Assembly: GCF_002860325.1 (NCBI RefSeq)
Contig: NZ_PKOJ01000004.1
Location: 124,001-188,000, forward strand
Reading direction: 5' to 3'
Length of the DNA stretch: 64,000 bases
From: Neptunicoccus cionae
Lineage (GTDB): Bacteria; Pseudomonadota; Alphaproteobacteria; Rhodobacterales; Rhodobacteraceae
How positions within the stretch are numbered: position 1 is the stretch's first letter; each line of letters starts with the position of its first letter. Both the position numbers and the translations under genes were made by a program. Under the pieces are notes generated by a model that was not told where the DNA came from, ran no database searches, and saw only the letters and a list, made by a program, of their open reading frames with translations. Of the stretch, positions 1 to 64,000 are shown piece by piece.

Positions 1-1
1 A

Positions 2-955
2 CACGATCCTGTAAAAGTAGACCGTGACATCACATGGATGCTCGATGACTGGCGCCTGACCGAAGAAGGCGACATCGCTGGGGGTTTTGGCTCCATGCAT
101 GACGCCGTGCACGGCGGGCGGATGGGGAATACGGTGACGATCAACGGCAAGATGCCGGACCGGATGGCCGTCAAATCCGGTGAACGCATCCGTCTGAGGC
201 TGATCAACGCCGCGAATGCGCGGATCTTCGGTCTGGACTTTGGCGCGCTGTCACCCGTTGTCATCGCACTGGACGGGCAACCGGTAACGCCTCATGCCCC
301 CGACAGTGGAGTTGTCGTTATCGGACCTGCAATGCGGGTGGATCTGATAATCGATCTGACAGGCAAACCCGGAGAAGTGATGCCGGTAAAGGACATTTAT
401 TATAACCGGATGGAATACACGCTGGTTGATCTGGTTCATGAGGCTACGCCATTGCGGGCTGCCGTGCCGGACTGGCCGATGGAGCTACCGCCCAATCCTT
501 TGTCCGAGCCGGACCTGAAAGCGGCGACGCGACATGAGATCATTTTCAACGGCGGGATGATGGGTCAAGGAATGATGGGCGGCGGCATGATGTCTATGAT
601 GAACCAGATGCGTCAGGGCAATATGTGGTTCATCAACGGAGTCGCAGCCACGGGGCCGGTAAAAGAGCCGTTCCTGACTCTGACGCAGGGAACGACTCAT
701 ATCCTGAATATGGAAAACCGTACCTCGTGGCCCCATCCGATCCATTTCCACGGTCACAGTTTCCGTGTGATCGCCCGAAACGGGCAACCGACGCGCTTTC
801 AGGAATGGCAGGATACCGTAATGATGGCGCCCGAAGAAAAAGTAGACATCGCCTTTGTTGCAGACAATCCGGGGGAGTGGATGTTCCACTGTCACATTCT
901 GGAACATCAGGCCGCGGGGATGATGGGTGTCATCCGTGTAACCACGCAGGCTTAG
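2..955 (+). CDS. Multicopper oxidase, C-terminal part (5' end outside window)
   Basis: The reading frame is open from base 2, so the gene begins before the window; 317 residues are visible. This is the last part of a periplasmic copper-dependent oxidase of the CopA/CueO type. The type 1 and trinuclear copper motifs are present: HPIHFHGH at about 733-756 and HCHILEHQAAGMM near 885-925, ending in the usual short tail. Between them, about 555-615, lies a Met-rich stretch (repeated GMMG and MMSMM) like those that bind Cu(I) in copper-tolerance oxidases. The DUF411 gene follows after 63 bases, a common pairing in copper/metal resistance loci. A role in copper detoxification is inferred from family and neighbour; a laccase-like role is possible. 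Confidence 0.9.
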   Translation, partial: HDPVKVDRDITWMLDDWRLTEEGDIAGGFGSMHDAVHGGRMGNTVTINGKMPDRMAVKSGERIRLRLINAANARIFGLDFGALSPVVIALDGQPVTPHAPDSGVVVIGPAMRVDLIIDLTGKPGEVMPVKDIYYNRMEYTLVDLVHEATPLRAAVPDWPMELPPNPLSEPDLKAATRHEIIFNGGMMGQGMMGGGMMSMMNQMRQGNMWFINGVAATGPVKEPFLTLTQGTTHILNMENRTSWPHPIHFHGHSFRVIARNGQPTRFQEWQDTVMMAPEEKVDIAFVADNPGEWMFHCHILEHQAAGMMGVIRVTTQA

Positions 956-1018
956 TCCGTCTCAATCCAGACCTACCAATCGCCGGCGCGTTCCGGCAAA
1001 ACCGAAGGAAACACTCAA

Positions 1019-1498
1019 ATGACCATTAAGTTTAATAAGACCCGAAAACTGGCCGCACTGGGAACAGCGGCTGCAACGCTCGCAGTTTTTGCGGCTGTAT
1101 CCCTTGGCAGCGGCCCTGCTGCTGTCTCTGCTCAGGAAGTCAAACTCTACAAGGACCCATCCTGTGGATGTTGCGAAGTTCACGGGGAATACTTGCGAGA
1201 GCACGGGTTTGATGTAGAGATCATTCCCACCCACGATCTGAGCGAGATCAACCGCAAGGCTGGTATCGCGGAAGGTTTGCAAGGCTGCCATACCGCCCTG
1301 ATCGGAGACTATGCCGTCAGCGGACATGTTCCGGTAAGCGTGATCGAAAAGATGTTGGCAGAAAAGCCGGACATCGCGGCTATTTCCCTGCCCGGTATGC
1401 CACAAGGATCTCCGGGGATGGGCGGAAGCAAGCAGGAACCCTTCACAGTTTACAGCATGAAGGCGGGCAGCGCCCCGCAGGTTTACGCGGTGGAATAA
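1019..1498 (+). CDS. DUF411 metal-binding protein, exported
   Basis: 159 residues. An N-terminal hydrophobic stretch after several basic residues, ending near AAVSAQ at about residue 39, looks like a signal peptide, so the protein is probably periplasmic. The DUF411 domain follows, with the hallmark [11 protein letters not shown] (three cysteines and a histidine) at about residues 44-54 and [19 protein letters not shown] further on. DUF411 proteins are found next to copper and other metal resistance genes and are thought to bind metal; the exact role is not established. The gene directly follows the multicopper oxidase and probably shares its transcript. A hairpin follows eight bases after the stop. 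Confidence 0.88.
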
Positions 1499-1505
1499 AC
1501 ACAAA

Positions 1506-1536
1506 GCGTACCGGCGCGGCATTGGCGGCGGTACGC
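1506..1536 (+). terminator. Hairpin after DUF411 gene
   Basis: An 8-base perfect inverted repeat, GCGTACCG (1506-1513) and CGGTACGC (1529-1536), starts 8 bases after the DUF411 stop. There is no clean T tract, so it may be a processing or stabilising hairpin rather than an intrinsic terminator. It would separate the copper genes from the arsenate genes. Confidence 0.45.
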
Positions 1537-1619
1537 GACAACGCCTTGTCTGTCATAATAGTTTTACATACCCATGCAATATCCCGCGCGCGCGGCTTGC
1601 AGAGAAATGGAATAAAACG

Positions 1620-2618
1620 ATGACAACTTATGCAATCAACGGCCTCGGCCGGATGGGTAAACTGGCGTTGCGCCCCTTGCTGGAACGGGGCGCTGATATC
1701 GCTTTCGTAAATGATGCCACAGGTGATCCGGCAATGCATGCGCATCTGCTGGAATTTGACTCTGTTCACGGCCGTTGGCCCGCTGCATTTTCCGCGGACG
1801 ACGCGTCAATCACGATTGACGGCACCCGCATCCCCGTGACAAAAACACGCTCTCTTGAAGATCTTCCGCTGGATGGCGTCGATGTAATGATCGACTGTAC
1901 CGGCGCATTCAAAACCGAGGCCAAGCTCGCACCGTATTTCGAAGCCGGCGTCAAAAAAGTTGTCGTCTCTGCTCCGGTCAAAGACGGTCCGACTGCCAAC
2001 ATCGTCTACGGCGTGAACAATGACACCTATGATCCGGAAGCGCACAGCATCATAACCGCTGCAAGTTGCACGACCAACTGTCTTGCACCCGTCGTCAAGG
2101 TTCTGCTGGAAGGGATCGGGATCAAACACGGTTCAATCACAACAATCCACGATGTGACAAACACCCAGACCATAGTGGATCGCCCCGCCAAAGACTTGCG
2201 GCGGGCACGTTCTGCCCTGACCAATCTTATTCCGACGACCACCGGTTCCGCCACTGCGATCACACTGATTTATCCCGAATTGAAAGGGAAGTTGAACGGT
2301 CATGCCGTCAGGGTGCCGCTGCTGAATGCCTCCATTACCGATTGCGTGTTCGAGATGGCGCGTGAAACCACAGTGGAAGAAGTGAACACCCTGTTTCAGG
2401 TGGCCGCCGAGGGTCCGCTCAAGGATATTCTGGGGTATGAAACACGCCCGTTGGTCTCTTGTGACTATACCAATGACCCGCGCAGTTCGGTGATCGATGC
2501 ACCTTCAACTATGGTAGTAAACGGCACCCAAGTGAAGGTCTATGCCTGGTATGACAATGAATACGGCTATGCCCATCGCCTGGTGGATGTGGCGCAGATG
2601 GTAGGCGCTTCGTTATGA
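1620..2618 (+). CDS. ArsJ-associated glyceraldehyde-3-phosphate dehydrogenase
   Basis: 332 residues, a type I GAPDH. The N-terminal Rossmann motif is [14 protein letters not shown], and the catalytic cysteine lies in [10 protein letters not shown] (Cys150). The GlyR/GlyM-type motif 'GLGRMG' and the direct 4-base overlap with arsJ identify the arsenate-resistance form rather than the glycolytic enzyme. In the described system the enzyme joins arsenate to glyceraldehyde 3-phosphate to give unstable 1-arseno-3-phosphoglycerate, which ArsJ exports, where it decays to arsenate. No arsR or arsC lies in the window; upstream genes are copper-related. The function rests on the neighbour: by sequence alone a general GAPDH could not be excluded. 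Confidence 0.9.
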
Positions 2619-3880
2619 CCCGGGCGGCGGGATTTTCCGCCTACGTTACTGTAACGGCGGCGTATTGGGCGTTCATGCTAACCGATGGCGCGTTGCGGAT
2701 GCTGGTGCTGCTGCACTTCCATACGCTCGGCTTTTCACCTGTGCAACTGGCCTATCTGTTTGTGCTCTACGAGATTGCAGGGGTTGTTACCAACCTGTCT
2801 GCGGGCTGGATCGCGGCCCGCTTCGGGCTGACCTCCACCCTATACGCTGGCTTGGCTTTGCAAGTGGTCGCCCTGCTTGCTCTAACACAACTGTCTCCGG
2901 CCTGGTCAATTACGGCTTCGGTGGTTTTTGTAATGCTGGTGCAGGGTCTGTCCGGGGTGGCCAAAGACCTCTCGAAGATGAGCGCAAAGAGTGCGGTCAA
3001 AGTGCTGGCACCCGAAGGCGACAACAGCCTCTTCCGCTGGGTCGCGCTGCTGACAGGATCGAAGAACGCAATTAAGGGCGCGGGGTTCCTGCTTGGGGCA
3101 GCCTTGCTGGGGCTGGCCGGATTTACGGCTTCGGTATTGGCAATGGCGCTGATCCTTTTTGTCATTCTGATCGCAGTCCTGCTGGCCATGCCCAAAGGTC
3201 TGCCAGCGGGGCGCCGCGATGCAAAATTCCGCGAGGTTTTTTCCAAGAACCGCAACATTAACTGGCTGAGCGCGGCCCGTCTGTGCCTGTTCGGGGCCAG
3301 AGATGTCTGGTTCGTGGTCGGCATTCCGATCTATTTTTACGCAGTTCTGTCCGACGGAACCGAAGCGGGAAATCGCGCCGCCTTTTTTACCATCGGCAGC
3401 TTTATGGCGCTTTGGACTATTCTTTACGGTGCCGTGCAAGGCAGCGCGCCGCGTATCCTTAATGCCTCTACCCGCAGCAGATCCGAACTGCTGGTTCTGG
3501 CGCAGAAATGGGTCGGAATGTTATGTGTGGTGCCTGCAATACTCGCGCTTGTGCTTTGGCTGGCGAAAGAACCAACACCGCTTCTGACAACGACCGTCGT
3601 GCTCGGACTGCTCGCTTTTGGGTCGATTTTTGCGGTGAACTCGGCCCTGCACTCGTTCCTCATCCTCGGCTTTACCGATACACAACGGGTGACCATGGAT
3701 GTGGGCTTCTACTATATGGCCAATGCGGGCGGACGGCTGGTGGGCACGGTGCTCTCCGGTTTGACTTACCAGCTTGGCGGCATTGCAATGTGTCTTGGCA
3801 CCGCTGCGGTGATGCTGGTCCTAAGCTGGCTGGCAACCAGACAATTGCGTGACGAACAAACGGAACAGGCGGTCTCTTAG
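2615..3880 (+). CDS. arsJ: Organoarsenical efflux MFS transporter ArsJ
   Basis: 421 residues, strongly hydrophobic with about 12 membrane segments, major facilitator superfamily. The N-terminal pattern [20 protein letters not shown] is typical of ArsJ. The start codon overlaps the GAPDH stop (ATGA), so the two are translationally coupled, as expected for the pair that makes and exports 1-arseno-3-phosphoglycerate. The stop codon lies inside the loop of a hairpin that ends the transcript. ArsJ is specific to arsenate detoxification at the inner membrane. Assignment is firm because both partners are present. Confidence 0.92.
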
Positions 3881-3888
3881 GACCGCCT
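3867..3888. terminator. Hairpin between convergent arsJ and hydratase genes
   Basis: Perfect 8-base inverted repeat AGGCGGTC / GACCGCCT with a 6-base loop that contains the arsJ stop codon. It lies between two convergent genes and could end transcription in either direction, although no long T run follows. Confidence 0.55.
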
Positions 3889-3901
3889 GACTGTCTGACC
3901 T

Positions 3902-4687
3902 CTAGACGAGCTTTGCCGTTACACTGCCAAGGCCGGACATGGACACTTCGATCTCTCCGGTGCCTTCGTGATACCAGATCGGGCTGTGAGTGCCGCACAT
4001 TACGACCTGTCCGGCCTCAAGCGCAAAACCCCGCGATGCCAGATGGTTTGCAAGCCATGTTACGGCTGTCAGGGGATCTTGCGGCGCGGCACCGGTCACA
4101 TCGTGTTGCACTTCTCCGTTGATGCGCAAAACGGTGCGGATCGCGGCAGTATCAAGTGCTTCGGGCGGAACGCCCGGCCCGCCGGTCACAGCACCCACGT
4201 TCGAGATATTTTGCGCAATTGCATCGGGAATATGGGTATTCGGCATATCCGTATGCCGCATGTCCAGTAGTTCCAATCCCGGTACAAACCGGTCAATCGC
4301 TGCGGCAACCTGCTTGGCTGTGAAGGGCGTATCACCGGGTAAAAGCGTATCTTTCATGACCGCGACGATTTCCGGCTCAAAGGCGAACTGGGTATAATTT
4401 GATGCTTTCAGGTCCACCCCGGATTCCTGACGCTGCTTGCTGAACACCCGTCCGGTGGCCGGTTCTTTCAGCTTGAATCGCTCCATCAGCGCAACAGAAT
4501 TTGCGGCGATCTTCCATCCTGCAACCGGCCCACGCACATCGGAAGTTTCCAAACGGCGGGTCAGCAGGTCTTGGATCTCGTAAGCGGCCTCTACCGTGCG
4601 AAGCGGCGTTTCGCTATAGGGTTTGAACGGTGCGCCGGACTGTACATCTTCTAAAATATTCTGCGCTACTTTTTCGCTCAGTGTCAT
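3902..4687 (-). CDS. 2-keto-4-pentenoate hydratase family protein (FAH superfamily)
   Basis: 261 residues. The protein resembles MhpD-type hydratases and related fumarylacetoacetate hydrolase-fold enzymes: GWKIAANS near residue 58, FEPEIVAVM near 103 (metal-binding Glu pair) and LELLDMRHTD near 139. Members hydrate or decarboxylate 2-keto-enoic acids with Mg2+. It is the second gene of a two-gene minus-strand operon, with its start overlapping the isomerase stop by 4 bases. Beside an IlvD/Edd dehydratase that forms 2-keto-3-deoxy acids, a role on a 2-keto acid product is plausible. The true substrate is unknown. Confidence 0.82.
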   Translation of the reverse strand: MTLSEKVAQNILEDVQSGAPFKPYSETPLRTVEAAYEIQDLLTRRLETSDVRGPVAGWKIAANSVALMERFKLKEPATGRVFSKQRQESGVDLKASNYTQFAFEPEIVAVMKDTLLPGDTPFTAKQVAAAIDRFVPGLELLDMRHTDMPNTHIPDAIAQNISNVGAVTGGPGVPPEALDTAAIRTVLRINGEVQHDVTGAAPQDPLTAVTWLANHLASRGFALEAGQVVMCGTHSPIWYHEGTGEIEVSMSGLGSVTAKLV

Positions 4688-5463
4688 GTCAGCATCCTTT
4701 TAAATTCGGGCATCCAGTCCAGCCCTGCTGTCGTTCCGTTTGCAGGGTTATACTCTGCCGAGACTTCGCCGTCATAGCCTGTTTCGCCAAGCGTTTTTAG
4801 CGCCGCAGCAAAGTCTACGCTGCCGGTGCCCGGCTCATGGCGCCCCGGCGTGTCCGCAAATTGAACATGACCGATCCGCGCACCCGCCTGTCTGACCGCT
4901 TCGGTCAGGTCCGGTTCGGTGATCGCCATGTGATAGAAATCAAACTGCAATGCGAGATTGGGATGGGACAACTCTGCCAACAGAGCGAGCGGTTCGGCAA
5001 GGCCGGTAAGGAAAAAGCCCGGCACATCAGTGCGGTTGACCGGCTCTATCATCACCCTTACGCCGATCTCTGACATAGCATCAGCAGTGTAAAGCAGGTT
5101 GCTTTTAAGAACCTCCATACACGCGGCCCGAGACGCGCCTTCCGGTGGTCTTCCGGACAAGACGTTTACCTTGCGCACTTTCAGAGCCTCAGCCTGTTTT
5201 GCACAGAATTGCACCGCGTCGCGGAATGCCTCTTGCTGGTCTGGCAGACAGGCAAGCCCCACCGCGTCTCCTGTTCCGCGCGGCACGTTTATCAATGTAA
5301 CCGGCATTCCGCATGCTGCACTTGCAGCGGCAATTTCAGAGACTTCTTCTGCGGCGGGGAACTGGATTTCCACCCCTTCAAACCCTGCCTGCGCAGCGGC
5401 GGCCAGCCGGTCTGGCAATGGCAGTTCGGTGAACATCATGGAGATGTTGGCGATCAGTTTCAT
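4684..5463 (-). CDS. Hydroxypyruvate isomerase / OtnI family TIM-barrel protein
   Basis: 259 residues, a xylose-isomerase-like TIM barrel. The start MKLIANISMMFTELPLPDR matches the Hyi/OtnI family, where the conserved opening strand is followed by a Glu ligand (FEGVEIQFP). Other metal and substrate motifs are MIEPVNRTDVPGFFL near residue 140, LQFDFYHM near 172 and HVQFADTPGRHEPGTG near 200. Hyi interconverts hydroxypyruvate and tartronate semialdehyde; OtnI acts on 2-oxo-tetronate. It heads a minus-strand operon with the hydratase and diverges from the dehydratase operon. A three- or four-carbon 2-keto acid substrate is likely. Confidence 0.85.
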   Translation of the reverse strand: MKLIANISMMFTELPLPDRLAAAAQAGFEGVEIQFPAAEEVSEIAAASAACGMPVTLINVPRGTGDAVGLACLPDQQEAFRDAVQFCAKQAEALKVRKVNVLSGRPPEGASRAACMEVLKSNLLYTADAMSEIGVRVMIEPVNRTDVPGFFLTGLAEPLALLAELSHPNLALQFDFYHMAITEPDLTEAVRQAGARIGHVQFADTPGRHEPGTGSVDFAAALKTLGETGYDGEVSAEYNPANGTTAGLDWMPEFKRMLT

Positions 5464-5561
5464 GGCAAATCCTCGAATTCAATATTGACACAAAACGGGA
5501 TTCGGGTGTCTTGTTCAAGAATAAACCTTCTACTTTGCAACTTTCTTTGAGGTTCCTTCCC
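5464..5561. promoter_or_regulatory. Divergent promoter region of the sugar-acid locus
   Basis: 98 bases between the isomerase operon (minus) and the dehydratase operon (plus). A TTGACA hexamer is at 5485-5490, within a short inverted repeat GACAC (5487-5491) and GTGTC (5506-5510). The repeat could be an operator for the MarR regulator that ends the plus-strand operon, but arms of five bases are weak evidence. GAGG at 5549-5552 is the ribosome-binding site of the dehydratase. Confidence 0.4.
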
Positions 5562-7286
5562 ATGGCGTCCACACCCAAAAAGCCCCTTCGATCGCGTATT
5601 ACGACCGACGGTCTGGACCGCAGCCCGCATCGGGCTTTCATGCACGCGATGGGGCTGGATGATGCGGCCATTGCCAAACCCATGGTCGGGGTTGTCAGTC
5701 AGAAAGGGGAAACGACCCCTTGCAACATGACCCATTACACGCAAGTCGAATACGCCAAGGAAGGTGTGACGATGGCTGGCGGTACACCACGGGAATTTAC
5801 CACGATTTCCGTGTCCGATGGCGTAGGCATGAACCACGAAGGTATGAAATTCAGCCTTGTCAGCCGCGAATTGATTGCCGACAGCATCGAGGCTGTGATC
5901 CACGGCCATGCCTATGACGGGGTGGTCGGCTATGGCGGTTGCGACAAGACATTGCCCGGCGTGATCATGGGCATGGTGCGCTGTAATGTGCCTTCGGTGT
6001 TTGTTTATGGCGGATCGGCGTTGCCGGGCCGTTTTCAGGGCCGCGATGTCAGCGTTCTTGACACTTATGAAGCCGTTGGCGCGGTGCAGGCCGGCACCAT
6101 GACAGAAGACGAATTGACCCAGTTGGAAGAGGCCTGCAAACCCACGATCGGGTCCTGTGCGGGGCAATTTACCGCCAACACAATGGCAATGGTGTCCGAG
6201 GCTTTGGGCCTGACTGTGCCCAATTCCTCCATGATCCCCGGTGTCTATTCCGAACGCAAGGGCGTCGGGCACCGCGCAGGCGCATTGGTGATGGATATGA
6301 TCGAACGGGGCGGTCCCCTGCCCCGCGATATTGTCACCCGTAAGGCGCTTGAAAACGCTTGCGCCATTGTGGCAGCGACCGGTGGGTCCACCAATACTGC
6401 CCTACACATCCCCGCTATTGCAAACGAAGCAGGCATTCCCTTTACCGCAGATGATGTGGCCGAGGTGCTGCAACGCACGCCCTTTATCGGCAACCTGCGG
6501 CCGGGTGGCAAATATCACGCCAAGGATGTTTACGAAATCGGCGGCGCACATGTGGTGATCAAGGAACTGATCGCCAACGGCTTTATGCACGGCGACACGC
6601 TGACCGTGACGGGCCGCACCCTTGCCGAAGAGGTTCAAGACGCCCCTGCACCGGACGGGGAGGTCATTCGTCCGGTTAAGGATGCGATTATGGAGTCCGG
6701 TGGTGTCGTGGTGCTGAAAGGCAACCTTTGTCCAGACGGTGCCTTGTTAAAGGTGGCCGGATTAAAATCCCTCACCTTCACAGGAACCGCCCGCGTGTTT
6801 GAAAGCGAAGACGATGCCGTGGAGGCGGTTCATACCCGCGACTATAAAGAAGGCGAAGTCCTGATCGTACGCAATGAGGGCCCTGTTGGCGGTCCTGGCA
6901 TGCGCGAAATGCTCGGGCTGACTGCGCTGATTTATGGTCAGGGCATGGGCGAGAAAGTGGCGCTGCTGACGGACGGACGGTTCTCGGGCGCAACGCGGGG
7001 CATGTGCATCGGCCACGCCGCCCCCGAAGCCGCAACAGGCGGGCCGATGGGGCTAGTTCAGAACGGGGACACAATCACCATCGACGGTGCAGCCGCAACC
7101 ATCACATTGGATGTTTCGGACGCCGAACTGGAAGAACGCCGCCAAAACTGGCGCGCACCTGAAACCCGTCATAAGGCAGGTCTGCTGTCAAAATATGCAG
7201 CGACGGTGGGACAGGCTCACAAGGGGGCCGTGACCCATGCAGGAAACGCGCAATGGCCGGAATCCCGCAGGAAAGGAATGGAATAA
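5562..7286 (+). CDS. IlvD/Edd family dehydratase (sugar-acid or dihydroxy-acid dehydratase)
   Basis: 574 residues from the ATG at 5562, chosen because GAGG lies 9 bases upstream and the protein then begins MASTPKKPLRS; an in-frame ATG at 5511 would add 17 atypical residues. Iron-sulfur ligands are visible: TTPCN (Cys54), GGCDKTLPG (Cys127) and GSCAGQFTANTM (Cys199). The family removes water from 2,3-dihydroxy acids: dihydroxyisovalerate for branched-chain amino acids, or aldonic acids to 2-keto-3-deoxy acids. Position in a catabolic operon with a TRAP importer and no ilv genes favours a sugar acid. Its stop shares a base with the next start. Confidence 0.85.
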   Translation: MASTPKKPLRSRITTDGLDRSPHRAFMHAMGLDDAAIAKPMVGVVSQKGETTPCNMTHYTQVEYAKEGVTMAGGTPREFTTISVSDGVGMNHEGMKFSLVSRELIADSIEAVIHGHAYDGVVGYGGCDKTLPGVIMGMVRCNVPSVFVYGGSALPGRFQGRDVSVLDTYEAVGAVQAGTMTEDELTQLEEACKPTIGSCAGQFTANTMAMVSEALGLTVPNSSMIPGVYSERKGVGHRAGALVMDMIERGGPLPRDIVTRKALENACAIVAATGGSTNTALHIPAIANEAGIPFTADDVAEVLQRTPFIGNLRPGGKYHAKDVYEIGGAHVVIKELIANGFMHGDTLTVTGRTLAEEVQDAPAPDGEVIRPVKDAIMESGGVVVLKGNLCPDGALLKVAGLKSLTFTGTARVFESEDDAVEAVHTRDYKEGEVLIVRNEGPVGGPGMREMLGLTALIYGQGMGEKVALLTDGRFSGATRGMCIGHAAPEAATGGPMGLVQNGDTITIDGAAATITLDVSDAELEERRQNWRAPETRHKAGLLSKYAATVGQAHKGAVTHAGNAQWPESRRKGME

Positions 7287-8173
7287 TGCAGCATACGCCA
7301 ACAGTCGGATATATCGGAACCGGATTGATGGGTGCGCCTATGGCAACCCGCCTGATTGATGCGGGCTACGAGGTGACGGTCTGGAACCGCACCGCAGCCA
7401 AGGCACAGCCCTTGGTTGATAGGGGCGCAAAGCTTGGCAAGAACGCAGCGGATGTGGCAGCCCAGTCAGACATTGTTTTCATGTGTCTCACAGACACCAA
7501 AGCGGTTGAGGCCGCGGTGTTCGGGGAAAATGGCGTGGCAAGCGGCGCGAAATCCGGCTCGGTTCTGGTAGATTTCTCTTCCATCCAACCCGAAGCCACC
7601 CGCACTATGGGCAAACGGCTGAAGGACGAGGCCGGAATGGACTGGATTGACGCACCTGTGTCAGGCGGTGTTCCGGGTGCCGAAGCAGGCACGCTGGCGA
7701 TCATGGCCGGTGGCGAACAGGAGGTCTTTGACCGCGTTGAAGATGTAGTGCTGAAAATGGCCGCGCGGTTTACCCTGATGGGACCGGCAGGTGCAGGGCA
7801 GACAACCAAACTGTGCAATCAGGTGATTGTCGGTTGCACCATGAACATTCTGGCAGAGGCCGCACGGCTCGCCACAAATGCAGGGGTAGATGCGAACCGC
7901 CTGCCCGAAGCGCTCGCCGGTGGGTTTGCGGATAGCAAACCCTTGCAAATATTCATGCCGCGCATGGTCAACGCCCAGCACGAACCGCCCCTTGGCCATG
8001 TGGAAACAATGTTGAAAGATCTTGATTCCGTTTGCGAATTGGCGAAATCATGTGGTTCGCCGGTTCTGTTCTCGGCACTGGCAGCGGAACAGTTCCGTCT
8101 GCTCAGCGCACGGGGCGGAAAAGAGGCCGACGCGCTGGAGATTTATAAACTGACAGGGCCGAGCAAGCTTTAA
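7286..8173 (+). CDS. NAD(P)-dependent beta-hydroxyacid dehydrogenase (HIBADH family)
   Basis: 295 residues. The ATG at 7286 overlaps the dehydratase stop (TAATG) and has AGGAAAGGA 9 bases before it, so it is preferred over an in-frame ATG at 7253. Motifs are the Rossmann loop GYIGTGLMGAPMA, the substrate-binding DAPVSGGVPGAEAGTLAIM, and the catalytic lysine in GAGQTTKLCNQ (Lys175). Relatives include tartronate semialdehyde reductase, 3-hydroxyisobutyrate dehydrogenase and L-threonate dehydrogenase (LtnD). With a Hyi/OtnI-like isomerase nearby, a tartronate semialdehyde or threonate-type step is reasonable but unproven. Confidence 0.87.
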   Translation: MQHTPTVGYIGTGLMGAPMATRLIDAGYEVTVWNRTAAKAQPLVDRGAKLGKNAADVAAQSDIVFMCLTDTKAVEAAVFGENGVASGAKSGSVLVDFSSIQPEATRTMGKRLKDEAGMDWIDAPVSGGVPGAEAGTLAIMAGGEQEVFDRVEDVVLKMAARFTLMGPAGAGQTTKLCNQVIVGCTMNILAEAARLATNAGVDANRLPEALAGGFADSKPLQIFMPRMVNAQHEPPLGHVETMLKDLDSVCELAKSCGSPVLFSALAAEQFRLLSARGGKEADALEIYKLTGPSKL

Positions 8174-8240
8174 CGACAAAACAAAACAGGCAAAACTGAA
8201 ACTAAAAAAATAATACTAGAACCCAACACCGGAGACTGTA

Positions 8241-9287
8241 ATGAAAAGATTAGCAACCATGGGGCTGGCGCTTGTGCTAGCAGCTGGCTCCCTTCCTGCC
8301 ATAGCGCAAGATACAAAGACATTGCGTATCGGTAACTGGCTGCCGCCCCACCATCTGATTGTTGCCGATATCATCAAACCTTGGGCTGCCGCGATCGAGG
8401 ACGAAACCGGCGGATCCCTGAAGTTTGAAATCATGACATCCGCGCTTGGCCCGCCGCCTGCCCAGTTCGATCTGCTGCTGGATCAGGCTTTCGATGTGGG
8501 TTACGGTGTTTCCGGTCACAACGCGGGCCGTTTCCCGATGACGCAGGTTATGGACCTGCCGTTCATGTCAGCTGATCCATGGACCGGTTCGGCTGCGGCT
8601 TGGCTGACGTATGAAAAATACGGCGCTGACTATGGCGAACACACCGGTGTGCATGTTGCAGGCCTGTTTACCCACTCCACCCCGAACATTAACATGGCAA
8701 AGGGCCGTGTCGAAACGCTCGATGACCTGAAAGGTAAGACTATTCGTGTCGGCGGAAACGTCACGGGCAGAATGATGTCCGAACTGGGCGCTTCCCCTGT
8801 CCAACTGCCCCCGACCGAAGCCCAGACCGCCATGTCGCGCGGTGTAGCCGACGGGATCACTTTCCCGCCGGAGTCGATCGACTTTTTCGGCATCACGCCG
8901 GTCATTACATCTATCACCCGCATTCCTGACGGCCTGTATACAGATACCTTCTGGGTGGCATTCAACGAAGAAGTCTGGGACGGATTGAGTGAGACGGAAC
9001 AAGCTGCGATCAACAAGCACTCGGGGATAGCTATTGCAATGTTGGCAGGTTTTGCCTGGAGCAATGCAGACATTGTCGCCGAAGCTAAAATGATCGAACA
9101 GGGTGTCGAGTTCATCGATCTGCCAGCCGATGATATTACAAAGGCCAAGGAAACCCTGAAGCCGCTGGAAACAGAGTGGCTGGCACAAGCCAAAGAGAAG
9201 GGTTTTGACGGAGAGGAAATTCTGTCTTACGCCCGCGCCATGGCAGAGCATTATCTCGCCGCATCCGCGCCGGCAATGGCCAAGTAA
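8241..9287 (+). CDS. TRAP transporter substrate-binding protein, system 1 (DctP family)
   Basis: 348 residues with a signal peptide of about 22 residues (ends PAIAQD). The mature protein has the DctP fold; the helix-loop LKGKTIRVGG near residue 167 holds the conserved Arg that usually salt-bridges the substrate carboxylate. It captures an organic acid in the periplasm and delivers it to the permease encoded next. Order is the classical P-Q-M. Sixty-seven A-rich bases precede it and a strong hairpin follows it, which would keep expression of the binding protein above that of the permeases. The substrate is probably the sugar acid handled by the upstream enzymes. Confidence 0.92.
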   Translation: MKRLATMGLALVLAAGSLPAIAQDTKTLRIGNWLPPHHLIVADIIKPWAAAIEDETGGSLKFEIMTSALGPPPAQFDLLLDQAFDVGYGVSGHNAGRFPMTQVMDLPFMSADPWTGSAAAWLTYEKYGADYGEHTGVHVAGLFTHSTPNINMAKGRVETLDDLKGKTIRVGGNVTGRMMSELGASPVQLPPTEAQTAMSRGVADGITFPPESIDFFGITPVITSITRIPDGLYTDTFWVAFNEEVWDGLSETEQAAINKHSGIAIAMLAGFAWSNADIVAEAKMIEQGVEFIDLPADDITKAKETLKPLETEWLAQAKEKGFDGEEILSYARAMAEHYLAASAPAMAK

Positions 9288-9295
9288 ATCCTTAC

Positions 9296-9323
9296 AGGCG
9301 GGACGATAGTATACGTTCCGCCT
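9296..9323 (+). terminator. Intra-operon hairpin after TRAP binding protein gene
   Basis: AGGCGGGACG (9296-9305) pairs with CGTTCCGCCT (9314-9323), a 10-base stem with one G-T pair and an 8-base loop, 9 bases after the stop. No T run follows, so partial termination or mRNA stabilisation is more likely than a full stop, since the permease genes follow on the same strand. Confidence 0.6.
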
Positions 9324-9349
9324 GATCCCCTCCCCAAGCCGAGATAGCG

Positions 9350-9862
9350 ATGTCACCAGCAATATCCGTCTTCGACAGGCTTTGCCTTGCCCTTGCATGG
9401 CTTTCCGGCCTGATCGCCTTTTTTGTCATGTCCGTAACGTTTGTCGGTGTCGTCATGCGATACGGATTGCGTAGCCCGCTGGCAGGCGGCTTCGAGATGA
9501 TCGAGATCGGCATGGGCCTGATCGTTTTCACTGCCCTGCCATTCATGATCCGGCGGCGCAGCAACATAACGGTGACAATTCTGGTCGATCGGTTTCCCCC
9601 TGCCCTGCTGCGGGCAACCGGATTTGTGTCCGATGCCATCGGCGCGGCGCTGATGGGCTTCATCGCATGGCGGGTCTGGTTACAGGGAGAACGATTGCTG
9701 CGATACAACGAAGTGACAATGGAACTGCGTGTTCCAAAAGGACTGATCGCGCAAGGCATGTCGGTTTTGCTCGTGATCGCCGCTCTGGCATTTTTACTCT
9801 GCGCGGTTGAGGCCTTCATGCGCAACCGTCCCGCAACAAGCAATCGTCCGGGGAGCCTGTAA
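9350..9862 (+). CDS. TRAP transporter small permease subunit, system 1 (DctQ family)
   Basis: 170 residues with four predicted membrane segments (about residues 12-34, 46-64, 87-108 and 126-150), the expected size of a DctQ subunit. The motif ADEFE/ARGG-like loop appears as LRSPLAGGFEMIEIGMG. It forms the inner-membrane complex with the 12-segment subunit that follows, with a one-base overlap of stop and start (TAATG). Confidence 0.9.
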   Translation: MSPAISVFDRLCLALAWLSGLIAFFVMSVTFVGVVMRYGLRSPLAGGFEMIEIGMGLIVFTALPFMIRRRSNITVTILVDRFPPALLRATGFVSDAIGAALMGFIAWRVWLQGERLLRYNEVTMELRVPKGLIAQGMSVLLVIAALAFLLCAVEAFMRNRPATSNRPGSL

Positions 9863-11163
9863 TGGGAGTTTGGGAAATAGCAGCCATCTCCTTTGGCGGG
9901 GTCTTTGTATTGATGATGGGCGGGATGCCCATTGCGCTGGCCATGCTGCTGGTGGGGCTTTCGGGCATCTGGATAAACCTGTCCGAACGCACGGCCATGG
10001 GGATGATCGGGCAACTGCCGATCAACGCCACCATGTCTTATGAACTTTCGGTACTGCCGATGTTCATCCTGATGGGCGTATTCGTAACACGGGCCCGCAT
10101 GTCCGAAGATCTCTACCGTTTGTGTCACGGCTTCGTCGGCCATATGCGCGGCGGGCTGGCGGCGGCAACAATCCTTGCCTGCGGCGGGTTTTCCGCGCTG
10201 AGCGGATCATCCCTTGCCACCGCTGCAACCATGGCCAAAGTGGCTGTGCCAGAGATGCGGCGCTACGGCTACAAGGACGGGTTCGCTGCTTCGGCTGTGG
10301 CGGCGGGCGGGACACTTGGCATTCTTATTCCGCCTTCTGTGGTTCTCGTTCTTTACGGCATTGCCACAGGCACGGATATTGGCTCGCTCTTTATCGCCGG
10401 GATCATTCCGGGCATTCTGGCAATCCTGCTGTACCTGGCTGCGATCCGCGTTGCGGCCCAAATGGATCCGGAACGCGCCCCTGCTGCACCCCGAGTAGGA
10501 TGGGAAGTACGCCTGCGATACCTGCGCAGTGTTGGCCCGATCCTGCTGTTGTTTATCGGAATCATTGGTGGCCTGTACAAAGGCGTTTTCACCCCGACGG
10601 AAGCAGGGGGGGTCGGGGCTACCGGCGCGCTGGCCTTTGCGCTTTGGCGGCGATCCTTGTCTTGGCGCGATATGGTGGATTCGCTTGTGGAAACGGTCCA
10701 GACCACGGCCAGCCTGTTTCTGGTGTTGATTGGCGCTTTGGTGTTCTCCAACTACATGAACCTGATCGGCCTGCCGTCTGCCCTGTCCGACCTGATTACC
10801 TCGCTGGGGTTGGGACCGACCGCGGTGATTCTTTCGATCCTTGTGGTCTATCTGTTTCTCGGTATGTTCATGGAGAGCCTTTCCATGATCCTGCTGACGA
10901 TCCCGATTTTCTTTCCCATTGTCACACAACTCGGATTTGATCCGGTCTGGTTCGGCATCTTTGCAGTGATGGTGACAGAACTCTCGCTGATTACGCCGCC
11001 AGTCGGTTTGAACCTGTTCGTGATCAAATCCGTTATCGAAGATCTGTCAGTCGGGGAAATGTACAAAGGGATCCTGCCCTTCGTACTGGCGGACCTTTTG
11101 CGCATCATCATCATAATCGGCTTTCCGTGGATCGTCATGGTTCTGCCGGAACTGGCGCGTTAG
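9862..11163 (+). CDS. TRAP transporter large permease subunit, system 1 (DctM family)
   Basis: 433 residues, about 12 membrane segments, the sodium-coupled translocation subunit. Family motifs include GSSLATAATMAKVAVPEM near residue 115, GGTLGILIPPSVVLVLYG near 150 and FTPTEAGGVGA near 240; TPPVGLNLFVIK lies near 382. It starts at the DctQ stop and is followed two bases later by the MarR regulator, so all belong to one transcript. Confidence 0.93.
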   Translation: MGVWEIAAISFGGVFVLMMGGMPIALAMLLVGLSGIWINLSERTAMGMIGQLPINATMSYELSVLPMFILMGVFVTRARMSEDLYRLCHGFVGHMRGGLAAATILACGGFSALSGSSLATAATMAKVAVPEMRRYGYKDGFAASAVAAGGTLGILIPPSVVLVLYGIATGTDIGSLFIAGIIPGILAILLYLAAIRVAAQMDPERAPAAPRVGWEVRLRYLRSVGPILLLFIGIIGGLYKGVFTPTEAGGVGATGALAFALWRRSLSWRDMVDSLVETVQTTASLFLVLIGALVFSNYMNLIGLPSALSDLITSLGLGPTAVILSILVVYLFLGMFMESLSMILLTIPIFFPIVTQLGFDPVWFGIFAVMVTELSLITPPVGLNLFVIKSVIEDLSVGEMYKGILPFVLADLLRIIIIIGFPWIVMVLPELAR

Positions 11164-11165
11164 AC

Positions 11166-11693
11166 ATGCCTAAACAGAACAAGACGACGGCCCCACAGGA
11201 TGCCCCGCTGGAATACGGATCAGAAGTTGCGCCCGACAGTGACTCGATTGATCAGGGCATGTTGCAGGATTTCATGGGAATGTATCTGCGCCGCGCCTAT
11301 GAGGTCGCCTATGAGGATTTTCGCAGGCGGCTTGGCAAAGATGCCATGCAGCCCGGATATTTCACGATCCTGACGCTGATTGTGCGGAACCCCCGCATCA
11401 GCCAGACCCAGATCGGCGCGGCCTCGGCGCGGGACAAATCCAGCGTCACCAAGGCGCTGCGGGCAATGGAGGATGCAGGGTTGATCCAGCGGCTGCGCTC
11501 TGCCAGCGACAGACGCATTCATTTGAGTGTTGCGACAGAAGAAGGCATCGCAATGCAAAAGCAGATGGAACTAAAAGCCGCCGCCCACGTGCAAGCCCTG
11601 CACGACGCCGTCGGAGCAGAGCGTTACGAAGGTTTTCTGGATACCATGAAAGATATGATCCGCACGTTGGAGCAATCGGCCTGTGAAAAATAG
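11166..11693 (+). CDS. MarR family transcriptional regulator
   Basis: 175 residues from the ATG at 11166, three bases after the permease stop; an in-frame ATG at 11127 would lie inside the permease gene and add atypical residues. A winged helix is clear: ISQTQIGAASARDKSSVTKALRAMEDAGLI (recognition region) and then the wing RSASDRRIHLSVATEEG, around residues 80-135. As the last gene of the operon it probably responds to the imported acid or its breakdown product and controls the divergent promoter at 5464-5561; this is inference from position. Confidence 0.88.
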   Translation: MPKQNKTTAPQDAPLEYGSEVAPDSDSIDQGMLQDFMGMYLRRAYEVAYEDFRRRLGKDAMQPGYFTILTLIVRNPRISQTQIGAASARDKSSVTKALRAMEDAGLIQRLRSASDRRIHLSVATEEGIAMQKQMELKAAAHVQALHDAVGAERYEGFLDTMKDMIRTLEQSACEK

Positions 11694-11699
11694 GAAAAG

Positions 11700-11727
11700 T
11701 ACGATCCGGCCTGTTCGCCGGATCGTA
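11700..11727. terminator. Bidirectional terminator between convergent operons
   Basis: A perfect 11-base stem (TACGATCCGGC / GCCGGATCGTA) with a 6-base loop CTGTTC. It is flanked by GAAAAG on the left and TAAAAC on the right, and lies between the MarR stop and the RuBisCO-like gene stop of the opposite operon. This is the best terminator candidate in the window. Confidence 0.8.
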
Positions 11728-11735
11728 TAAAACTC

Positions 11736-12863
11736 TTACGCCGATAAAGCACTGCGCATTTCGCGGATTGCGTCGCCAATGTTTTCTCCGTAGCGCAGCA
11801 GGCTGCCGCCAAGCAGATAGACGCAATCCTCGCCATAATGGGCCATCATATCCCCCAGCCGGTCAAGTGACATACCTCCCCCCGGACTGGGCAGGATAGC
11901 CGGGCCGACACCGGAGCCCGCACGACAGGCATCCACGATCGCGCTGCATTCCTCTTTTGAGAAGCCGAAACGCCCGCCGTAGTTCGGAAAGACAGAAATA
12001 TCTGCCCCCGCCAGCCGCATCAACTGGCCGAACAGCATCCCGTGGCTGTACCCGTGATCCGGCGACAGCACATAAGGCCCCAAGTGGCTTGGGTGGGCCA
12101 TGATCGGCAGATCGAAATCCCTATCCTGCGCAAGACGGTTCATGGCGTCAAAACCGAACAGGCCGGGGATCAGCAGGATACCACCGGCACCTGCCTCTTT
12201 GGCATAATAGGCCAGATCGCGAACCTGATCCCCGTGACCGCCAATGCTGGCAAAGTAGAGCGCGCGGGTAGTGTCCCCCTGATCCGCCCTTTCCCGGTTT
12301 GCCCTCTGAACCGCTGCGGCACAGGCTTTCACCCGTTCTTTAAACGGGGCAGCATCCTGATTGGACAGTCCGTGGTCCTCTTTCACGATATCCGCGCCCG
12401 CCACAGCCGTCAGATAGCACAGCCGCGCCAGTGTTTCGGACGAACTGCCCTGTGGTTTGATCACGGGACAGACATAGCCCCCGGATTTCCGCCCCGTCAG
12501 TTCGCGCAAACCCGCAGCGCCAAAGCGTGCGCCGGGAAACCGCGCTGATAAATCGGCATTCACGCTCAGATCAATAGCTTTAACACCACGCAGGATTGAA
12601 GCGTTACCGAGGATCACGTTCAGCAGTTGGGGCAGTTCATGCCCCACCGCATCCACATGATACCCGATCCGCCCGACCCAGACTCCGTTGCCACAGTCCG
12701 TAACCGCTTCGACCTGACCCAGCACAGTGTCTTCTACATAGCCCGCTGGGACAACATCGCGGGGGATCTCAACCGTGTCTTCCAACGCGATTGCTTCGGC
12801 GCGGGCCATTGCATCGGCATCATCTTCCGCAACAATCCTGTAGGTTACGGTGAAACGCTCCAT
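11736..12863 (-). CDS. RuBisCO-like protein (form IV)
   Basis: 375 residues with the RuBisCO large-subunit fold, shorter than true RuBisCO (about 460-490). Lys in VIKPQGSSS (Lys136) matches the substrate-binding Lys175 of RuBisCO. The activating segment reads DIVKEDHG: Lys161 and Asp163 match Lys201 and Asp203, but the third metal ligand Glu204 is His164. The phosphate loops are changed (LPSPGGGMS, YLLGGSLL). It therefore should not fix CO2. Known relatives are enolases or isomerases of 5-methylthioribulose-1-phosphate, or act on isoapionate phosphate. Last gene of the ABC-transketolase operon, with a one-base overlap with the transketolase C subunit. MtnK and MtnA on the facing operon make a thiomethyl- or deoxy-ribulose phosphate the best guess. 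Confidence 0.9.
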   Translation of the reverse strand: MERFTVTYRIVAEDDADAMARAEAIALEDTVEIPRDVVPAGYVEDTVLGQVEAVTDCGNGVWVGRIGYHVDAVGHELPQLLNVILGNASILRGVKAIDLSVNADLSARFPGARFGAAGLRELTGRKSGGYVCPVIKPQGSSSETLARLCYLTAVAGADIVKEDHGLSNQDAAPFKERVKACAAAVQRANRERADQGDTTRALYFASIGGHGDQVRDLAYYAKEAGAGGILLIPGLFGFDAMNRLAQDRDFDLPIMAHPSHLGPYVLSPDHGYSHGMLFGQLMRLAGADISVFPNYGGRFGFSKEECSAIVDACRAGSGVGPAILPSPGGGMSLDRLGDMMAHYGEDCVYLLGGSLLRYGENIGDAIREMRSALSA

Positions 12864-13867
12864 CAGAGGCCCTCCGCCTTGGCCAGCGAGTGGACGGCGT
12901 CAACGCGGGCTTCCGCCAGATCGGCTTCGCTAATGCCGAGTTTCTTTCCCAGCAGATCCTCAACCCCTTGGGTCAGCGCCAGCGCATCCAGCCCGTAATA
13001 GCGCATCAGATAGGCGCGGCTGCCACCATGGGCATAAGTGTCCTTCAAACCCAGACGGCGCAGTTTCTTGCCAACACCATTGTCCGCCATGACCTCTGCC
13101 ACCAGCGAGCCGATACCCCCTTCGGTAACGTGGTTTTCCAGCGTGATCACCCCGCCTTTGACCGCGTTGATATGGTCAAGGATTGCCTCGGCATTAAACG
13201 GTTTGATGGTGTGCAGGTGCAAATGGCGCACGGAAACGCCCGCCGCTTCCAGCGCTTTGGTTGCACGCATGGCTTCTTCGGTGGTGATGCCGGCAGTGAC
13301 GATCAAGACGTCATTGCCAAGGCTGAGTTCGCGCATCTCTCCGACTTTGATCGGCGTGTCGAACAGGCGCGGCATGGAACCGCGCAGGACGCGGCAATAT
13401 ACCGGACCGTCAATGCTGTCAGCCGCTTCACAGATGCTCTCCACCTCGGTCGCATCGCCGGTTTCAAGGATGGTCATATTCGGCATCGAGCGCATGACCG
13501 AAATATCCTCGATCGCCTGATGGGTCATGCCCCCCGGCGTGGTGATACCGGGCAAAAAGCCCATGATCCGAACCTTGCGCCGTGGATAGGCAATAGACGC
13601 CATCAACTGGTCATAGGGACGACGATAAGTGAAGACCCCGAAGGTGTGGATAAAGGGGCGATACCCCGCAAGACCAAGCCCGCCGCAGAAGCTCATCATG
13701 TTCTGTTCAGCCATCCCCATCGAGAGGAACTGGTCAGGGTGGTTGTCGCGGAATTTGTCGATTTCACAAGACGATGTCAGATCCGCAGAGATACACAGAA
13801 CCTCGGGATTGGCGAGTGCGTGTTTTTCAAAAGCCCGCTCGTAGGGGCGGCTTACCATTTCTACCAT
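12863..13867 (-). CDS. Transketolase, C-terminal subunit
   Basis: 334 residues holding the pyrimidine-binding and C-terminal domains of a transketolase that is split in two genes. The ThDP-activating glutamate is in GMAEQNMMSF (Glu54). TPGGMTHQAIEDISVMRSMPN (about 112-132) matches the transketolase 'G.THQ..ED' substrate and cofactor segment. The N-terminal half is encoded 14 bases upstream. Split transketolases serve in apulose-4-phosphate cleavage and other special pentose pathways, rather than the central pentose phosphate pathway. The operon context (sugar importer, RuBisCO-like protein) suggests a ketose-phosphate donor special to this locus. Confidence 0.9.
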   Translation of the reverse strand: MVEMVSRPYERAFEKHALANPEVLCISADLTSSCEIDKFRDNHPDQFLSMGMAEQNMMSFCGGLGLAGYRPFIHTFGVFTYRRPYDQLMASIAYPRRKVRIMGFLPGITTPGGMTHQAIEDISVMRSMPNMTILETGDATEVESICEAADSIDGPVYCRVLRGSMPRLFDTPIKVGEMRELSLGNDVLIVTAGITTEEAMRATKALEAAGVSVRHLHLHTIKPFNAEAILDHINAVKGGVITLENHVTEGGIGSLVAEVMADNGVGKKLRRLGLKDTYAHGGSRAYLMRYYGLDALALTQGVEDLLGKKLGISEADLAEARVDAVHSLAKAEGL

Positions 13868-13881
13868 TTTAACGGCTCCGG

Positions 13882-14823
13882 TCAGTGGGCGTAGTCGATG
13901 GGGTCAACACCCAAAGATTCAGCGATTGAGATGTTCATGCGGGCGCGTTCGTCTTCGGATTTGAAACGCACGTAGTGGAGGCGCGGGAAGCGCTCTTCCA
14001 GAATCGGCATGGCGTGGAACGGGTTGGAATTGGCCAGAATGATCAAGGGCTTGCCTTCGTGTTTCGTTTTGGCAGCCTCGCGCATATCATTAACGTTGTG
14101 GGCGTCTACCTCGACCACTACAGCGCCGAAGTTTTCCATCTTGGTCTTGATGTCACCCACTTCCATAACGGAATCCATCGCCCCGTCACATTGCTGGCGG
14201 TTCACATCCATAATCGCTTTGACGTTGTCGATGCGGTGGTGCGCACAGCATTGGATCGCCTCCCATGTCTGGCCTTCCTGCACTTCGCCGTCGGACATAT
14301 AGACCCAGACACGGCCCTTTTCGCCCTTGCGTTTGCGCGCCCAAGCCAGACCTGCGGCTGTAGACAGACCGATGCCAAGCGTGCCGTTATGCACCTCCAT
14401 GCCCGGGCTGTGCTCTGCGCCGATCATCTCAACGCTGGACCCGTCCTTGTTGAACATCTCCAGACCTTCAGCCGCCATACGGCCCGTTTCGATCAGCGTC
14501 GCATAGGCCACCAGCGCATAGTGGGCAGGGGCGATAAACAGACGGTCAAAATCGGGTTCGAACGGGCCGTTGTAACCGGCCCCTGTGTGATAATCCGGAT
14601 TGTCCGCATGGGGCACACCGCCGAAAGGCTTCGGGATCATCGGCAGGGTTGGCGCGCCAAGGTTCAGCTCCTCGTTATAGAGCCACGCCAGTTGTTCGGC
14701 AGAGGAGCAGGCTTGCGACAGATACCCGCCATTGTTGCGCATCGCATGTTCAAACACGCGGCGGCGAATTCCCAGGGCGATGTCTTCGGTGGTTCGTTCG
14801 TTCTTCACGGCAATATTCCACAT
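13882..14823 (-). CDS. Transketolase, N-terminal (thiamine diphosphate) subunit
   Basis: 313 residues. It carries the diphosphate-binding half: SDGEVQEGQTWEA at about 177-189 stands for the GDGE...N motif, ending at Asn208 (DVNRQQ), and APAHYALVAY near 98-107 is the counterpart of the transketolase SPGHxS histidine loop. EHSPGMEVHNGTLGIGLS (137-154) is the typical 'PG.E.. GSLGQGL' segment. Residues 56-90 are a Pro/Gly-rich insert (about APTLPMIPKPFGG onward) longer than I expect in split transketolases, perhaps shaping the donor site. Pairs with the downstream C-terminal subunit. A 261-base leader with a hairpin separates it from the upstream binding-protein gene. Confidence 0.9.
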   Translation of the reverse strand: MWNIAVKNERTTEDIALGIRRRVFEHAMRNNGGYLSQACSSAEQLAWLYNEELNLGAPTLPMIPKPFGGVPHADNPDYHTGAGYNGPFEPDFDRLFIAPAHYALVAYATLIETGRMAAEGLEMFNKDGSSVEMIGAEHSPGMEVHNGTLGIGLSTAAGLAWARKRKGEKGRVWVYMSDGEVQEGQTWEAIQCCAHHRIDNVKAIMDVNRQQCDGAMDSVMEVGDIKTKMENFGAVVVEVDAHNVNDMREAAKTKHEGKPLIILANSNPFHAMPILEERFPRLHYVRFKSEDERARMNISIAESLGVDPIDYAH

Positions 14824-15044
14824 TGGCCGGCGCGGGGGCCGACAGGTTAAAGGAGGACCGGTTGGTCGGTTTCGGGGCGAAAGGCGCGGTTAGACCGTCA
14901 CATCCTTTCGCGAAAGAAATCGGGTGAGGGGCGCAATGAAAGACATTCCGGAACAGCGGGCTGTTGGCCGGTTCGGATACAGAATGCGGGGTGCGACAGG
15001 CTGTGCATGACAGTTTCCCTCGGGGATAAAGTGCGTTCGGGGCA

Positions 15045-15077
15045 TCGACCGGCCTGCATGAAAAGCGGGCCGGTCGA
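15045..15077 (-). terminator. Hairpin after sugar-binding protein gene
   Basis: TCGACCGGCC (15045-15054) and GGCCGGTCGA (15068-15077) form a perfect 10-base GC-rich stem with a 13-base loop, 7 bases after the stop of the periplasmic binding protein on the minus strand. The transketolase genes follow further down the same strand, so it probably acts as an attenuator or mRNA 3'-end stabiliser. The rest of 14824-15084 shows no gene. Confidence 0.6.
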
Positions 15078-15084
15078 ACAAGAT

Positions 15085-16125
15085 TTAGCGTTTGGGCAAT
15101 GGCATCCAGTCAGCCATTGCAACGTCTGCATGCTGGAATTGCGGCATCTTGGCGCCCAGTTCTTCCATGTTGCTGACGTCCTGTTCATTCAGAAAATCCT
15201 GCGTGATCAGGGTCGGTGGAACCACAACGGAGTTGCCCGGGTTTTCACCGGTCAGCAGCAGCGCAAGCGTCCGTACAGAAACCTCACCCACTACGGCAGG
15301 ATTGGTAGCAACTGTCGCCACCCAAGCGGAATCCGGTTCACGCATGGCAGAAATATCCGCGGTAGAGACATCGGCGGAATAGATTTTGATGTCTTGCGAC
15401 AGGCCTGCTTCATCTACTGCAATCTTCACGCCTTTGGCGAATTCGTCAAAAGGTGCGAACATTACATTAATGGTCGGATTGGCTTGCAGAATAGAACGGG
15501 CCTGATTTGCAACCGCATTGGCAATCGGGTTGTCGAGCGTTCCGAAAACCGCCGCTTCCTTGATGCCCGGGTTGGCCTGTTTCACTTCTTCCCACGCCAC
15601 ATCACGACGGTCCAGCGGCGCGATGCCCGGAACATAGACGTAACCGGCCGTGAAATCGGTGCCGTTGTCTGCAATCGCCTGATCCAGAGCCAGTTTGCCC
15701 AGCAGATAATCCGACTGTTCGATCTGCGGGATGGCTTCGTTTTCCACATCCACGTCAAAGGCAACGACCTTGATGCCTGCATCAACAGCGCGCTGTGCGG
15801 CGTCTTTCATGGATTCGGTCAGACCGTGCTGGATGATGATCCCGTCCACACCAAGGGCGATGGCCTGATCCACCATGTCCGCCTGCAAAGCCGCGTCCTG
15901 ACGGCTGTCAAACACCCGCAGATCCATGCCGATTGCCGCAGCCTGTGCTTCCACACCCGACAGGTATGACTGGAAGAAATCACCGGTGGACAGATACCGA
16001 ACCAGTGCGATTTTCACGTCCGCAGGTTTGTCCAGCGGTGCAGGCATTTCCGCAAATGCGGCGCTACCCAGACCTGTCGCAAGGGCTGCAAGCCCGGCGA
16101 ATTTTATAAAATGACGTCTCAACAT
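15085..16125 (-). CDS. Sugar ABC transporter periplasmic binding protein (RbsB-like)
   Basis: 346 residues. A signal peptide (MLRRHFIKFAGLAALATGLG..., cut near AFAEM at about 26) precedes a periplasmic binding protein type 1 fold: LVRYLSTGDFFQSYLSGVEAQ near 41, GVDGIIIQHGLTES near 92 and KVVAFDVDVEN near 119. The family carries monosaccharides such as ribose, xylose, apiose and autoinducer-2. It is third in an A-C-B ordered importer operon that continues into transketolase and the RuBisCO-like protein. From the facing mtnK-mtnA genes, 5-methylthioribose or 5-deoxyribose is the inferred ligand. Confidence 0.9.
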   Translation of the reverse strand: MLRRHFIKFAGLAALATGLGSAAFAEMPAPLDKPADVKIALVRYLSTGDFFQSYLSGVEAQAAAIGMDLRVFDSRQDAALQADMVDQAIALGVDGIIIQHGLTESMKDAAQRAVDAGIKVVAFDVDVENEAIPQIEQSDYLLGKLALDQAIADNGTDFTAGYVYVPGIAPLDRRDVAWEEVKQANPGIKEAAVFGTLDNPIANAVANQARSILQANPTINVMFAPFDEFAKGVKIAVDEAGLSQDIKIYSADVSTADISAMREPDSAWVATVATNPAVVGEVSVRTLALLLTGENPGNSVVVPPTLITQDFLNEQDVSNMEELGAKMPQFQHADVAMADWMPLPKR

Positions 16126-16148
16126 GATTTTTTCCTCCCATCAGTTGA

Positions 16149-17165
16149 TTAGGTTTTTCCACCCGCGCCACGCTTGGCGCTCAGGTAGAAGGTAAAGACG
16201 AGCGCAATCACCAGAACCGCGCCTTTGACGAAATCTTGGGTGTAATACGGGGCGTTCATCATGGTCAGCCCTTGCAGAAGAATGCCCACGAAAAGCGCGC
16301 CAACTGCTGTACCGAAAGCATTGGGGCGGGCCGCGCCAAGCACAGCGAAACCGATCAATGCCGCCGCCACACTGTCCAGCAACAGGTTGTTTCCGCTGGC
16401 AATGTCGCCGCGCCCCAACCGCGCCGCCAGCAAGATGCCACCGATAGAGGCTGTCACACCGGAGATCATATAAGCGGCGATCTTGTAACGGTTTACATTT
16501 GCTCCAACCAGTGCGGCTGCACGCTCGTTGGAGCCGATCGCGTACATCAGGCGGCCATGGCGTGTCAGTTCAAGAAACACATAGATGGCAAGGGCTGTCA
16601 CAAGGAAGATCACAACCGGAACCGGAACCAGACGCTCCACCACCAGATCGAAACGGTGCCGACCGAGCCACAGGAAGGCTTGGGAAAATGCGCCTTCCGC
16701 CACGCTGCCATCGGGCAGTTTCATGCCGGTTGCGATGGAATTTCCCTGTGTGGGAATCCGCTGCAGGCCGATCAGCAAGAACATCATCCCCAAGGTGGCC
16801 AGCAGGTCCGGCACTTTGAACTTCACGATCAGCAGGCCGTTGATCAATCCCACCACAGCGCCCATCAAAAGGCACAGCATCACAGCGGAAAAGGCCGACA
16901 TTTCAAGGATCACCATCGCATAGGCCGAGAGCATCAACGAAGTTGTCGCAACCGATCCGATTGACAGGTCAAACCCGTCCACCACCAGCGTACAGGTCAC
17001 GCCAAGTGCCAGAATACCCGTGATGGCAACGGATTGCAGAATGAAAGCCGCAGAACGGGGCGAAGCGAAACCGCTTGCAGAGAGGCTGAAGTACAGCACC
17101 AGCCCTAACAACAGGATCAAAAAGCCGAAGCGGATCGCAAAGTTCAGGATTTTCTCGTTCTTCAT
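16149..17165 (-). CDS. Sugar ABC transporter permease (RbsC-like)
   Basis: 338 residues, about ten membrane segments, of the branched-chain/ribose permease family. Landmarks are GILALGVTCTLVVDGFDLSIGS near residues 51-72, GLINGLLIVKFKVPDLLATLG near 105-125, and the EAA-like loop SNERAAALVGANVNRYKIAAYM near 217-238. It would form the homodimeric channel fed by the binding protein and driven by the two-domain ATPase two bases upstream in transcript order. Confidence 0.92.
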   Translation of the reverse strand: MKNEKILNFAIRFGFLILLLGLVLYFSLSASGFASPRSAAFILQSVAITGILALGVTCTLVVDGFDLSIGSVATTSLMLSAYAMVILEMSAFSAVMLCLLMGAVVGLINGLLIVKFKVPDLLATLGMMFLLIGLQRIPTQGNSIATGMKLPDGSVAEGAFSQAFLWLGRHRFDLVVERLVPVPVVIFLVTALAIYVFLELTRHGRLMYAIGSNERAAALVGANVNRYKIAAYMISGVTASIGGILLAARLGRGDIASGNNLLLDSVAAALIGFAVLGAARPNAFGTAVGALFVGILLQGLTMMNAPYYTQDFVKGAVLVIALVFTFYLSAKRGAGGKT

Positions 17166-17167
17166 AG

Positions 17168-18676
17168 TCAGTTCGCCTGTATTCGGGCGTCTTTCGCCCC
17201 TGAGACCTGCGCAATTAGTGCATCAAGGTCGATGTTTGAATTTTCATGGGTGCCGACGATGGCACCTTCGTGCAGCACGATGATCCGGTCTGCGATTTCC
17301 AGCGCTTCGTCCAGTTCGGCAGCAAAGACCAGCGTAGCACGGCCCTTGGCAGTGGCGCGGATATGGCGGCCGATGTCCCGCCGCGCACCGATGTCCACGC
17401 CTTGAAACGGTTCATCCAGCAGCAAGACGCGGCTGTCTTCCAACAGCCAGCGACCGATCATGACCTTCTGCTGGTTGCCTCCGGACAGTGTGCCGATCCC
17501 GTCCTGATCGGACTGGCACTTCACACCTATCTGTTTGATCATATCTGTTGCCGCCCCGCGCTGTCTGGTTTTGCTCAGCAGGGACAGGCGGCTGAAACTG
17601 CCCAGAAACGGCAGTGTCATATTGTTCGCTATGTCGAAGTCGGGAATAACTGCATTGGTGCTTCGATCCTTGGAGGACATGAAAACCCCCGCAGCCACCG
17701 CTTGGGCTGCCGAAGCCGGTGCATAGGGCTGGCCGTCCAGACGCAATTGCCCCGCCCGCACAGGTTTCTGCCCGAAGATCATATCTGCAAGCTGGCTTTT
17801 TCCGCTACCCAGCAAACCGGTAATGGCAACAACCTCGCCATCACGGGCAGTAAAGCTGACCGGAGTATCGCTGCCATCCAGCAGCACCTGATCCACTTCC
17901 AGAATAGCCGGCCCGCCGGAGACGACTTCAATATCCACTTCGGTCATCTTGTGCCCGAGCATCGCCGTAACCGCACCGTCATAATCCAGCGGCGCCTGAT
18001 CAAAGACACCGGAAATCTTGCCATCGCGCATGCAAACAATCCGGTCCGCAATACGACGGATATCAGACATCCGGTGGGAAATATAAAGGATGGCCACACC
18101 TTGTTCGCGCAACCGGTCCAGCAGGGCAAACAGCCGGTCCGCTTCGGAAGCCGAAAGCGACGATGTCGGTTCGTCCAGAATAAGAATTTTAGGGTCATAA
18201 GCCATTGCGCGGGCTATGGCGATCATCTGGCGGTCGGCGACAGACAAATCAGAAACCCGCGCCCGCACATCAAGATCAAGCCCCATATTGTCGGCCACCT
18301 TACGGGCCGCAATCCGAAGCGCACGATCACGCACCATCAAACCTGCACCCGGTTCTGTCAGGCGGTTCAGCATCAGGTTCGTTGCGACATCGAGATCGGG
18401 AATTACACCGTCATCAATGGACTGGTGCACTGTCACCACCCCGCAGGAAATGGCATCCGCAGCGTCTGTGGGACTATAAGGCTGACCCTCCAGCTTCATG
18501 GTTCCCGCATTTGCGCCCTGAAACCCGCAGAGGATTTTCACCAGTGTCGATTTACCCGCACCATTGGCTCCCATCAGGACGGTCACTTCGCCCGCGCCCA
18601 GATCAAGATCTATGCCGCGCAATACATGATTGCGGCCGAAAGACTTCTCCAGGCCTCTGATTTCACAGGCTTTCAT
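17168..18676 (-). CDS. Sugar ABC transporter ATP-binding protein, two domains (RbsA/MglA-like)
   Basis: 502 residues from the ATG at 18676; the preceding GGGA and the start MKACEIRGLEKSFG fit the family, whereas the upstream in-frame start adds 23 unlikely residues. The first nucleotide-binding domain has Walker A GANGAGKST and Walker B ILILDEPTSSLS with a degenerate signature (LSVADRQM). The second has GLLGSGKSQ and the good signature LSGGNQQKVMIGRWLL with VLLLDEPFQGVD. First gene of the minus operon that runs to the RuBisCO-like protein. It diverges from mtnK with 148 bases between them. Confidence 0.93.
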   Translation of the reverse strand: MKACEIRGLEKSFGRNHVLRGIDLDLGAGEVTVLMGANGAGKSTLVKILCGFQGANAGTMKLEGQPYSPTDAADAISCGVVTVHQSIDDGVIPDLDVATNLMLNRLTEPGAGLMVRDRALRIAARKVADNMGLDLDVRARVSDLSVADRQMIAIARAMAYDPKILILDEPTSSLSASEADRLFALLDRLREQGVAILYISHRMSDIRRIADRIVCMRDGKISGVFDQAPLDYDGAVTAMLGHKMTEVDIEVVSGGPAILEVDQVLLDGSDTPVSFTARDGEVVAITGLLGSGKSQLADMIFGQKPVRAGQLRLDGQPYAPASAAQAVAAGVFMSSKDRSTNAVIPDFDIANNMTLPFLGSFSRLSLLSKTRQRGAATDMIKQIGVKCQSDQDGIGTLSGGNQQKVMIGRWLLEDSRVLLLDEPFQGVDIGARRDIGRHIRATAKGRATLVFAAELDEALEIADRIIVLHEGAIVGTHENSNIDLDALIAQVSGAKDARIQAN

Positions 18677-18824
18677 GTTTTTTCCCAGATCTTGTTTTTT
18701 AGTCCGCCCAACAAGGGCGCGCCCCTTCGATAGTAAGCATTTCAACAGTTGTCAAATCATTTGTCTATTGACTAGATCGCTCCCCATCGCGATAAACACC
18801 GCAGGAATAACGGGAGACTTCGGG
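18677..18824. promoter_or_regulatory. Divergent promoter region, sugar importer operon / mtnK operon
   Basis: 148 bases shared by the two operons. An 11-base palindrome CAAAT-C-ATTTG lies at 18753-18763 inside TTGTCAAATCATTTGTC, a possible site for the SorC-type regulator encoded in the mtnK operon. The ribosome-binding site GGGAGA (about 18813-18818) precedes mtnK. A shared control region supports one regulon for both operons. Confidence 0.5.
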
Positions 18825-20081
18825 ATGGAGAACGCGAATTATACGGCCCTCACGCCAGAGACACTTTCGACACGGCTGGGCGCACTTCCCGCCGTCACGG
18901 AACGGATCGGATCTGATTCTTCGAACTGGCAGGTCAAGGAAGTTGGTGATGGCAATCTAAACCTTGTTTTCATCGTGCAAAGCGAACAGGGCAGCATCAT
19001 CGTTAAGCAGGCGCTGCCCTATGTGCGCCTTGTGGGGGACAGCTGGCCGCTGCCGCTCTATCGTGCCTATTTCGAGTATCACGCCCTGACCCGTCAGGCC
19101 GCCCGCGACCCCGGATCGGTGCCCGAGGTTTACCACTTTGACGAAGAGCAGGCACTGATCGTGATGGAGTTCCTGTCGCCCCATGTGATCCTGCGCAACA
19201 AGCTGATCGCCGGTGAAAAAGTGGACGGGCTTGGTCAATTCTGCGGCAAGCATTGCGCGCGCATGGCGTTTCGCGGCTCCGAGCTTTCGATGAAATCGGC
19301 GGATAAAAAGGCTGATGTCGGGTTGTTCGCGGGTAATGTGGAGATACCGGCAATCACCGAAGGGCTGGTGTTTACCGATCCCTATTTCGACGCGGAGATG
19401 AACAACTACACACCGGGGTTGGAACCGGTGATTAAGGATTTGCGCGACAACGTAGAATTAAAGCGCATGGCGCAAGTGATGCTGATGAAATTCGCCTCTA
19501 ACACGGAAACAATGGTGCACGGCGATCTGCATTCCGGTTCCATCATGGCGACGGACACAGAAATCCGCGTAATTGATCCCGAGTTTGCACAATATGCGCC
19601 GATGGGGTTTGATATCGGGATGCTGACTGCAAACTACCTCATGGCCTATTTCAGCCAGCCCGCCCATAGGGACAGCGATCTTGACAGCTATCAGGACTGG
19701 ATCCTCAGTGTGATCACCGAAACATGGTCCAGCTTTGAAGCCGAGTTCCGCCACCTCTGGAATACGGAACGCACCGGCATGTTGTTTCCGAAATCCCTGT
19801 TCGAAGATCAGGGCCACAGTTCTGCAAGCGCCTGTGACGGCGTTCTGGCCAACATCTGGCAGGATGCACTTCGGTTCTGTGGCATAGAAATGCACCGCCG
19901 CTGCCTGTCTCTCGCCCATAACGCGGATTTTGAAACCATCGAGGACACAACGGTCCGCGCGCCATTGGAAGCCCGCAATCTCCATATGGGCGCGGAACTG
20001 GTGCTGAACACCGACACACTGAAAGATGCCAGCGCACTGACCGCACTGGCCCGCACAATCAACGCAAGGAACATCCTATGA
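18825..20081 (+). CDS. mtnK: S-methyl-5-thioribose kinase
   Basis: 418 residues from the ATG at 18825 (GGGAGA 7 bases upstream), close to the usual 400. The family phosphorylates 5-methylthioribose at carbon 1 with ATP. Characteristic stretches are [13 protein letters not shown] near residue 42, [17 protein letters not shown] near 65-81, the catalytic loop [10 protein letters not shown] (His232, Asp234) and the DPEF metal site at Asp251 followed by GFDIGML. It overlaps mtnA by 4 bases. The same kinase type also accepts 5-deoxyribose in DHAP-shunt organisms. No MTA nucleosidase or phosphorylase gene is here, so the free pentose presumably comes from the importer. Confidence 0.93.
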
Positions 20082-21175
20082 AAGTAAACGGCACCCATTA
20101 CCGCTCTTTGTGGTGGAATGCACAGGATGAGGTTTTGGAAATCATCGACCAGCGGTCGCTGCCTTACGAATTCATTACCCAGCAGGTGAAGACGCTGGAA
20201 GATTTCGAGGCGGCAATTGTAGAGATGCGCGTGCGCGGCGCGCCCCTGATCGGGGCTACCGCCGCCTATGGCATGGCGCTGGCAATGAAACTGGACCCGT
20301 CGGACAGCCATATGGATGCCGCATGGGAGCGGTTGAACGAAACCCGCCCCACAGCGATCAACCTCCGCTGGGCATTGAACCGCTGCCGCGAGGCCATGCG
20401 CCCGCTGCCCGAAGCCGAACGGGCCGCAGCAGCTTTGCAACTGGCCCACGACATCGCAGACGAGGACGTGGAAATCTGCCGTCAGATCGGGGAACACGGG
20501 TTAAAACTGATCCAGGAGATCGCAGCGAAAAAACCGGCGGGAGAGCCTGTCCGGCTGCTGACCCATTGCAACGCAGGCTGGATTGCGACCGTGGATTGGG
20601 GCACCGCCACCAGCCCGATGTACCACGCTCATGACGCGGGAATTCCGTTGCACGTCTGGGTCGATGAAACCCGCCCGCGCAATCAAGGGGCATTGACCTC
20701 TTGGGAATTGGGCAGCCACGGTGTACCACATACCTATGTGACAGATAACGCCGGAGGCCATTTGATGCAGCACGGACAGGTCGATATGGTGATTGTCGGC
20801 ACCGACCGCACCACGCGGCGGGGCGATGTCTGCAACAAGATCGGAACCTATCTGAAGGCGCTGGCGGCCCATGACAACGGCGTTCCCTTTTACGTGGCCC
20901 TGCCTTCCCCGACGATTGACTGGACAGTGGATGACGGCGTTGCCGAAATCCCGATTGAAGAACGCAGCCCGCGCGAGACCACCCATATCCAAGGGACGAT
21001 GGAAGACGGCTCAATCGGGGTGGTTCAAGTCACGCCCGAAGGCACGCCGGGGGGCAACCCAGCTTTTGACGTGACACCGAACCGCTTGGTTACTGGTCTG
21101 ATCACAGAGCGCGGTGTTTGCGCGGCGACACCCGAAGGGCTCGCCGCATTGTTCCCCGAAATGGCAGGCGCTTAA
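20078..21175 (+). CDS. mtnA: S-methyl-5-thioribose-1-phosphate isomerase
   Basis: 365 residues of the MtnA/eIF2B-like family. It converts methylthioribose 1-phosphate to methylthioribulose 1-phosphate. The catalytic pair is visible: cysteine in THCNAG (Cys164) and aspartate in VGTDRT (Asp243); [17 protein letters not shown] near residue 48 and [15 protein letters not shown] near 192 are family landmarks. ATGA overlap with mtnK. Of the rest of the universal methionine salvage pathway (mtnB, C, D) nothing is present, so the ketose phosphate is probably cleaved by the class II aldolase at the operon's end or passed to the RuBisCO-like protein. Confidence 0.94.
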
Positions 21176-21177
21176 GA

Positions 21178-22173
21178 GTGGCACCCGCCTCTGCCTCCTC
21201 TGCGCGTCCGGGCGTTGATTCAGCCGGACGCGGCTCGCGGCAGGACGATCTTATCATCGAAACCGCTTGGCTGTATTTCCATGACGGGTTGAACCAGAAT
21301 GAAATCGCCAAGCGGCTCGATGTCAGCCGTGCCTCTGTCGTCAATTACCTCGCAGAGGCACGACGCCGGGATTATGTGCGGATCACGCTGGACAGCGATG
21401 TATTTCGCAACAACCGTCTGGCGTCCGAGTTGCGTGAAAAATTCGGACTGGTGGATGTGCTTGTTGTCCCCGAAGACAGCAGCTCTGCGCAACGTTCGGC
21501 AGAGCGGGTGATCCGTGCTGCATCAGACTGGCTACCCCATCTGCTGGAACCGGGGGACCATCTGGGCATCGCTTGGGGGGAAACCATTTACCGGCTGGCG
21601 CAGATCGCTCCGAAACTGATGATGGAGGATCTGACCATCGTTCAGCTGCTGGGTTCCAAACCGTCCGACATCGGTTTCGCCGCCGAAAACTGCGCTGCTA
21701 CGCTGGCGCAACGGTTCGGGGCCTATTGTGCCAACCTGCATGTACCCTTGATGCTATCCACGTCCCAACTATGCGAAGACCTGAAGGCCGAACCGATGGT
21801 GGCGGCGCAATTGCAAATGGTGGCGGATTGCAAAAAGGTCATCTTTGCCGCCGGAACAACCGATCCGGACAGCCACATCGCGATGACAGGTCTTCTGGAC
21901 GCAGCGACCTTGTCACAGATGCGCAAGGACGGGGCTGCGGCTGTTATTTGCGGCCGTGTGATTGACCATGAAGGCACCCCCATGCCCGCACCGAACGAGG
22001 ACCGGTTGATCGGCGTCACACTCGAACAGATGCGCGCCAAAGACATGGGCATCCTTGTCTCGGCAGGACTGGACCGCGTCGGCGCGGCGGCAGCCGCCAT
22101 TCGCGGCAACTATGTGACGCATTTCATTACATGCTCGGCCTCAGCCGAAAGACTACTGGAAGATAAAATATGA
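21178..22173 (+). CDS. SorC/DeoR-type sugar-binding transcriptional regulator
   Basis: 331 residues from the GTG at 21178, two bases after the mtnA stop; an in-frame ATG at 21118 would lie inside mtnA. The N-terminal helix-turn-helix is at about residues 38-60 (LNQNEIAKRLDVSRASVVNYL). The rest is the phospho-sugar-binding domain (HLGIAWGETIYRLA, TIVQLLGSKPSDIGF, VICGRVIDHEG). Family members sense phosphorylated sugars; the natural inducer here would be the methylthioribulose or deoxyribulose phosphate made by MtnA. Likely controls the divergent promoter at 18677-18824. Confidence 0.9.
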   Translation: MAPASASSARPGVDSAGRGSRQDDLIIETAWLYFHDGLNQNEIAKRLDVSRASVVNYLAEARRRDYVRITLDSDVFRNNRLASELREKFGLVDVLVVPEDSSSAQRSAERVIRAASDWLPHLLEPGDHLGIAWGETIYRLAQIAPKLMMEDLTIVQLLGSKPSDIGFAAENCAATLAQRFGAYCANLHVPLMLSTSQLCEDLKAEPMVAAQLQMVADCKKVIFAAGTTDPDSHIAMTGLLDAATLSQMRKDGAAAVICGRVIDHEGTPMPAPNEDRLIGVTLEQMRAKDMGILVSAGLDRVGAAAAAIRGNYVTHFITCSASAERLLEDKI

Positions 22174-22829
22174 CCCCCGCACAAGACACGGCCCTGCGCC
22201 AGAGCATCATAGACGGGTGCCTGTGGATGAAAAACAGCGGGTTGAACCAAGGCACTTCGGGCAATATTTCGGTGCGCTACAGGGACGGAATGCTGATTAC
22301 CCCCTCCGGTGTTCCTTACGAAAAAATGCGGCCCAACATGCTGTGCTACATGCCCCTTGAAGGCGAACCGGACCTGTCAGGCGATATCCGGCCTTCGACA
22401 GAGTGGCGTTTCCATCAGTCGATCCTGCGCAGCAAGCCGGATGTGACGGCTGTGGTACATGCCCATCCGGTCCACGCCACCGCCATAGCCGTACAACGCC
22501 GCCCGATCCCCGCCTGCCATTATATGATCGCGGCTTTTGGGGGGAACGATGTACCGCTGGTGGATTACGCATTGTTTGGAAGTGATGAACTTGCCCGAAT
22601 GGTTGCTGATGCAATGTCAAAAAGGACCGCTTGCATCATGGCCAATCACGGCGCGGTCGTGGCGGGAGAGTCCCTTGATCGTGCGCTCTGGCGGATGGAA
22701 GAACTGGACAATCTGGCGCGTGTCTATCTACTGGCCCTGTCCACCGGAACACCCGAAATACTGACGGATGCCCAGATGGAAGAGGTAGTCGCCGCCTTCG
22801 GGAACTACGGTCCCAAAGACATGGACTGA
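22170..22829 (+). CDS. Class II aldolase (fuculose-1-phosphate aldolase family)
   Basis: 219 residues, overlapping the regulator by 4 bases. Zinc ligands are HAHP (His97, His99) and His160 in ANHGAVV; Glu78 in STEWRFH is the likely general base/acid position. The family splits ketose 1-phosphates to dihydroxyacetone phosphate and an aldehyde. In Rhodospirillum, Bacillus thuringiensis and some E. coli the same trio kinase-isomerase-class II aldolase handles methylthioribose or 5-deoxyribose (DHAP shunt), giving methylthioacetaldehyde or acetaldehyde. MtnB, a dehydratase of the same fold, is the main alternative; absence of mtnC and mtnD argues against it. Confidence 0.88.
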   Translation: MTPAQDTALRQSIIDGCLWMKNSGLNQGTSGNISVRYRDGMLITPSGVPYEKMRPNMLCYMPLEGEPDLSGDIRPSTEWRFHQSILRSKPDVTAVVHAHPVHATAIAVQRRPIPACHYMIAAFGGNDVPLVDYALFGSDELARMVADAMSKRTACIMANHGAVVAGESLDRALWRMEELDNLARVYLLALSTGTPEILTDAQMEEVVAAFGNYGPKDMD

Positions 22830-22845
22830 AACCCGCGCCACAGGC

Positions 22846-23919
22846 TCAGGTGCGGATCGCTTCAACCAGCTTCTCCAGAAACTCCGGCTGGTATGCAGAA
22901 TTCAGCCAGCGCATCACCGCAACGATACCATCATCAGGACTGATCCAGATCGCGTTCCCTCCCGCCCCCAAGGCGTTATAGGCGTTTTCCGGCAGTTTGG
23001 GATTGGCGTCCGGCCCTCGGTTCAGCCACCAAAGGAAACCGTATTTTTCCAGCGTCGGACTTGGCGTCAACGACTGTGCCATCCAGTCTTCAGGCAGGAT
23101 CTGTTGTCCCTCCCAATTACCATTCCGGCTGATGAACAAACCGAAACGCGCGTGATCTCTGGAACTGATCACCATGCCGCCACCCCAATGGCCGCCCCCT
23201 GTCACAGACTGCACCTGCTGCCCGTCGAGATCGATCCAGGAGGTTGAATATCCGTCCCAGCGCCAGGTGTCTGACGCGCCGATCGGGTCCATGATCCGCT
23301 CTTTCAGAACTTGCGGCAGCGGCCGCTTGAACCTGCGCAATAGCGCATAAGCCAGCGCGTTCACACGCACATCGTTGTATTCATAGTGACTGCCCGGCGC
23401 ACCCACTGTGCGTAACTGTCCCTTGCGGTTGTTATCACCACTCGGGCCGATTTCCCGATTATGGTCGATCTGGTCGTCCTTGCCAAACAACACACCGCGC
23501 CATTCGCTGTTCATCTGCAACATATGCCGCCACGTGATGCCCGCATTCTGGTCAGAGGAAAAATGCGGCCCGTCAACGGTCCGGCTGATCGGTTCATCCA
23601 GATCTGCGATCAAGCCATCTTTGACTGCCAGACCGGCCAGCACCGACAGATAGCTTTTGGCAATGGAAAACGTCATGTCAGGCCGGTCGGGATCACCCCA
23701 TTCGGCTACTGTTTCGCCGTGATGCAGGATCACCCCAGCCGGACCACCCCGTGCCGTTACAGGACCAACAACTTCGGCCCATGGTCCGGTTTCCTTCCAT
23801 TCATAGCTGCCGGCATATGCACCGTTTTCATGAAACATGCTGCGCGGCCAGCCGGTTTCGTGCGAGAGAGCAAAATCGACCACACCTTGGAGAGCAGGGA
23901 TCGTATTCGGAAGTGTCAT
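22846..23919 (-). CDS. Serine beta-lactamase-fold hydrolase (class C-like)
   Basis: 357 residues from the ATG at 23919. The serine hydrolase motif is FSIAKSY (Ser85, Lys88) and the tyrosine motif HYEYND near residue 179-183; the C-terminal KTG triad is replaced by GAGGN. No signal peptide is evident, so it is probably a cytoplasmic esterase, amidase or peptidase rather than an antibiotic beta-lactamase; 6-aminohexanoate-dimer hydrolases and EstB-type esterases share this fold. It is convergent with the aldolase gene and stands alone on its strand, so its substrate is not indicated by context. Confidence 0.85.
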   Translation of the reverse strand: MTLPNTIPALQGVVDFALSHETGWPRSMFHENGAYAGSYEWKETGPWAEVVGPVTARGGPAGVILHHGETVAEWGDPDRPDMTFSIAKSYLSVLAGLAVKDGLIADLDEPISRTVDGPHFSSDQNAGITWRHMLQMNSEWRGVLFGKDDQIDHNREIGPSGDNNRKGQLRTVGAPGSHYEYNDVRVNALAYALLRRFKRPLPQVLKERIMDPIGASDTWRWDGYSTSWIDLDGQQVQSVTGGGHWGGGMVISSRDHARFGLFISRNGNWEGQQILPEDWMAQSLTPSPTLEKYGFLWWLNRGPDANPKLPENAYNALGAGGNAIWISPDDGIVAVMRWLNSAYQPEFLEKLVEAIRT

Positions 23920-24244
23920 GGCAAAGCCTTTGGTCTTGTTATTTAGGTCGTTTTCGCTGGCATGATATGGCACCGCTGCGGCGGTGCAACTGCGTTCCCT
24001 TACCAATAGAGGAGAAGTTGGGCAGATGCGAATTTACCTATGGTTGCGCGCAGCCTTGGCACTCTTAAAATTTCTCCACGTCAATCCGCGAAAACCTGTG
24101 GTTAATATTTTGATTTCTCCCCGACTCTTGGTTCATAACCTGTTACAAACACAAAAAAACCGATAGGTTTTGGATTAAAATTTGACGTGAGCGCCAGTAG
24201 GGTTTTCGCTAATGCGCTGACACAGCCTCAACAGGAGAAAAAAG
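23920..24244. other. Intergenic region between serine hydrolase and TRAP system 2
   Basis: 325 bases upstream of both divergent genes. No open frame here has coding character. A short perfect hairpin AAAACC-GATA-GGTTTT sits at 24156-24171 in an A-rich stretch, and AGGAGA before 24245 is the ribosome-binding site of the TRAP gene. It probably holds the promoters of both genes; no clear -35/-10 pair was seen. Confidence 0.5.
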
Positions 24245-25255
24245 ATGAAAAAACTGATTCAAACGCTCGCACTTGGTGTGACGGCTCTCGGGACATCCCT
24301 GTCAGGGGTCAGCGCGGAAGAATGGCGGCTGAACAACTTCCTTCCGGAAACCCGCCCCGAAACGGCCGAGATCGAGCAGTTCGTTAAAGACGTTAACGCC
24401 ACTGTTGAAGGCGATTTCGAACTCAAGCTTTACAGCGGCGGTTCCCTTGGCCTGCCCAACACCGACACGCTGCGCTTCCTTCCCAAAGGCGCGGTTGAGA
24501 TGAGCCTGATGTGGGCGAATTATCTGGGCCGCGATGCACCCGCGCTGAGTTCCGTTGTCGTGCAAGGCACTATCGGATCTATCGACGAATTTGAAAAAGC
24601 GATTCCGGCCGTTCAGGAAATCTATGAAGAGGAATTCGCTGACTGGGATGTGACCTCTGTCGGCTATGTCGCCATTCCGATGCTTTCGGTTTCCGTTTTC
24701 TGCCGTGATGAACCTGTGCGCACCATCGAAGACCTGAAGTCAAAGAAACTGCGGGTTTGGGCACGGGATCAGGTGGAAACCTTCACCCGTCTTGGTGTTG
24801 CTGCACAAATTATTCCGCAGGAAGAAATGTATGTGGCGATGAAAACCGGCGTTGTGGATTGTGCGCTGTATCCCGCGCTTTATGCCCACACCGTTTCCCT
24901 GCAGGAAGTGGCAAGCCACGCGGCGTTTCTCTACCCGATGGCATCCGGTCCCTATGTGATCGGTGTGGCCACCGACCGTTGGGAAGAGACTGACGAAAAC
25001 ATCAAATCCGCCATTACCAAAGCCGCAGACGATCTTTGGAACCGTACAAACCAGTACGAAGACGATCAGGCCCGCGAAATGGAGGCCCGTGAAAAGCTGG
25101 CCGAGCAAGGCGTAACATGGGCCGAGGATTTCTCTGATGCGGACCGCGAGTTGTTCGTCTCCTCCGTGACCGAAACATGGGCAATGCTGGCCGAGGAAGC
25201 CGGTGGCAATGCCCCTGCCTACCGCGAACGGGTTCTGAAAGCTCTGGGTCGCTAA
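24245..25255 (+). CDS. TRAP transporter substrate-binding protein, system 2 (DctP family)
   Basis: 336 residues with a signal peptide ending near SGVSAEE (about residue 24). The DctP fold shows LKSKKLRVWARDQVETFTRLG near 165, with the conserved Arg for the substrate carboxylate, and GVVDCALYPALYA near 205. Classical P-Q-M order with the next two genes. No substrate can be named; an OsmC protein, a P450 and a class V aminotransferase follow on the same strand. Confidence 0.92.
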   Translation: MKKLIQTLALGVTALGTSLSGVSAEEWRLNNFLPETRPETAEIEQFVKDVNATVEGDFELKLYSGGSLGLPNTDTLRFLPKGAVEMSLMWANYLGRDAPALSSVVVQGTIGSIDEFEKAIPAVQEIYEEEFADWDVTSVGYVAIPMLSVSVFCRDEPVRTIEDLKSKKLRVWARDQVETFTRLGVAAQIIPQEEMYVAMKTGVVDCALYPALYAHTVSLQEVASHAAFLYPMASGPYVIGVATDRWEETDENIKSAITKAADDLWNRTNQYEDDQAREMEAREKLAEQGVTWAEDFSDADRELFVSSVTETWAMLAEEAGGNAPAYRERVLKALGR

Positions 25256-25265
25256 GTCCGGACTG

Positions 25266-25799
25266 ATGCAGAAGATCAAACACATTATTGCGCAGGGGCT
25301 GAACGGTTTGGCCCTTGCCTGTGCCAGTACGGCTGCACTCGGGATGGTGTCTATCGTGGGCATCATCATGTACTCCGTCCTGATGCGCAAGTTTGCCAAT
25401 TCGCCGGTTCATATCACCGAAGAAGTGGTCGGGCTGTTGCTGAGCGTTTCGCTGTTTCTGGGCCTTCCCATGGTGACGTTGAAAGCGAAACACGTGCGGG
25501 TTGCGCTACTGGCAGACCGGCTGAAAGGCTCCCTGCAGACCGGCATCCAGATCGCCGCCCTGCTGGTTGGCATCGTGTTCTTTTCATGGCTCATCTACGA
25601 GACGATCCCGTGGTTCGAATTTGCGTTCAAACGCAGCCTCAAAACCGAAACCTCGCGGATTTTGTTGTACCCATGGATGGCGCTAATGCCGCTGTCCCTG
25701 TTTCTGACGCTGGTTATTTTCGTGGCGCGGTTGTTCGGAATTATTGACCGGATACCAAAGTCCGACCCCGACCACCCCATTAGCGGATCAGCACACTGA
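25266..25799 (+). CDS. TRAP transporter small permease subunit, system 2 (DctQ family)
   Basis: 177 residues with four membrane segments. The loop RKFANSPVHITEEVVGLLLS after the first segment and LKAKHVRVALLADRL are typical of DctQ. One-base overlap with the large permease. Confidence 0.9.
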   Translation: MQKIKHIIAQGLNGLALACASTAALGMVSIVGIIMYSVLMRKFANSPVHITEEVVGLLLSVSLFLGLPMVTLKAKHVRVALLADRLKGSLQTGIQIAALLVGIVFFSWLIYETIPWFEFAFKRSLKTETSRILLYPWMALMPLSLFLTLVIFVARLFGIIDRIPKSDPDHPISGSAH

Positions 25800-27091
25800 T
25801 GTCTTTCTGGCTTACCTTGATCGGCGGGCTTCTGGCCACCGCCAGCACCGGCGTGGCTTTGGGCGTGGCCCTTGGCCTGACCGGCCTGACCATCCTGCAC
25901 TTCTTCTCGAACGGCGCTACATCGCTGGCGATTGACGCGATCTGGAATGTGTTCAATTCCTTTACGCTTAGCGCAGTGCCGATGTTCATCCTGCTTGGGG
26001 AAATCCTGCTGCGCAGCGGCATCAGCCAGAAAGCATATGCCGCGTTTTCACCGCTGTTCCGCAGGGTGCCGGGTGGATTGTTGCACACCAATATCGCCGT
26101 CTGCACCTTGTTTGGCGCAGTCAGCGGGTCGAGCCTGTCGACCGCCGCATCCGTCGGGCTTGTCGCCTATCCGGAAATGACAAAGCGGGGATATGACAAG
26201 GACACCATCACTGGCAGTCTGGCAGGGGGCGGCACCCTTGGCCTGCTGATCCCGCCAAGCCTGTCGTTCCTGATTTACGGTGCGCTGACTGAAACCTCAA
26301 TCGGGCGTCTGTTCGCGGCGGGCATCATTCCGGGCCTGCTCGCCGGTCTGCTGTTCATGGCTTATCTGCTGGTGAAAAGCATCCGCAATCCCCATATCGC
26401 ACCGCGGGATGACACTCCTGTGGGGTTTTGGCTGGCACTGCGCGGCTTCCGCCAGATCTGGCCGCTGCTGGCGCTGATCTTCGCGGTGATCGGCAGCATA
26501 GTTGCCGGACTTGCCACCCCCACCGAAGCCGCCGGTGTGGGCGTTGTCCTTGCGGTGATCATCTCGTCCATCTGGGGCGATCTGACGTTCGGAAAACTGA
26601 TCGAAGCAGTTTATCAGTCGGTTTTGCTGTTTACGTCGGTCGGGTTTCTGGTGCTTGGCGCCACAATCCTCGCCCAATCGGTCAGCGTTCTGGGCATCCC
26701 CCAGCAGATTCTGGCCACTGTGGCGGATAGCGGGCTGGGCACTTATAGCGTTCTGCTGATCGTCGTGCTGGTTTATCTTATTCTCGGCTGTTTCTTTGAC
26801 GGCCTGTCCCTGATGATCATGACCCTGCCTGTGGTGTTCCCGCTTTTGACCGGTCTTGGCTTTGATGCCATCTGGATTGGCGTCGTGATTACGATTGTGA
26901 TCGAAATCGGCCAGATAACCCCGCCTGTGGGGCTGAACCTGTCAGTGCTAAGCGCGCTCACCAACGGGCAGGTCAGTCTTGGCCGCGTTGCCATTGCTAC
27001 CGTGCCTTACTGGATTATCCACCTGTTCATGATCTTCATCCTGACCCTGTTTCCGGTGCTCGCACTCTTCCTTCCCGACCTGTTGTTTTAG
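25799..27091 (+). CDS. TRAP transporter large permease subunit, system 2 (DctM family)
   Basis: 430 residues, about 12 membrane segments. Motifs GSSLSTAASVGLVAYPEM near residue 107, GGGTLGLLIPPSLSFLIYG near 142, TPTEAAGVGVVLAV near 239 and TPPVGLNLSVLSALT near 378. Thirteen bases later the OsmC gene begins, so co-transcription with it is likely. Confidence 0.93.
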   Translation: MSFWLTLIGGLLATASTGVALGVALGLTGLTILHFFSNGATSLAIDAIWNVFNSFTLSAVPMFILLGEILLRSGISQKAYAAFSPLFRRVPGGLLHTNIAVCTLFGAVSGSSLSTAASVGLVAYPEMTKRGYDKDTITGSLAGGGTLGLLIPPSLSFLIYGALTETSIGRLFAAGIIPGLLAGLLFMAYLLVKSIRNPHIAPRDDTPVGFWLALRGFRQIWPLLALIFAVIGSIVAGLATPTEAAGVGVVLAVIISSIWGDLTFGKLIEAVYQSVLLFTSVGFLVLGATILAQSVSVLGIPQQILATVADSGLGTYSVLLIVVLVYLILGCFFDGLSLMIMTLPVVFPLLTGLGFDAIWIGVVITIVIEIGQITPPVGLNLSVLSALTNGQVSLGRVAIATVPYWIIHLFMIFILTLFPVLALFLPDLLF

Positions 27092-27103
27092 AAAGACCTA
27101 CTC

Positions 27104-27508
27104 ATGGCTTTGAAAATGAAACCGAAACCCTTTGGCCCTGTTTTTGTCATCTTTGATGGTAGTGACGCGTTTCAATATGCGTACAAAGATGTGACAAATG
27201 CCACGCCCTACCCGCCGGTGAATTCTCCGGTGGATACAATGCTCGCTTCGCTCGGTTCCTGCATTGTGAAGTCCGTGCAATGGGCGGCAGACCAGCAGAA
27301 GGTCACTCCGCAGCCGTTTCAGGTGAAAGTAGAAGGGTTAAAATCCATCGACTTACCCGGACGCGTGGAAACCGCGACGATTACCGTTCAGGGCGAGATT
27401 GTAGATGATGCACAGCTTGCAGAGAAGATCGTCAAACAGGCAAAATCCGTTTGCACCGTCAGCAATTCCCTGACCACCACTGTCGAGATCGTATTAGACG
27501 CAGGATAA
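27104..27508 (+). CDS. OsmC family protein
   Basis: 134 residues, of the OsmC/Ohr fold. ASLGSCIVKSVQWAADQQK near residue 48 carries the family's first active cysteine, and KQAKSVCTVSNSL near 112 the second, so a thiol peroxidase-like active site is complete. OsmC/Ohr proteins reduce organic hydroperoxides in the cytoplasm. It lies between a TRAP permease and a P450; protection against peroxides from P450 turnover is conceivable but is inference. Confidence 0.85.
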   Translation: MALKMKPKPFGPVFVIFDGSDAFQYAYKDVTNATPYPPVNSPVDTMLASLGSCIVKSVQWAADQQKVTPQPFQVKVEGLKSIDLPGRVETATITVQGEIVDDAQLAEKIVKQAKSVCTVSNSLTTTVEIVLDAG

Positions 27509-27543
27509 ACCAAACCTGCCCTTTCTAAGACCAGAGGCCGCCT

Positions 27544-28728
27544 TTGACACAAGTCAACCAAACTGTCCCGATTGACACAACGACCACGCCAGAAATGCTC
27601 GACCGTGATCCCCAATCGGTTTATCGGCGGTTGCGCCGTGATATGCCCATCGCGCGGATTGCCTCAATCGACCGCATTATCCTGACCAAGGCGGATGACA
27701 CTTATCTTGCGAAAACCGATACGCAGCATTTCGGCTCCAGCGATACAACAACGCCGATGCAGCGGGCCTTTGGCGGGCATACTTTGATGCGCAAGGACGG
27801 CGAGGCCCACCAGGTGGAACGCGCCGCAATGACGGAAACCTTCCGCATTTCCGCCGCGCGCAGCCACTGGCAAGGCGTCTTTGATAAAATCGCACAGCAG
27901 TCGGTAGGCGCGCTGCCGCAAGGGGAAACCGTAGACCTGCGCAGCGCCCTTGCCGTGCCCATGACGGTGGCGTTTCTGAAACAGGTTCTTGGTATTGAAC
28001 CGGAACCGGACGGGCAGTTGTTTGACTGGGCCAATGCGCTGATCACAGGGGCGATGAACGCCGGTTTCTCTGAAGATGTGTTCGCGGTCAGTGATCGGGC
28101 CAACGACGAGATGAACGCCTGTTTTGACCGGATGATCGAACAGCACCGTGCCGATCCCAATCCTTCGGTGCTGGCGGTCATGGCCAATGCGCGGGATACG
28201 CTACCGCGCAGCCAGATCCGCACCAATATGAAAATCTGCATTGGCGGGGCGGTGGTAGAAACCCGCGATGCGCTGCTCAGCACATTACACGGCCTGCTGG
28301 AAAACCCTGATCAGATCCGCTATTGTCAGGAAACCGGCCACTGGGATCTGGCGACCGAAGAGGGCTTGCGCTGGGTCGCGCCGATCCAGACCAGCCCGCG
28401 CATCGTACTAAGGGATTACACCCTGCGCGGCGTCACCCTGCCCGCCGGTGAAACCGTCCTCGTCAGTCAGTCCTCTGCCAATTATGATGAGGATTACTGG
28501 CACGAACCGGAGCGTTTCGACATTCACCGCACAGGCCCTGCGAACCAGACCTTCGGACTGGGGCCACACCGCTGCATGGGCGGGGACATCTATCGCCAGT
28601 TTATCAGCAGATCGGTTCTTCCGGCGCTGTTTGATCGCTTCCCTCAGATGCATCCTGTTGCCGGGAAAAAGGTAGAATTCCGCGGCTTTGGTTTCAGAGG
28701 CCCGACCTCCCTGCCAGTGCAACTGTAG
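27544..28728 (+). CDS. Cytochrome P450
   Basis: 394 residues. The heme-thiolate motif FGLGPHRCMGG (Cys344), the helix K motif EGLR (Glu273, Arg276) and an I-helix GGAVVET (about 234-240) with acidic-Thr pair are all present, so an active bacterial class I P450 is likely. The start is a TTG with AGAGG six bases before it; an ATG at 27595 would remove 17 residues. It needs electrons from a ferredoxin and reductase, neither of which is in the window. Substrate unknown; context is a TRAP importer and a class V aminotransferase. Confidence 0.92.
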   Translation: MTQVNQTVPIDTTTTPEMLDRDPQSVYRRLRRDMPIARIASIDRIILTKADDTYLAKTDTQHFGSSDTTTPMQRAFGGHTLMRKDGEAHQVERAAMTETFRISAARSHWQGVFDKIAQQSVGALPQGETVDLRSALAVPMTVAFLKQVLGIEPEPDGQLFDWANALITGAMNAGFSEDVFAVSDRANDEMNACFDRMIEQHRADPNPSVLAVMANARDTLPRSQIRTNMKICIGGAVVETRDALLSTLHGLLENPDQIRYCQETGHWDLATEEGLRWVAPIQTSPRIVLRDYTLRGVTLPAGETVLVSQSSANYDEDYWHEPERFDIHRTGPANQTFGLGPHRCMGGDIYRQFISRSVLPALFDRFPQMHPVAGKKVEFRGFGFRGPTSLPVQL

Positions 28729-28817
28729 ATTTGATCGACATCTAGCCTCTCCAATCAATGGATGACACATAGATAGCCCGTCGGCGCGGTGTATTTGGGT
28801 CAAACTTCGCCAAATGC

Positions 28818-28834
28818 TTGGGTATTTTACCCAA
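28818..28834. promoter_or_regulatory. Palindrome upstream of class V aminotransferase
   Basis: TTGGGTA-TTT-TACCCAA is a perfect 7-base inverted repeat ending 12 bases before the start codon, with another TTTGGGT copy just upstream near 28793-28800. It could be an operator for the Lrp-type regulator that faces the gene, or a hairpin in the leader. Confidence 0.45.
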
Positions 28835-28846
28835 AAGAGGTGCCCC

Positions 28847-30283
28847 ATGTCCTTATCTACATTCCGCGATGCCCTGAACTGCGACGATCTGGTCGCCAAA
28901 CTGCGTGACAGCGTGATCGGGGATGGCATAAAAATTCCCGGCCTGTTCGCGGATGTATCGCTGGTTTATGCAGATTACGTGGCATCGGGACGCGCGCTCG
29001 CGCCGGTAGAGGATTACATCCGCGATCACGTCCTGCCCTATTACGCCAACTCCCACACCGAGGCGTCCTATTGCGGCGCCTACATGACCCGTTTGCGCGC
29101 TGAAGCGCGGGCCGAAATTGCGCGGCTGACCCATGCAGACAATTGTAGCGTGATCTTTACCGGTTCCGGCGCGACCGCTGGATTGAACCGGTTGGTGTCC
29201 CTTTTCGGGGTGAATACCGCAAAAAAAGCGGTGGCGTTTGTTGGGCCTTATGAACATCACTCCAATCTGCTGCCGTGGCGCGAGAGCAATGCCGAAATCG
29301 TGGAAATCCCGGAAACCGCGCAGGGTGGACCGGATCTGGCGGTGCTAGAGGCAGAACTGCTGGCCCGCGGCGATGCGGATCTTAAAATCGGCAGTTTCTC
29401 TGCCGCAAGTAACGTCACGGGCATTGTGACCGACCCTGTAGAAACCACCCGTTTGTTAAAAGCCCACGGCGCTTTGTCGGTTTGGGATTATGCAGGCGGT
29501 GGGCCTTATCTTCCGATTGATATGAACAGCACGGCGGAGTGTTTGATCGACGCGGTGGTTGTTTCCACCCACAAATTTCCCGGCGGACCGGGGGGCAGCG
29601 GTGTTCTGATCGTGCGGGATACATCCGTTGTACGGGACACCCCCACTTGGCCAGGTGGCGGCACTGTGACCTTTGTTTCCCCGTGGGAGCACGCCTATTC
29701 CTCCAGCATCAGCGCACGGGAGGAAGCCGGAACCCCCAACGTGATTGGCGACATTCGCGCGGCTCTGGCCTTTATGGTAAAAGATGCCATCGGGCAGGAT
29801 TTCATCACACGGCGGGAAGCGGAACTGAACCGTATGGCCTTTGACGGGTGGCGCGACAATCCGCAATTGTCCCTGCTGGCCGCTGACCAGCAAGAGCGTC
29901 TGCCGATCTTTTCCTTCCTCGTGCGCCGCGCAGATGGCACCCCGTTTCACCACCAGTTGTTCACCCGAATGCTTAGCGACGTTTACGGCATCCAGACCCG
30001 TGGCGGCTGTGCCTGTGCCGGTCCTTACGGACATCGTCTGTTGAAAATCGCGCAAGCGGAATCACAAAGCCTGTTCAACGATCTGCGAGCGGGTAAGGAA
30101 ATGCGCAAGCCCGGCTGGGTACGGTTGAACTTCAGCTATCTGATGGATGACGCGCAAGTCCGCTATGTTCTGGACAGTGTGAACGAATTAACCACCCGTC
30201 TGGAAGAACTGGAACAGCACTATACCGTCGATGCCGCGACCGCACGCTTCTCTATCAAACCGGACAGCCTTGCCGTTGCCTAG
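28847..30283 (+). CDS. Class V PLP-dependent aminotransferase (cysteine desulfurase-like)
   Basis: 478 residues from the ATG at 28847 (AAGAGG upstream); an ATG at 28814 is inside the palindromic leader. The PLP lysine is in STHKFPGG (Lys243), with SAASNVTGIV and DYAGGGPY before it. A C-terminal GGCACAGPYG (about 388) resembles the cysteine loop of cysteine desulfurases. It is longer than NifS/SufS (about 400), with an added C-terminal helix region. No sulfur-transfer genes are near, so it may be an aminotransferase, lyase or epimerase acting on a catabolic amino acid. It overlaps the Lrp gene end to end by 4 bases. Confidence 0.87.
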   Translation: MSLSTFRDALNCDDLVAKLRDSVIGDGIKIPGLFADVSLVYADYVASGRALAPVEDYIRDHVLPYYANSHTEASYCGAYMTRLRAEARAEIARLTHADNCSVIFTGSGATAGLNRLVSLFGVNTAKKAVAFVGPYEHHSNLLPWRESNAEIVEIPETAQGGPDLAVLEAELLARGDADLKIGSFSAASNVTGIVTDPVETTRLLKAHGALSVWDYAGGGPYLPIDMNSTAECLIDAVVVSTHKFPGGPGGSGVLIVRDTSVVRDTPTWPGGGTVTFVSPWEHAYSSSISAREEAGTPNVIGDIRAALAFMVKDAIGQDFITRREAELNRMAFDGWRDNPQLSLLAADQQERLPIFSFLVRRADGTPFHHQLFTRMLSDVYGIQTRGGCACAGPYGHRLLKIAQAESQSLFNDLRAGKEMRKPGWVRLNFSYLMDDAQVRYVLDSVNELTTRLEELEQHYTVDAATARFSIKPDSLAVA

Positions 30284-30729
30284 AGCGGTAAGGCGCGGTT
30301 GTTGGCGATGGCTTCCATTGTGATCAGCGAGGTGACGGATTCGAGCGCCTCGTCCACGATAAGCTTCTGATACACCCGATCAAAATCGGAAATATCCGAA
30401 GCAACGACCTTTAGCATATAGTCGTACTCTCCGGCGATCCGGAAGAAATCAACCACGTTGGGGATCAAAAGCACGCGCCGGCGAAAATCCTGCAGCCAGG
30501 TAACCGAGTGTTGCCGCGTTTTCAGCATCACAAACACCGTCAAACCCATGCCCAGCTTGGCCGGATCAAGCCGTACAGTTTCCCCGACGATCACCCCTGA
30601 ATCCTTCATCGCCTTGATGCGCCGCCAGCAGGCGTTTTGCGACAGGCCGATTTGATCCGCCAGTTCCCGTTGCGGAATAGAAGAGTCTTCTTGCAGCTTT
30701 TGCAGTATTTTCTGGTCAATATGATCCAT
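30280..30729 (-). CDS. Lrp/AsnC family transcriptional regulator
   Basis: 149 residues from the ATG at 30729, which has AAGGGG upstream; an upstream in-frame start adds 18 residues. Helix-turn-helix QRELADQIGLSQNACWRRIKAM at about residues 20-41, then the ligand-binding RAM domain. Lrp-type regulators sense amino acids. Convergent with the class V aminotransferase, which is its likely target together with its own promoter, where an inverted repeat is present. Confidence 0.9.
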   Translation of the reverse strand: MDHIDQKILQKLQEDSSIPQRELADQIGLSQNACWRRIKAMKDSGVIVGETVRLDPAKLGMGLTVFVMLKTRQHSVTWLQDFRRRVLLIPNVVDFFRIAGEYDYMLKVVASDISDFDRVYQKLIVDEALESVTSLITMEAIANNRALPL

Positions 30730-30760
30730 GGCACGCCCCTTTTTCAGGGCTTTATACACA

Positions 30761-30785
30761 AAATGACCAGATTGTCGGGTCATTT
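30761..30785. promoter_or_regulatory. Inverted repeat upstream of lrp-type gene
   Basis: AAATGACC (30761-30768) and GGTCATTT (30778-30785), a perfect 8-base repeat with a 9-base spacer, 32 bases before the regulator's start. A typical place for autoregulation by an Lrp/AsnC protein. Confidence 0.5.
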
Positions 30786-30858
30786 ATTTTAAGAGACATA
30801 AATTTTTGCAAGGTATGTTGCGCCGCCGGAGGAAATCACCAGCAGCGCAATCCGCCGG

Positions 30859-32004
30859 TCACAGGCAGCCCGCCAGAGCTTTGGCAAGGTTGCGCAGCAC
30901 ATCAGGGTAAAGGGCAGCGCCGGGTTCCAGATCCGCGCCGAGCGGGTCAAGCACGCCGGTTTTTGCCTCGGAGCCGTCCATCACAGCACGAATTATACCA
31001 GGGTTGAACTGGGGTTCGCTCAGCACACAAGTTACGTTTTGTTCAGCAACGCGGTTTTGTACCTCTGTAATGCGGGCAGGACTGGGATCGGATGCATCCG
31101 ACAGGGAAATGGCACCGGAAGCGGGAAATTCGAAAGACTTTTCAAAGTACTGGTAGGCATCATGGAAGACGATAAAATTACGGCCCCGCACCGGTTCGAG
31201 GATGCCGGAAATTTCGGCTTTGAGCGCGTCAAGTTCCGCCTGCCCTTCTTGCGCATTTGCTTGATAAGCGCCTGCGTTTTCGGGATCGACTTCTGACAGG
31301 CGCGCCGCAATCACGTCCAGCCAATGGGCGCCGTTCTCGATGGAAAGCCATGCATGGGGGTCTTCATCACCGTGCGCGTGCCCGTCGTGGCCACCTTCTG
31401 CGTGGTCGTCATGACCTTCTTCGTGGTCATGCCCTTCATGATCCTTGTGAGCCTCTTCGTGGTCATGGTCAGCATGGTTTTCATGATCATGGCCCGCGTG
31501 ATCATCGTGTTCACCATGCTCTTCATGATCATGCTCATGTTCGGCGTGGTCATCTTGATCATGCTCGTGTTCTTTGGCATCGTGGTCGTGATTATCATGC
31601 CCGTCATGGCCGCCATGCCCCATTTCTTCCCCGTGATCATGAGAGAAGAGAGCGCTTTGACGAAACGGCAATTGCAGCGTCCCTTCTGTTTCCAGAAGCT
31701 CTACCACGGCGGCATCCGTTGCCAGAGTTTTCACCCCGTCTTCCATCCACGGCGTCATTCCCCGGCTGACCCAAAACACGACATCGGCCTCTTGCAAGGC
31801 CCGTGCCTGAGAGGGCCGGAGACTATATTCATGGGGGCTCGCCCCGGGGGTGACGATCAGGGCCGGTGTGCCGACGCCTTCCATAACCCGCGTCACAAGG
31901 GAATGAACCGGCGCAATATCAACTGCCACATTGGGTACATCGGCAAATGCTGCACCTGCGGGTATCAAAGCAGTCAGGACAAGGGGAAAGAGGTTTCTGG
32001 ACAT
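30859..32004 (-). CDS. znuA: Zinc ABC transporter substrate-binding protein ZnuA
   Basis: 381 residues from the ATG at 32004 (GGAG upstream). A signal peptide ends near AAFAD (about 21). The family histidine is in ASPHEYSLRP (His58), and later PHAWLS (about His217) and the FHDAYQYFEK segment provide further zinc ligands. Residues 122-217 form an unusually long His/Asp/Glu-rich loop with about 31 histidines, against a loop of 20-40 residues in many ZnuA proteins. The protein binds periplasmic zinc for ZnuBC. It diverges from zur-znuCB across 56 bases, with candidate Zur sites between. Confidence 0.94.
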   Translation of the reverse strand: MSRNLFPLVLTALIPAGAAFADVPNVAVDIAPVHSLVTRVMEGVGTPALIVTPGASPHEYSLRPSQARALQEADVVFWVSRGMTPWMEDGVKTLATDAAVVELLETEGTLQLPFRQSALFSHDHGEEMGHGGHDGHDNHDHDAKEHEHDQDDHAEHEHDHEEHGEHDDHAGHDHENHADHDHEEAHKDHEGHDHEEGHDDHAEGGHDGHAHGDEDPHAWLSIENGAHWLDVIAARLSEVDPENAGAYQANAQEGQAELDALKAEISGILEPVRGRNFIVFHDAYQYFEKSFEFPASGAISLSDASDPSPARITEVQNRVAEQNVTCVLSEPQFNPGIIRAVMDGSEAKTGVLDPLGADLEPGAALYPDVLRNLAKALAGCL

Positions 32005-32060
32005 CGGCGGCTCCATGTGATTTTATTACATTACAAGTCGAGTAGTGGAAATGTAATAAC
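32005..32060. promoter_or_regulatory. Divergent znuA / zur promoter with candidate Zur boxes
   Basis: The 56-base gap is AT-rich. GAAATGTAATAACAT (ending at 32062) resembles the alphaproteobacterial Zur palindrome (ATGT-AT-rich-ACAT), and ATGTGATTTTATTACATTACA at 32015-32034 looks like a second, less regular copy. Zinc-bound Zur at these sites would shut both operons. Matching is by eye against a remembered consensus. Confidence 0.55.
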
Positions 32061-32579
32061 ATGACAAGTGCGGTGCCGCAAAAAAACACGATTGGTTCGG
32101 AAACGGTCGGGTTCAAAAACCATGATCACAGTCACTGCATCAACGAGGCTGTGGCTGCGGCAGAGACCCATTGCGCCGAGAAGGGACTGCGATTTACTCC
32201 CGCCCGCCGCAAGTCCTTGGAGATACTTTTGCAGGAACACCGCGCGCTTGGTGCCTATGAAATGCTCGACCGTTTGCGCGATGCAGGATTCGGGTCACAA
32301 CCCCCTGTTGCCTACCGTGCGCTGGAATTCCTTGTTGCGAACGGCTTTGCCCACAAGATCGAGCAACTGAACGCATTCATCGCTTGCGCCCACCCCGGCG
32401 CAAACCACACGCCGGCCTTTATGATCTGCCGATTGTGCCAGTCCGTGGCCGAGGCGAAATCAACACCGGCGCGGGGGTCCCTTGGTGATGCTGCACGTGC
32501 AGCCGGATTTCAGATCGAACGCACCGTAGTGGAAGCCGAAGGCATATGCCCGTCCTGCGTTGAGAAAGACCCTGCATGA
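32061..32579 (+). CDS. zur: Zinc uptake regulator Zur (Fur family)
   Basis: 172 residues. Fur-family winged helix (RFTPARRKSLEILLQEHRALGAYEMLDRL, about 49-75) followed by the dimer domain with IACAHPGANHTPAFMICRLCQSV, giving one CxxC-type cysteine (MICRLC) and EGICPSCVEK for the second, i.e. the structural zinc site. Its place between znuA and znuCB identifies Zur rather than Fur. It represses zinc uptake when zinc is sufficient. Its start lies within a candidate Zur box, so autoregulation is likely, and it overlaps znuC by 4 bases. Confidence 0.94.
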   Translation: MTSAVPQKNTIGSETVGFKNHDHSHCINEAVAAAETHCAEKGLRFTPARRKSLEILLQEHRALGAYEMLDRLRDAGFGSQPPVAYRALEFLVANGFAHKIEQLNAFIACAHPGANHTPAFMICRLCQSVAEAKSTPARGSLGDAARAAGFQIERTVVEAEGICPSCVEKDPA

Positions 32580-33355
32580 GCCTTGTATCTGTCGAAAATG
32601 TTAGCGTCGGCTACGGCGCGAATACGGTGTTGCGCAATGTATCGTTCGCCGTCACCCCGAAAGAAATCGTTACCATTGTCGGGCCGAACGGGTCGGGGAA
32701 GACCACCCTGTTGCGCACCCTGATCGGGGCGGTGCGACCTTCCACAGGACGAATTCATCAAAAACCCGGCCTGCGGATCGGCTACGTCCCCCAGAAACTG
32801 CACATCGATCCGACGCTGCCAATCACTGTTGACCGGTTCCTGCGTCTGCCAAACAACAAGGCAGACCGGAAAGCCTGCGCCGCTGCCCTGGAACGTGCAG
32901 GTGTTCCCGACCTGACGAACCGCCAGATGTCCGCTTTGTCAGGGGGCCAGTTACAGCGGGTTCTGCTGGCCCGCGCCCTTATCAACACTCCGGACCTGTT
33001 GTTGCTGGATGAGGCCACCCAAGGACTGGACCAACCCGGTTCTGCCGCGTTCTACCGCCAAATCGAAGAGGTCCGCCGGGACACCGGCTGTGCGGTGGTG
33101 ATGATCAGCCACGAACTTCATGTGGTGATGAGCGCCTCTGACAGGGTAATCTGCCTTAACGGTCACGTATGTTGCGAGGGCACACCGGAAATCGTCTCGG
33201 CCGCGCCAGAATATCGCGCGTTGTTTGGAACAGGTACCGGCGGGGCGCTGGCACTATACCGCCATGATCACGACCACGCGCATGACGAAAATTGCGACCA
33301 CGACCATGTGCACAACCACCAGAATGAACAGACACCGACAGAGGCCGCCGAATAA
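32576..33355 (+). CDS. znuC: Zinc ABC transporter ATP-binding protein ZnuC
   Basis: 259 residues. Walker A GPNGSGKTT near residue 39, signature LSGGQLQRVLLARAL near 121, Walker B LLLLDEATQGLD near 141. The C-terminal tail from about residue 230 to 248 holds eight histidines, several aspartates and a cysteine (HDHDHAHDENCDHDHVHNH), which is odd for a cytoplasmic ATPase and could sense or buffer zinc. Overlaps zur by 4 bases and znuB by one. Confidence 0.94.
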   Translation: MSLVSVENVSVGYGANTVLRNVSFAVTPKEIVTIVGPNGSGKTTLLRTLIGAVRPSTGRIHQKPGLRIGYVPQKLHIDPTLPITVDRFLRLPNNKADRKACAAALERAGVPDLTNRQMSALSGGQLQRVLLARALINTPDLLLLDEATQGLDQPGSAAFYRQIEEVRRDTGCAVVMISHELHVVMSASDRVICLNGHVCCEGTPEIVSAAPEYRALFGTGTGGALALYRHDHDHAHDENCDHDHVHNHQNEQTPTEAAE

Positions 33356-34146
33356 TGCTCGATGATTTTATGACACGCGCCGCACTTGCCGGCGTTGGCG
33401 TGGCCTGTGCTGCTGCCCCTTTGGGCAGTTTTGTTGTCTGGCGCCGCATGGCCTATTTCGGTGATGCGACTGCCCACGCAGCGATTTTGGGGGTGGCCCT
33501 GTCACTGGCGCTGCAAATGTCCATCTTTGCGGGGGCAATGGCAGTCGCCCTTGGAATGGCACTGACCGTGACGGTGCTGGCGGGGCGCGGTTTTGGTATG
33601 GATACGCTTCTGGGCGTGCTCGCACATTCTGCACTGGCTTTCGGACTGGTAGCTGTGTCCTTCCTGTCTGGCATCCGGATTGATCTGATGGCTTACCTGT
33701 TTGGCGACATTCTGGCAGTTTCCCGAGGTGACCTGCTGGTGATCTGGGGGGGCGCGCTGGTGGTGGTCGGCCTGATTGCCTGGCGCTGGTCTGCCCTGCT
33801 CACAGCCACACTGAGCGAGGAACTCGCCTATGCGAGTGGCATTGACCCCAAGCGGGAGCAGTTGATCCTGACCCTGTCCTTGGCAGTAACGGTTGCTGTT
33901 GCCATCAAGGTAGTGGGCGCGCTGTTGATTGCTGCCATGTTGATCATTCCGGCCGCAGCAGCCCGCCCGTTGGCGAGAACCCCTGAACAAATGGCTTTTG
34001 CAGCCGCGCTCACAGGGGGGGCTTCGGCGGTAATCGGGATGCAGGCGGCTTTTGCACTTGATACGCCAGCTGGCCCGACAATCGTGTGCGTGGCCGCCAT
34101 ACTGTTTAGCCTGACCAGCCTGCTGCGCCCTTTTCTCAGATCCTGA
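33355..34146 (+). CDS. znuB: Zinc ABC transporter permease ZnuB
   Basis: 263 residues with about eight membrane segments, ABC-3 family permease. GSFVVWRRMAYFGDATAHAAILG near residue 22 and GALLIAAMLIIPAAAARPLA near 187 are family landmarks. Last gene of zur-znuC-znuB; forms the inner-membrane channel for zinc captured by ZnuA. Confidence 0.93.
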   Translation: MLDDFMTRAALAGVGVACAAAPLGSFVVWRRMAYFGDATAHAAILGVALSLALQMSIFAGAMAVALGMALTVTVLAGRGFGMDTLLGVLAHSALAFGLVAVSFLSGIRIDLMAYLFGDILAVSRGDLLVIWGGALVVVGLIAWRWSALLTATLSEELAYASGIDPKREQLILTLSLAVTVAVAIKVVGALLIAAMLIIPAAAARPLARTPEQMAFAAALTGGASAVIGMQAAFALDTPAGPTIVCVAAILFSLTSLLRPFLRS

Positions 34147-34162
34147 ATAGTTGCCTGCGCTG

Positions 34163-35011
34163 CTATTTCAGAAAAAAGGGCGACTCGAACAAGCCGGTCA
34201 TTCGGATCGAATCTGCAGCTTTGGCCATACGCGGACCAAGATCATTCTCGACATAATCCTCCCGTGCACTGAAACGGGGTAGACCGCAGGCAAGCGCCAC
34301 ATAAAGACCGTCAGACGTCTTCCCCAACGGTGTACCCAATGCGACGATATTAGGACGCCAGTCCCCGTAGGATGCACAGAATCCTTCGGTACGACACCGT
34401 GTGATCGCATCTGCTGTCAAACTGGAGTGTTCCTCGAATTCATCGGGGAAGTTGTGGCGAAGATTGGCCAGCATATCGTATAGATCCTGCCCTTCCAGCA
34501 AGGACAACAACGCCCGCCCGCTCGCAGACCGATGTAGCGGGCCGGTGATGCCCGGTTCGGGAACGTGGGGAAAGCTGGTCGGGTTCCCGACCGAATAGAC
34601 CTGCACAAACTGGTCGCCCGAAATCACTGCCAGTGTGCAGTTCCCCGAGCTCATCTCCGCGATTTCCCGCATCGGCCCGACGAGCTGGTGCCGCCAGCGG
34701 GTGGCCGACAGCACCGGATAGGACAAAGCCAGAATGCGCGGTGCCAGCAGGAACTGCCCCTTCGGATCACGCCGCAGATACCCCATGTGGATCAGGGTTT
34801 TGCACAGCCGCGACACCGTCGCGCGGTTCAACCCCAACTGACGGGCAATTTCCGCATTTGAAAGACGATCCACACTGTCGTTGAACAGGGCCAGAATCTC
34901 CAGCCCGCGCATCAAAGTGGACGAAAGCGCATGATCGACTGCATAAGATGCTTCCGGCTCTACCTCGCCTTCATCCGCCCATTGGTTGAGGATCGTCTTG
35001 CTGTCCGTCAA
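34163..35011 (-). CDS. IclR family transcriptional regulator
   Basis: 282 residues from a TTG whose bases overlap the CoA-transferase stop (TTGA), with GGGAG upstream; an internal ATG at residue 34 is the alternative. The HTH is LSNAEIARQLGLNRATVSRLCKTL at about 49-72 and the effector domain contains SGRALLSLLEG and GFCASYGDWRPNIVALGTPL. IclR proteins control aromatic and short acid catabolism. Translational coupling to the CoA-transferase implies local control of the divergent acyl-CoA operon. Confidence 0.88.
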   Translation of the reverse strand: MTDSKTILNQWADEGEVEPEASYAVDHALSSTLMRGLEILALFNDSVDRLSNAEIARQLGLNRATVSRLCKTLIHMGYLRRDPKGQFLLAPRILALSYPVLSATRWRHQLVGPMREIAEMSSGNCTLAVISGDQFVQVYSVGNPTSFPHVPEPGITGPLHRSASGRALLSLLEGQDLYDMLANLRHNFPDEFEEHSSLTADAITRCRTEGFCASYGDWRPNIVALGTPLGKTSDGLYVALACGLPRFSAREDYVENDLGPRMAKAADSIRMTGLFESPFFLK

Positions 35012-36222
35012 AGGATTTCTTGCTCCCGATATTTCTCTATTTCCTGTTCGGTCAGGTTCAACAACCTATTATAGATGTAATCATTGTCTGCTCCCAGCGA
35101 TTTCGCAGCCCAGCGGATTTCTCCGGGGGCATTTCGGAACCGTGGCACAAGTCCTTGCATGCGGACCTCTCCGAAATCCTCGTCCTCAACCGGAACGATT
35201 GCATTGCGGGCCTTGAACTGGGCATCCTCGAAAATCTGGTCGATGCTGTATATAGGGGCAATGGTGCCGTTAGCCTTGTGAAACGCGGCCAGAACCTCTT
35301 CCAGTGAATGGGATGCAATCCAGCCGCCAAAAATCCGGTCCAGCTCTGCCGTATGGGCAACGCGGGCCGCATTCGTAGCAAAGCGTTCGTCGTCAACCAG
35401 CTCGGGCTGACCGATCGCAGTTGCGTTGTAGCGGAAAGTGCGATTGGTCGATCCGGCGAGAGAAACATAACGCTTGTCCGCTGTCATATAGACATCCGAA
35501 GGTGCGGAATAGGTGTTCTTGTTTCCCACCCTTTCGCGCACATCGCCCAGTTGGTCGTATTCGATCGCCAGTGATTCGAGCGTGCGCAAAACAGCCTCTG
35601 TCAGCGCGAGATCAATCTCTTCGCCTTCGTCCTTGTCCGACAGCTTTACCTTCAGAAGCGCTGCACAGATGGAAAAAGCACCGAAGATTCCGCCGATGGA
35701 ATCGGCCAGCGGATAACCGGTGTGGACAGGCGCACGATCCGGATCGCCGGTGATATGGGTCAGCCCGCCCATAGCCTCGAAGATACGCGCGAATCCGGGT
35801 TGGGTGGCATTGGGTCCATCCTGCCCGTAGCCGCTTACGCGAAGAACCACCAGTTTGGGGTTGGCCTTCCACAGTGTATCAATATCAAGCCCCCAGCGCG
35901 CCAATGTGCCGGGGCGGAAATTTTCAATCAGAACATCACTTTGCGCCACCAGTTCAAGGAACAGCTTCGCCCCGTCCGGCTTGCGCAGATCAAGCGTGCC
36001 GTGGCGTTTGCCGCGGTTCGTTACCTTCCACCACAGGGATTTGTTTTCCTTGAACGGAGGAAAGCCGCGCAGACCGTCGCCAACTCCGGGGAGTTCGAGC
36101 TTTACCACTTCAGCGCCAAAATCCGCCATAAGAGACCCCGCCATAGGACCGGCAATAATCGTGGCAATATCAAGAATGCGAAGACCGGAGAGCGGCCCGG
36201 ACCCTTTTTCAGTAGTCGTCAT
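35008..36222 (-). CDS. CaiB/BaiF family CoA-transferase (type III)
   Basis: 404 residues. LRILDIATIIAGPMAGSLMADFGAEVVKLE near 14-43 is the family's N-terminal CoA site, and the catalytic aspartate is Asp174 in GYPLADSIGG. It moves CoA between carboxylic acids, so it activates the imported acid of this locus without ATP. Diverges from the first acyl-CoA dehydrogenase, 93 bases apart. Relatives include formyl-CoA, succinyl-CoA and L-carnitine CoA-transferases; the acceptor cannot be named. Confidence 0.92.
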   Translation of the reverse strand: MTTTEKGSGPLSGLRILDIATIIAGPMAGSLMADFGAEVVKLELPGVGDGLRGFPPFKENKSLWWKVTNRGKRHGTLDLRKPDGAKLFLELVAQSDVLIENFRPGTLARWGLDIDTLWKANPKLVVLRVSGYGQDGPNATQPGFARIFEAMGGLTHITGDPDRAPVHTGYPLADSIGGIFGAFSICAALLKVKLSDKDEGEEIDLALTEAVLRTLESLAIEYDQLGDVRERVGNKNTYSAPSDVYMTADKRYVSLAGSTNRTFRYNATAIGQPELVDDERFATNAARVAHTAELDRIFGGWIASHSLEEVLAAFHKANGTIAPIYSIDQIFEDAQFKARNAIVPVEDEDFGEVRMQGLVPRFRNAPGEIRWAAKSLGADNDYIYNRLLNLTEQEIEKYREQEIL

Positions 36223-36315
36223 TTCTTTCCTCCAAATGAAACGTATTTGACAAACGTTACGATATTTGAAATATATAGGTCAAGAAGTACGAATATTAAA
36301 CCTTGGGAGGGGGCT
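36223..36315. promoter_or_regulatory. Divergent promoter with inverted repeats, CoA-transferase / acyl-CoA dehydrogenase
   Basis: 93 AT-rich bases. AACGT (36240-36244) and ACGTT (36254-36258) form an inverted repeat with a 9-base spacer, followed by a perfect odd palindrome ATATTT-G-AAATAT at 36262-36274. Either could be the IclR operator. GGGAGG at about 36305-36310 is the ribosome-binding site for the GTG start at 36316. Confidence 0.5.
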
Positions 36316-37587
36316 GTGAACTTCGAACATTCTCAGAAAACGCTTGATTTTCAGGAGCGCGTTACGCGATTCTTCAACGCAGAGGTCCTGCCCCGCCACG
36401 GGGATTGGGTCCAACAGGTGATCCGCGAGGGCAGAGAAGCCGATTTCCTCCCGGAATTGCGCCGCAAAGCCCGCGCCGAAGGTTTGTGGAACCTCGCCCT
36501 TCCCGAACTCGCGGAAACCGAGCCGGGCAACCGCCTGAGCAATCTGGAATTTGCACCACTGGCCGAAATCATGGGCAAACTGCCCTGGGGGTCACAAGTC
36601 TTTAACTGTCAGGCCCCTGATGTGCCCAATATGGTGATGCTGCAATCTCTGGCGACACCCGCGCAAAAACGCCGTTGGCTGGATCCTTTGCTGGAAGGCA
36701 CCACCCGTTCCGCCTTTGCCATGACCGAACCGGATGTAGCCTCTTCGGATGCCTCAAACATCGGTACACGGATGGAGTTTGAGGGGGATAAGATCCGGAT
36801 AAGCGGGCGCAAGTGGTTTGCCACAGGCGGCGGCCATCCTGACTGCTCCTTCCTGATCGTCATGGGGGTCAGCGATTCCGATGCGGCCCGCACTGCGCGG
36901 CAAAGCATGGTGATTGTTCCGACCGACACGCCGGGCGTAAATATCACCCGCAACCTGCGCTATCTTGGCTGGGAGGACCACGTCGCCCCCATCGCGCAGA
37001 TCGAACTTGAAAACGTTGTAGTTCCTGCAAGCAACCTGCTTGGCGAACGGGGCAAAGGGTTCAAAGGGGCGCAAGTTCGCCTTGGGCCGGCGCGGGTTCA
37101 TCATGCCATGCGCTGCATCGGTATGGCAGAAATGCTGGTTGAACTGATGATTGCCCGCGCACGGGAGCGCACAGCCTTCGGGCGCAGCGTTATTGATTAC
37201 GACACGACCCAGCGCTGGATCGGAGAAGCGCGGGTTGAAATCGATATGAACAGGCTGGCCGTGCAACACGCTGCTTGGCTGCTGGATCAGGGCGGCGAAA
37301 AGGCAAGCTGGCGGCCCGTTTCCATGATCAAGGTTTCGGTCCCCAACATGCTTCAGAAAATTGCCGACCGCGCCTTGCAGATTTTCGGAGCCATGGGCGG
37401 CGTGGATGATGTGCCGATCCACCACGCCTTTACCTATGCCCGCTGGTTCCGCATCGGTGACGGGCCGGACGAAGTCCACCTGCGCCAGATCTTTCGCACC
37501 GAACCGCAGCCGGACTGGACCATCGCGACCAGTCCCTATGTTACAGTCCCCGAGATTGCAAAAGCACAGATGAAAGCGGCGGAATGA
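36316..37587 (+). CDS. Acyl-CoA dehydrogenase (ACAD10/11-like)
   Basis: 423 residues from the GTG at 36316, with GGGAGG 5 bases upstream; the frame stays open 594 bases further back but that part is antisense to the CoA-transferase gene. FAD-binding FAMTEPDVASSDASNI near residue 140, ISGRKWFATGGGHP near 162 and the C-terminal GDGPDEVHLRQIF near 393. In ACAD10/11-like enzymes an aspartate (here in GDG) takes the place of the usual catalytic glutamate. Oxidises an acyl-CoA, passing electrons to ETF. Overlaps the TRAP permease by 4 bases. Confidence 0.9.
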   Translation: MNFEHSQKTLDFQERVTRFFNAEVLPRHGDWVQQVIREGREADFLPELRRKARAEGLWNLALPELAETEPGNRLSNLEFAPLAEIMGKLPWGSQVFNCQAPDVPNMVMLQSLATPAQKRRWLDPLLEGTTRSAFAMTEPDVASSDASNIGTRMEFEGDKIRISGRKWFATGGGHPDCSFLIVMGVSDSDAARTARQSMVIVPTDTPGVNITRNLRYLGWEDHVAPIAQIELENVVVPASNLLGERGKGFKGAQVRLGPARVHHAMRCIGMAEMLVELMIARARERTAFGRSVIDYDTTQRWIGEARVEIDMNRLAVQHAAWLLDQGGEKASWRPVSMIKVSVPNMLQKIADRALQIFGAMGGVDDVPIHHAFTYARWFRIGDGPDEVHLRQIFRTEPQPDWTIATSPYVTVPEIAKAQMKAAE

Positions 37588-39509
37588 CCATGACCAGATC
37601 CCTAACCCCCAGAAAAATCGCCCTGTTCATTGCAGCCATTCTATCGGCACTGCTCGCAGCCCAATCCGTCTATGTTGCCTATGCCGGCCCGTGGGACATC
37701 GCATTCGGGCGCAACATGCTGCTTGGGGCAGCGGTCGTGATTACGCTTCTCGCCAATCCGCTGTTTACAGAACCGGACGCCCCAAAAGCCAAACGCATCT
37801 TCGGGGGCGTTATCGATATGGCGCTTATCGCGCTGGTCATTGTGGCTGCGATACGCTTCACCGAAGTAGAGCGACTGACCGCTCTGACCTTTTATATCTT
37901 CACGCCTTATGACGCATGGATCGCTCTTGGCGGTTGCGTTGTGCTGCTAGAGGCAACCCGCAGGCTGTTCGGTCTGCCGATCGTCATTATTGCCGCGCTG
38001 ATGCTGGCCTATTGTTTTTACGGCTATGTCTTGCCCGGTTTCCTGAACCACGCGGGCGTGGATGTGAACCGTGCCATGCAGAATATCTGGTACGGCTATC
38101 AAGGTGTCTTTGGCATGCCGACCGGCGTTGTGATCCGTGTGGTGCTGGTCTTTGTGGTCTTCGGTCTGATCCTTGAAGGTACCGGCGCCAGCGATGCGCT
38201 GATCCGCACCTCTGTCGCGCTGACAGGTGGCACACGCGGCGGTCCGGCACATTCCGCAGTTGTTGCCAGTGCGCTGTTCGGGTCCATGTCCGGCAGTGTA
38301 ACGGCCAATGTTGTCGGCTCCGGGTCCTTTACCATCCCGATGATCAAGCGGCGCGGGTTTTCTCCGGCGATGGCCGGCGGAATTGAAGCCGCTGCCTCTA
38401 CCGGCGGGCAAATAGTTCCACCGGTCATGGGCGCAGCGGCCTTTCTTATGGCCGATCTGACGGGCGAGCTTTACGTGACAATCGCGCTCGCCGCGTTGAT
38501 CCCGGCGCTGTTTTTCTACGGTTCCCTGTTTGCAGCGATTTCGGTGCAGGCGGCGGCTTACGGCATCCAGCCGATCCCGAAAGAAGAACGCATCCGCCTG
38601 AACCGCGCCGATTACATCGCGTCCCTGCAATTTGCCCTGCCGATCCTTGCGATTGTGGCTGTGCTGGTGACGGGACGTTCCCCTGCAATGGCCGGTTTCG
38701 TTGCGGTGATCCTTGCGCTCGTGCTCGGACTGTTTCGCAAGGACAACCGCCGCGACCTGACGCGCTATTTCCAGATTGCGGCTAAGGCAGGCAAGTCCTG
38801 CGCGGCCATTCTGGTAGCAGTTGGCTGTATCGGCATCATCCTTGGCGTACTGAACCTGACTGGGCTTGGCCTGACCTTTGCCTCTATCATCTCAACCTTC
38901 AGTGAGACATGGTTGTTCGGTTCCCTCCTCGTCACCGCATTTGCTTGCCTTGTGCTTGGGATGGGGATGCCGACCCTGCCCGCCTATCTGATTATTGTGC
39001 TGGTGCTTGGACCTGTCATGACCAAACTCGGCGCAGAGACACTGGCCGTGCATATGTTCGTCTTTTATTTTGGCGTGCTCTCCGCGATCACACCGCCGGT
39101 GGCAATCGGCGCCTTTGCGGCGGCCCCGATTGCGCAATCCAATCCGATGCGCACCGCATTTGTGGCGGTCCGCCTTGCACTGGTCGGCTTTGTGATCCCG
39201 TTTATCTTTGTCTACGAACCGTCGCTTCTGCTGATCGGGGAGTTTGATCCCGTCGGTTTCCTGCGGGTCTGCGTGGCACTGGCCCTTGCAATCTGGCTGT
39301 TGAACACCGGCCTCGTCGGTTTCGCCGCCGAGCGCCTGACACCGGCCAGTCGTATCCTGCGCATCGCAATCGCCGCCGGTCTGGTGGTGCAGATACCACT
39401 TCTTCAATACGCGCTGATCCTGATCGCCATCGGGGTGCTGGTTCTGCCAGGGCGCATCGGCACCAATGGGAACGGTGCCGCAGTTTCAACATCTAACATC
39501 AAATCCTAG
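37584..39509 (+). CDS. TAXI-type TRAP transporter, fused small and large permease
   Basis: 641 residues, about 17 membrane segments; the small (Q) and large (M) subunits are fused, as usual in TAXI-type TRAP systems. GGPAHSAVVASALFGSMSGS near 221, GGIEAAASTGGQIVPPVMGAAAF near 265, and GMGMPTLPAYLIIVLVLGP near 456 are typical. The TAXI binding protein follows after 14 bases with GGAGGA before its start. Imports the acid that the CoA-transferase then activates, by context. Confidence 0.93.
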   Translation: MTMTRSLTPRKIALFIAAILSALLAAQSVYVAYAGPWDIAFGRNMLLGAAVVITLLANPLFTEPDAPKAKRIFGGVIDMALIALVIVAAIRFTEVERLTALTFYIFTPYDAWIALGGCVVLLEATRRLFGLPIVIIAALMLAYCFYGYVLPGFLNHAGVDVNRAMQNIWYGYQGVFGMPTGVVIRVVLVFVVFGLILEGTGASDALIRTSVALTGGTRGGPAHSAVVASALFGSMSGSVTANVVGSGSFTIPMIKRRGFSPAMAGGIEAAASTGGQIVPPVMGAAAFLMADLTGELYVTIALAALIPALFFYGSLFAAISVQAAAYGIQPIPKEERIRLNRADYIASLQFALPILAIVAVLVTGRSPAMAGFVAVILALVLGLFRKDNRRDLTRYFQIAAKAGKSCAAILVAVGCIGIILGVLNLTGLGLTFASIISTFSETWLFGSLLVTAFACLVLGMGMPTLPAYLIIVLVLGPVMTKLGAETLAVHMFVFYFGVLSAITPPVAIGAFAAAPIAQSNPMRTAFVAVRLALVGFVIPFIFVYEPSLLLIGEFDPVGFLRVCVALALAIWLLNTGLVGFAAERLTPASRILRIAIAAGLVVQIPLLQYALILIAIGVLVLPGRIGTNGNGAAVSTSNIKS

Positions 39510-39523
39510 GGAGGAATTTAAGG

Positions 39524-40549
39524 ATGAAACATACGATCAAAACCACAGCGATGGCGGTGGCCACCGGAGCGGGTCTGCTGCTCGCCGGTGTCGCGGCTCA
39601 GGCGGAAACCCTGCGCATGGCGTCACTCGGGCAGGCTTCGCCAACGACAGTGTTCTCTATCGCTGCATCGCAGATCATCAAAAAAGAACACGGATATTCA
39701 ACACAGCTTTCGACAGGATCGTCTGCAGTCCGTCAGGCTGTAGAGGCCGCAAACCAGCAGCTTGAACTGTTCGTAACGGCGGTATCCATCAACGGCTACC
39801 TGAAAAACGGGACGCGGATGTATAAGGACATGGCGAACGCGCCAGAGCTCTTTGGCAACCTGCGCAGCATCATGAACTATCCGCTTGGCGCCTATCACGG
39901 GATCACCTGGGCGGATTCCGGCATCAACAGCATGCAGGATATTAAAGGCAAGAAAGTCTTTATCGGCCCGCCTTCCAGTGCAGGCCGCACCGTGATCACG
40001 CAAGTCATCGAAGGTGTAACAGGGTTTAAGGAAAATGCCGATTTCGAACCGGTGAACCTTGACTGGGCTTCTGCCGAGCAGGCCTTTCAGGACCGTCAGC
40101 TTGATGTCTACTTTGTACCTACCCCGATCCCGAGTTCGGAACTGCAGCAGTTGTCCGCCCTTGGCAAATTCCGTGTGCTTGGCATTCCGGACGACAAGAT
40201 CGAAAGTGACGGAGTGAAAGCCGCCTCTAACGTTCCGGGACGGGAGTTCGACTTTCTTCAGCCGGGCACATATTCCGGTCAGGTGAACGAGGAACCGGTG
40301 CGAATGGTCAGCTCCATCGTTGGGCTTGGCACCAACAAATGGATGTCCGAGGAAGTTGCCTACAACATCACAAAATCCATCTTTGAAAACAGCGCCGATC
40401 TGGTTGCTGCAGCCAAATGGATGGAAATCATCACCCCGGAAAACGCGCTGAACCAGATGAATGCGCCTCTGCATGTGGGTGCACTGAAATACTACCGCGA
40501 AATCGGTGTCGAGGTTCCCGAAGACCTGATCCCGCCGGAAGCGAAATAA
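39524..40549 (+). CDS. TAXI family TRAP transporter substrate-binding protein
   Basis: 341 residues, signal peptide about 1-27 (ends AAQAET). TAXI-family fold: LSTGSSAVRQAVEAANQQLEL near 65, the motif KKVFIGPPSSAGRTVI near 144, LDWASAEQAFQDRQLDVYFVP near 184. A stable hairpin starts 21 bases after the stop, in the same position as for two other binding-protein genes here. Confidence 0.93.
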   Translation: MKHTIKTTAMAVATGAGLLLAGVAAQAETLRMASLGQASPTTVFSIAASQIIKKEHGYSTQLSTGSSAVRQAVEAANQQLELFVTAVSINGYLKNGTRMYKDMANAPELFGNLRSIMNYPLGAYHGITWADSGINSMQDIKGKKVFIGPPSSAGRTVITQVIEGVTGFKENADFEPVNLDWASAEQAFQDRQLDVYFVPTPIPSSELQQLSALGKFRVLGIPDDKIESDGVKAASNVPGREFDFLQPGTYSGQVNEEPVRMVSSIVGLGTNKWMSEEVAYNITKSIFENSADLVAAAKWMEIITPENALNQMNAPLHVGALKYYREIGVEVPEDLIPPEAK

Positions 40550-40569
40550 TACCTCTCCCCGCAATTCAT

Positions 40570-40596
40570 CCCTGTGGCGCAGTCTGTGCCACAGGA
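40570..40596 (+). terminator. Hairpin after TAXI binding-protein gene
   Basis: CCTGTGGC (40571-40578) and GCCACAGG (40588-40595), extended by one T-A pair, with a 9-base loop. There is no T run, so partial termination or 3'-end protection is likely. It also argues against using the in-frame GTG at 40574 as the start of the next gene. Confidence 0.6.
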
Positions 40597-40633
40597 ACCC
40601 TTTGACCGCCCCAAGCCTGCTGAAAGACCGGAC

Positions 40634-41812
40634 ATGGAACTTTTCTACACCAAAGCGGATATCGCGTTTCGCGATGAAGTCCGCGCCTTTCTGGACACCC
40701 ACCTGCCACAGGAACTGTCGGATACTTTTTTCAACTTCAAGCGTCACAGCTGGGAACAGATGATCCGCTGGCACAAAATCCTTGCGAATAAAGGTTGGGT
40801 CGCGGCCCACTGGCCGGTTGAACATGGCGGCACCGGCTGGACGCCAATGCAACAATATATATTTGACTCCGAAGCGATGATGGCCGGCGCCCCGCGTCTG
40901 CGCCCCTTCGGACTGAAGATGATCGGTCCCGTTCTGATGCGCTTTGGTACGGACGCACAGAAAGAAAGGTTCCTGCCCCGCATCCTTTCTGCCGAAGATT
41001 ACTGGTGTCAGGGGTTTTCCGAACCCGGCGCCGGTTCCGATCTGGCAAGCCTCAAAACCCGCGCCGTGCGGGACGGTGATGATTACATCGTGAACGGTCA
41101 GAAAACATGGACGACGACAGCACAACACGCCAACTGGATGTTCACGCTGGTGCGCACCGACCCGCAGGCGGAAAAACCCCAAGCCGGAATTTCGATGCTG
41201 TTGATCGACCTCAGCAGCCCCGGTGTAACCGTGCGCCCGATCCGCACCATCGATGGCGATCATCACGTGAACGAAGTCTTTCTTGAGGACGTGCGAGTCC
41301 CCACAAATCTTTTGGTCGGGGAAGAGAACAGGGGCTGGACCTGTGCGAAGTTCCTGCTGGGCAATGAGCGGGTCAGCATCGCCAATGTCGGGCAGAGCAA
41401 GGCCGAAATGTCCCTCCTTAAACGGCTGGCGCGGGATCGAAAAATTGACGGCGTGGCTTTGATTGACGATCCGGTATTCGGTGCGAAACTGGCCGATCTG
41501 GAAGCGGATTTTCTGGCGCAGGAAGTCACCAACCTGCGCATGCTGGCCGGTATCAAACCGGGAGGAGAGGTCGGCCCGCTGTCGTCCCTGCTCAAACTGC
41601 GCGGCTCTGAAATCCAGCAGCGGATTCAGGAACTGGCAATGGAAGCAGCCGGTGCCGATGCCGCCCCGTGGCGGGCGGATCGTGCTGCAGGCGGCGGAAA
41701 CGGGGACGATTACGGCATACACGGCTGGCTGACCTCCCGCGCCTTCACAATCTTTGGCGGTTCCAGCGAGGTGATGAAAAACATCGTCGCCAAACAGACA
41801 CTCGGGCTTTGA
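40634..41812 (+). CDS. Acyl-CoA dehydrogenase, large subunit of a probable heteromeric pair
   Basis: 392 residues from the ATG at 40634. FAD and substrate motifs are GFSEPGAGSDLASLKTRAV near residue 133 and VNGQKTWTTTAQHANWMF near 160. At the C-terminus the canonical catalytic segment YEGTS/YEGTSE is FGGSSE, so the catalytic Glu is replaced by Gly375. A shorter acyl-CoA dehydrogenase gene follows 10 bases later, an arrangement known from steroid side-chain degradation (heterotetrameric ChsE1-ChsE2 type). Together they may oxidise a bulky or branched acyl-CoA. Confidence 0.88.
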   Translation: MELFYTKADIAFRDEVRAFLDTHLPQELSDTFFNFKRHSWEQMIRWHKILANKGWVAAHWPVEHGGTGWTPMQQYIFDSEAMMAGAPRLRPFGLKMIGPVLMRFGTDAQKERFLPRILSAEDYWCQGFSEPGAGSDLASLKTRAVRDGDDYIVNGQKTWTTTAQHANWMFTLVRTDPQAEKPQAGISMLLIDLSSPGVTVRPIRTIDGDHHVNEVFLEDVRVPTNLLVGEENRGWTCAKFLLGNERVSIANVGQSKAEMSLLKRLARDRKIDGVALIDDPVFGAKLADLEADFLAQEVTNLRMLAGIKPGGEVGPLSSLLKLRGSEIQQRIQELAMEAAGADAAPWRADRAAGGGNGDDYGIHGWLTSRAFTIFGGSSEVMKNIVAKQTLGL

Positions 41813-41822
41813 GGAGAGCATG

Positions 41823-42869
41823 ATGGATTTTGCACCCAACAGCGAACAACAAATGATTGCAGACAGCTTCGCCAAAGTGTTTGCCGCCGCCGGTGAACCG
41901 CGCAGCGTTTGGGAGGAACTGGGCGAACTAGAACTGTTGCGCCTGACATGGCCTGAAGACTTGGGCGGATTCGGCGCGGGTTGCTCCGATCTGGTTGCGG
42001 TTCTTTCGGAAGCCGGTGCCAGCGGCGCCCCCGAACCGCTGATCGGTGCCGCCGCCCTGCCCGGTCTGGCCCTGACCCGCGCTGGCGCCGCGGCCCCAAC
42101 TGTGCCGGACGGCGAAATTTGCCTCGCTCTTGCGGATACCAACTTGCACCTCGCAGACGGAAGGTTGACCGGCTCCGTCAACGTCGTGCCCGGCGCTGAT
42201 GTGGCGGACACACTGCTGTTGTGTCTTCCCGATGATCGCCTTGTTGCCCTACCTGTTGACGCCAAGGGATTGTCGCTTGAGGTTTATGAACTGCTTGACG
42301 GGCGCGGTGCGGCAGATCTTCACTTTCAGCAGGTAGAATTGTCGCAAGGGTCCGTCGGCGGACCAACTCCCGGCCTGCACGCATGGCTTTGTGATGCAGC
42401 CGCGATGGCATTTGCGGCAGATGCACTGGGCGCAATCTGCGCGATTCGGGACATGACGCAAGAGTATCTGAAAACCCGCAAGCAGTTCGGCAAAACCCTG
42501 TGCAGCTTTCAGGCTTTGCAACACGCGATGGTGGATATTTACCACGACACCGAGCATTTTCTGTCTCTGGTCCATCTGGCTGCGAAAACCTGTGACAGTG
42601 ACGATGTCGCGATGCGGATGCGAGCTGTTTCATCCGTGAAACGTTATCTTGGCGGGCGGATGCGGGATTGTATTGCCTCGGCCATACAGCTTCACGGCGG
42701 CATCGGTGTGACCGAAGAATATCCGCTTGGTGCGTTGGCCAAACGGGTGATTGTGGCGGACCTTCTGAACGGCAGTAGCGCCAGCCATGGCGCAAGGCTT
42801 GCACGATTGATCGCAGAAGAAACACGTGCGGAACTGAATATAACAGGACAAGAAAAGGACGTCGCCTGA
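41823..42869 (+). CDS. Acyl-CoA dehydrogenase, small subunit of a probable heteromeric pair
   Basis: 348 residues from the second ATG (41823), 6 bases after GGAG; the ATG at 41820 is too close to it. FAPNSEQQMIADSFAKVF at the start and the C-terminal LGGRMRDCIASAIQLHGGIG near 278 mark an acyl-CoA dehydrogenase, but it is about 40 residues shorter than the family norm and the central FAD/substrate motifs are weak. The catalytic segment reads LNGSSASHG, without glutamate. Such degenerate partners occur in heteromeric steroid-type dehydrogenases. Directly followed by the hydratase after 2 bases. Confidence 0.86.
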   Translation: MDFAPNSEQQMIADSFAKVFAAAGEPRSVWEELGELELLRLTWPEDLGGFGAGCSDLVAVLSEAGASGAPEPLIGAAALPGLALTRAGAAAPTVPDGEICLALADTNLHLADGRLTGSVNVVPGADVADTLLLCLPDDRLVALPVDAKGLSLEVYELLDGRGAADLHFQQVELSQGSVGGPTPGLHAWLCDAAAMAFAADALGAICAIRDMTQEYLKTRKQFGKTLCSFQALQHAMVDIYHDTEHFLSLVHLAAKTCDSDDVAMRMRAVSSVKRYLGGRMRDCIASAIQLHGGIGVTEEYPLGALAKRVIVADLLNGSSASHGARLARLIAEETRAELNITGQEKDVA

Positions 42870-42871
42870 AC

Positions 42872-43672
42872 ATGAGCACCCCACCCGAAACCGAAGTCCG
42901 CACCGAACGGAACGGCAGCGTTCTGATCCTGTCTCTGGACGGCGCAAAAACCCGAAACAGCATCTCGCCACCGGTTTATAAGGCGCTGCAAACAGAAATT
43001 ATCAATGCTGGCACCGATAATAGCGTTCGCGCGATCGTGCTGACCGGACTCCACGGGTTTTTCTGCTCCGGTGGCAATATCGCCAACCTGCGCAAAAGCG
43101 CTGAAAGCAGCCTTGCGGATGTGTCCCGCAACACGGATGCGCTGAATTCGATGATCCTGTCGATCCGCCACTGCCCCACACCTGTTATCGCCGCGGTTGA
43201 AGGCGGTGCGGCGGGGGCGGGGGCCTCACTTGCGCTGGCTTGTGACATGATCGTTGCAGCAGAGGACGCCAAATTCACTGTGGCCTATGTCAAGGTCGGG
43301 CTGGCACCGGATGGCGGCGTCACCCATTTCCTGAGCGAAGGCCTGCCCCGTCAGCTTGTTTCTGAAATGTGCCTCACGGGGCGCCCTGTGGAGGCGACCC
43401 GTCTGCATGATCTCGGCCTCGTAAACAGTATTGCCCCAACGGGCGGCGCGCTGGAGGCCGCAACGAAACTGGCCACTTCACTGGCCGCAGGCGCGGTTGG
43501 AGCGATGGCGGTTATCAAGGCGGAAATCGCCGCCGCACCCCATAACGATCTTGCCAGTCAACTGGTGCTGGAAGCCAAAGGCATCAACGCCGCCCGCTAC
43601 GGGGATGAAGCCGCCGAAGGTTTGGCTGCATTTCTGGAAAAGCGGAAACCGGATTTTGCAGGTCAGGGATAA
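42872..43672 (+). CDS. Enoyl-CoA hydratase/isomerase family protein
   Basis: 266 residues of the crotonase fold. The oxyanion-hole segments are GFFCSGGNIANL near residue 64 and GGAAGAGASLALACDMIVAAEDAKF near 111, and DGGVTHFLSEGLPR near 148 has an Asp at the place of the family's second glutamate. That can mark an isomerase, hydrolase or oxepin-CoA type hydrolase instead of a pure hydratase. It lies between acyl-CoA dehydrogenases and would act on the enoyl-CoA they make. Confidence 0.88.
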   Translation: MSTPPETEVRTERNGSVLILSLDGAKTRNSISPPVYKALQTEIINAGTDNSVRAIVLTGLHGFFCSGGNIANLRKSAESSLADVSRNTDALNSMILSIRHCPTPVIAAVEGGAAGAGASLALACDMIVAAEDAKFTVAYVKVGLAPDGGVTHFLSEGLPRQLVSEMCLTGRPVEATRLHDLGLVNSIAPTGGALEAATKLATSLAAGAVGAMAVIKAEIAAAPHNDLASQLVLEAKGINAARYGDEAAEGLAAFLEKRKPDFAGQG

Positions 43673-43684
43673 CAGGGGGCGAAT

Positions 43685-44854
43685 ATGATTACCGACACGG
43701 AAAAGCTCGACAGGTTGCTGGCAGATGTTCACGCTTGGGTGCGCGATGTGGCCCATCCGAACGAAGACCGCGTGGCAGAGGCCAATGAAGTCCCCGCTGA
43801 AATTGTGGCAGACATGGCAGAACGCGGCTTTTTCGGCTGGTCCATCCCGAAAGAATATGGCGGCTTGGGCCTGACCACCGAGGAACTGGTCATGGGCGCG
43901 ATGGAACTGTCCCAATGTGCCGTGGCCTACCGCGCCCGCGTTGGCACCAACACAGGGATCGGCTCTGAAGCACTGGTTGCGGATGGGACGGATGCGCAGA
44001 AAGAAAAATACCTGCCCGCTATGGCGCGAGGGGAACTGACGGGCTGTCTGGCGCTGACCGAACCAAACGCCGGTTCAGAGGCAAGCAACATCGAAACCAC
44101 TGCGCGGCGTGTCGGGGATCATTACGTGCTGAACGGCATGAAACGCTACATCACCAACGCCCCGATTGCGGATGTGTTCACTGTATTCGCGCGCACCGAT
44201 CCGGACAGCAAGGGCGCAAAAGGCGTGTCTGCCTTCATTGTGGAACGAGGCTTTGAAGGCCTGTCCACAGGTGCGCCTTACAAGATGATGGGGCAGAGCG
44301 GATCGCCCGTTGGCGAGGTCTATTTCAAGGACTGCATCGTGCCCGCAGAAAACCTGTTGGGGGAAACCGAAGGCACCGGATTCAAGACTGCGATGAAAGT
44401 GCTGAACAAACAGCGCATCCATCTGGCAGCCCTTTGTACCGGCCCTGCGATCCGGATGCTGGATATGGCGATGGATCATGCCTGCACCCGTCAGCAATCG
44501 GGCCAGAAGATCGTCGATTTCCAACTGGTTGCAGCCCTGCTGGCCGATTGCCGCGCCGAGATTGAGGCCGCCCGTCAACTGGTCCTGTCAACTGCACGGG
44601 CGCGGGACGAAGGCAAGGATATCGCGCTTGAGGCGTCTATTTGTAAATATTTTGCATCAGAGATGTGCGGACGGGTTGCAGACCGCTGCGTTCAGGTGTT
44701 TGGTGGCGCCGGATATGTCGCCGACCACAGTTCCATAGAACGCTATTACCGCGACGTGCGCCTGTTCCGTCTTTATGAAGGTACAAGCCAGATCCATCAG
44801 TTGAATATCGTGCGCCAGATGCAGCGCAGGCGTAAAGAAGACAGTGTAGCGTGA
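43685..44854 (+). CDS. Acyl-CoA dehydrogenase (canonical)
   Basis: 389 residues with all standard features: GCLALTEPNAGSEASNIETTA near residue 119, VLNGMKRYITNAPIADVF near 148, and the catalytic glutamate Glu365 in RLYEGTSQIHQLN. With the other dehydrogenases this one can be expected to be fully active alone. Last gene of the operon that starts at 36316. Confidence 0.92.
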   Translation: MITDTEKLDRLLADVHAWVRDVAHPNEDRVAEANEVPAEIVADMAERGFFGWSIPKEYGGLGLTTEELVMGAMELSQCAVAYRARVGTNTGIGSEALVADGTDAQKEKYLPAMARGELTGCLALTEPNAGSEASNIETTARRVGDHYVLNGMKRYITNAPIADVFTVFARTDPDSKGAKGVSAFIVERGFEGLSTGAPYKMMGQSGSPVGEVYFKDCIVPAENLLGETEGTGFKTAMKVLNKQRIHLAALCTGPAIRMLDMAMDHACTRQQSGQKIVDFQLVAALLADCRAEIEAARQLVLSTARARDEGKDIALEASICKYFASEMCGRVADRCVQVFGGAGYVADHSSIERYYRDVRLFRLYEGTSQIHQLNIVRQMQRRRKEDSVA

Positions 44855-44897
44855 CGACAAGACTTCCCCATGGCAGGCCAACCCACCGAGGTATGAT

Positions 44898-45824
44898 GTG
44901 AGCGAACTGGCCCTAGCCATCGCACCGGTCTTTGTACTGGTCATCATGGGGAACCTGCTGCGGCGGATCAATCTTGTGGAAGAGTCCTTCTGGAAACACG
45001 GGGCGCGGCTTGGCTATTGGGTACTGATACCGTCCCTGCTGTTTTACAAGCTGTCCACCGCCGACATTGATATCGGTCTGATGGTGCCGTTTTCCATCAC
45101 GCTTTGTGGGGCATTTTTCATCGTAGGTGCGATTATTCTGGTAATCACCCGCTGGCTGCGGACCCCCGCCCCGACACGCGGGTCCGCCTTACAAGGGGCC
45201 GTTCGGCACAATTCATTCATGGCGCTTGCTCTGGCAGAAAACCTCTACGGTACTGAGGGGCTGTCACTGGCCGCGCTGGCCTCGGCGGTTTTGGCAATGG
45301 TTACAAACCTGTCGATCGTTCCGGCATTGCTGATGCTAAAGGCCGACACGAAAGAACATTCCATGATGAAACAGGTCTGCCGCGACCTGCTGCACAATCC
45401 GTTCATCTTGTCTATCAGTGCCGGTCTGGCGGTCAATTTTCTGGTGGAAGACCGGATTCCGATCCTGCACGATACAACGGCTATGCTCGGCGCGGTGGCC
45501 CTACCGCTTATGCTGCTGTGTGTCGGGGCCGGTTTGCGGGTGCGCGGGTTGCGCGCGGGCATCGCTCCACTTGGTCTGTCGATCGTCGGACGGTTTGTCC
45601 TGTTCCCGCTGTTTGTCCTGCTGATGCCCTTCGGGCTCGGCTTTCAGGAGATGATGATCCTGCTGCTCTTTGCTGCGGTACCGACAGCGCCCTCCTCGGT
45701 TGCTTTGGCCACAGAGACTGGTGGCGATGTGCCAGTGATGAACGCAATCATCACCGTGCAAACCGCGCTGGCATTTTTCACCATTCCCCTGACCCTGGCG
45801 ATCGGCGCTATGGTACTGAATTAG
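44898..45824 (+). CDS. AEC family transporter (auxin efflux carrier type)
   Basis: 308 residues from a GTG at 44898 with GAGG just upstream, about ten membrane segments. Gaps HNSFMALALAENLYG near 106 and the C-terminal PTAPSSVALATETGGDVPVMNAIITVQTAL near 258 are typical of the AEC family, whose members move small organic acids such as malate or malonate. The stop overlaps that of the carboxymuconolactone decarboxylase-like gene by 4 bases on the opposite strand. Confidence 0.88.
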   Translation: MSELALAIAPVFVLVIMGNLLRRINLVEESFWKHGARLGYWVLIPSLLFYKLSTADIDIGLMVPFSITLCGAFFIVGAIILVITRWLRTPAPTRGSALQGAVRHNSFMALALAENLYGTEGLSLAALASAVLAMVTNLSIVPALLMLKADTKEHSMMKQVCRDLLHNPFILSISAGLAVNFLVEDRIPILHDTTAMLGAVALPLMLLCVGAGLRVRGLRAGIAPLGLSIVGRFVLFPLFVLLMPFGLGFQEMMILLLFAAVPTAPSSVALATETGGDVPVMNAIITVQTALAFFTIPLTLAIGAMVLN

Positions 45825-46360
45825 TCCAGCGGATAATGGGCCATTTCCGCGGCGATTTCATCGTCGATCGGCGTATCATAAGTCTGCAAAAGATAGCCTA
45901 GAACCGAATAGAATCCGACGGTCGCGATCAGATCGATCACCGCCTTGCGCCCGATTACCTCTGCCAGTTCAGCCTCTTGCGCCGGAGACAGTTTTTTATC
46001 GTCGATCAAGGCATCCACTGCACGCACGATCAAGCCATCTTCCCCTTGGGGCATATCGCGGATCGCAGCGATGCGGGCGTCTTCCATGCCAAGCGCGCGG
46101 GCGCGGCTGACGTGATGGGCCCATTCGTAATCCGAACCAAGCCGCACACCGGTGCGCAGGATCACCACCTCGGAACGAACCGGCCCGAGGTGGCTGTCCT
46201 TTACCACGTGCTGACGTAACGGCGCCCAAGCCGCGAGCAGTTCGGGATGATGGGCCATGGTACGATAGACGTTCAGCTTACCTGCAAAATCCTCCCTCAG
46301 ATCGGCAATTTCTTCAGGCCAGTCCGCGTCCGGAACAGGGGGGCAGGGCGAATGTGTCAT
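45821..46360 (-). CDS. Carboxymuconolactone decarboxylase family protein
   Basis: 179 residues. The CMD/AhpD fold shows RTMAHHPELLAAWAPL near residue 32, VRSEVVILRTGVRLGSDYEWAHHVSRARALG near 60-90. The motif SDYEWAHH has a Glu-x-x-His in place of the CxxC of AhpD peroxidases, so a decarboxylase or hydrolase-like role is more likely than peroxidase. It sits beyond the OCD-TRAP operon, with 71 bases between it and the ornithine cyclodeaminase homologue. Confidence 0.84.
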   Translation of the reverse strand: MTHSPCPPVPDADWPEEIADLREDFAGKLNVYRTMAHHPELLAAWAPLRQHVVKDSHLGPVRSEVVILRTGVRLGSDYEWAHHVSRARALGMEDARIAAIRDMPQGEDGLIVRAVDALIDDKKLSPAQEAELAEVIGRKAVIDLIATVGFYSVLGYLLQTYDTPIDDEIAAEMAHYPLD

Positions 46361-46431
46361 GGGTCTACCTTTCGTCGTCCGACCGCAGTCCTACCGCGGA
46401 TTGCAGCCAAGTAAAATGCGATGTTTCGAAG

Positions 46432-47385
46432 TTAGGAGCTGTTGCGTTTGTAGGCTGCGTAAGCGGCAACCAGATCCTGCACGATCAACCCGTGGGACTT
46501 GTAGGCGGTGATTTCTGCATCGTTTCTCCGCCCTTCCGCTTTCCCGTCCAGTACCGCTCCGATTTCGGTAATGCGGTAACTCTCATCAATCACGCCCGCC
46601 TGACGGGCACCAATGAATTCACCTGCTTCACGGCTGGCACTTTCGCAAGAATCCGTGAAAGCGTTCAATCGCGCCACGGCCGCATCGTCAATCTCGCGAC
46701 TGTCTGCAAGGCTCGCCCCGACAAGGTTGATATGTTGTCCGGCTTCCAGAAGGTCGCCCGACAAAAACGGAGTACGGGAGGCCGTCGTCGTGTGTATTAC
46801 ATCGGCGCCCCTGATTGCCTCTGACAGATCGGTGATAACATTGATCCGGCCGGACTGGCCTGAGAACCGTTCGGAGAGGGCACGCGCTTTTTCCACCCGT
46901 CGAGCCCAGATGCGAATGTTTGCTCCACTGAAACAGTGCAAAGATGTACGAACGTGCCATTCGGCCTGCTCGCCCGCCCCACAAACAGTAATAACCTTTG
47001 GGTCAGGTCGCGCCAAGGCGCGGGTGGCAACCATTGACATGGCGGCAGTGCGCATCGCGGTGATCCGGTCCGCATCACAGATGACCAGAGGACTGCCGGT
47101 TTCGCTGTCAAAGAGGGAGACAAATCCCTGATGGCTCGACAAGCCCATTGCGGGGGCTTCCGGAAACAGGCTGAGGATCTTTGCCCCGTGCACCGCAGGT
47201 GTCCCGAGGCTGCCATACATCACCCCGATGCGCCCCTTCTCATTGACGGGTGCTGCAAAACGGGGGGGATGGCTGGCCGCCCCGCGCGACACAGAGATCA
47301 TCGCTTTCTCCAGCGGATTAAACAGATCCGCAAAGGTGATCAACTGCGCGAGCTTTTGCGCGTCGAGAAACACAGGACTGGCCAT
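46432..47385 (-). CDS. Ornithine cyclodeaminase/mu-crystallin family protein
   Basis: 317 residues from the ATG at 47385, whose first base is shared with the TRAP subunit's stop; a further-upstream start would lie in that gene. NAD-binding VCGAGEQAEWHVRTSL near 133, DADRITAMRTAAMSMVATRALA near 105, VGASLADSREIDD near 217. The family includes ornithine and lysine cyclodeaminases, alanine dehydrogenases and ketimine reductases. Coupled to a TRAP importer, so it probably acts on the imported amino acid or imine. Confidence 0.88.
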   Translation of the reverse strand: MASPVFLDAQKLAQLITFADLFNPLEKAMISVSRGAASHPPRFAAPVNEKGRIGVMYGSLGTPAVHGAKILSLFPEAPAMGLSSHQGFVSLFDSETGSPLVICDADRITAMRTAAMSMVATRALARPDPKVITVCGAGEQAEWHVRTSLHCFSGANIRIWARRVEKARALSERFSGQSGRINVITDLSEAIRGADVIHTTTASRTPFLSGDLLEAGQHINLVGASLADSREIDDAAVARLNAFTDSCESASREAGEFIGARQAGVIDESYRITEIGAVLDGKAEGRRNDAEITAYKSHGLIVQDLVAAYAAYKRNSS

Positions 47386-47882
47386 TAGCGTTGTTTTCTT
47401 TCGGTTATTTGGGCGAGTAGGTGTAAAAGGATGATCCCGCAGCTTAACGGAACAACACTGCCCACCAATGCCATGTTCACCCCGAGGCCGGGGGAAAAAC
47501 GGTTGCTGCTGCGCCACAGAAAACCCCGTTCAAAGTTCATATTCGGCCCGTAAAAGGAATAATAGAGCACCGGCAGCAGAAAAATTCCGATAGCCAGTGC
47601 AGAGATGCCAAGTCGGGTCCAACGTAGAGTGGCCGAGCCTGTTTCTTTTGGCGTCACCACCCGGGGATCGAGTTTGCGTTTGAACGCACAGGTTGCACCA
47701 AGCAATCCCGCCCAGATCATCAGATAGCGGGCAAGTTCCTCGGTCCACGTGAAGGGAAAGTCAAACCCGTAACGCGCCCAGATTTGCAACAAAACGGTCA
47801 CAACCATCGCCCCGAGAGCAAGTTTGGCAAGGGTCAGGCAAACGCGGTCTACTGCCGCGCTTGCCTGTTCTATCGCTTTCAT
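47385..47882 (-). CDS. TRAP transporter small permease subunit, system 4 (DctQ family)
   Basis: 165 residues, four membrane segments, with the motif FTWTEELARYLMIWAGLLGATCAF near 43-66 typical of DctQ. Similar in detail to the small subunit at 56964-57488 (WTEELARFSMVWGGLLGASCAY), so the two systems are paralogues. Overlaps the binding-protein gene by 4 bases. Confidence 0.9.
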   Translation of the reverse strand: MKAIEQASAAVDRVCLTLAKLALGAMVVTVLLQIWARYGFDFPFTWTEELARYLMIWAGLLGATCAFKRKLDPRVVTPKETGSATLRWTRLGISALAIGIFLLPVLYYSFYGPNMNFERGFLWRSSNRFSPGLGVNMALVGSVVPLSCGIILLHLLAQITERKQR

Positions 47883-48859
47883 TGACGGGTCGACTCTGCC
47901 AGTGCGCGGAAATCGTCGACCGATCCCGCAGGCATCAAAGCTTCATAGGCTTCGGCGCTGCGCTTCTTCAGGTCGGCGTAGGCCTCGGGCTCCAGTTCGG
48001 AAACGGTCACGCCTGCTTTTTTCAGGCCTTCCAGCTCACCGGCGGCGGCTTTGATGGTCCATTCACGGTTCTTGGCATTGGCTGTTGCGACAGCCGTGTC
48101 TACCTTGGCGCGGGTTTCGTCATCCAGATCCGCATACCAGTCTGCCGACATCAGCGCAGAACGGAACGGCGTACCTGCACCGATGTTTGTGTAATGCTTC
48201 AGGAATTCTGTGTGGCGGAATATCAGCGCGACAACCGGCGGATTGAAGTAGCCGTCCACGATACCCTGCTGCACCGCACCGGCAAATTCCGGCATGTCGA
48301 CCACGACGCCCTGCACGCCCCATTCCTTGAACAGTTCGATCTGTGTGGAATCAATCGCCCGCAACCGCAGATCGGCCATATCCTCGACTTTGGTGATTGG
48401 TGTTTTGGCATTAAATACACCCATCGTACCGCCAAGCCCCGGCAAACCGGCTATCTTGATGCCCTGCGCTTCCATAGAGGCTTTGACCCCGTTCAGAAGT
48501 TCACTTTCGGTATCTTGGGTCGCTCTGAAAAAGTGCTCCATATCATCGAACATGTAAGGCGCAAGGAAGCCGAGGATGTTCTGATCCACCTCGTTAATCA
48601 TAACGAAGTTCGTCAGACCGAATTGCAAAAGCCCCTGACTAAGTTGGTCCACCACTTCGGGATCTTTCCCAAGGGCGCCACCGGTAAAGACATTGGCTTC
48701 CAGCCCCTGTTCCTTCAGGCTTGCAGCCAGATCTTCTGCGTAAACATAATCGGAACAGGCCGCTACGGGCGGACATCCAACCGCAATTTTAATTTCCTGC
48801 GCAAAGGCGGGCGCGCTGGTCAGCAGCAGGGTTGCTGCAGCAATAAGGGTTCTTTTCAT
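47879..48859 (-). CDS. TRAP transporter substrate-binding protein, system 4 (DctP family)
   Basis: 326 residues, signal peptide about 1-20 (ends PAFAQE). The mature chain matches the protein at 55989-56960 along its length (for example QGLLQFGLTNFVM against QGLLEVSMSDAKS; FDDMEHFF against FDDMAQLD). LRLRAIDSTQIELFKEWG near 162 carries the conserved substrate Arg. Second in the M-P-Q order. Confidence 0.92.
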   Translation of the reverse strand: MKRTLIAAATLLLTSAPAFAQEIKIAVGCPPVAACSDYVYAEDLAASLKEQGLEANVFTGGALGKDPEVVDQLSQGLLQFGLTNFVMINEVDQNILGFLAPYMFDDMEHFFRATQDTESELLNGVKASMEAQGIKIAGLPGLGGTMGVFNAKTPITKVEDMADLRLRAIDSTQIELFKEWGVQGVVVDMPEFAGAVQQGIVDGYFNPPVVALIFRHTEFLKHYTNIGAGTPFRSALMSADWYADLDDETRAKVDTAVATANAKNREWTIKAAAGELEGLKKAGVTVSELEPEAYADLKKRSAEAYEALMPAGSVDDFRALAESTRQ

Positions 48860-48889
48860 AGTACTCTCCTGTTGTTTGTTTTGTTTGAA

Positions 48890-50209
48890 TTAACGGATAA
48901 GACCCAAGGCCCGCGGAAGTGCGAGCGTCAGGTCGGGGACAAGAATAAGCAGGACCAGCAGTGCGATCTGCACCAGCAGGAATGGCAGGATCGCAAGGCT
49001 GAGCCGCAGGTAATTCACACCACTGGCCGAAGAAATCACCATCAGGCACCCTCCGAACGGAGGCGAAATCAGCCCAAGCGTCAGGTTCAGGCAGCTTACC
49101 ACCCCGACATGCACAGGATCGGCGCCACCTGCGATTGCTGCGGGGATCAGAACCGGCACAAGCAGAACCAGTGCCATGGACACATCCATCACCATTCCGG
49201 CAGCAAACATGATGCCGCTGGCCAGCAGGAAATAGGATGTGCTGGTCAGCCCCGCGCTTTGCACCAGAGAGGCGATCTGATCCGGCACCCGCAGGATGCC
49301 CATCAGATAACCAAAGACAGCGGCAGCGAAGAGGATCATGAAGATGGAGCCGGTCAGCATGGCTGTGCGTTCAACCGATTCCGACGTCAGCCGTGCAGTG
49401 TCGATCAGGGCACGGCGGGGGCCGTGACGGTTCAGCAATGCGTAGAAAAACACAAGAACGAGCGTGATAGCGACAGCAATGGCTGCGGCTTCAGTCGGGG
49501 TGACTACGCCGAACACAATCCCTGCGACTATGGTGACAGGGATAAGAAGTGCCGGCAGCGCGCGCAATAGTGTGGGCAAGACAGGAGGCAGTGATTCTCC
49601 TGTTCCACCGGGGTGGTTTTCCCGCCGTGCGATCCAGAAGTTGTAAGCGAACAGAAACAATGCCATCAGCAGACCGGGCACGATCCCGCCGGCAAACAGG
49701 GCTGCGACAGAGACATTCATCAACGCGCCGTAAAAGATGAATACAATGCTTGGCGGGATGATCGGCCCGATCACGCAGCTTGCCGCTGTCAGCGCCGCAG
49801 CGAAATCCGCCTTATAGCCTTTTTCCACCATCGCAGGCACCAGCGTGTTGGTTGTAGCCGCTGCATCCGCGACCGCCGAGCCGGAAATACCGGCAAGGAA
49901 AACACTGGAAGCGATGTTCACATAACCGAGCCCGCCTTTCAGCCGCCCGACCCCCAGCATTGCAAGATCGATCAGCACCCGCGTGACACCACCCTTGGTC
50001 ATCGCTTCACCCGCAAGGATGAACAGAGGCATCGCCAGAAAGGTGAACACATCTATCTGGCTAAAAATTCTCTGGGGCAGAATCCCCAAATATGCGCTAT
50101 GATCCGTCAGCACAAAGGCCAGCACAGCAGCGGCGCCAGCGATATAGCTTATCGCCACGCCCGAAAATACTGCGGCAAGCGCAAATATCAGTAAAATTAT
50201 CCAGCCCAT
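48890..50209 (-). CDS. TRAP transporter large permease subunit, system 4 (DctM family)
   Basis: 439 residues from the ATG at 50209; a longer in-frame start would run through the promoter and into the divergent gene. About 12 membrane segments; GISGSAVADAAATTNTLVPAMVEKGY near 105, VIGPIIPPSIVFIFYGALM near 147, SPPFGGCLMVISSASGVNYL near 385. First gene of the operon M-P-Q-OCD. Divergent from the XRE-cupin regulator, with a long inverted repeat between. Confidence 0.92.
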   Translation of the reverse strand: MGWIILLIFALAAVFSGVAISYIAGAAAVLAFVLTDHSAYLGILPQRIFSQIDVFTFLAMPLFILAGEAMTKGGVTRVLIDLAMLGVGRLKGGLGYVNIASSVFLAGISGSAVADAAATTNTLVPAMVEKGYKADFAAALTAASCVIGPIIPPSIVFIFYGALMNVSVAALFAGGIVPGLLMALFLFAYNFWIARRENHPGGTGESLPPVLPTLLRALPALLIPVTIVAGIVFGVVTPTEAAAIAVAITLVLVFFYALLNRHGPRRALIDTARLTSESVERTAMLTGSIFMILFAAAVFGYLMGILRVPDQIASLVQSAGLTSTSYFLLASGIMFAAGMVMDVSMALVLLVPVLIPAAIAGGADPVHVGVVSCLNLTLGLISPPFGGCLMVISSASGVNYLRLSLAILPFLLVQIALLVLLILVPDLTLALPRALGLIR

Positions 50210-50238
50210 ATCATCTCCTTGATTGCAGAATGATTTTA

Positions 50239-50271
50239 CGATAGGAAAAAAGTCAAGGAATTTTCTTATCG
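50239..50271. promoter_or_regulatory. Inverted-repeat operator in TRAP system 4 / XRE-cupin promoter
   Basis: CGATAGGAAAA (50239-50249) and TTTTCTTATCG (50261-50271) match as an inverted repeat at 10 of 11 positions with an 11-base spacer. It ends 9 bases before the XRE-cupin start codon and 30 bases before the TRAP permease start, so it could let the regulator control both transcripts. Confidence 0.6.
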
Positions 50272-50280
50272 GAAAAAACA

Positions 50281-50919
50281 ATGGCGACTGGCAAACCTGA
50301 AATCCCTCTGGAAAACAAGCGCGCTGCTTTTGGTGCAATGGTACAGACCCTGCGGCGCAGTCAGAACCTGACGCTCCAGCAAGTGTCCGATGCCAGTGGA
50401 CTGGCCGTTTCAACGATTTCCAAAATCGAAAACTCCCACCTCTCGCCCACCTACGATGTGATGCTCAAGCTGGCTCAGGGACTGGGGACCGATATCGTTT
50501 CCATTCTGGACGGGGCGTCGGCAATGGAACCGAAACCATCCCCGTTGGGACGGCTTGCCGTTTGTCGCAAGGACGACCTGCCCGATCTGGACGCAGGGCA
50601 TTACCTGTTCAACCCGATTGCCACGCAGTTGAAGAACCGCCTGATAGACGCCACTTATGCGACAGTCCGCGCGCGGGAGTTCTCCGAATTCAAGGCGCCA
50701 ATCCGCCATGCCGGTGAAGAACTGGTCATCGTTCTGAGCGGCGCTGTCGATCTTTACACCGATCTTTATGAGCCGATTCGACTGAATGCAGGGGACAGCG
50801 TCTATTACGATGCGGTCATGGCCCATTGCTATGTTTCGGTCAGCGAGGAAGACGCGGTGATCCTCAATATTGTTTCCGGTGCTTCAATGGATAAGGAATA
50901 TTTGAATGCTAAATCGTGA
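50281..50919 (+). CDS. XRE-type regulator with C-terminal cupin domain
   Basis: 212 residues. HTH_3 domain with LTLQQVSDASGLAVSTISKIE at about 30-50, then a cupin fold (HAGEELVIVLSGAVDLYTDLYEPIRLNAGDSVYYDAVMAHCYVSVS, about 139-185). This family regulates amino-acid, polyamine and aromatic amine catabolism, the cupin binding the small-molecule ligand. Overlaps the amidase by 14 bases, so regulator and enzyme are coupled. A long inverted repeat lies just before its start. Confidence 0.9.
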   Translation: MATGKPEIPLENKRAAFGAMVQTLRRSQNLTLQQVSDASGLAVSTISKIENSHLSPTYDVMLKLAQGLGTDIVSILDGASAMEPKPSPLGRLAVCRKDDLPDLDAGHYLFNPIATQLKNRLIDATYATVRAREFSEFKAPIRHAGEELVIVLSGAVDLYTDLYEPIRLNAGDSVYYDAVMAHCYVSVSEEDAVILNIVSGASMDKEYLNAKS

Positions 50920-52318
50920 AGAATGGGTCTCTCAGGATCTGGTTGGGTTAAGCGAACTTGCTGCGAAAGGCGATGTGTCCCGCCGCGAGATCCTGCAAAC
51001 TGCAATCCGCGAAATTGAATCCCGAAATGAAGCTGTGAACGCGGTGGTTCTGACGCGGTTTGAAGAAGCGCTCGACCATTTGGATAAAACCGACAAGGCA
51101 GACCGCTTTACAGGGATGCCCTATCTGATCAAGGACTTACACGCACCGGTCAAAGGGATGCCCCTGTCGAATGGCAGCGAAAAATTTGTCGGAACTGACA
51201 TGGGGTTTGATTCCACCACGGTTTCAAGGCTGCGAAACGCGGGTATCGCCCTTTTAGGCCGTACAGCCTCTCCCGAATTCGGACTGACCATTACGACCGA
51301 AAGCCGCGCATGGAGGGCGACCCGCAATCCGTGGAACCTTGACCGCAGCGCGGGCGGTTCGTCGGGCGGTGCAGGGGCTGCAGTCGCCAGCGGCATGGTC
51401 CCCGCTGCCCATGCCACAGACAGTGCCGGATCGATCCGCATTCCCGCTGCCTTTAACGGATTGGTCGGGTTGAAGCCGACACGGGGCGTCAACGCAATCG
51501 GCCCCCACCGCGGCGATCCGAACTTCGGGATGAGCCATGAACATGCGGTCAGCCGCACCGTCCGCGATACCGCTGTCCTTTTGGACATAACAGCCGGGCC
51601 GGATGCCGGATGCCCCTATTTCACACCAGCACCCGCAGGAGGCTTTGAAGCCCTTTGCAAGTCCGCCCCTGCCCCGTTGCGCATCGGTTTTCTGACCGAC
51701 AGGTTCGACGGAAAATCTATTGATCCGGACAGTGCTGCTGCAGTTACACATACCGCGAAACTTCTGACCGACCTTGGACACTCGGTTGAAGAGGCAAGGC
51801 CAGATTTTGATTTTGAAACCCTGACCTCCAATGCCTTCCGATTGCTTGTCAGTTCGCTTGCCGGATTCTTCCCGCCGGAATTCTGTGAAGGTCCGATGGA
51901 AGGGTTTGAACCGATGACTCGCAAGTCCATGCGTTATGCTGCGCAAGTCGGGCTGCACGACTACCTGCAACGGGCGGCTGTCGTGAATACCGAAGTGCGC
52001 AAGATGTCAGCATTTTTCAACACATATGACATCCTGTTAACCGCATCGACCAACGGCGCTGCGCAACCCCTTGGTGTGGCGCATTTGGATCAGGATATTG
52101 AATTCGACGCCTTTGTTGATCTGGTTTTGGACAAAAGCCCGTTCTCGGTGCCGTTCAATGCCTCCGGCCAACCGGCCATATCGCTGCCCGTGCACCAAAC
52201 CGCTGAAGGTATGCCTATCGGTGTACAACTGGTCAGCGGCTTCGGGCAGGATGGGAAACTACTACAACTTGCAGCACAAATTGAAGCCGCTTCCGACTGG
52301 AAGACTGTCGCCAATTGA
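50906..52318 (+). CDS. Amidase (amidase signature family)
   Basis: 470 residues. Catalytic triad visible: Lys in YLIKDLHAPVKG (about residue 74), the cis-Ser in RSAGGSSGGAGAAVASG near 150 and the nucleophile Ser in TDSAGSIRIPAAFNG near 174. Full family length. Hydrolyses a carboxamide or N-acyl link to a carboxylate and amine. Stands between XRE-cupin and RidA, so it probably attacks a nitrogen compound imported by one of the two TRAP systems. Confidence 0.92.
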   Translation: MLNREEWVSQDLVGLSELAAKGDVSRREILQTAIREIESRNEAVNAVVLTRFEEALDHLDKTDKADRFTGMPYLIKDLHAPVKGMPLSNGSEKFVGTDMGFDSTTVSRLRNAGIALLGRTASPEFGLTITTESRAWRATRNPWNLDRSAGGSSGGAGAAVASGMVPAAHATDSAGSIRIPAAFNGLVGLKPTRGVNAIGPHRGDPNFGMSHEHAVSRTVRDTAVLLDITAGPDAGCPYFTPAPAGGFEALCKSAPAPLRIGFLTDRFDGKSIDPDSAAAVTHTAKLLTDLGHSVEEARPDFDFETLTSNAFRLLVSSLAGFFPPEFCEGPMEGFEPMTRKSMRYAAQVGLHDYLQRAAVVNTEVRKMSAFFNTYDILLTASTNGAAQPLGVAHLDQDIEFDAFVDLVLDKSPFSVPFNASGQPAISLPVHQTAEGMPIGVQLVSGFGQDGKLLQLAAQIEAASDWKTVAN

Positions 52319-52374
52319 ACGACGGTCACGCCATTCTATGAAACTGCAACAACGAAATAAGAAAGGATTGGGTC

Positions 52375-52764
52375 ATGCCAATTGAAACCATCGGCGGAAC
52401 TGTAAAACTGCCGGACGGAACACCTGTTCCCCTGTCAAAAGCTGTAAAGGTTGGTGATTTGTTGATGCTGTCGGGCCAACTTGGTTTCGGTCCGGACGGA
52501 CGGATCGTTGAGGGAGGGATCGAGGCCCAGACGAAACAGTGTATCGAGAACGCGAAAGCGGTGCTGGCAGAGGCCGGTTCGGATCTGTCACAGGTCGTTA
52601 AGGCCTCCATCTGGCTAACGGACACGGCAGACTTCGCAGCGTTTAATCGCGCCTATGCGGAATATTTCCCGTCCCATCCGCCCGCGCGCTCGGCGGTTTG
52701 TTCGGGCCTGATGGTTCCCGGTGCCGTGGTCGAAATCGAATTTATCGCCCATCAACCGGCCTGA
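52375..52764 (+). CDS. RidA family protein (reactive imine/enamine deaminase)
   Basis: 129 residues. The family signature PPARSAVCSGLMVPGAVVEIEFIAH near 101-125 includes the substrate-binding Arg. RidA proteins hydrolyse reactive 2-aminoacrylate and other imines made by PLP or FAD amine oxidation. Neighbours that would form imines are the ornithine cyclodeaminase homologue and the FAD amino-acid oxidase homologue. The 3' end overlaps the next, opposite gene by 13 bases. Confidence 0.9.
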   Translation: MPIETIGGTVKLPDGTPVPLSKAVKVGDLLMLSGQLGFGPDGRIVEGGIEAQTKQCIENAKAVLAEAGSDLSQVVKASIWLTDTADFAAFNRAYAEYFPSHPPARSAVCSGLMVPGAVVEIEFIAHQPA

Positions 52765-53372
52765 TCGGGCTCCGCTGGTTCGCCAGTCTGCAAGCGCTGG
52801 GGTTCTGTACAAATGCAGAAAACCTCGGCGTCCTGCGGACCCGCACTCAGATAGGCGTGCCCCATGGTGCTGTCGAGATAGATACTCTCACCCGCTTTCA
52901 GTGTAACCGGCGCATAAAACTCGGTATGGACCTCAACTTCGCCATTGATCACAACAAGGAACTCCTCGCCTCCATGCTTCTCCAGCGCGCCGAAATCCGC
53001 CAGAGAAGACGCTTTGATCTTTGCGTGGATCGGGACCATCCGCTTGTTGGTCAGATCGGAACAAAGATAGCGGTAGACGTAATTGGGCGTGTCTATCACA
53101 ACGCCATCGCCCGCGCGTGACGGTGAAAAACGGCTGTTGGGCACCTGTACCGCACCAGCGCTGTCGTCCTCGCCGATCAACTGCCCGACGGTCAGCTCCA
53201 GCCCGTCGGCAAGGCGCAGCACTTTATCAAGCGTCGGGGACAAAGCCCCGTTTTCGATCTTGGAGATGGTCGAAACCGAAACGCCGGAAAGCTGTGCAAG
53301 ACCGTTCAGTGTCAACTGGTGGGCCTTGCGCAAATGTCTGAGGCGGGCCCCCAAATCATTTGGTGTGGTCAT
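52752..53372 (-). CDS. XRE-type regulator with C-terminal cupin domain, second copy
   Basis: 206 residues from the ATG at 53372. LTLNGLAQLSGVSVSTISKIENGALSP near 23-49 is the HTH, and KHGGEEFLVVINGEVEVHTEFYAPVTLKAGESIYLDSTMGHAYLSAG the cupin. Clearly related to the protein at 50281-50919 (same domain order, similar loops). It diverges from the FAD oxidase-TRAP operon and is the likely local regulator. Confidence 0.9.
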   Translation of the reverse strand: MTTPNDLGARLRHLRKAHQLTLNGLAQLSGVSVSTISKIENGALSPTLDKVLRLADGLELTVGQLIGEDDSAGAVQVPNSRFSPSRAGDGVVIDTPNYVYRYLCSDLTNKRMVPIHAKIKASSLADFGALEKHGGEEFLVVINGEVEVHTEFYAPVTLKAGESIYLDSTMGHAYLSAGPQDAEVFCICTEPQRLQTGEPAEPDQAG

Positions 53373-53533
53373 CGGATTGGTCCCTCTGAACAGGCGGAGT
53401 GGATGGTCGTAGAACAATAACGGAGTTCCACTAAAAGGGAAACTATTTTCGTATACGATAATTTTTTGTTGCTTTTTGAAAATCCACCGATAGCCTGAAA
53501 TCCAAGGGAATCGCCGCGAAGGGGCAAGTTTTT
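53373..53533. promoter_or_regulatory. Divergent promoter region, second XRE-cupin gene / FAD oxidase operon
   Basis: 161 AT-rich bases. The palindrome TCGTATACGA (53449-53458) sits in TTTTCGTATACGATAATTTT. The CGATA element also occurs in both arms of the repeat at 50239-50271, which would fit two related regulators reading similar half-sites. No start or other gene is seen in the interval. Confidence 0.5.
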
Positions 53534-54676
53534 ATGTCAGAACCTACCATGACAGCTGATGTGATTGTTATCGGCGCCGGTATCGCCGGAGCATCGGTTG
53601 CAGCCAATCTGTCGGAAAGCTGCACTGTCATTCTGGCCGAAATGGAATCCCAACCGGGTTATCACACCACCGGACGGTCTGCCGCAGTCTTCGCACCAAG
53701 CTACGGCCCCGCCGGGGTTCGCGCGCTGACACGGGCCTCCCGTGCATTTTTCGATACGCCACCAGAGGGATTTTGCGATGCCCCGCTGCTCACCCCTCGG
53801 GAAATCCTGATGATTGCCCGAGACGATCAGGGTGCAGCACTTGATGCGCTGATTGAAACCGCATCCCGTGATACGGCTGTGGAACGGCTTGATGCGTCGG
53901 GCCTTCAAGATCACCAACCCTTGCTGCGTTCGGGTTATGCCAGTGCGGGTATGCTGGATCGGGGCGGACAGGATATTGATGTGGCAGCCTTGCACCAAGG
54001 CTATCTCCGCCTGTTCAAAAAACGCGGAGGCACCCTGCTGCGCAATGCCGAGGTATTGTCGCTTCAGCCCGACAGCACAGGCTGGACGGCTGACACCAAG
54101 GCCGGCACGCTGAAAGCACCAGTTGTGGTAAATGCCGCCGGTGCTTGGGCAGACCGGATCGGTGAACTGGCGGGCGCAGAGACCATCGGGCTGAAACCCA
54201 AACGCCGCACCGCGATGATGGTGCCGGAACCGGCAGGATTTACCCGCCGCGACGCGCCAATCACAATCGACATCGAAGAACAGTTCTACCTGAAGCCCGA
54301 TGCCGGACGGTTGCTGCTGTCCCCCGCCGATGAAACACCGAGCGATCCCTGCGATGCGCAACCCGATGAAATGGACGTGGCGATCTGTGCGGACCGCATC
54401 ATGACGGCGTTTGAACTCGATATCCGCAGGATTGAAAACAAATGGGCAGGATTACGGAGTTTTGTGGCGGATAAGGAACCCGTCATTGGATTTTCCACAC
54501 AGGCAGAAGGATTTTTCTGGATGGCCGGACAGGGCGGATATGGCATTCAAACTGCGCCCGCCGCCGGTAGGCTGGCAAGTGCGCTTGTTCAGGGAAAACC
54601 GGTGCCAGACGACCTGATAGATCACGGGTTTGATCAGACACTTGTCGCTTCCGGACGCAAGGGATTGGCCGCATGA
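53534..54676 (+). CDS. FAD-dependent amino-acid oxidase/dehydrogenase family protein
   Basis: 380 residues of the glycine/D-amino-acid oxidase (DAO) family. The FAD loop is VIVIGAGIAGASVAANL at about 10-26, followed by the RSAAVFAPSYG segment (57-67). The C-terminal FWMAGQGGYGIQTAPAAGRLAS near 338 contacts the FAD. First gene of the operon that goes on to a TRAP M-P-Q system, M81 metallopeptidase and amidohydrolase, overlapping the permease by 4 bases. A D-amino-acid or N-substituted amino acid is a plausible substrate. Confidence 0.88.
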   Translation: MSEPTMTADVIVIGAGIAGASVAANLSESCTVILAEMESQPGYHTTGRSAAVFAPSYGPAGVRALTRASRAFFDTPPEGFCDAPLLTPREILMIARDDQGAALDALIETASRDTAVERLDASGLQDHQPLLRSGYASAGMLDRGGQDIDVAALHQGYLRLFKKRGGTLLRNAEVLSLQPDSTGWTADTKAGTLKAPVVVNAAGAWADRIGELAGAETIGLKPKRRTAMMVPEPAGFTRRDAPITIDIEEQFYLKPDAGRLLLSPADETPSDPCDAQPDEMDVAICADRIMTAFELDIRRIENKWAGLRSFVADKEPVIGFSTQAEGFFWMAGQGGYGIQTAPAAGRLASALVQGKPVPDDLIDHGFDQTLVASGRKGLAA

Positions 54677-55956
54677 TCTGGATCGTCCCCTTCATCGCCG
54701 CCGCCTTGCTGGCCTCCGGTCTGGCACTGGCTTATGTGATCGGGGGGGCTGCTGCGCTGACGTTTATCCTGTCGGACAATTCCCGCTATCTGGCGGTGCT
54801 GCCCCAGAAGGTTTTCTCCCAGATCAGCATCTTCTCCCTGCTGGCCATGCCATTGTTTATACTCGCCGGCGAATTGATGAACCGTGGTGGTGTCACCAAA
54901 TCCCTGATCGATTTGTCTATGGCTCTGATCGGGCGGCTGCGCGGAGGGCTGGGTCACGTGAACATCATGACATCGGTGTTTTTCGCAGGGATTTCAGGAT
55001 CAGCCGTGGCGGATGCGGCTGCCCTGTCAAACACGCTTGTACCAGCCATGCGGGAACGGGGGTACAGTGCGGAATACGCCGGTGCAATTACCGCGGCATC
55101 TTCGATCATTGGCCCGATTGTACCACCTTCGATCATTCTCATCTTTTATGGCGCGTTGATGCAGACATCTGTGGCCGCGCTTTTCGTGGCAGGGATCCTG
55201 CCCGGCCTGCTGCTGGCCGCCGTACTTTTCGCAGTAAACGCTTGGTTCGCGTGGCGCGAGGATCACCCCCGCGTGGAAAAAGGCGACGCCCCTGCCCTGC
55301 TGCCCGCAATTTTCAAGGCGCTGCCGGCATTGTGCCTGCCAATCATCATCGTCGGGGGCATTGTGCTCGGGTGGATGACCCCGACAGAAGCTGCTGCCGT
55401 TGCCGTCTTTGCGGCCGTAATTGCCGCCTTCTTTTATTCCCCGCTCTCTTTGAAAGATATGTGGGAAAGCTTCACCCGCACCGCCATTCTGACCGGATCA
55501 ATCTTCATGATCCTTTGCGCCGTCGCAGCGTTCGGCCATCTGGCCGCTCTGGAACGCATTCCACAGGCCATAGCCGGTCTGGTGGAACAAATGGGTCTGG
55601 GACCGGTCGGCTTTTTGCTGGTGATGAACCTGATTTTCATTATCGCAGGCATGGTGATGGATGTGCCCGTTGCACTGGCACTGCTGGTCCCGTTGCTGGC
55701 GCCTGTCGCGCTCGCCAACGGGGCGGACCCCGTCCATCTGGGGATAGTCATCTGTTTCAATCTGTGCATCGGGCTGGTGTCGCCACCTTTAGGGGGATGC
55801 TTGCTGATCGTCTCTACCGTCACGGGCGTGGATTACTGGAAGCTCGCCCGCGCTGTGCTGCCCTTCGTCGTCGCCGAAATCATCGCACTGGGAATACTCG
55901 TCTTTACGCCGGAAATCAGCCTCTGGCTGCCCCGGACGCTGGGACTGTGGAAATAA
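54673..55956 (+). CDS. TRAP transporter large permease subunit, system 5 (DctM family)
   Basis: 427 residues, about 12 membrane segments. GISGSAVADAAALSNTLVPAMRERGYS near residue 104 and SPPLGGCLLIVSTVTGVDYW near 371 parallel the system 4 permease closely. ATGA overlap with the oxidase. M-P-Q order as in system 4, different from the usual P-Q-M. Confidence 0.92.
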   Translation: MIWIVPFIAAALLASGLALAYVIGGAAALTFILSDNSRYLAVLPQKVFSQISIFSLLAMPLFILAGELMNRGGVTKSLIDLSMALIGRLRGGLGHVNIMTSVFFAGISGSAVADAAALSNTLVPAMRERGYSAEYAGAITAASSIIGPIVPPSIILIFYGALMQTSVAALFVAGILPGLLLAAVLFAVNAWFAWREDHPRVEKGDAPALLPAIFKALPALCLPIIIVGGIVLGWMTPTEAAAVAVFAAVIAAFFYSPLSLKDMWESFTRTAILTGSIFMILCAVAAFGHLAALERIPQAIAGLVEQMGLGPVGFLLVMNLIFIIAGMVMDVPVALALLVPLLAPVALANGADPVHLGIVICFNLCIGLVSPPLGGCLLIVSTVTGVDYWKLARAVLPFVVAEIIALGILVFTPEISLWLPRTLGLWK

Positions 55957-55988
55957 GACCAACCAACTTAACAGGGAAGGAAACTATC

Positions 55989-56960
55989 ATGAAACTGACA
56001 AAGATCCTGACGGCCTCTGCCGTTGCACTGAGCTTTGCACTGCCCTCTGCGGCAGAAGTCAAAATCGCGCTGGACAGCCCGCCCGATCTGGAAAAATCCG
56101 GCACTTACGTCTGGGCCCATACTTTTGGCAACTACCTGAACGCCAACGGCATCGAGGCTGCGGAATACGAACGCAATTCACTGGGTGAGGAAGCCGAGCG
56201 GCTGGATCAGGTCAGCCAGGGGCTGCTGGAAGTATCCATGTCGGATGCAAAATCCGCTGGCACGCTGGACTCGACGATTTTTGGTTCCATGATGCCTTAC
56301 TTCTTCGATGATATGGCGCAACTGGACACCGCCCTTGATGAAGGCGGAATGCTGGCAAAGATCAACGAAGGCACAACGCCAAAGGGCGTGCGAGTGCTTG
56401 ATCTGGTGATGACTGGTACACCCACCGGCATTTTCACCACCGAAGTTCCGATCCGCAAGTTCGAGGATATGCAAGGCGTTCGGATGCGTGCGCTGGACGA
56501 AGTGCAAATCAACACGTTTGAACAATGGGGATCCAAGGGCACAATCGTCTCATGGTCCGAAGTGCCAAACGCGCTGCAAACCGGCGTGGCTGGCGGCTAC
56601 ATCAATCCGGCGTTTGTGCCACTGACTTACGGGCATACGGCTTTCATCAAGTATTTCACCAACGCCCAGATGAGCCCTTCCGTCCGCGTCGCGATTGCTT
56701 CTGAGGATTGGTACCAGTCCCTTTCCGACGCCGAACGCGAAATCGTGCAACAGGCTGTGGATGCGGCCCACAAAGCCAACCGTGAACTGGTATCCGACGA
56801 TTCCGAAGTGCTCAAGCAACTGGAAGAAGCGGGTATAGAAGTGATCGAACTGACACCCGAAGAACGCGCCAAATTCCGCGAGGCAAGCCAACCGCTGTAT
56901 GAGTCCACCAAAATGCCAGAAGGTGGTCTTGAGGCTTGGAACAAAGCGGTCGGGCGCTAA
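55989..56960 (+). CDS. TRAP transporter substrate-binding protein, system 5 (DctP family)
   Basis: 323 residues with a signal peptide ending near SAAEV (about 21). The mature chain is a paralogue of the system 4 protein. VRMRALDEVQINTFEQWG near 162 has the conserved Arg. GGAAGG precedes the start. The small subunit follows 3 bases after the stop. Confidence 0.92.
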   Translation: MKLTKILTASAVALSFALPSAAEVKIALDSPPDLEKSGTYVWAHTFGNYLNANGIEAAEYERNSLGEEAERLDQVSQGLLEVSMSDAKSAGTLDSTIFGSMMPYFFDDMAQLDTALDEGGMLAKINEGTTPKGVRVLDLVMTGTPTGIFTTEVPIRKFEDMQGVRMRALDEVQINTFEQWGSKGTIVSWSEVPNALQTGVAGGYINPAFVPLTYGHTAFIKYFTNAQMSPSVRVAIASEDWYQSLSDAEREIVQQAVDAAHKANRELVSDDSEVLKQLEEAGIEVIELTPEERAKFREASQPLYESTKMPEGGLEAWNKAVGR

Positions 56961-56963
56961 ACC

Positions 56964-57488
56964 ATGCGGGCGATCTCTGATATTCTGAACCGGCTGTCAT
57001 GGGGGCTGAACCGTGTGGCCCTGATCGGCGCAGCGCTGGCGGTTGCCGTGATGCTGGCCGCAGCCGGTTGGCAGGTGATCGCCCGATACCTCTTGCATCA
57101 GCCGCCTGTGTGGACCGAAGAACTGGCAAGGTTCTCTATGGTCTGGGGCGGTTTGCTTGGCGCATCCTGCGCCTATCGGTACCGGCTGGACCCGACGTTG
57201 TTTCCCAATGCGCTCAAGGCGGCCGGGGCAAAGGGTCTGGCATTTACTCTGGCACGGTCCTTCGGGGTCATGTGCTTTGTACTGCCTATCTTGTGGTTCA
57301 GCTTTTTCGGCCCGAATACCAATCCCGCGCGGGGCTATATCGCGCGGCTGGCAGGGCGGCAGACCGAAACTATGGACCTGCCAATGGTGGTCTTTGGTAT
57401 CGCGATACCGCTCGCCTTTACGCTTATTCTAATTCACGTGCTGGCCGATCTGGTCCGTGCCATCGCTGATCTGAGGACTGCGAAATGA
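56964..57488 (+). CDS. TRAP transporter small permease subunit, system 5 (DctQ family)
   Basis: 174 residues, four membrane segments, with VWTEELARFSMVWGGLLGASCAY near 50-72. Similar to the system 4 small subunit. It overlaps the M81 metallopeptidase by 4 bases, so transporter and enzymes share one message. Confidence 0.9.
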   Translation: MRAISDILNRLSWGLNRVALIGAALAVAVMLAAAGWQVIARYLLHQPPVWTEELARFSMVWGGLLGASCAYRYRLDPTLFPNALKAAGAKGLAFTLARSFGVMCFVLPILWFSFFGPNTNPARGYIARLAGRQTETMDLPMVVFGIAIPLAFTLILIHVLADLVRAIADLRTAK

Positions 57489-58933
57489 AACTGTTTATGG
57501 CTTCTTTGGCTACTGAAACCAATTCCTTCTCCCCGATCCCGACAGGGTGGAGCGGTTTTAAGGAACATCTTTATACCAAAGAGGCTTCTCGCGGGGATGC
57601 AGGGCTTTATGCAGCGGCTGCAACGCTTTGGCGCAAGAGGGCTGAAGCTTTGGGATGGCAGGTGGCCGAGGGTCTGTCCACATACGCCCAGCCCGCAGGT
57701 CCGACCGTGCGTTCAGTCTATGAAACCATGCGGGACGACATACTGGACGACCTGCGCGCAGCCATGCCAGTGGACGTGGTCCTGATGTCCATGCACGGTG
57801 CGATGATCGCGCAAGGATACGACGATTGCGAAGGCGATATGATGCTGCGCGTCCGTGATATTGTGGGGCCAGATGCGGTAATCGGACTGGAACTTGACCC
57901 CCATTGCCACCTGACGGAACTGATGCTCGACAATGCCACAGCGATCATCTGCTACAAGGAATACCCCCATATCGACGTGGTGGAGCGGGCCGAAGAACTC
58001 TTCACCCTGTGCGCCGATGCGGCAACGGGTAAAACCCGTCCGGTGATGCGGGATTATGATTGCCGGATGATGGCGATGTACCATACCCCGTTCGAACCGG
58101 TCCGCAGCTACGTGGACCGGATGTCAGAAATGGAAGGACAGGACGGCATCCTGTCCGTTTCATTGGTCCACGGCTTCCCTTGGGGCGACAACCCACGCTG
58201 TGGAACCCGCACACTGGTGATTACAGACGGAGATGAATCGCTGGCAGGGAAACGGGCCAAAGCGCTCGGTCAGGAACTCTGGGAGATGCGCGATGAACTG
58301 CGCCGGTTCCCAAGCATGGCAGACGGGATAGACAAGGCGGTTGCCCTGAATGCAGCGCCTGTGGTTCTGGCAGATTTTGCCGATAACGCAGGGGGTGGCG
58401 CACCATCAGATTCAACCTTTGTGCTTGTCGAAGCCATAAAGCGTGGACTGAAAGATATTGCCTTTGCCACCTTCTGGGATCCGGTTCTGGTGGGCATGTG
58501 TATCGACGCCGGAGAAGGCGCGGAAATGGACGTTCGGATCGGCGGCAAGATCGGCCCCATGTCCGGCGATCCGGTAGACCTGAAAGTTGTGGTGCGCGGG
58601 ATCAAGCGGGACTCGGTCCAGCATCTGGGCAGCGCCGAAATGAATATGGGCGATTGTGTCTGGCTGGAATCCGACGGCATCCATATCGTTGTGAACACAA
58701 GGCGCACACAGACTTTCCACCCCGAAGCATTTACCAACCTTGGAATTGATCTGGCGGCACTGAAATACATTGTCGTAAAATCCTCGCAGCATTTCTATGA
58801 CGGCTTTGCCCCGATTGCAGCCGAGGTGATCCACCTCGGCACACCGGGGGCAATCACCCCTGATTTCACTATAGTGCCTTTCACCAAACGGGACGGGAAC
58901 TACTGGCCCAAAGTGGAAAACCCCTTCACCTAG
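57485..58933 (+). CDS. M81 family metallopeptidase (MlrC-like)
   Basis: 482 residues, full length for the M81 (microcystinase MlrC) family. The start MKLFMASLATETNSFSPIPTG is typical; SMHGAMIAQGYDDCEGDMM near 100-118 and LELDPHCHLTEL near 137-148 hold the metal ligands (His, Asp, Cys-His), and VVLADFADNAGGGAPSDSTF near 295 is conserved. MlrC cuts small peptides in microcystin breakdown, but most members lie in unrelated catabolic operons. Here it is followed by an amidohydrolase and a G3E GTPase, so a role on an amide or cyclic amide taken up by TRAP system 5 is inferred. Confidence 0.9.
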   Translation: MKLFMASLATETNSFSPIPTGWSGFKEHLYTKEASRGDAGLYAAAATLWRKRAEALGWQVAEGLSTYAQPAGPTVRSVYETMRDDILDDLRAAMPVDVVLMSMHGAMIAQGYDDCEGDMMLRVRDIVGPDAVIGLELDPHCHLTELMLDNATAIICYKEYPHIDVVERAEELFTLCADAATGKTRPVMRDYDCRMMAMYHTPFEPVRSYVDRMSEMEGQDGILSVSLVHGFPWGDNPRCGTRTLVITDGDESLAGKRAKALGQELWEMRDELRRFPSMADGIDKAVALNAAPVVLADFADNAGGGAPSDSTFVLVEAIKRGLKDIAFATFWDPVLVGMCIDAGEGAEMDVRIGGKIGPMSGDPVDLKVVVRGIKRDSVQHLGSAEMNMGDCVWLESDGIHIVVNTRRTQTFHPEAFTNLGIDLAALKYIVVKSSQHFYDGFAPIAAEVIHLGTPGAITPDFTIVPFTKRDGNYWPKVENPFT

Positions 58934-58945
58934 AAAGAGACTCTC

Positions 58946-60448
58946 ATGGCGCACAGCTTTGATATCATCCTGCGAAATGGCCGTGTCATGGACCCTGAAA
59001 CCGGCTTTGATCAGGTCTGCGACCTTGCCGTCAAAGGGGGCTCCATCGCGGCTGTGGGCCATCTCGATGGCAGCGCAGAACAGGAAATCGACGCCACCGG
59101 TCTTGTTGTTGCGCCCGGATTTCTCGACCTGCACGCCCACGGACAATCCGTTGCCGCCGACCGGATGCAGGCCTTTGACGGGGTGACAACAACACTAGAG
59201 CTGGAAGTGGGCGCCTTGCCTGTAGCCGACTGGTACGCACGGCAGGCCAAACAGCCCCGCGCCCTGAATTATGGCACGGCAGCGGCGTGGTTGTTCGGGC
59301 GCAAGGCCACATTCGGGGCAATCGAACTGGACGCATCCGTACACCCGATTGACCAGATGGGTGCAGGATCGGAAAATATGGACTGGTCCACCGAAGCAGC
59401 CTCCCCCGAACAAACCAAAGACATTGTAGCGCATGTCCGACAGGGGCTGGAAGACGGCGCAATCGGGATCGGTCTGCCCAACGGCTATGCGCCGGGGGCT
59501 GGAGTGAAGGAAATGGCCGATATTTGCGATCTGGCATATGAGTATAACGCTCCGACCTTCACCCATATTGCCTATCTCAGCAACATCGACCCGCAAAGTT
59601 CGGTTGACAGTTATGTGCGGCTGATCGGGCTGGCAGGGGCGACCGGTGCGCATATGCACATCTGCCATCTGAACTCGACTTCGCTGATGGATATCGAGCG
59701 GGTCGTGGAACTGGTGAAAAAAGCACAGGATCAGGGGCTTCCCGTCACCACCGAAGCCTATCCTTATGGTACGGGCGCAACAGTGGTCAGCGCAGGGTTC
59801 TTCATGGACCCGGATTTCACAAACCGCACCGGCAGCGACTATTCCAACATCGAACTGATCCGCAACCACCACCGCTTTTCAGGGCGCGAAGACATGCGCA
59901 ACGCGCGGGAGGAAGACCCGACCGATCTGGTAATGTGGCATTTTCTTGATGTGGAAGCCAATGACGAACACCGCCGCCTGCTGGACCTTTCGGTAACCTA
60001 CCCGGGCGGCTCTATCGCATCGGATGCAATGCCTTGGATCAACGAGGACGGCAGCATTTACGAAGGGCTGGACTGGCCCCTGCCTGAAAACCTGTCGGCG
60101 CACCCCCGCTCCTCCGGTACGTTCACGCGCTTTCTGCGCGAACATGTCCGCGAACGCAGCACCATGCCGCTGATGGAGGCACTGGCCAAATGCACGATCC
60201 TGCCGGCCAAGGTTATCGAAAGCTGTGCTCCTGCAATTCGCAAAAAGGTGCGCTTGCAAGAGGGCTGTGATGCAGACATTGTTGTGTTTGATCTGGAAAC
60301 CCTGACCGACAAGGCGGATTTCACCGCCATGAACCGTCCCTCCGAAGGGGTGCGGTATTTGCTGGTGAACGGCGAAATGGTGATCCATGAAGGCAAGCTG
60401 GAAACCGGTGCCGCTCCGGGCAAACCGATAAAACGCGGCGCAGCGTGA
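58946..60448 (+). CDS. Amidohydrolase family protein (N-acyl-D-amino acid deacylase-like)
   Basis: 500 residues. Metal ligands LDLHAHGQS (about His67, His69), HIAYLS near 210, HMHICHLNS near 234; the N-terminal IILRNGRVMDPETGFD and C-terminal loop are typical of the D-aminoacylase group, as is the length. These zinc enzymes deacylate N-acyl D- or L-amino acids. It lies between M81 and the G3E GTPase, the latter overlapping by GTGA. Exact substrate unknown; beta-lactam- or hydantoin-type rings cannot be ruled out. Confidence 0.9.
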   Translation: MAHSFDIILRNGRVMDPETGFDQVCDLAVKGGSIAAVGHLDGSAEQEIDATGLVVAPGFLDLHAHGQSVAADRMQAFDGVTTTLELEVGALPVADWYARQAKQPRALNYGTAAAWLFGRKATFGAIELDASVHPIDQMGAGSENMDWSTEAASPEQTKDIVAHVRQGLEDGAIGIGLPNGYAPGAGVKEMADICDLAYEYNAPTFTHIAYLSNIDPQSSVDSYVRLIGLAGATGAHMHICHLNSTSLMDIERVVELVKKAQDQGLPVTTEAYPYGTGATVVSAGFFMDPDFTNRTGSDYSNIELIRNHHRFSGREDMRNAREEDPTDLVMWHFLDVEANDEHRRLLDLSVTYPGGSIASDAMPWINEDGSIYEGLDWPLPENLSAHPRSSGTFTRFLREHVRERSTMPLMEALAKCTILPAKVIESCAPAIRKKVRLQEGCDADIVVFDLETLTDKADFTAMNRPSEGVRYLLVNGEMVIHEGKLETGAAPGKPIKRGAA

Positions 60449-61350
60449 GCGTTCCTGTCCTACTGGTCACAGGCTTTCTGGGGTCCGGTAAAACCACGTT
60501 TATCAACCGCCTCTTACAACAGGATCACGGGCGGCGGATTGCTGCGATTGTGAACGACTTCGGTTCGATTAACATCGACGCCGCCTTGCTGGACAGTGCG
60601 GCAGACGGGGTGATCGGGTTAAAAAACGGCTGCATCTGCTGTTCGCTTCAGGGCGATCTGATGCGCACGCTCAAGCTGGTTCTTTCCCGACGCCCTGCGC
60701 CTGAACTGATCGTGATCGAAGCCAGCGGCGTAGCTGATCCGGCAGGCATCACCCAATCCCTGATGGACCCCGTGATCTGGGCGCAGGCGCGGCTGGAAAC
60801 CGTGATCGGCATTATTGATGCCACCGATCCTGCGCGGCAGAACGATCCCTTGTGGCTGGCGCAATTGCGCGGGTCCGATGTGTTGTGCCTGTCCAAAACC
60901 GCAATGGCAGATCCGTCGGACATAGACCGGCTGAAGGTGGCTTTGTCCGTTCATGGACGAAAACTGATGCTCGATATGGATGAACCGGTCCCTTTAGGCA
61001 CTCTATTTATCGGCGATGCTCTGGCGCGCGCGCACTCCGATGTCCCCTTACACCCCGATGACCGTTTCTGCCATCTGGAGTGGCGCAGTGAACAAGCGCT
61101 AGACCTGCAACAGTTTCAAACGGTAGTCACCCGCCTGACGCCGAATTTGCTGCGGGCAAAAGGGTTTGTACAATTTATCGGGCAACCCGAAGCAACCCTG
61201 TTCCAACTGGCTGGGAATCGCGTAGCATTGTCCCGTGCACCGGAACGCACCGAGACCGGAAACGCCCTTGTCCTTATAGGCGAGAGCGGGATTTTCGTCC
61301 CTGAAGCCGCACGCTCCGCATTGGATCAACTGCTCCGCTCGGATCCATAG
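60445..61350 (+). CDS. G3E family GTPase (CobW/UreG-like metallochaperone)
   Basis: 301 residues, GTG start overlapping the amidohydrolase stop (GTGA). Walker A GFLGSGKTT near residues 10-18, the metal-binding GCICC (Cys63, 65, 66), and the switch segment IEASGVADP near 89 define the COG0523 family. The guanine-specificity motif NKxD appears degenerate (SKTAMAD near 150-156). Such GTPases insert metal into client enzymes; the two metal hydrolases just upstream are natural clients. No Zur site is seen, so it is not obviously part of the zinc-starvation regulon. Confidence 0.88.
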   Translation: MSVPVLLVTGFLGSGKTTFINRLLQQDHGRRIAAIVNDFGSINIDAALLDSAADGVIGLKNGCICCSLQGDLMRTLKLVLSRRPAPELIVIEASGVADPAGITQSLMDPVIWAQARLETVIGIIDATDPARQNDPLWLAQLRGSDVLCLSKTAMADPSDIDRLKVALSVHGRKLMLDMDEPVPLGTLFIGDALARAHSDVPLHPDDRFCHLEWRSEQALDLQQFQTVVTRLTPNLLRAKGFVQFIGQPEATLFQLAGNRVALSRAPERTETGNALVLIGESGIFVPEAARSALDQLLRSDP

Positions 61351-61464
61351 CCGATCACGCAACACGACGATTTCCTGCCCATCCGACTGTAACGGCATGA
61401 AGCTTCTGGCCTTATCCGGAAAAACGTTAGAGAATGGGACGGTAATTCGAGAACCGGTTTTTCC

Positions 61465-61905
61465 ATGACGTCAAAAATTCCCTCTACTTCCCGCTCTCTG
61501 CCGATTGCCCTGATGCGCGCCCGTGAAGGTGTGATGATCCCGATCCGCGAGATGCTTTCGGATTCTGGGATCACCGAACAACAATGGCGGGTCCTTCGCG
61601 TGTTGTCGGAATATGGCGCGCTTGATTCCTCGACGCTGGCGGATCGTGCCAGTCTGCTGTTTCCAAGTCTGACACGGATCGCTGCTACCATGCGGGACAA
61701 GGGCCTGATCACCCAGACACGGGGCGAACACGACCGCCGCAAACAGATCATTGCCATCACACCGGAAGGGCAGAAAATCATTGACGACCGCTCTGGCGAG
61801 GCGGTGAAGATCGTGGCAGGTTTCAAGGCAAAACTCGGCCCCGATAAATATGAGCAGCTTCTTGATCTACTTGGCCAACTGGATCCCGGACAGCACACAG
61901 ATTAA
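61465..61905 (+). CDS. hpaR: MarR family regulator, HpaR type
   Basis: 146 residues. SLPIALMRAREGVMIPIREMLSDSGITEQQWRVLR matches the HpaR group (homoprotocatechuate operon regulator), with LDSSTLADRASLLFPSLTRIAATM as the recognition helix region and the wing EHDRRKQIIAITPEG. No homoprotocatechuate genes are here; the gene precedes the tartrate dehydratase by 12 bases, so it likely controls that operon. The symbol names the family, not a proven role. Confidence 0.82.
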   Translation: MTSKIPSTSRSLPIALMRAREGVMIPIREMLSDSGITEQQWRVLRVLSEYGALDSSTLADRASLLFPSLTRIAATMRDKGLITQTRGEHDRRKQIIAITPEGQKIIDDRSGEAVKIVAGFKAKLGPDKYEQLLDLLGQLDPGQHTD

Positions 61906-61917
61906 GGCGGAATTATC

Positions 61918-63081
61918 GTGCGCATTGTTGATATTGTAGAAGTCACAAAACCGATCGCCTCGCCGATCCGGAACGCCTATATAGACTTTTCAAAAATGAC
62001 TGCCAGTCTGGTGGCTGTCGTCACGGATGTTGTACGGGACGGTCGGCGCGTTGTTGGATACGGCTTCAACTCCAACGGGCGATACGGACAGGGCGGGCTG
62101 ATCCGCGAACGCTTCAGAGACCGTATTCTGGAAGCGGACCCTCAGACCTTGCTGGATCAAAGCGGCACCAATCTGGACGGCCACAAAATCTGGGCGGCCA
62201 TGATGCAGAACGAAAAGCCGGGGGGGCACGGTGAACGATCTGTCGCGGTCGGAACGCTTGATATGGCGGTTTGGGATGCGATTGCCAAGATCGCGGAAAA
62301 ACCGCTGTTTCACCTGTTGGCGGAACGCAAGGGGATCACAGCCGATCCCCGCGTCTTTGTCTATGCGGCGGGGGGATATTACTATCCGGGCAAGGACGAC
62401 AGCGCCTTGCGACGCGAAATGCGCAGTTATCTGGATCGCGGCTATACTGTCGTAAAGATGAAAATCGGCGGTGCGACACTGGCAGAGGACCAGCGCAGGA
62501 TCGAAGCTGTGCTGGACGAAATCGGTACAGAGGCACAGCTGGCGGTGGATGCCAACGGCCGCTTCGATCTGGAGACAGCCATCAGTTATGCCAAGATGCT
62601 GCGGACCTATCCGCTGTTCTGGTACGAGGAAATCGGCGATCCGCTGGACTATGCCCTACAAGCCGCCATGTCGGAATTCTATCCCGCCCCTATGGCCACA
62701 GGGGAGAACCTGTTTTCCCATCAGGACGCCCGCAACCTGCTGCGCTATGGCGGGATGCGGCCGGATCGGGACTGGCTGCAATTCGACTGCGCCCTGTCTT
62801 ATGGCTTGGTTGAATACGAACGCACGCTGGATGTTCTGGAACAGTTCGGCTGGTCCCCGAAACGCTGCATTCCCCACGGCGGGCACCAGATGTCTCTGAA
62901 CATTGCGGCAGGGCTGGGGCTTGGCGGAAACGAAAGCTATCCCGACCTGTTCCAACCTTATGGCGGTTTCCCTGACGGGGTGGAGGTGATCGACGGTCAT
63001 ATCACAATGCCGGAACTGGTTGGCATCGGGTTTGAGGGCAAGGCCGATCTGATCAAGGTGATGCGGGAACTGGCCGAATAG
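61918..63081 (+). CDS. tarD: D(-)-tartrate dehydratase
   Basis: 387 residues from a GTG at 61918. The protein closely follows the Bradyrhizobium TarD enzyme as I remember it: SPIRNAYIDFSKMTASLVAVVTDVVRDG near the start, GFNSNGRYGQGGLIRERF near 49-66. Enolase-superfamily catalysts are in place: Lys182 (KMKIGG), metal Asp211 (AVDANG), Glu in WYEEIGDP and TGENLFSHQD, and the general acid His in IPHGGHQMSLN near 320. It turns D-tartrate into oxaloacetate in the cytoplasm. No tartrate transporter is beside it in the window, but a binding-protein gene begins past the divergent regulator. Confidence 0.93.
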   Translation: MRIVDIVEVTKPIASPIRNAYIDFSKMTASLVAVVTDVVRDGRRVVGYGFNSNGRYGQGGLIRERFRDRILEADPQTLLDQSGTNLDGHKIWAAMMQNEKPGGHGERSVAVGTLDMAVWDAIAKIAEKPLFHLLAERKGITADPRVFVYAAGGYYYPGKDDSALRREMRSYLDRGYTVVKMKIGGATLAEDQRRIEAVLDEIGTEAQLAVDANGRFDLETAISYAKMLRTYPLFWYEEIGDPLDYALQAAMSEFYPAPMATGENLFSHQDARNLLRYGGMRPDRDWLQFDCALSYGLVEYERTLDVLEQFGWSPKRCIPHGGHQMSLNIAAGLGLGGNESYPDLFQPYGGFPDGVEVIDGHITMPELVGIGFEGKADLIKVMRELAE

Positions 63082-63087
63082 CCCGGC

Positions 63088-63693
63088 TTACTTGCGGTTT
63101 CCCGACACCACATGTTCACTGTCGATACCGCCAAGGGAATGGAACAACCCGCCGGTATTGCTGACTCCGAATTTCTTGAGCAGCTTGGCGCGGTAGACCT
63201 CTACAGTGCGGTAAGAAATATCCAGCTTCAGCGCGATCTCCTTACTGGTCAGACCGTCGGAAAGATGGCTCAGGATTTCCCGTTCCCGCCGTGTCAGCGG
63301 CAGATAGGGACGCACGGCGGACAGGTCGGCAAAGCTCCAGACCGCCCGTTCCAGCGGATTTTCCGGCGTGAAGGTATGGCCCCGCACGCGGCACCAGAAC
63401 AGGGTCGCATCCTTACGCGCCATGATACGTTCGTCCCAATAGGTGTTGGTGGCCCGCAACTGCTGCACCCCGCGGTCACGGATGTTCACAAACTCCTCTT
63501 GTGACGGATAGAGGATCGAAAACAACTGGTCGCGAAGTTCATCGCGGGAATACCCAAACATCTGCGCAAAAGCTGCGTTACATTCGCGAATAACGCGGTT
63601 CTGCGTCACGACAAGACCCACAGGAGCATGGACAAAAGCCAACTCTGCCAATGAGTTATCGCCAAAATCAGAACACATACGTATTTCCACCAT
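63088..63693 (-). CDS. PAS-LuxR family transcriptional regulator
   Basis: 201 residues from the ATG at 63693 (an upstream in-frame TTG at 63702 adds three). PAS domain at about residues 12-112 (VHAPVGLVVTQNRVIRECNAAFAQMFGYSR), then LuxR-type HTH LTRREREILSHLSDGLTSKEIALKLDISYRTVEVYRAKL near 133-171. No phosphorylation domain is seen, so it may sense a ligand directly by the PAS fold. It faces the tartrate dehydratase end and diverges from the binding-protein gene, a likely target. Confidence 0.9.
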   Translation of the reverse strand: MVEIRMCSDFGDNSLAELAFVHAPVGLVVTQNRVIRECNAAFAQMFGYSRDELRDQLFSILYPSQEEFVNIRDRGVQQLRATNTYWDERIMARKDATLFWCRVRGHTFTPENPLERAVWSFADLSAVRPYLPLTRREREILSHLSDGLTSKEIALKLDISYRTVEVYRAKLLKKFGVSNTGGLFHSLGGIDSEHVVSGNRK

Positions 63694-63790
63694 CTTGCCC
63701 AAACGGATCCAATGCTGGACCTTTGAAGTTCAAGTTAAACAACGGGTCTGCGATGGGCAACCACCGTAGCGCGCGTTATGGGAGGATATT

Positions 63791-64000
63791 ATGAAGACAT
63801 TCACACGTCTGGCCGCTGCACTGGCCGGCGCGGCCACTTTTGCGAGCGCCGCATGGGCTGAAGACCCGATTAAAATTGCCCTGATCCACGGTTTGTCCGG
63901 CAGCAGCTTTGAAGCTTTTTCCAAACAGGCCCAAACCGGATTTGAACTGGGTCTGGAATATGCCACCGACGGAACCAACACCGTCAAGGGCCACCCGATT
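63791..64000 (+). CDS. Branched-chain-amino-acid-type ABC substrate-binding protein (3' end outside window)
   Basis: Only the first 70 residues are visible. GGAGGA lies 5 bases before the ATG at 63791. A signal peptide of about 23 residues (ends AAWAED) leads into a type 1 periplasmic binding fold (IKIALIHGLSGSSFEAFSKQAQTGFELGLEYA), as in Leu/Ile/Val- and urea/amide-binding proteins. The ligand cannot be told; the regulator diverging from it suggests regulated uptake. Confidence 0.85.
   Translation, partial: MKTFTRLAAALAGAATFASAAWAEDPIKIALIHGLSGSSFEAFSKQAQTGFELGLEYATDGTNTVKGHPI

What the first reader, a model, noticed from the sequence alone, without database searches (positions are those of the whole stretch)
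11736..22829. Divergent operons joining methylthioribose kinase/isomerase, class II aldolase, sugar ABC importer, split transketolase and a RuBisCO-like protein
Seen: mtnK, mtnA, SorC-type regulator and class II aldolase on the plus strand, and an ABC sugar importer, both transketolase halves and a RuBisCO-like protein on the minus strand, sharing a 148-base promoter. No MTA phosphorylase and no mtnB/C/D are present. Known: kinase, isomerase and class II aldolase make up the DHAP shunt for 5-methylthioribose or 5-deoxyribose, and the Rhodospirillum RuBisCO-like protein turns methylthioribulose-1-P into 1-methylthioxylulose-5-P. Inference: this is an uptake-and-use system for free 5-modified pentoses, in which aldolase cleavage gives DHAP plus an aldehyde, and a second branch through the RuBisCO-like protein ends in a transketolase. 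For 5-deoxyribose an isomerisation of that type would yield 1-deoxyxylulose 5-phosphate, the isoprenoid precursor. I do not know this combination as a described pathway.
Basis: partly seen in the sequence, partly recalled or inferred. Interest (0 to 1): 0.9.

Follow-up and report, generated by a model that had tools for sequence, protein, structure and literature searches.

The report
Methylthioribose use via split transketolase
A bacterium carries a gene set that appears to import a sulfur-bearing sugar left over from methionine metabolism and break it down by pairing a RuBisCO relative with an unusual two-part transketolase, a pairing that I did not find described.

Summary

Best reading: MTR is imported, phosphorylated and isomerised; RLP makes 1-methylthioxylulose-5-P; the transketolase cleaves it to glyceraldehyde-3-P and a methylthio-C2 unit, perhaps releasing methanethiol. 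An aldolase branch runs in parallel. Searches of an open-access library found no paper on RLP plus transketolase. New variant of methylthioadenosine salvage.

The parts
11736..12863 (-). RuBisCO-like protein, predicted 5-methylthioribulose-1-phosphate 1,3-isomerase
   Evidence: PF00016; best solved sequence match 3qfw, R. palustris RLP; motif columns shared with cupin-linked relatives; AlphaFold model mean pLDDT 91.8
12863..13867 (-). split transketolase, C-terminal half (TktC)
   Evidence: PF02779 and PF02780; best solved match 6yaj, C. hydrogenoformans split transketolase; catalytic Glu54 kept
13882..14823 (-). split transketolase, N-terminal ThDP half (TktN)
   Evidence: PF00456; best solved match 6yak; SDGE...DVN ThDP motif kept
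15085..16125 (-). periplasmic binding protein, predicted to bind 5-methylthioribose
16149..17165 (-). ABC sugar permease
   Evidence: PF02653, 137.5 bits
17168..18676 (-). double ABC ATPase (open frame extends to 18745; ATG at 18676)
   Evidence: PF00005, two stretches; AraG/RbsA/XylG-type
18677..18824 (.). 148-base divergent intergenic region
   Evidence: coordinates; no inverted repeat of 8 or more bases reported
18825..20081 (+). mtnK, S-methyl-5-thioribose kinase
   Evidence: TIGR01767, 465.2 bits, cut-off 275; only match in the genome; 2pyw and 2olc in PDB
20078..21175 (+). mtnA, S-methyl-5-thioribose-1-phosphate isomerase
   Evidence: TIGR00512, 428.8 bits, cut-off 279; only match in the genome
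21118..22173 (+). SorC/DeoR-type transcriptional regulator (true start uncertain; the open frame overlaps mtnA)
   Evidence: PF04198 Sugar-bind, 175.6 bits
22170..22829 (+). class II aldolase of FucA/DrdA type, predicted ketose-1-phosphate aldolase giving DHAP
   Evidence: PF00596, 185.2 bits; best solved matches are FucA (203.9 bits), DrdA-type 6btd 114.9 bits

Best explanation
The locus imports and consumes free 5-methylthioribose (MTR), and probably 5-deoxyribose too; its MtnA is also the only isomerase found in this genome for MTR-1-P made from the cell's own MTA. MtnK makes MTR-1-P and MtnA makes 5-methylthioribulose-1-P (MTRu-1-P). Branch 1: the RLP moves the carbonyl so that the compound becomes 1-methylthio-xylulose-5-P (MTXu-5-P), the sulfur-bearing carbon now being C1 and the phosphate at C5. 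The split transketolase attacks C2 with ThDP and cleaves C2-C3, giving glyceraldehyde-3-P and a ThDP-bound methylthio-C2 unit. That unit then most likely (about 0.35-0.4 taken alone) loses methanethiol to give acetyl-ThDP and then acetate or acetyl-P; otherwise it leaves as 2-methylthioacetaldehyde or is passed to an aldose. Branch 2: the class II aldolase cleaves MTRu-1-P or 5-deoxyribulose-1-P to DHAP plus an aldehyde. Shown by tools: gene content, families, conservation, partner swaps. Inferred: every reaction in this organism; the transketolase substrate rests on comparative logic, the fate of the C2 unit on chemistry alone.
Confidence: 0.66

Rival explanations
1. Mainly a 5-deoxyribose pathway: RLP turns 5-deoxyribulose-1-P into DXP, and the transketolase cleaves DXP (reverse-DXS-like) or DXP feeds isoprenoids.
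For: The MtnK-like DrdK and E. coli MtnK take both sugars (passages of PMC6079011, and PMC12632272); TktC has 154.5 bits to the dxs model, though a transketolase model scores higher (191.4); the DHAP-shunt gene trio is present.
Against: Binding protein nearest to an MTR-binding structure; BisC-type S/N-oxide reductases in 11 of 90 stretches suit a thioether; the genome already has DXS; the DXP-making cupin is what the transketolase stands in for.
Confidence: 0.15
2. The transketolase handles ordinary sugars: RLP converts ribulose-1-P to xylulose-5-P, which a dedicated transketolase feeds into the pentose phosphate pathway; or the transketolase uses the free 5-modified pentose as acceptor, as the S. 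elongatus transketolase does with 5-deoxyribose.
For: Phosphate-site Ser and Arg kept; transketolase use of 5-deoxyribose as acceptor to give 7-deoxysedoheptulose is reported (passages of PMC8102628).
Against: A canonical transketolase is encoded elsewhere (789.8 bits); DrdK showed no activity on ribose (passage of PMC6079011); recognition residues are replaced; acceptor use would not need the RLP.
Confidence: 0.1
3. Two independent modules that are neighbours: a DHAP shunt for MTR and 5-deoxyribose, and an RLP-transketolase module for another sugar.
For: Elsewhere the pair occurs without mtnK (8 stretches with phosphorylase, 2 with PfkB) and the transketolase without RLP.
Against: mtnA accompanies the pair in all 48 mtnK stretches and all 8 phosphorylase stretches.
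Confidence: 0.08

Closest known systems
MTA-isoprenoid shunt (Rhodospirillum rubrum, Rhodopseudomonas palustris)
   Same: MtnA, then an RLP related to the DeepYkr type that acts on MTRu-1-P; same RLP motif columns as in cupin-linked RLPs
   Different: Cupin methylsulfurylase replaced by a split transketolase; free-MTR importer and kinase added; DXP not expected
DHAP shunt / 5-deoxyribose salvage (mtnK-mtnA-ald2, drdKIA)
   Same: Kinase, isomerase and class II aldolase in one operon with a transporter (passages)
   Different: Has in addition RLP and split transketolase; in 41 of 90 stretches the aldolase is of another kind, fused to a short-chain dehydrogenase
Sulfo-TK pathway of sulfoquinovose (SqwGH)
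   Same: A ThDP transketolase used to dismantle a sulfur-bearing sugar (passages of PMC9594981; that SqwGH is split is recalled)
   Different: There the sulfur is at the far end and the ketol unit moved is ordinary; here the sulfur would be on the C1-C2 unit itself
Split transketolase of Carboxydothermus hydrogenoformans (6yaj/6yak)
   Same: Two-gene architecture; best solved sequence matches
   Different: In the printed alignments that enzyme has the NSGHPG, GHP and GEDG motifs that are missing here
TLET_1677, 5-methylthioribose binding protein of Thermotoga lettingae (4ry8)
   Same: Nearest solved structure of the importer's binding protein
   Different: 37% identity; the ligand of the window protein is not measured

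Membership tests
MTA-isoprenoid shunt | DeepYkr-type RLP with the 1,3-isomerase active site | tested here: inconclusive
   Motif columns shared with cupin-linked RLPs, but 11 other columns differ between the groups; 3qfw is the best solved sequence match; no R. rubrum sequence was in the tree. Activity not tested.
MTA-isoprenoid shunt | cupin MTXu-5-P methylsulfurylase beside the RLP | tested here: not met
   No cupin-probe match in the window stretch or in any locus with RLP plus transketolase; the next gene on the far side of the RLP is a MarR-type regulator. The whole genome was not searched for the cupin.
MTA-isoprenoid shunt | production of DXP and methanethiol from MTA | not testable with these tools
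   needs a metabolite assay
DHAP shunt / 5-deoxyribose salvage | MtnK/DrdK-type kinase | tested here: met
   TIGR01767 465.2 bits, cut-off 275
DHAP shunt / 5-deoxyribose salvage | MtnA/DrdI-type isomerase | tested here: met
   TIGR00512 428.8 bits, cut-off 279
DHAP shunt / 5-deoxyribose salvage | class II aldolase cleaving 5-modified ribulose-1-P | tested here: inconclusive
   Class II aldolase family certain; closer to FucA structures than to 6btd (203.9 and 114.9 bits); substrate not tested
Universal methionine salvage | MtnW-type enolase RLP | tested here: not met
   180.5 and 129.9 bits against cut-offs 409 and 513.6
Universal methionine salvage | MtnB, MtnC and MtnD in the genome | not tested
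   Not among the 10 cluster genes; genome not searched
Split transketolase | N half with ThDP motif, C half with catalytic Glu and C-terminal domain | tested here: met
   Pfam domains, motifs
Split transketolase | canonical His/His/His/Asp substrate-recognition residues | tested here: not met
   Tyr for the first His in every alignment; the others aligned with Met or Ile, Phe or Leu, Gly or a gap, depending on the alignment. Motifs around them at least 97% conserved in 111 TktN and 138 TktC rows, which include repeat rows from some genomes. Residue roles recalled.
5-methylthioribose ABC importer | binding protein homologous to TLET_1677 | tested here: met
5-methylthioribose ABC importer | binding of 5-methylthioribose | not testable with these tools
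   needs a ligand-binding assay

The most novel reading that the evidence does not exclude
The split transketolase is a methanethiol-releasing ThDP enzyme: it takes 1-methylthio-xylulose-5-P, releases glyceraldehyde-3-P, expels methanethiol from the C2 unit and yields acetyl (acetate or acetyl-P), a phosphoketolase-like C-S bond cleavage. The clusters with a XylB-like kinase, alcohol dehydrogenase, AraD-like enzyme and S-oxide reductase would then be a second, undescribed pathway, for methylsulfinyl sugars or polyols, that converges on the same enzyme.
Probability: 0.33. Interest if true: 0.85.

Novelty: new variant of a known kind. Interest (0 to 1): 0.73.

Why it matters
It would give the RLP isomerase product a second fate, with a transketolase in place of the cupin, and turn a by-product of methionine and SAM metabolism into central carbon (glyceraldehyde-3-P) plus a C2 unit, with methanethiol as a likely by-product. 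It gives a probable function to a recurrent, unnamed pair of split transketolase genes, and it makes a mechanistic question testable: can a transketolase eliminate a thiol.

Tried and rejected
RLP as MtnW enolase: rejected on sequence, far under cut-offs, although MtnW folds rank slightly higher. Isoprenoid precursor supply: lowered, since DXS is present. A transketolase residue change specific to RLP partners: withdrawn, since L172 and L177 share part of it. Operator search in the 148-base gap: no inverted repeat reported. Methanethiol oxidase SBP56: no match in the genome (one of 14 control genomes rings). PNP-type phosphorylase in the own genome: no match with the L033 probe (no positive control). 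MTR importer literature: one search listed 15 of 340 papers, none to the point by its listing. First neighbourhood script for L006-L027 clustered shadow frames and was replaced.

Limits of the counts. Genomes in all these counts are related, so the Fisher values are not probabilities. Left out of the tree: L001-L004 and L108 onward (repeats) and L006-L011 (RLP match under 250 residues). Dropped before the count of 6 XylB-type clusters: G649 (TktC 43%, other context, L172) and L180, L182 (transketolase without recognised supply gene, RLP elsewhere in the genome). L169 and L185 are two stretches of one genome, counted once there. L168 and L171 come from one genus and are near copies. The XylB-like gene of L167 is cut by the end of the stretch (215 bits). 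L034, labelled Enemella, has an RLP identical to L005 of the window's family and is probably contamination. Recalled, from no call: roles of the transketolase His, Asp, Ser and Arg residues, precedents of Xsc and phosphoketolase, and that SqwGH is split.
Full report
Observation. The divergent gap is 148 bases. MtnK and MtnA pass their curated cut-offs and are the only matches in the 4.29-Mb genome. The MTA phosphorylase missing from the cluster exists elsewhere in the genome (L186, 510.2 bits), so MTR-1-P made from the cell's own MTA has this locus' MtnA as its only isomerase found.

Conservation of the RLP-transketolase pair. A scan of genome contigs with an RLP alignment kept the best 80 of 523 relatives. 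The split transketolase lies on the same strand 0-158 bases from the RLP in 73 of 80, a cupin in 1 (L097, a Firmicutes MAG), neither in 6. Of those 6 genomes, 4 carry a 79-81% identical TktC elsewhere and 2 gave none. Because that set is biased to close relatives, I searched 390 genomes of the order for each protein: RLP at 1e-50 in 25, TktC at 1e-70 in 31, both in 25, neither in 359 (Fisher p 4e-34, ignoring relatedness). By the listed coordinates the two genes are side by side in all 25. Only 25 of 390 genomes have the pair, so it is patchy: among the 33 genomes of the window's genus (own included), only the window's, G004 and G016 have a close RLP.

What the transketolase replaces. In a sample of 385 genomes of the class, 17 have an RLP at 1e-40: the window's, two with the transketolase beside it (L012, L013) and 14 without (L014-L027). 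Of those 14, 13 have a cupin beside the RLP (four of the cupins checked against Pfam). These cupin-linked RLPs are 34-42% identical to the window's and form a separate clade together with L019, which ends near the gene. L097 is the exception, a cupin-linked RLP inside the transketolase clade. The arrangement is that of rlp1 and cupin in R. palustris and of the R. rubrum pathway, where the RLP makes 1-methylthio-xylulose-5-P and the cupin turns it into DXP and a methanethiol adduct (passages of PMC5893883; PMC4958253). Catalytic motif columns are the same in both groups, while 11 other columns differ between them (77 and 13 rows). So the RLP probably does the same reaction and the transketolase receives its product.

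Supply logic. I scored 90 stretches (80 loci, nine fetched stretches, the window) for supply genes. Of 74 with RLP plus transketolase, 48 have mtnK (one, L094, with a PfkB-type gene as well), 8 a purine-nucleoside-phosphorylase-type gene (6 of these also a deaminase-like gene; families), 2 a PfkB-type kinase, and 16 none recognised, many of them short contigs. The three kinds of supplier are expected to give a sugar 1-phosphate (inference from family). In 6 genomes the transketolase instead sits with a xylulokinase-like FGGY kinase, an alcohol dehydrogenase, an AraD-like enzyme, a SorC regulator (not all in view for L167) and a BisC-type S/N-oxide reductase, with no RLP in the cluster (L167, L168, L169+L185, L170, L171, L181). 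Five of these six genomes had no RLP at 1e-50; the sixth, that of L181, has one in another cluster (L095). A xylulokinase-type enzyme should place the phosphate at C5, which is what RLP achieves in the other settings. This is the best indirect evidence that the transketolase substrate is a C1-modified ketose 5-phosphate. BisC-type genes (11 of 90 stretches, five of them in loci with RLP) suggest that the modification is an oxidisable sulfur.

Transketolase active site. TktN and TktC keep the ThDP motif, the catalytic Glu (GMAEQ), the SADLTSS serine and the VLRG arginine. Where the genome's own transketolase has SGHQG, AGHPEYGH and THDSIGLGEDG, they have GGYLSQ, VEMIGAEH and GFLPGITTPGG. The first His is Tyr in every alignment; the residues opposite the other two His and the Asp are Met or Ile, Phe or Leu, and Gly or a gap, depending on the alignment. 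These motifs are at least 97% conserved (111 TktN and 138 TktC rows, some from the same genome) and recur in an Acidobacteriota MAG (L107). From recall, the lost residues contact hydroxyls of ordinary donors, and the kept Ser and Arg contact the phosphate. Two split transketolases without RLP context share part of this pattern (L172, L177), so it is supportive only.

Mechanism. MTR enters by the ABC importer, is phosphorylated by MtnK and isomerised by MtnA. Branch 1 runs through RLP to MTXu-5-P and then to C2-C3 cleavage by the transketolase, giving glyceraldehyde-3-P. The remaining ThDP-bound CH3S-CH2-C unit can eliminate methanethiol, be protonated, or be transferred. I favour elimination, because otherwise the aldolase branch of the same operon would give an equivalent pair of products in one step less. 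This is inference. Branch 2 is the DHAP shunt. In 43 of 51 mtnK stretches an aldolase gene of one type or the other is in view, so the two branches usually travel together, perhaps one for MTR and one for 5-deoxyribose.

Literature. A search for RLP, methylthioribose and transketolase together gave no paper. Wider searches (7 of 7 listed; 12: 40 of 168; 27: 5 of 5; 28: 12 of 12; 29: 2 of 2; 80: 12 of 98; 107: 15 of 21) showed none whose listing describes the pair. I saw passages only, not whole texts, of PMC5893883, PMC4958253, PMC6302742, PMC6079011, PMC8102628, PMC12632272, PMC10663253 and PMC9594981; no RLP-transketolase route appears in them. The library lacks most subscription journals and all bioRxiv preprints, so this does not prove novelty.

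Verdict. New variant of MTA/MTR salvage, interest 0.73.

Noticed in passing
L167, L168, L169+L185, L170, L171, L181: Six clusters with the same split transketolase, no RLP, but a XylB-like kinase and a BisC-type S/N-oxide reductase, with alcohol dehydrogenase, AraD-like enzyme and a sugar ABC importer where the stretch reaches that far: possibly a catabolic pathway for a sulfoxide sugar or polyol.
   Followed up: partly
L043:8308-10647, L045: A ~780-residue AceE-like ThDP enzyme directly after the RLP gene, a second ThDP enzyme in the cluster; role unexplained.
   Followed up: no
L034 and L005: A contig labelled Enemella evansiae (Actinomycetota) carries an RLP identical to that of a genome of the window's own family; probable assembly contamination.
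   Followed up: partly
L049 and L052: Phosphorylase and deaminase genes on one side and MtnK, MtnA on the other side of one RLP gene, with the transketolase elsewhere in the genome.
   Followed up: partly
window 7253-11693 and 24245-27091: Complete DctP/DctQ/DctM TRAP transporter gene sets flank the locus on both sides, one with a hydroxyisobutyrate-dehydrogenase-type gene (7253-8173) and a MarR regulator (11127-11693).
   Followed up: no
window 22846-24006 (-): Protein with a Pfam Beta-lactamase domain (PF00144, 74.2 bits), convergent with the aldolase gene; substrate unknown.
   Followed up: no
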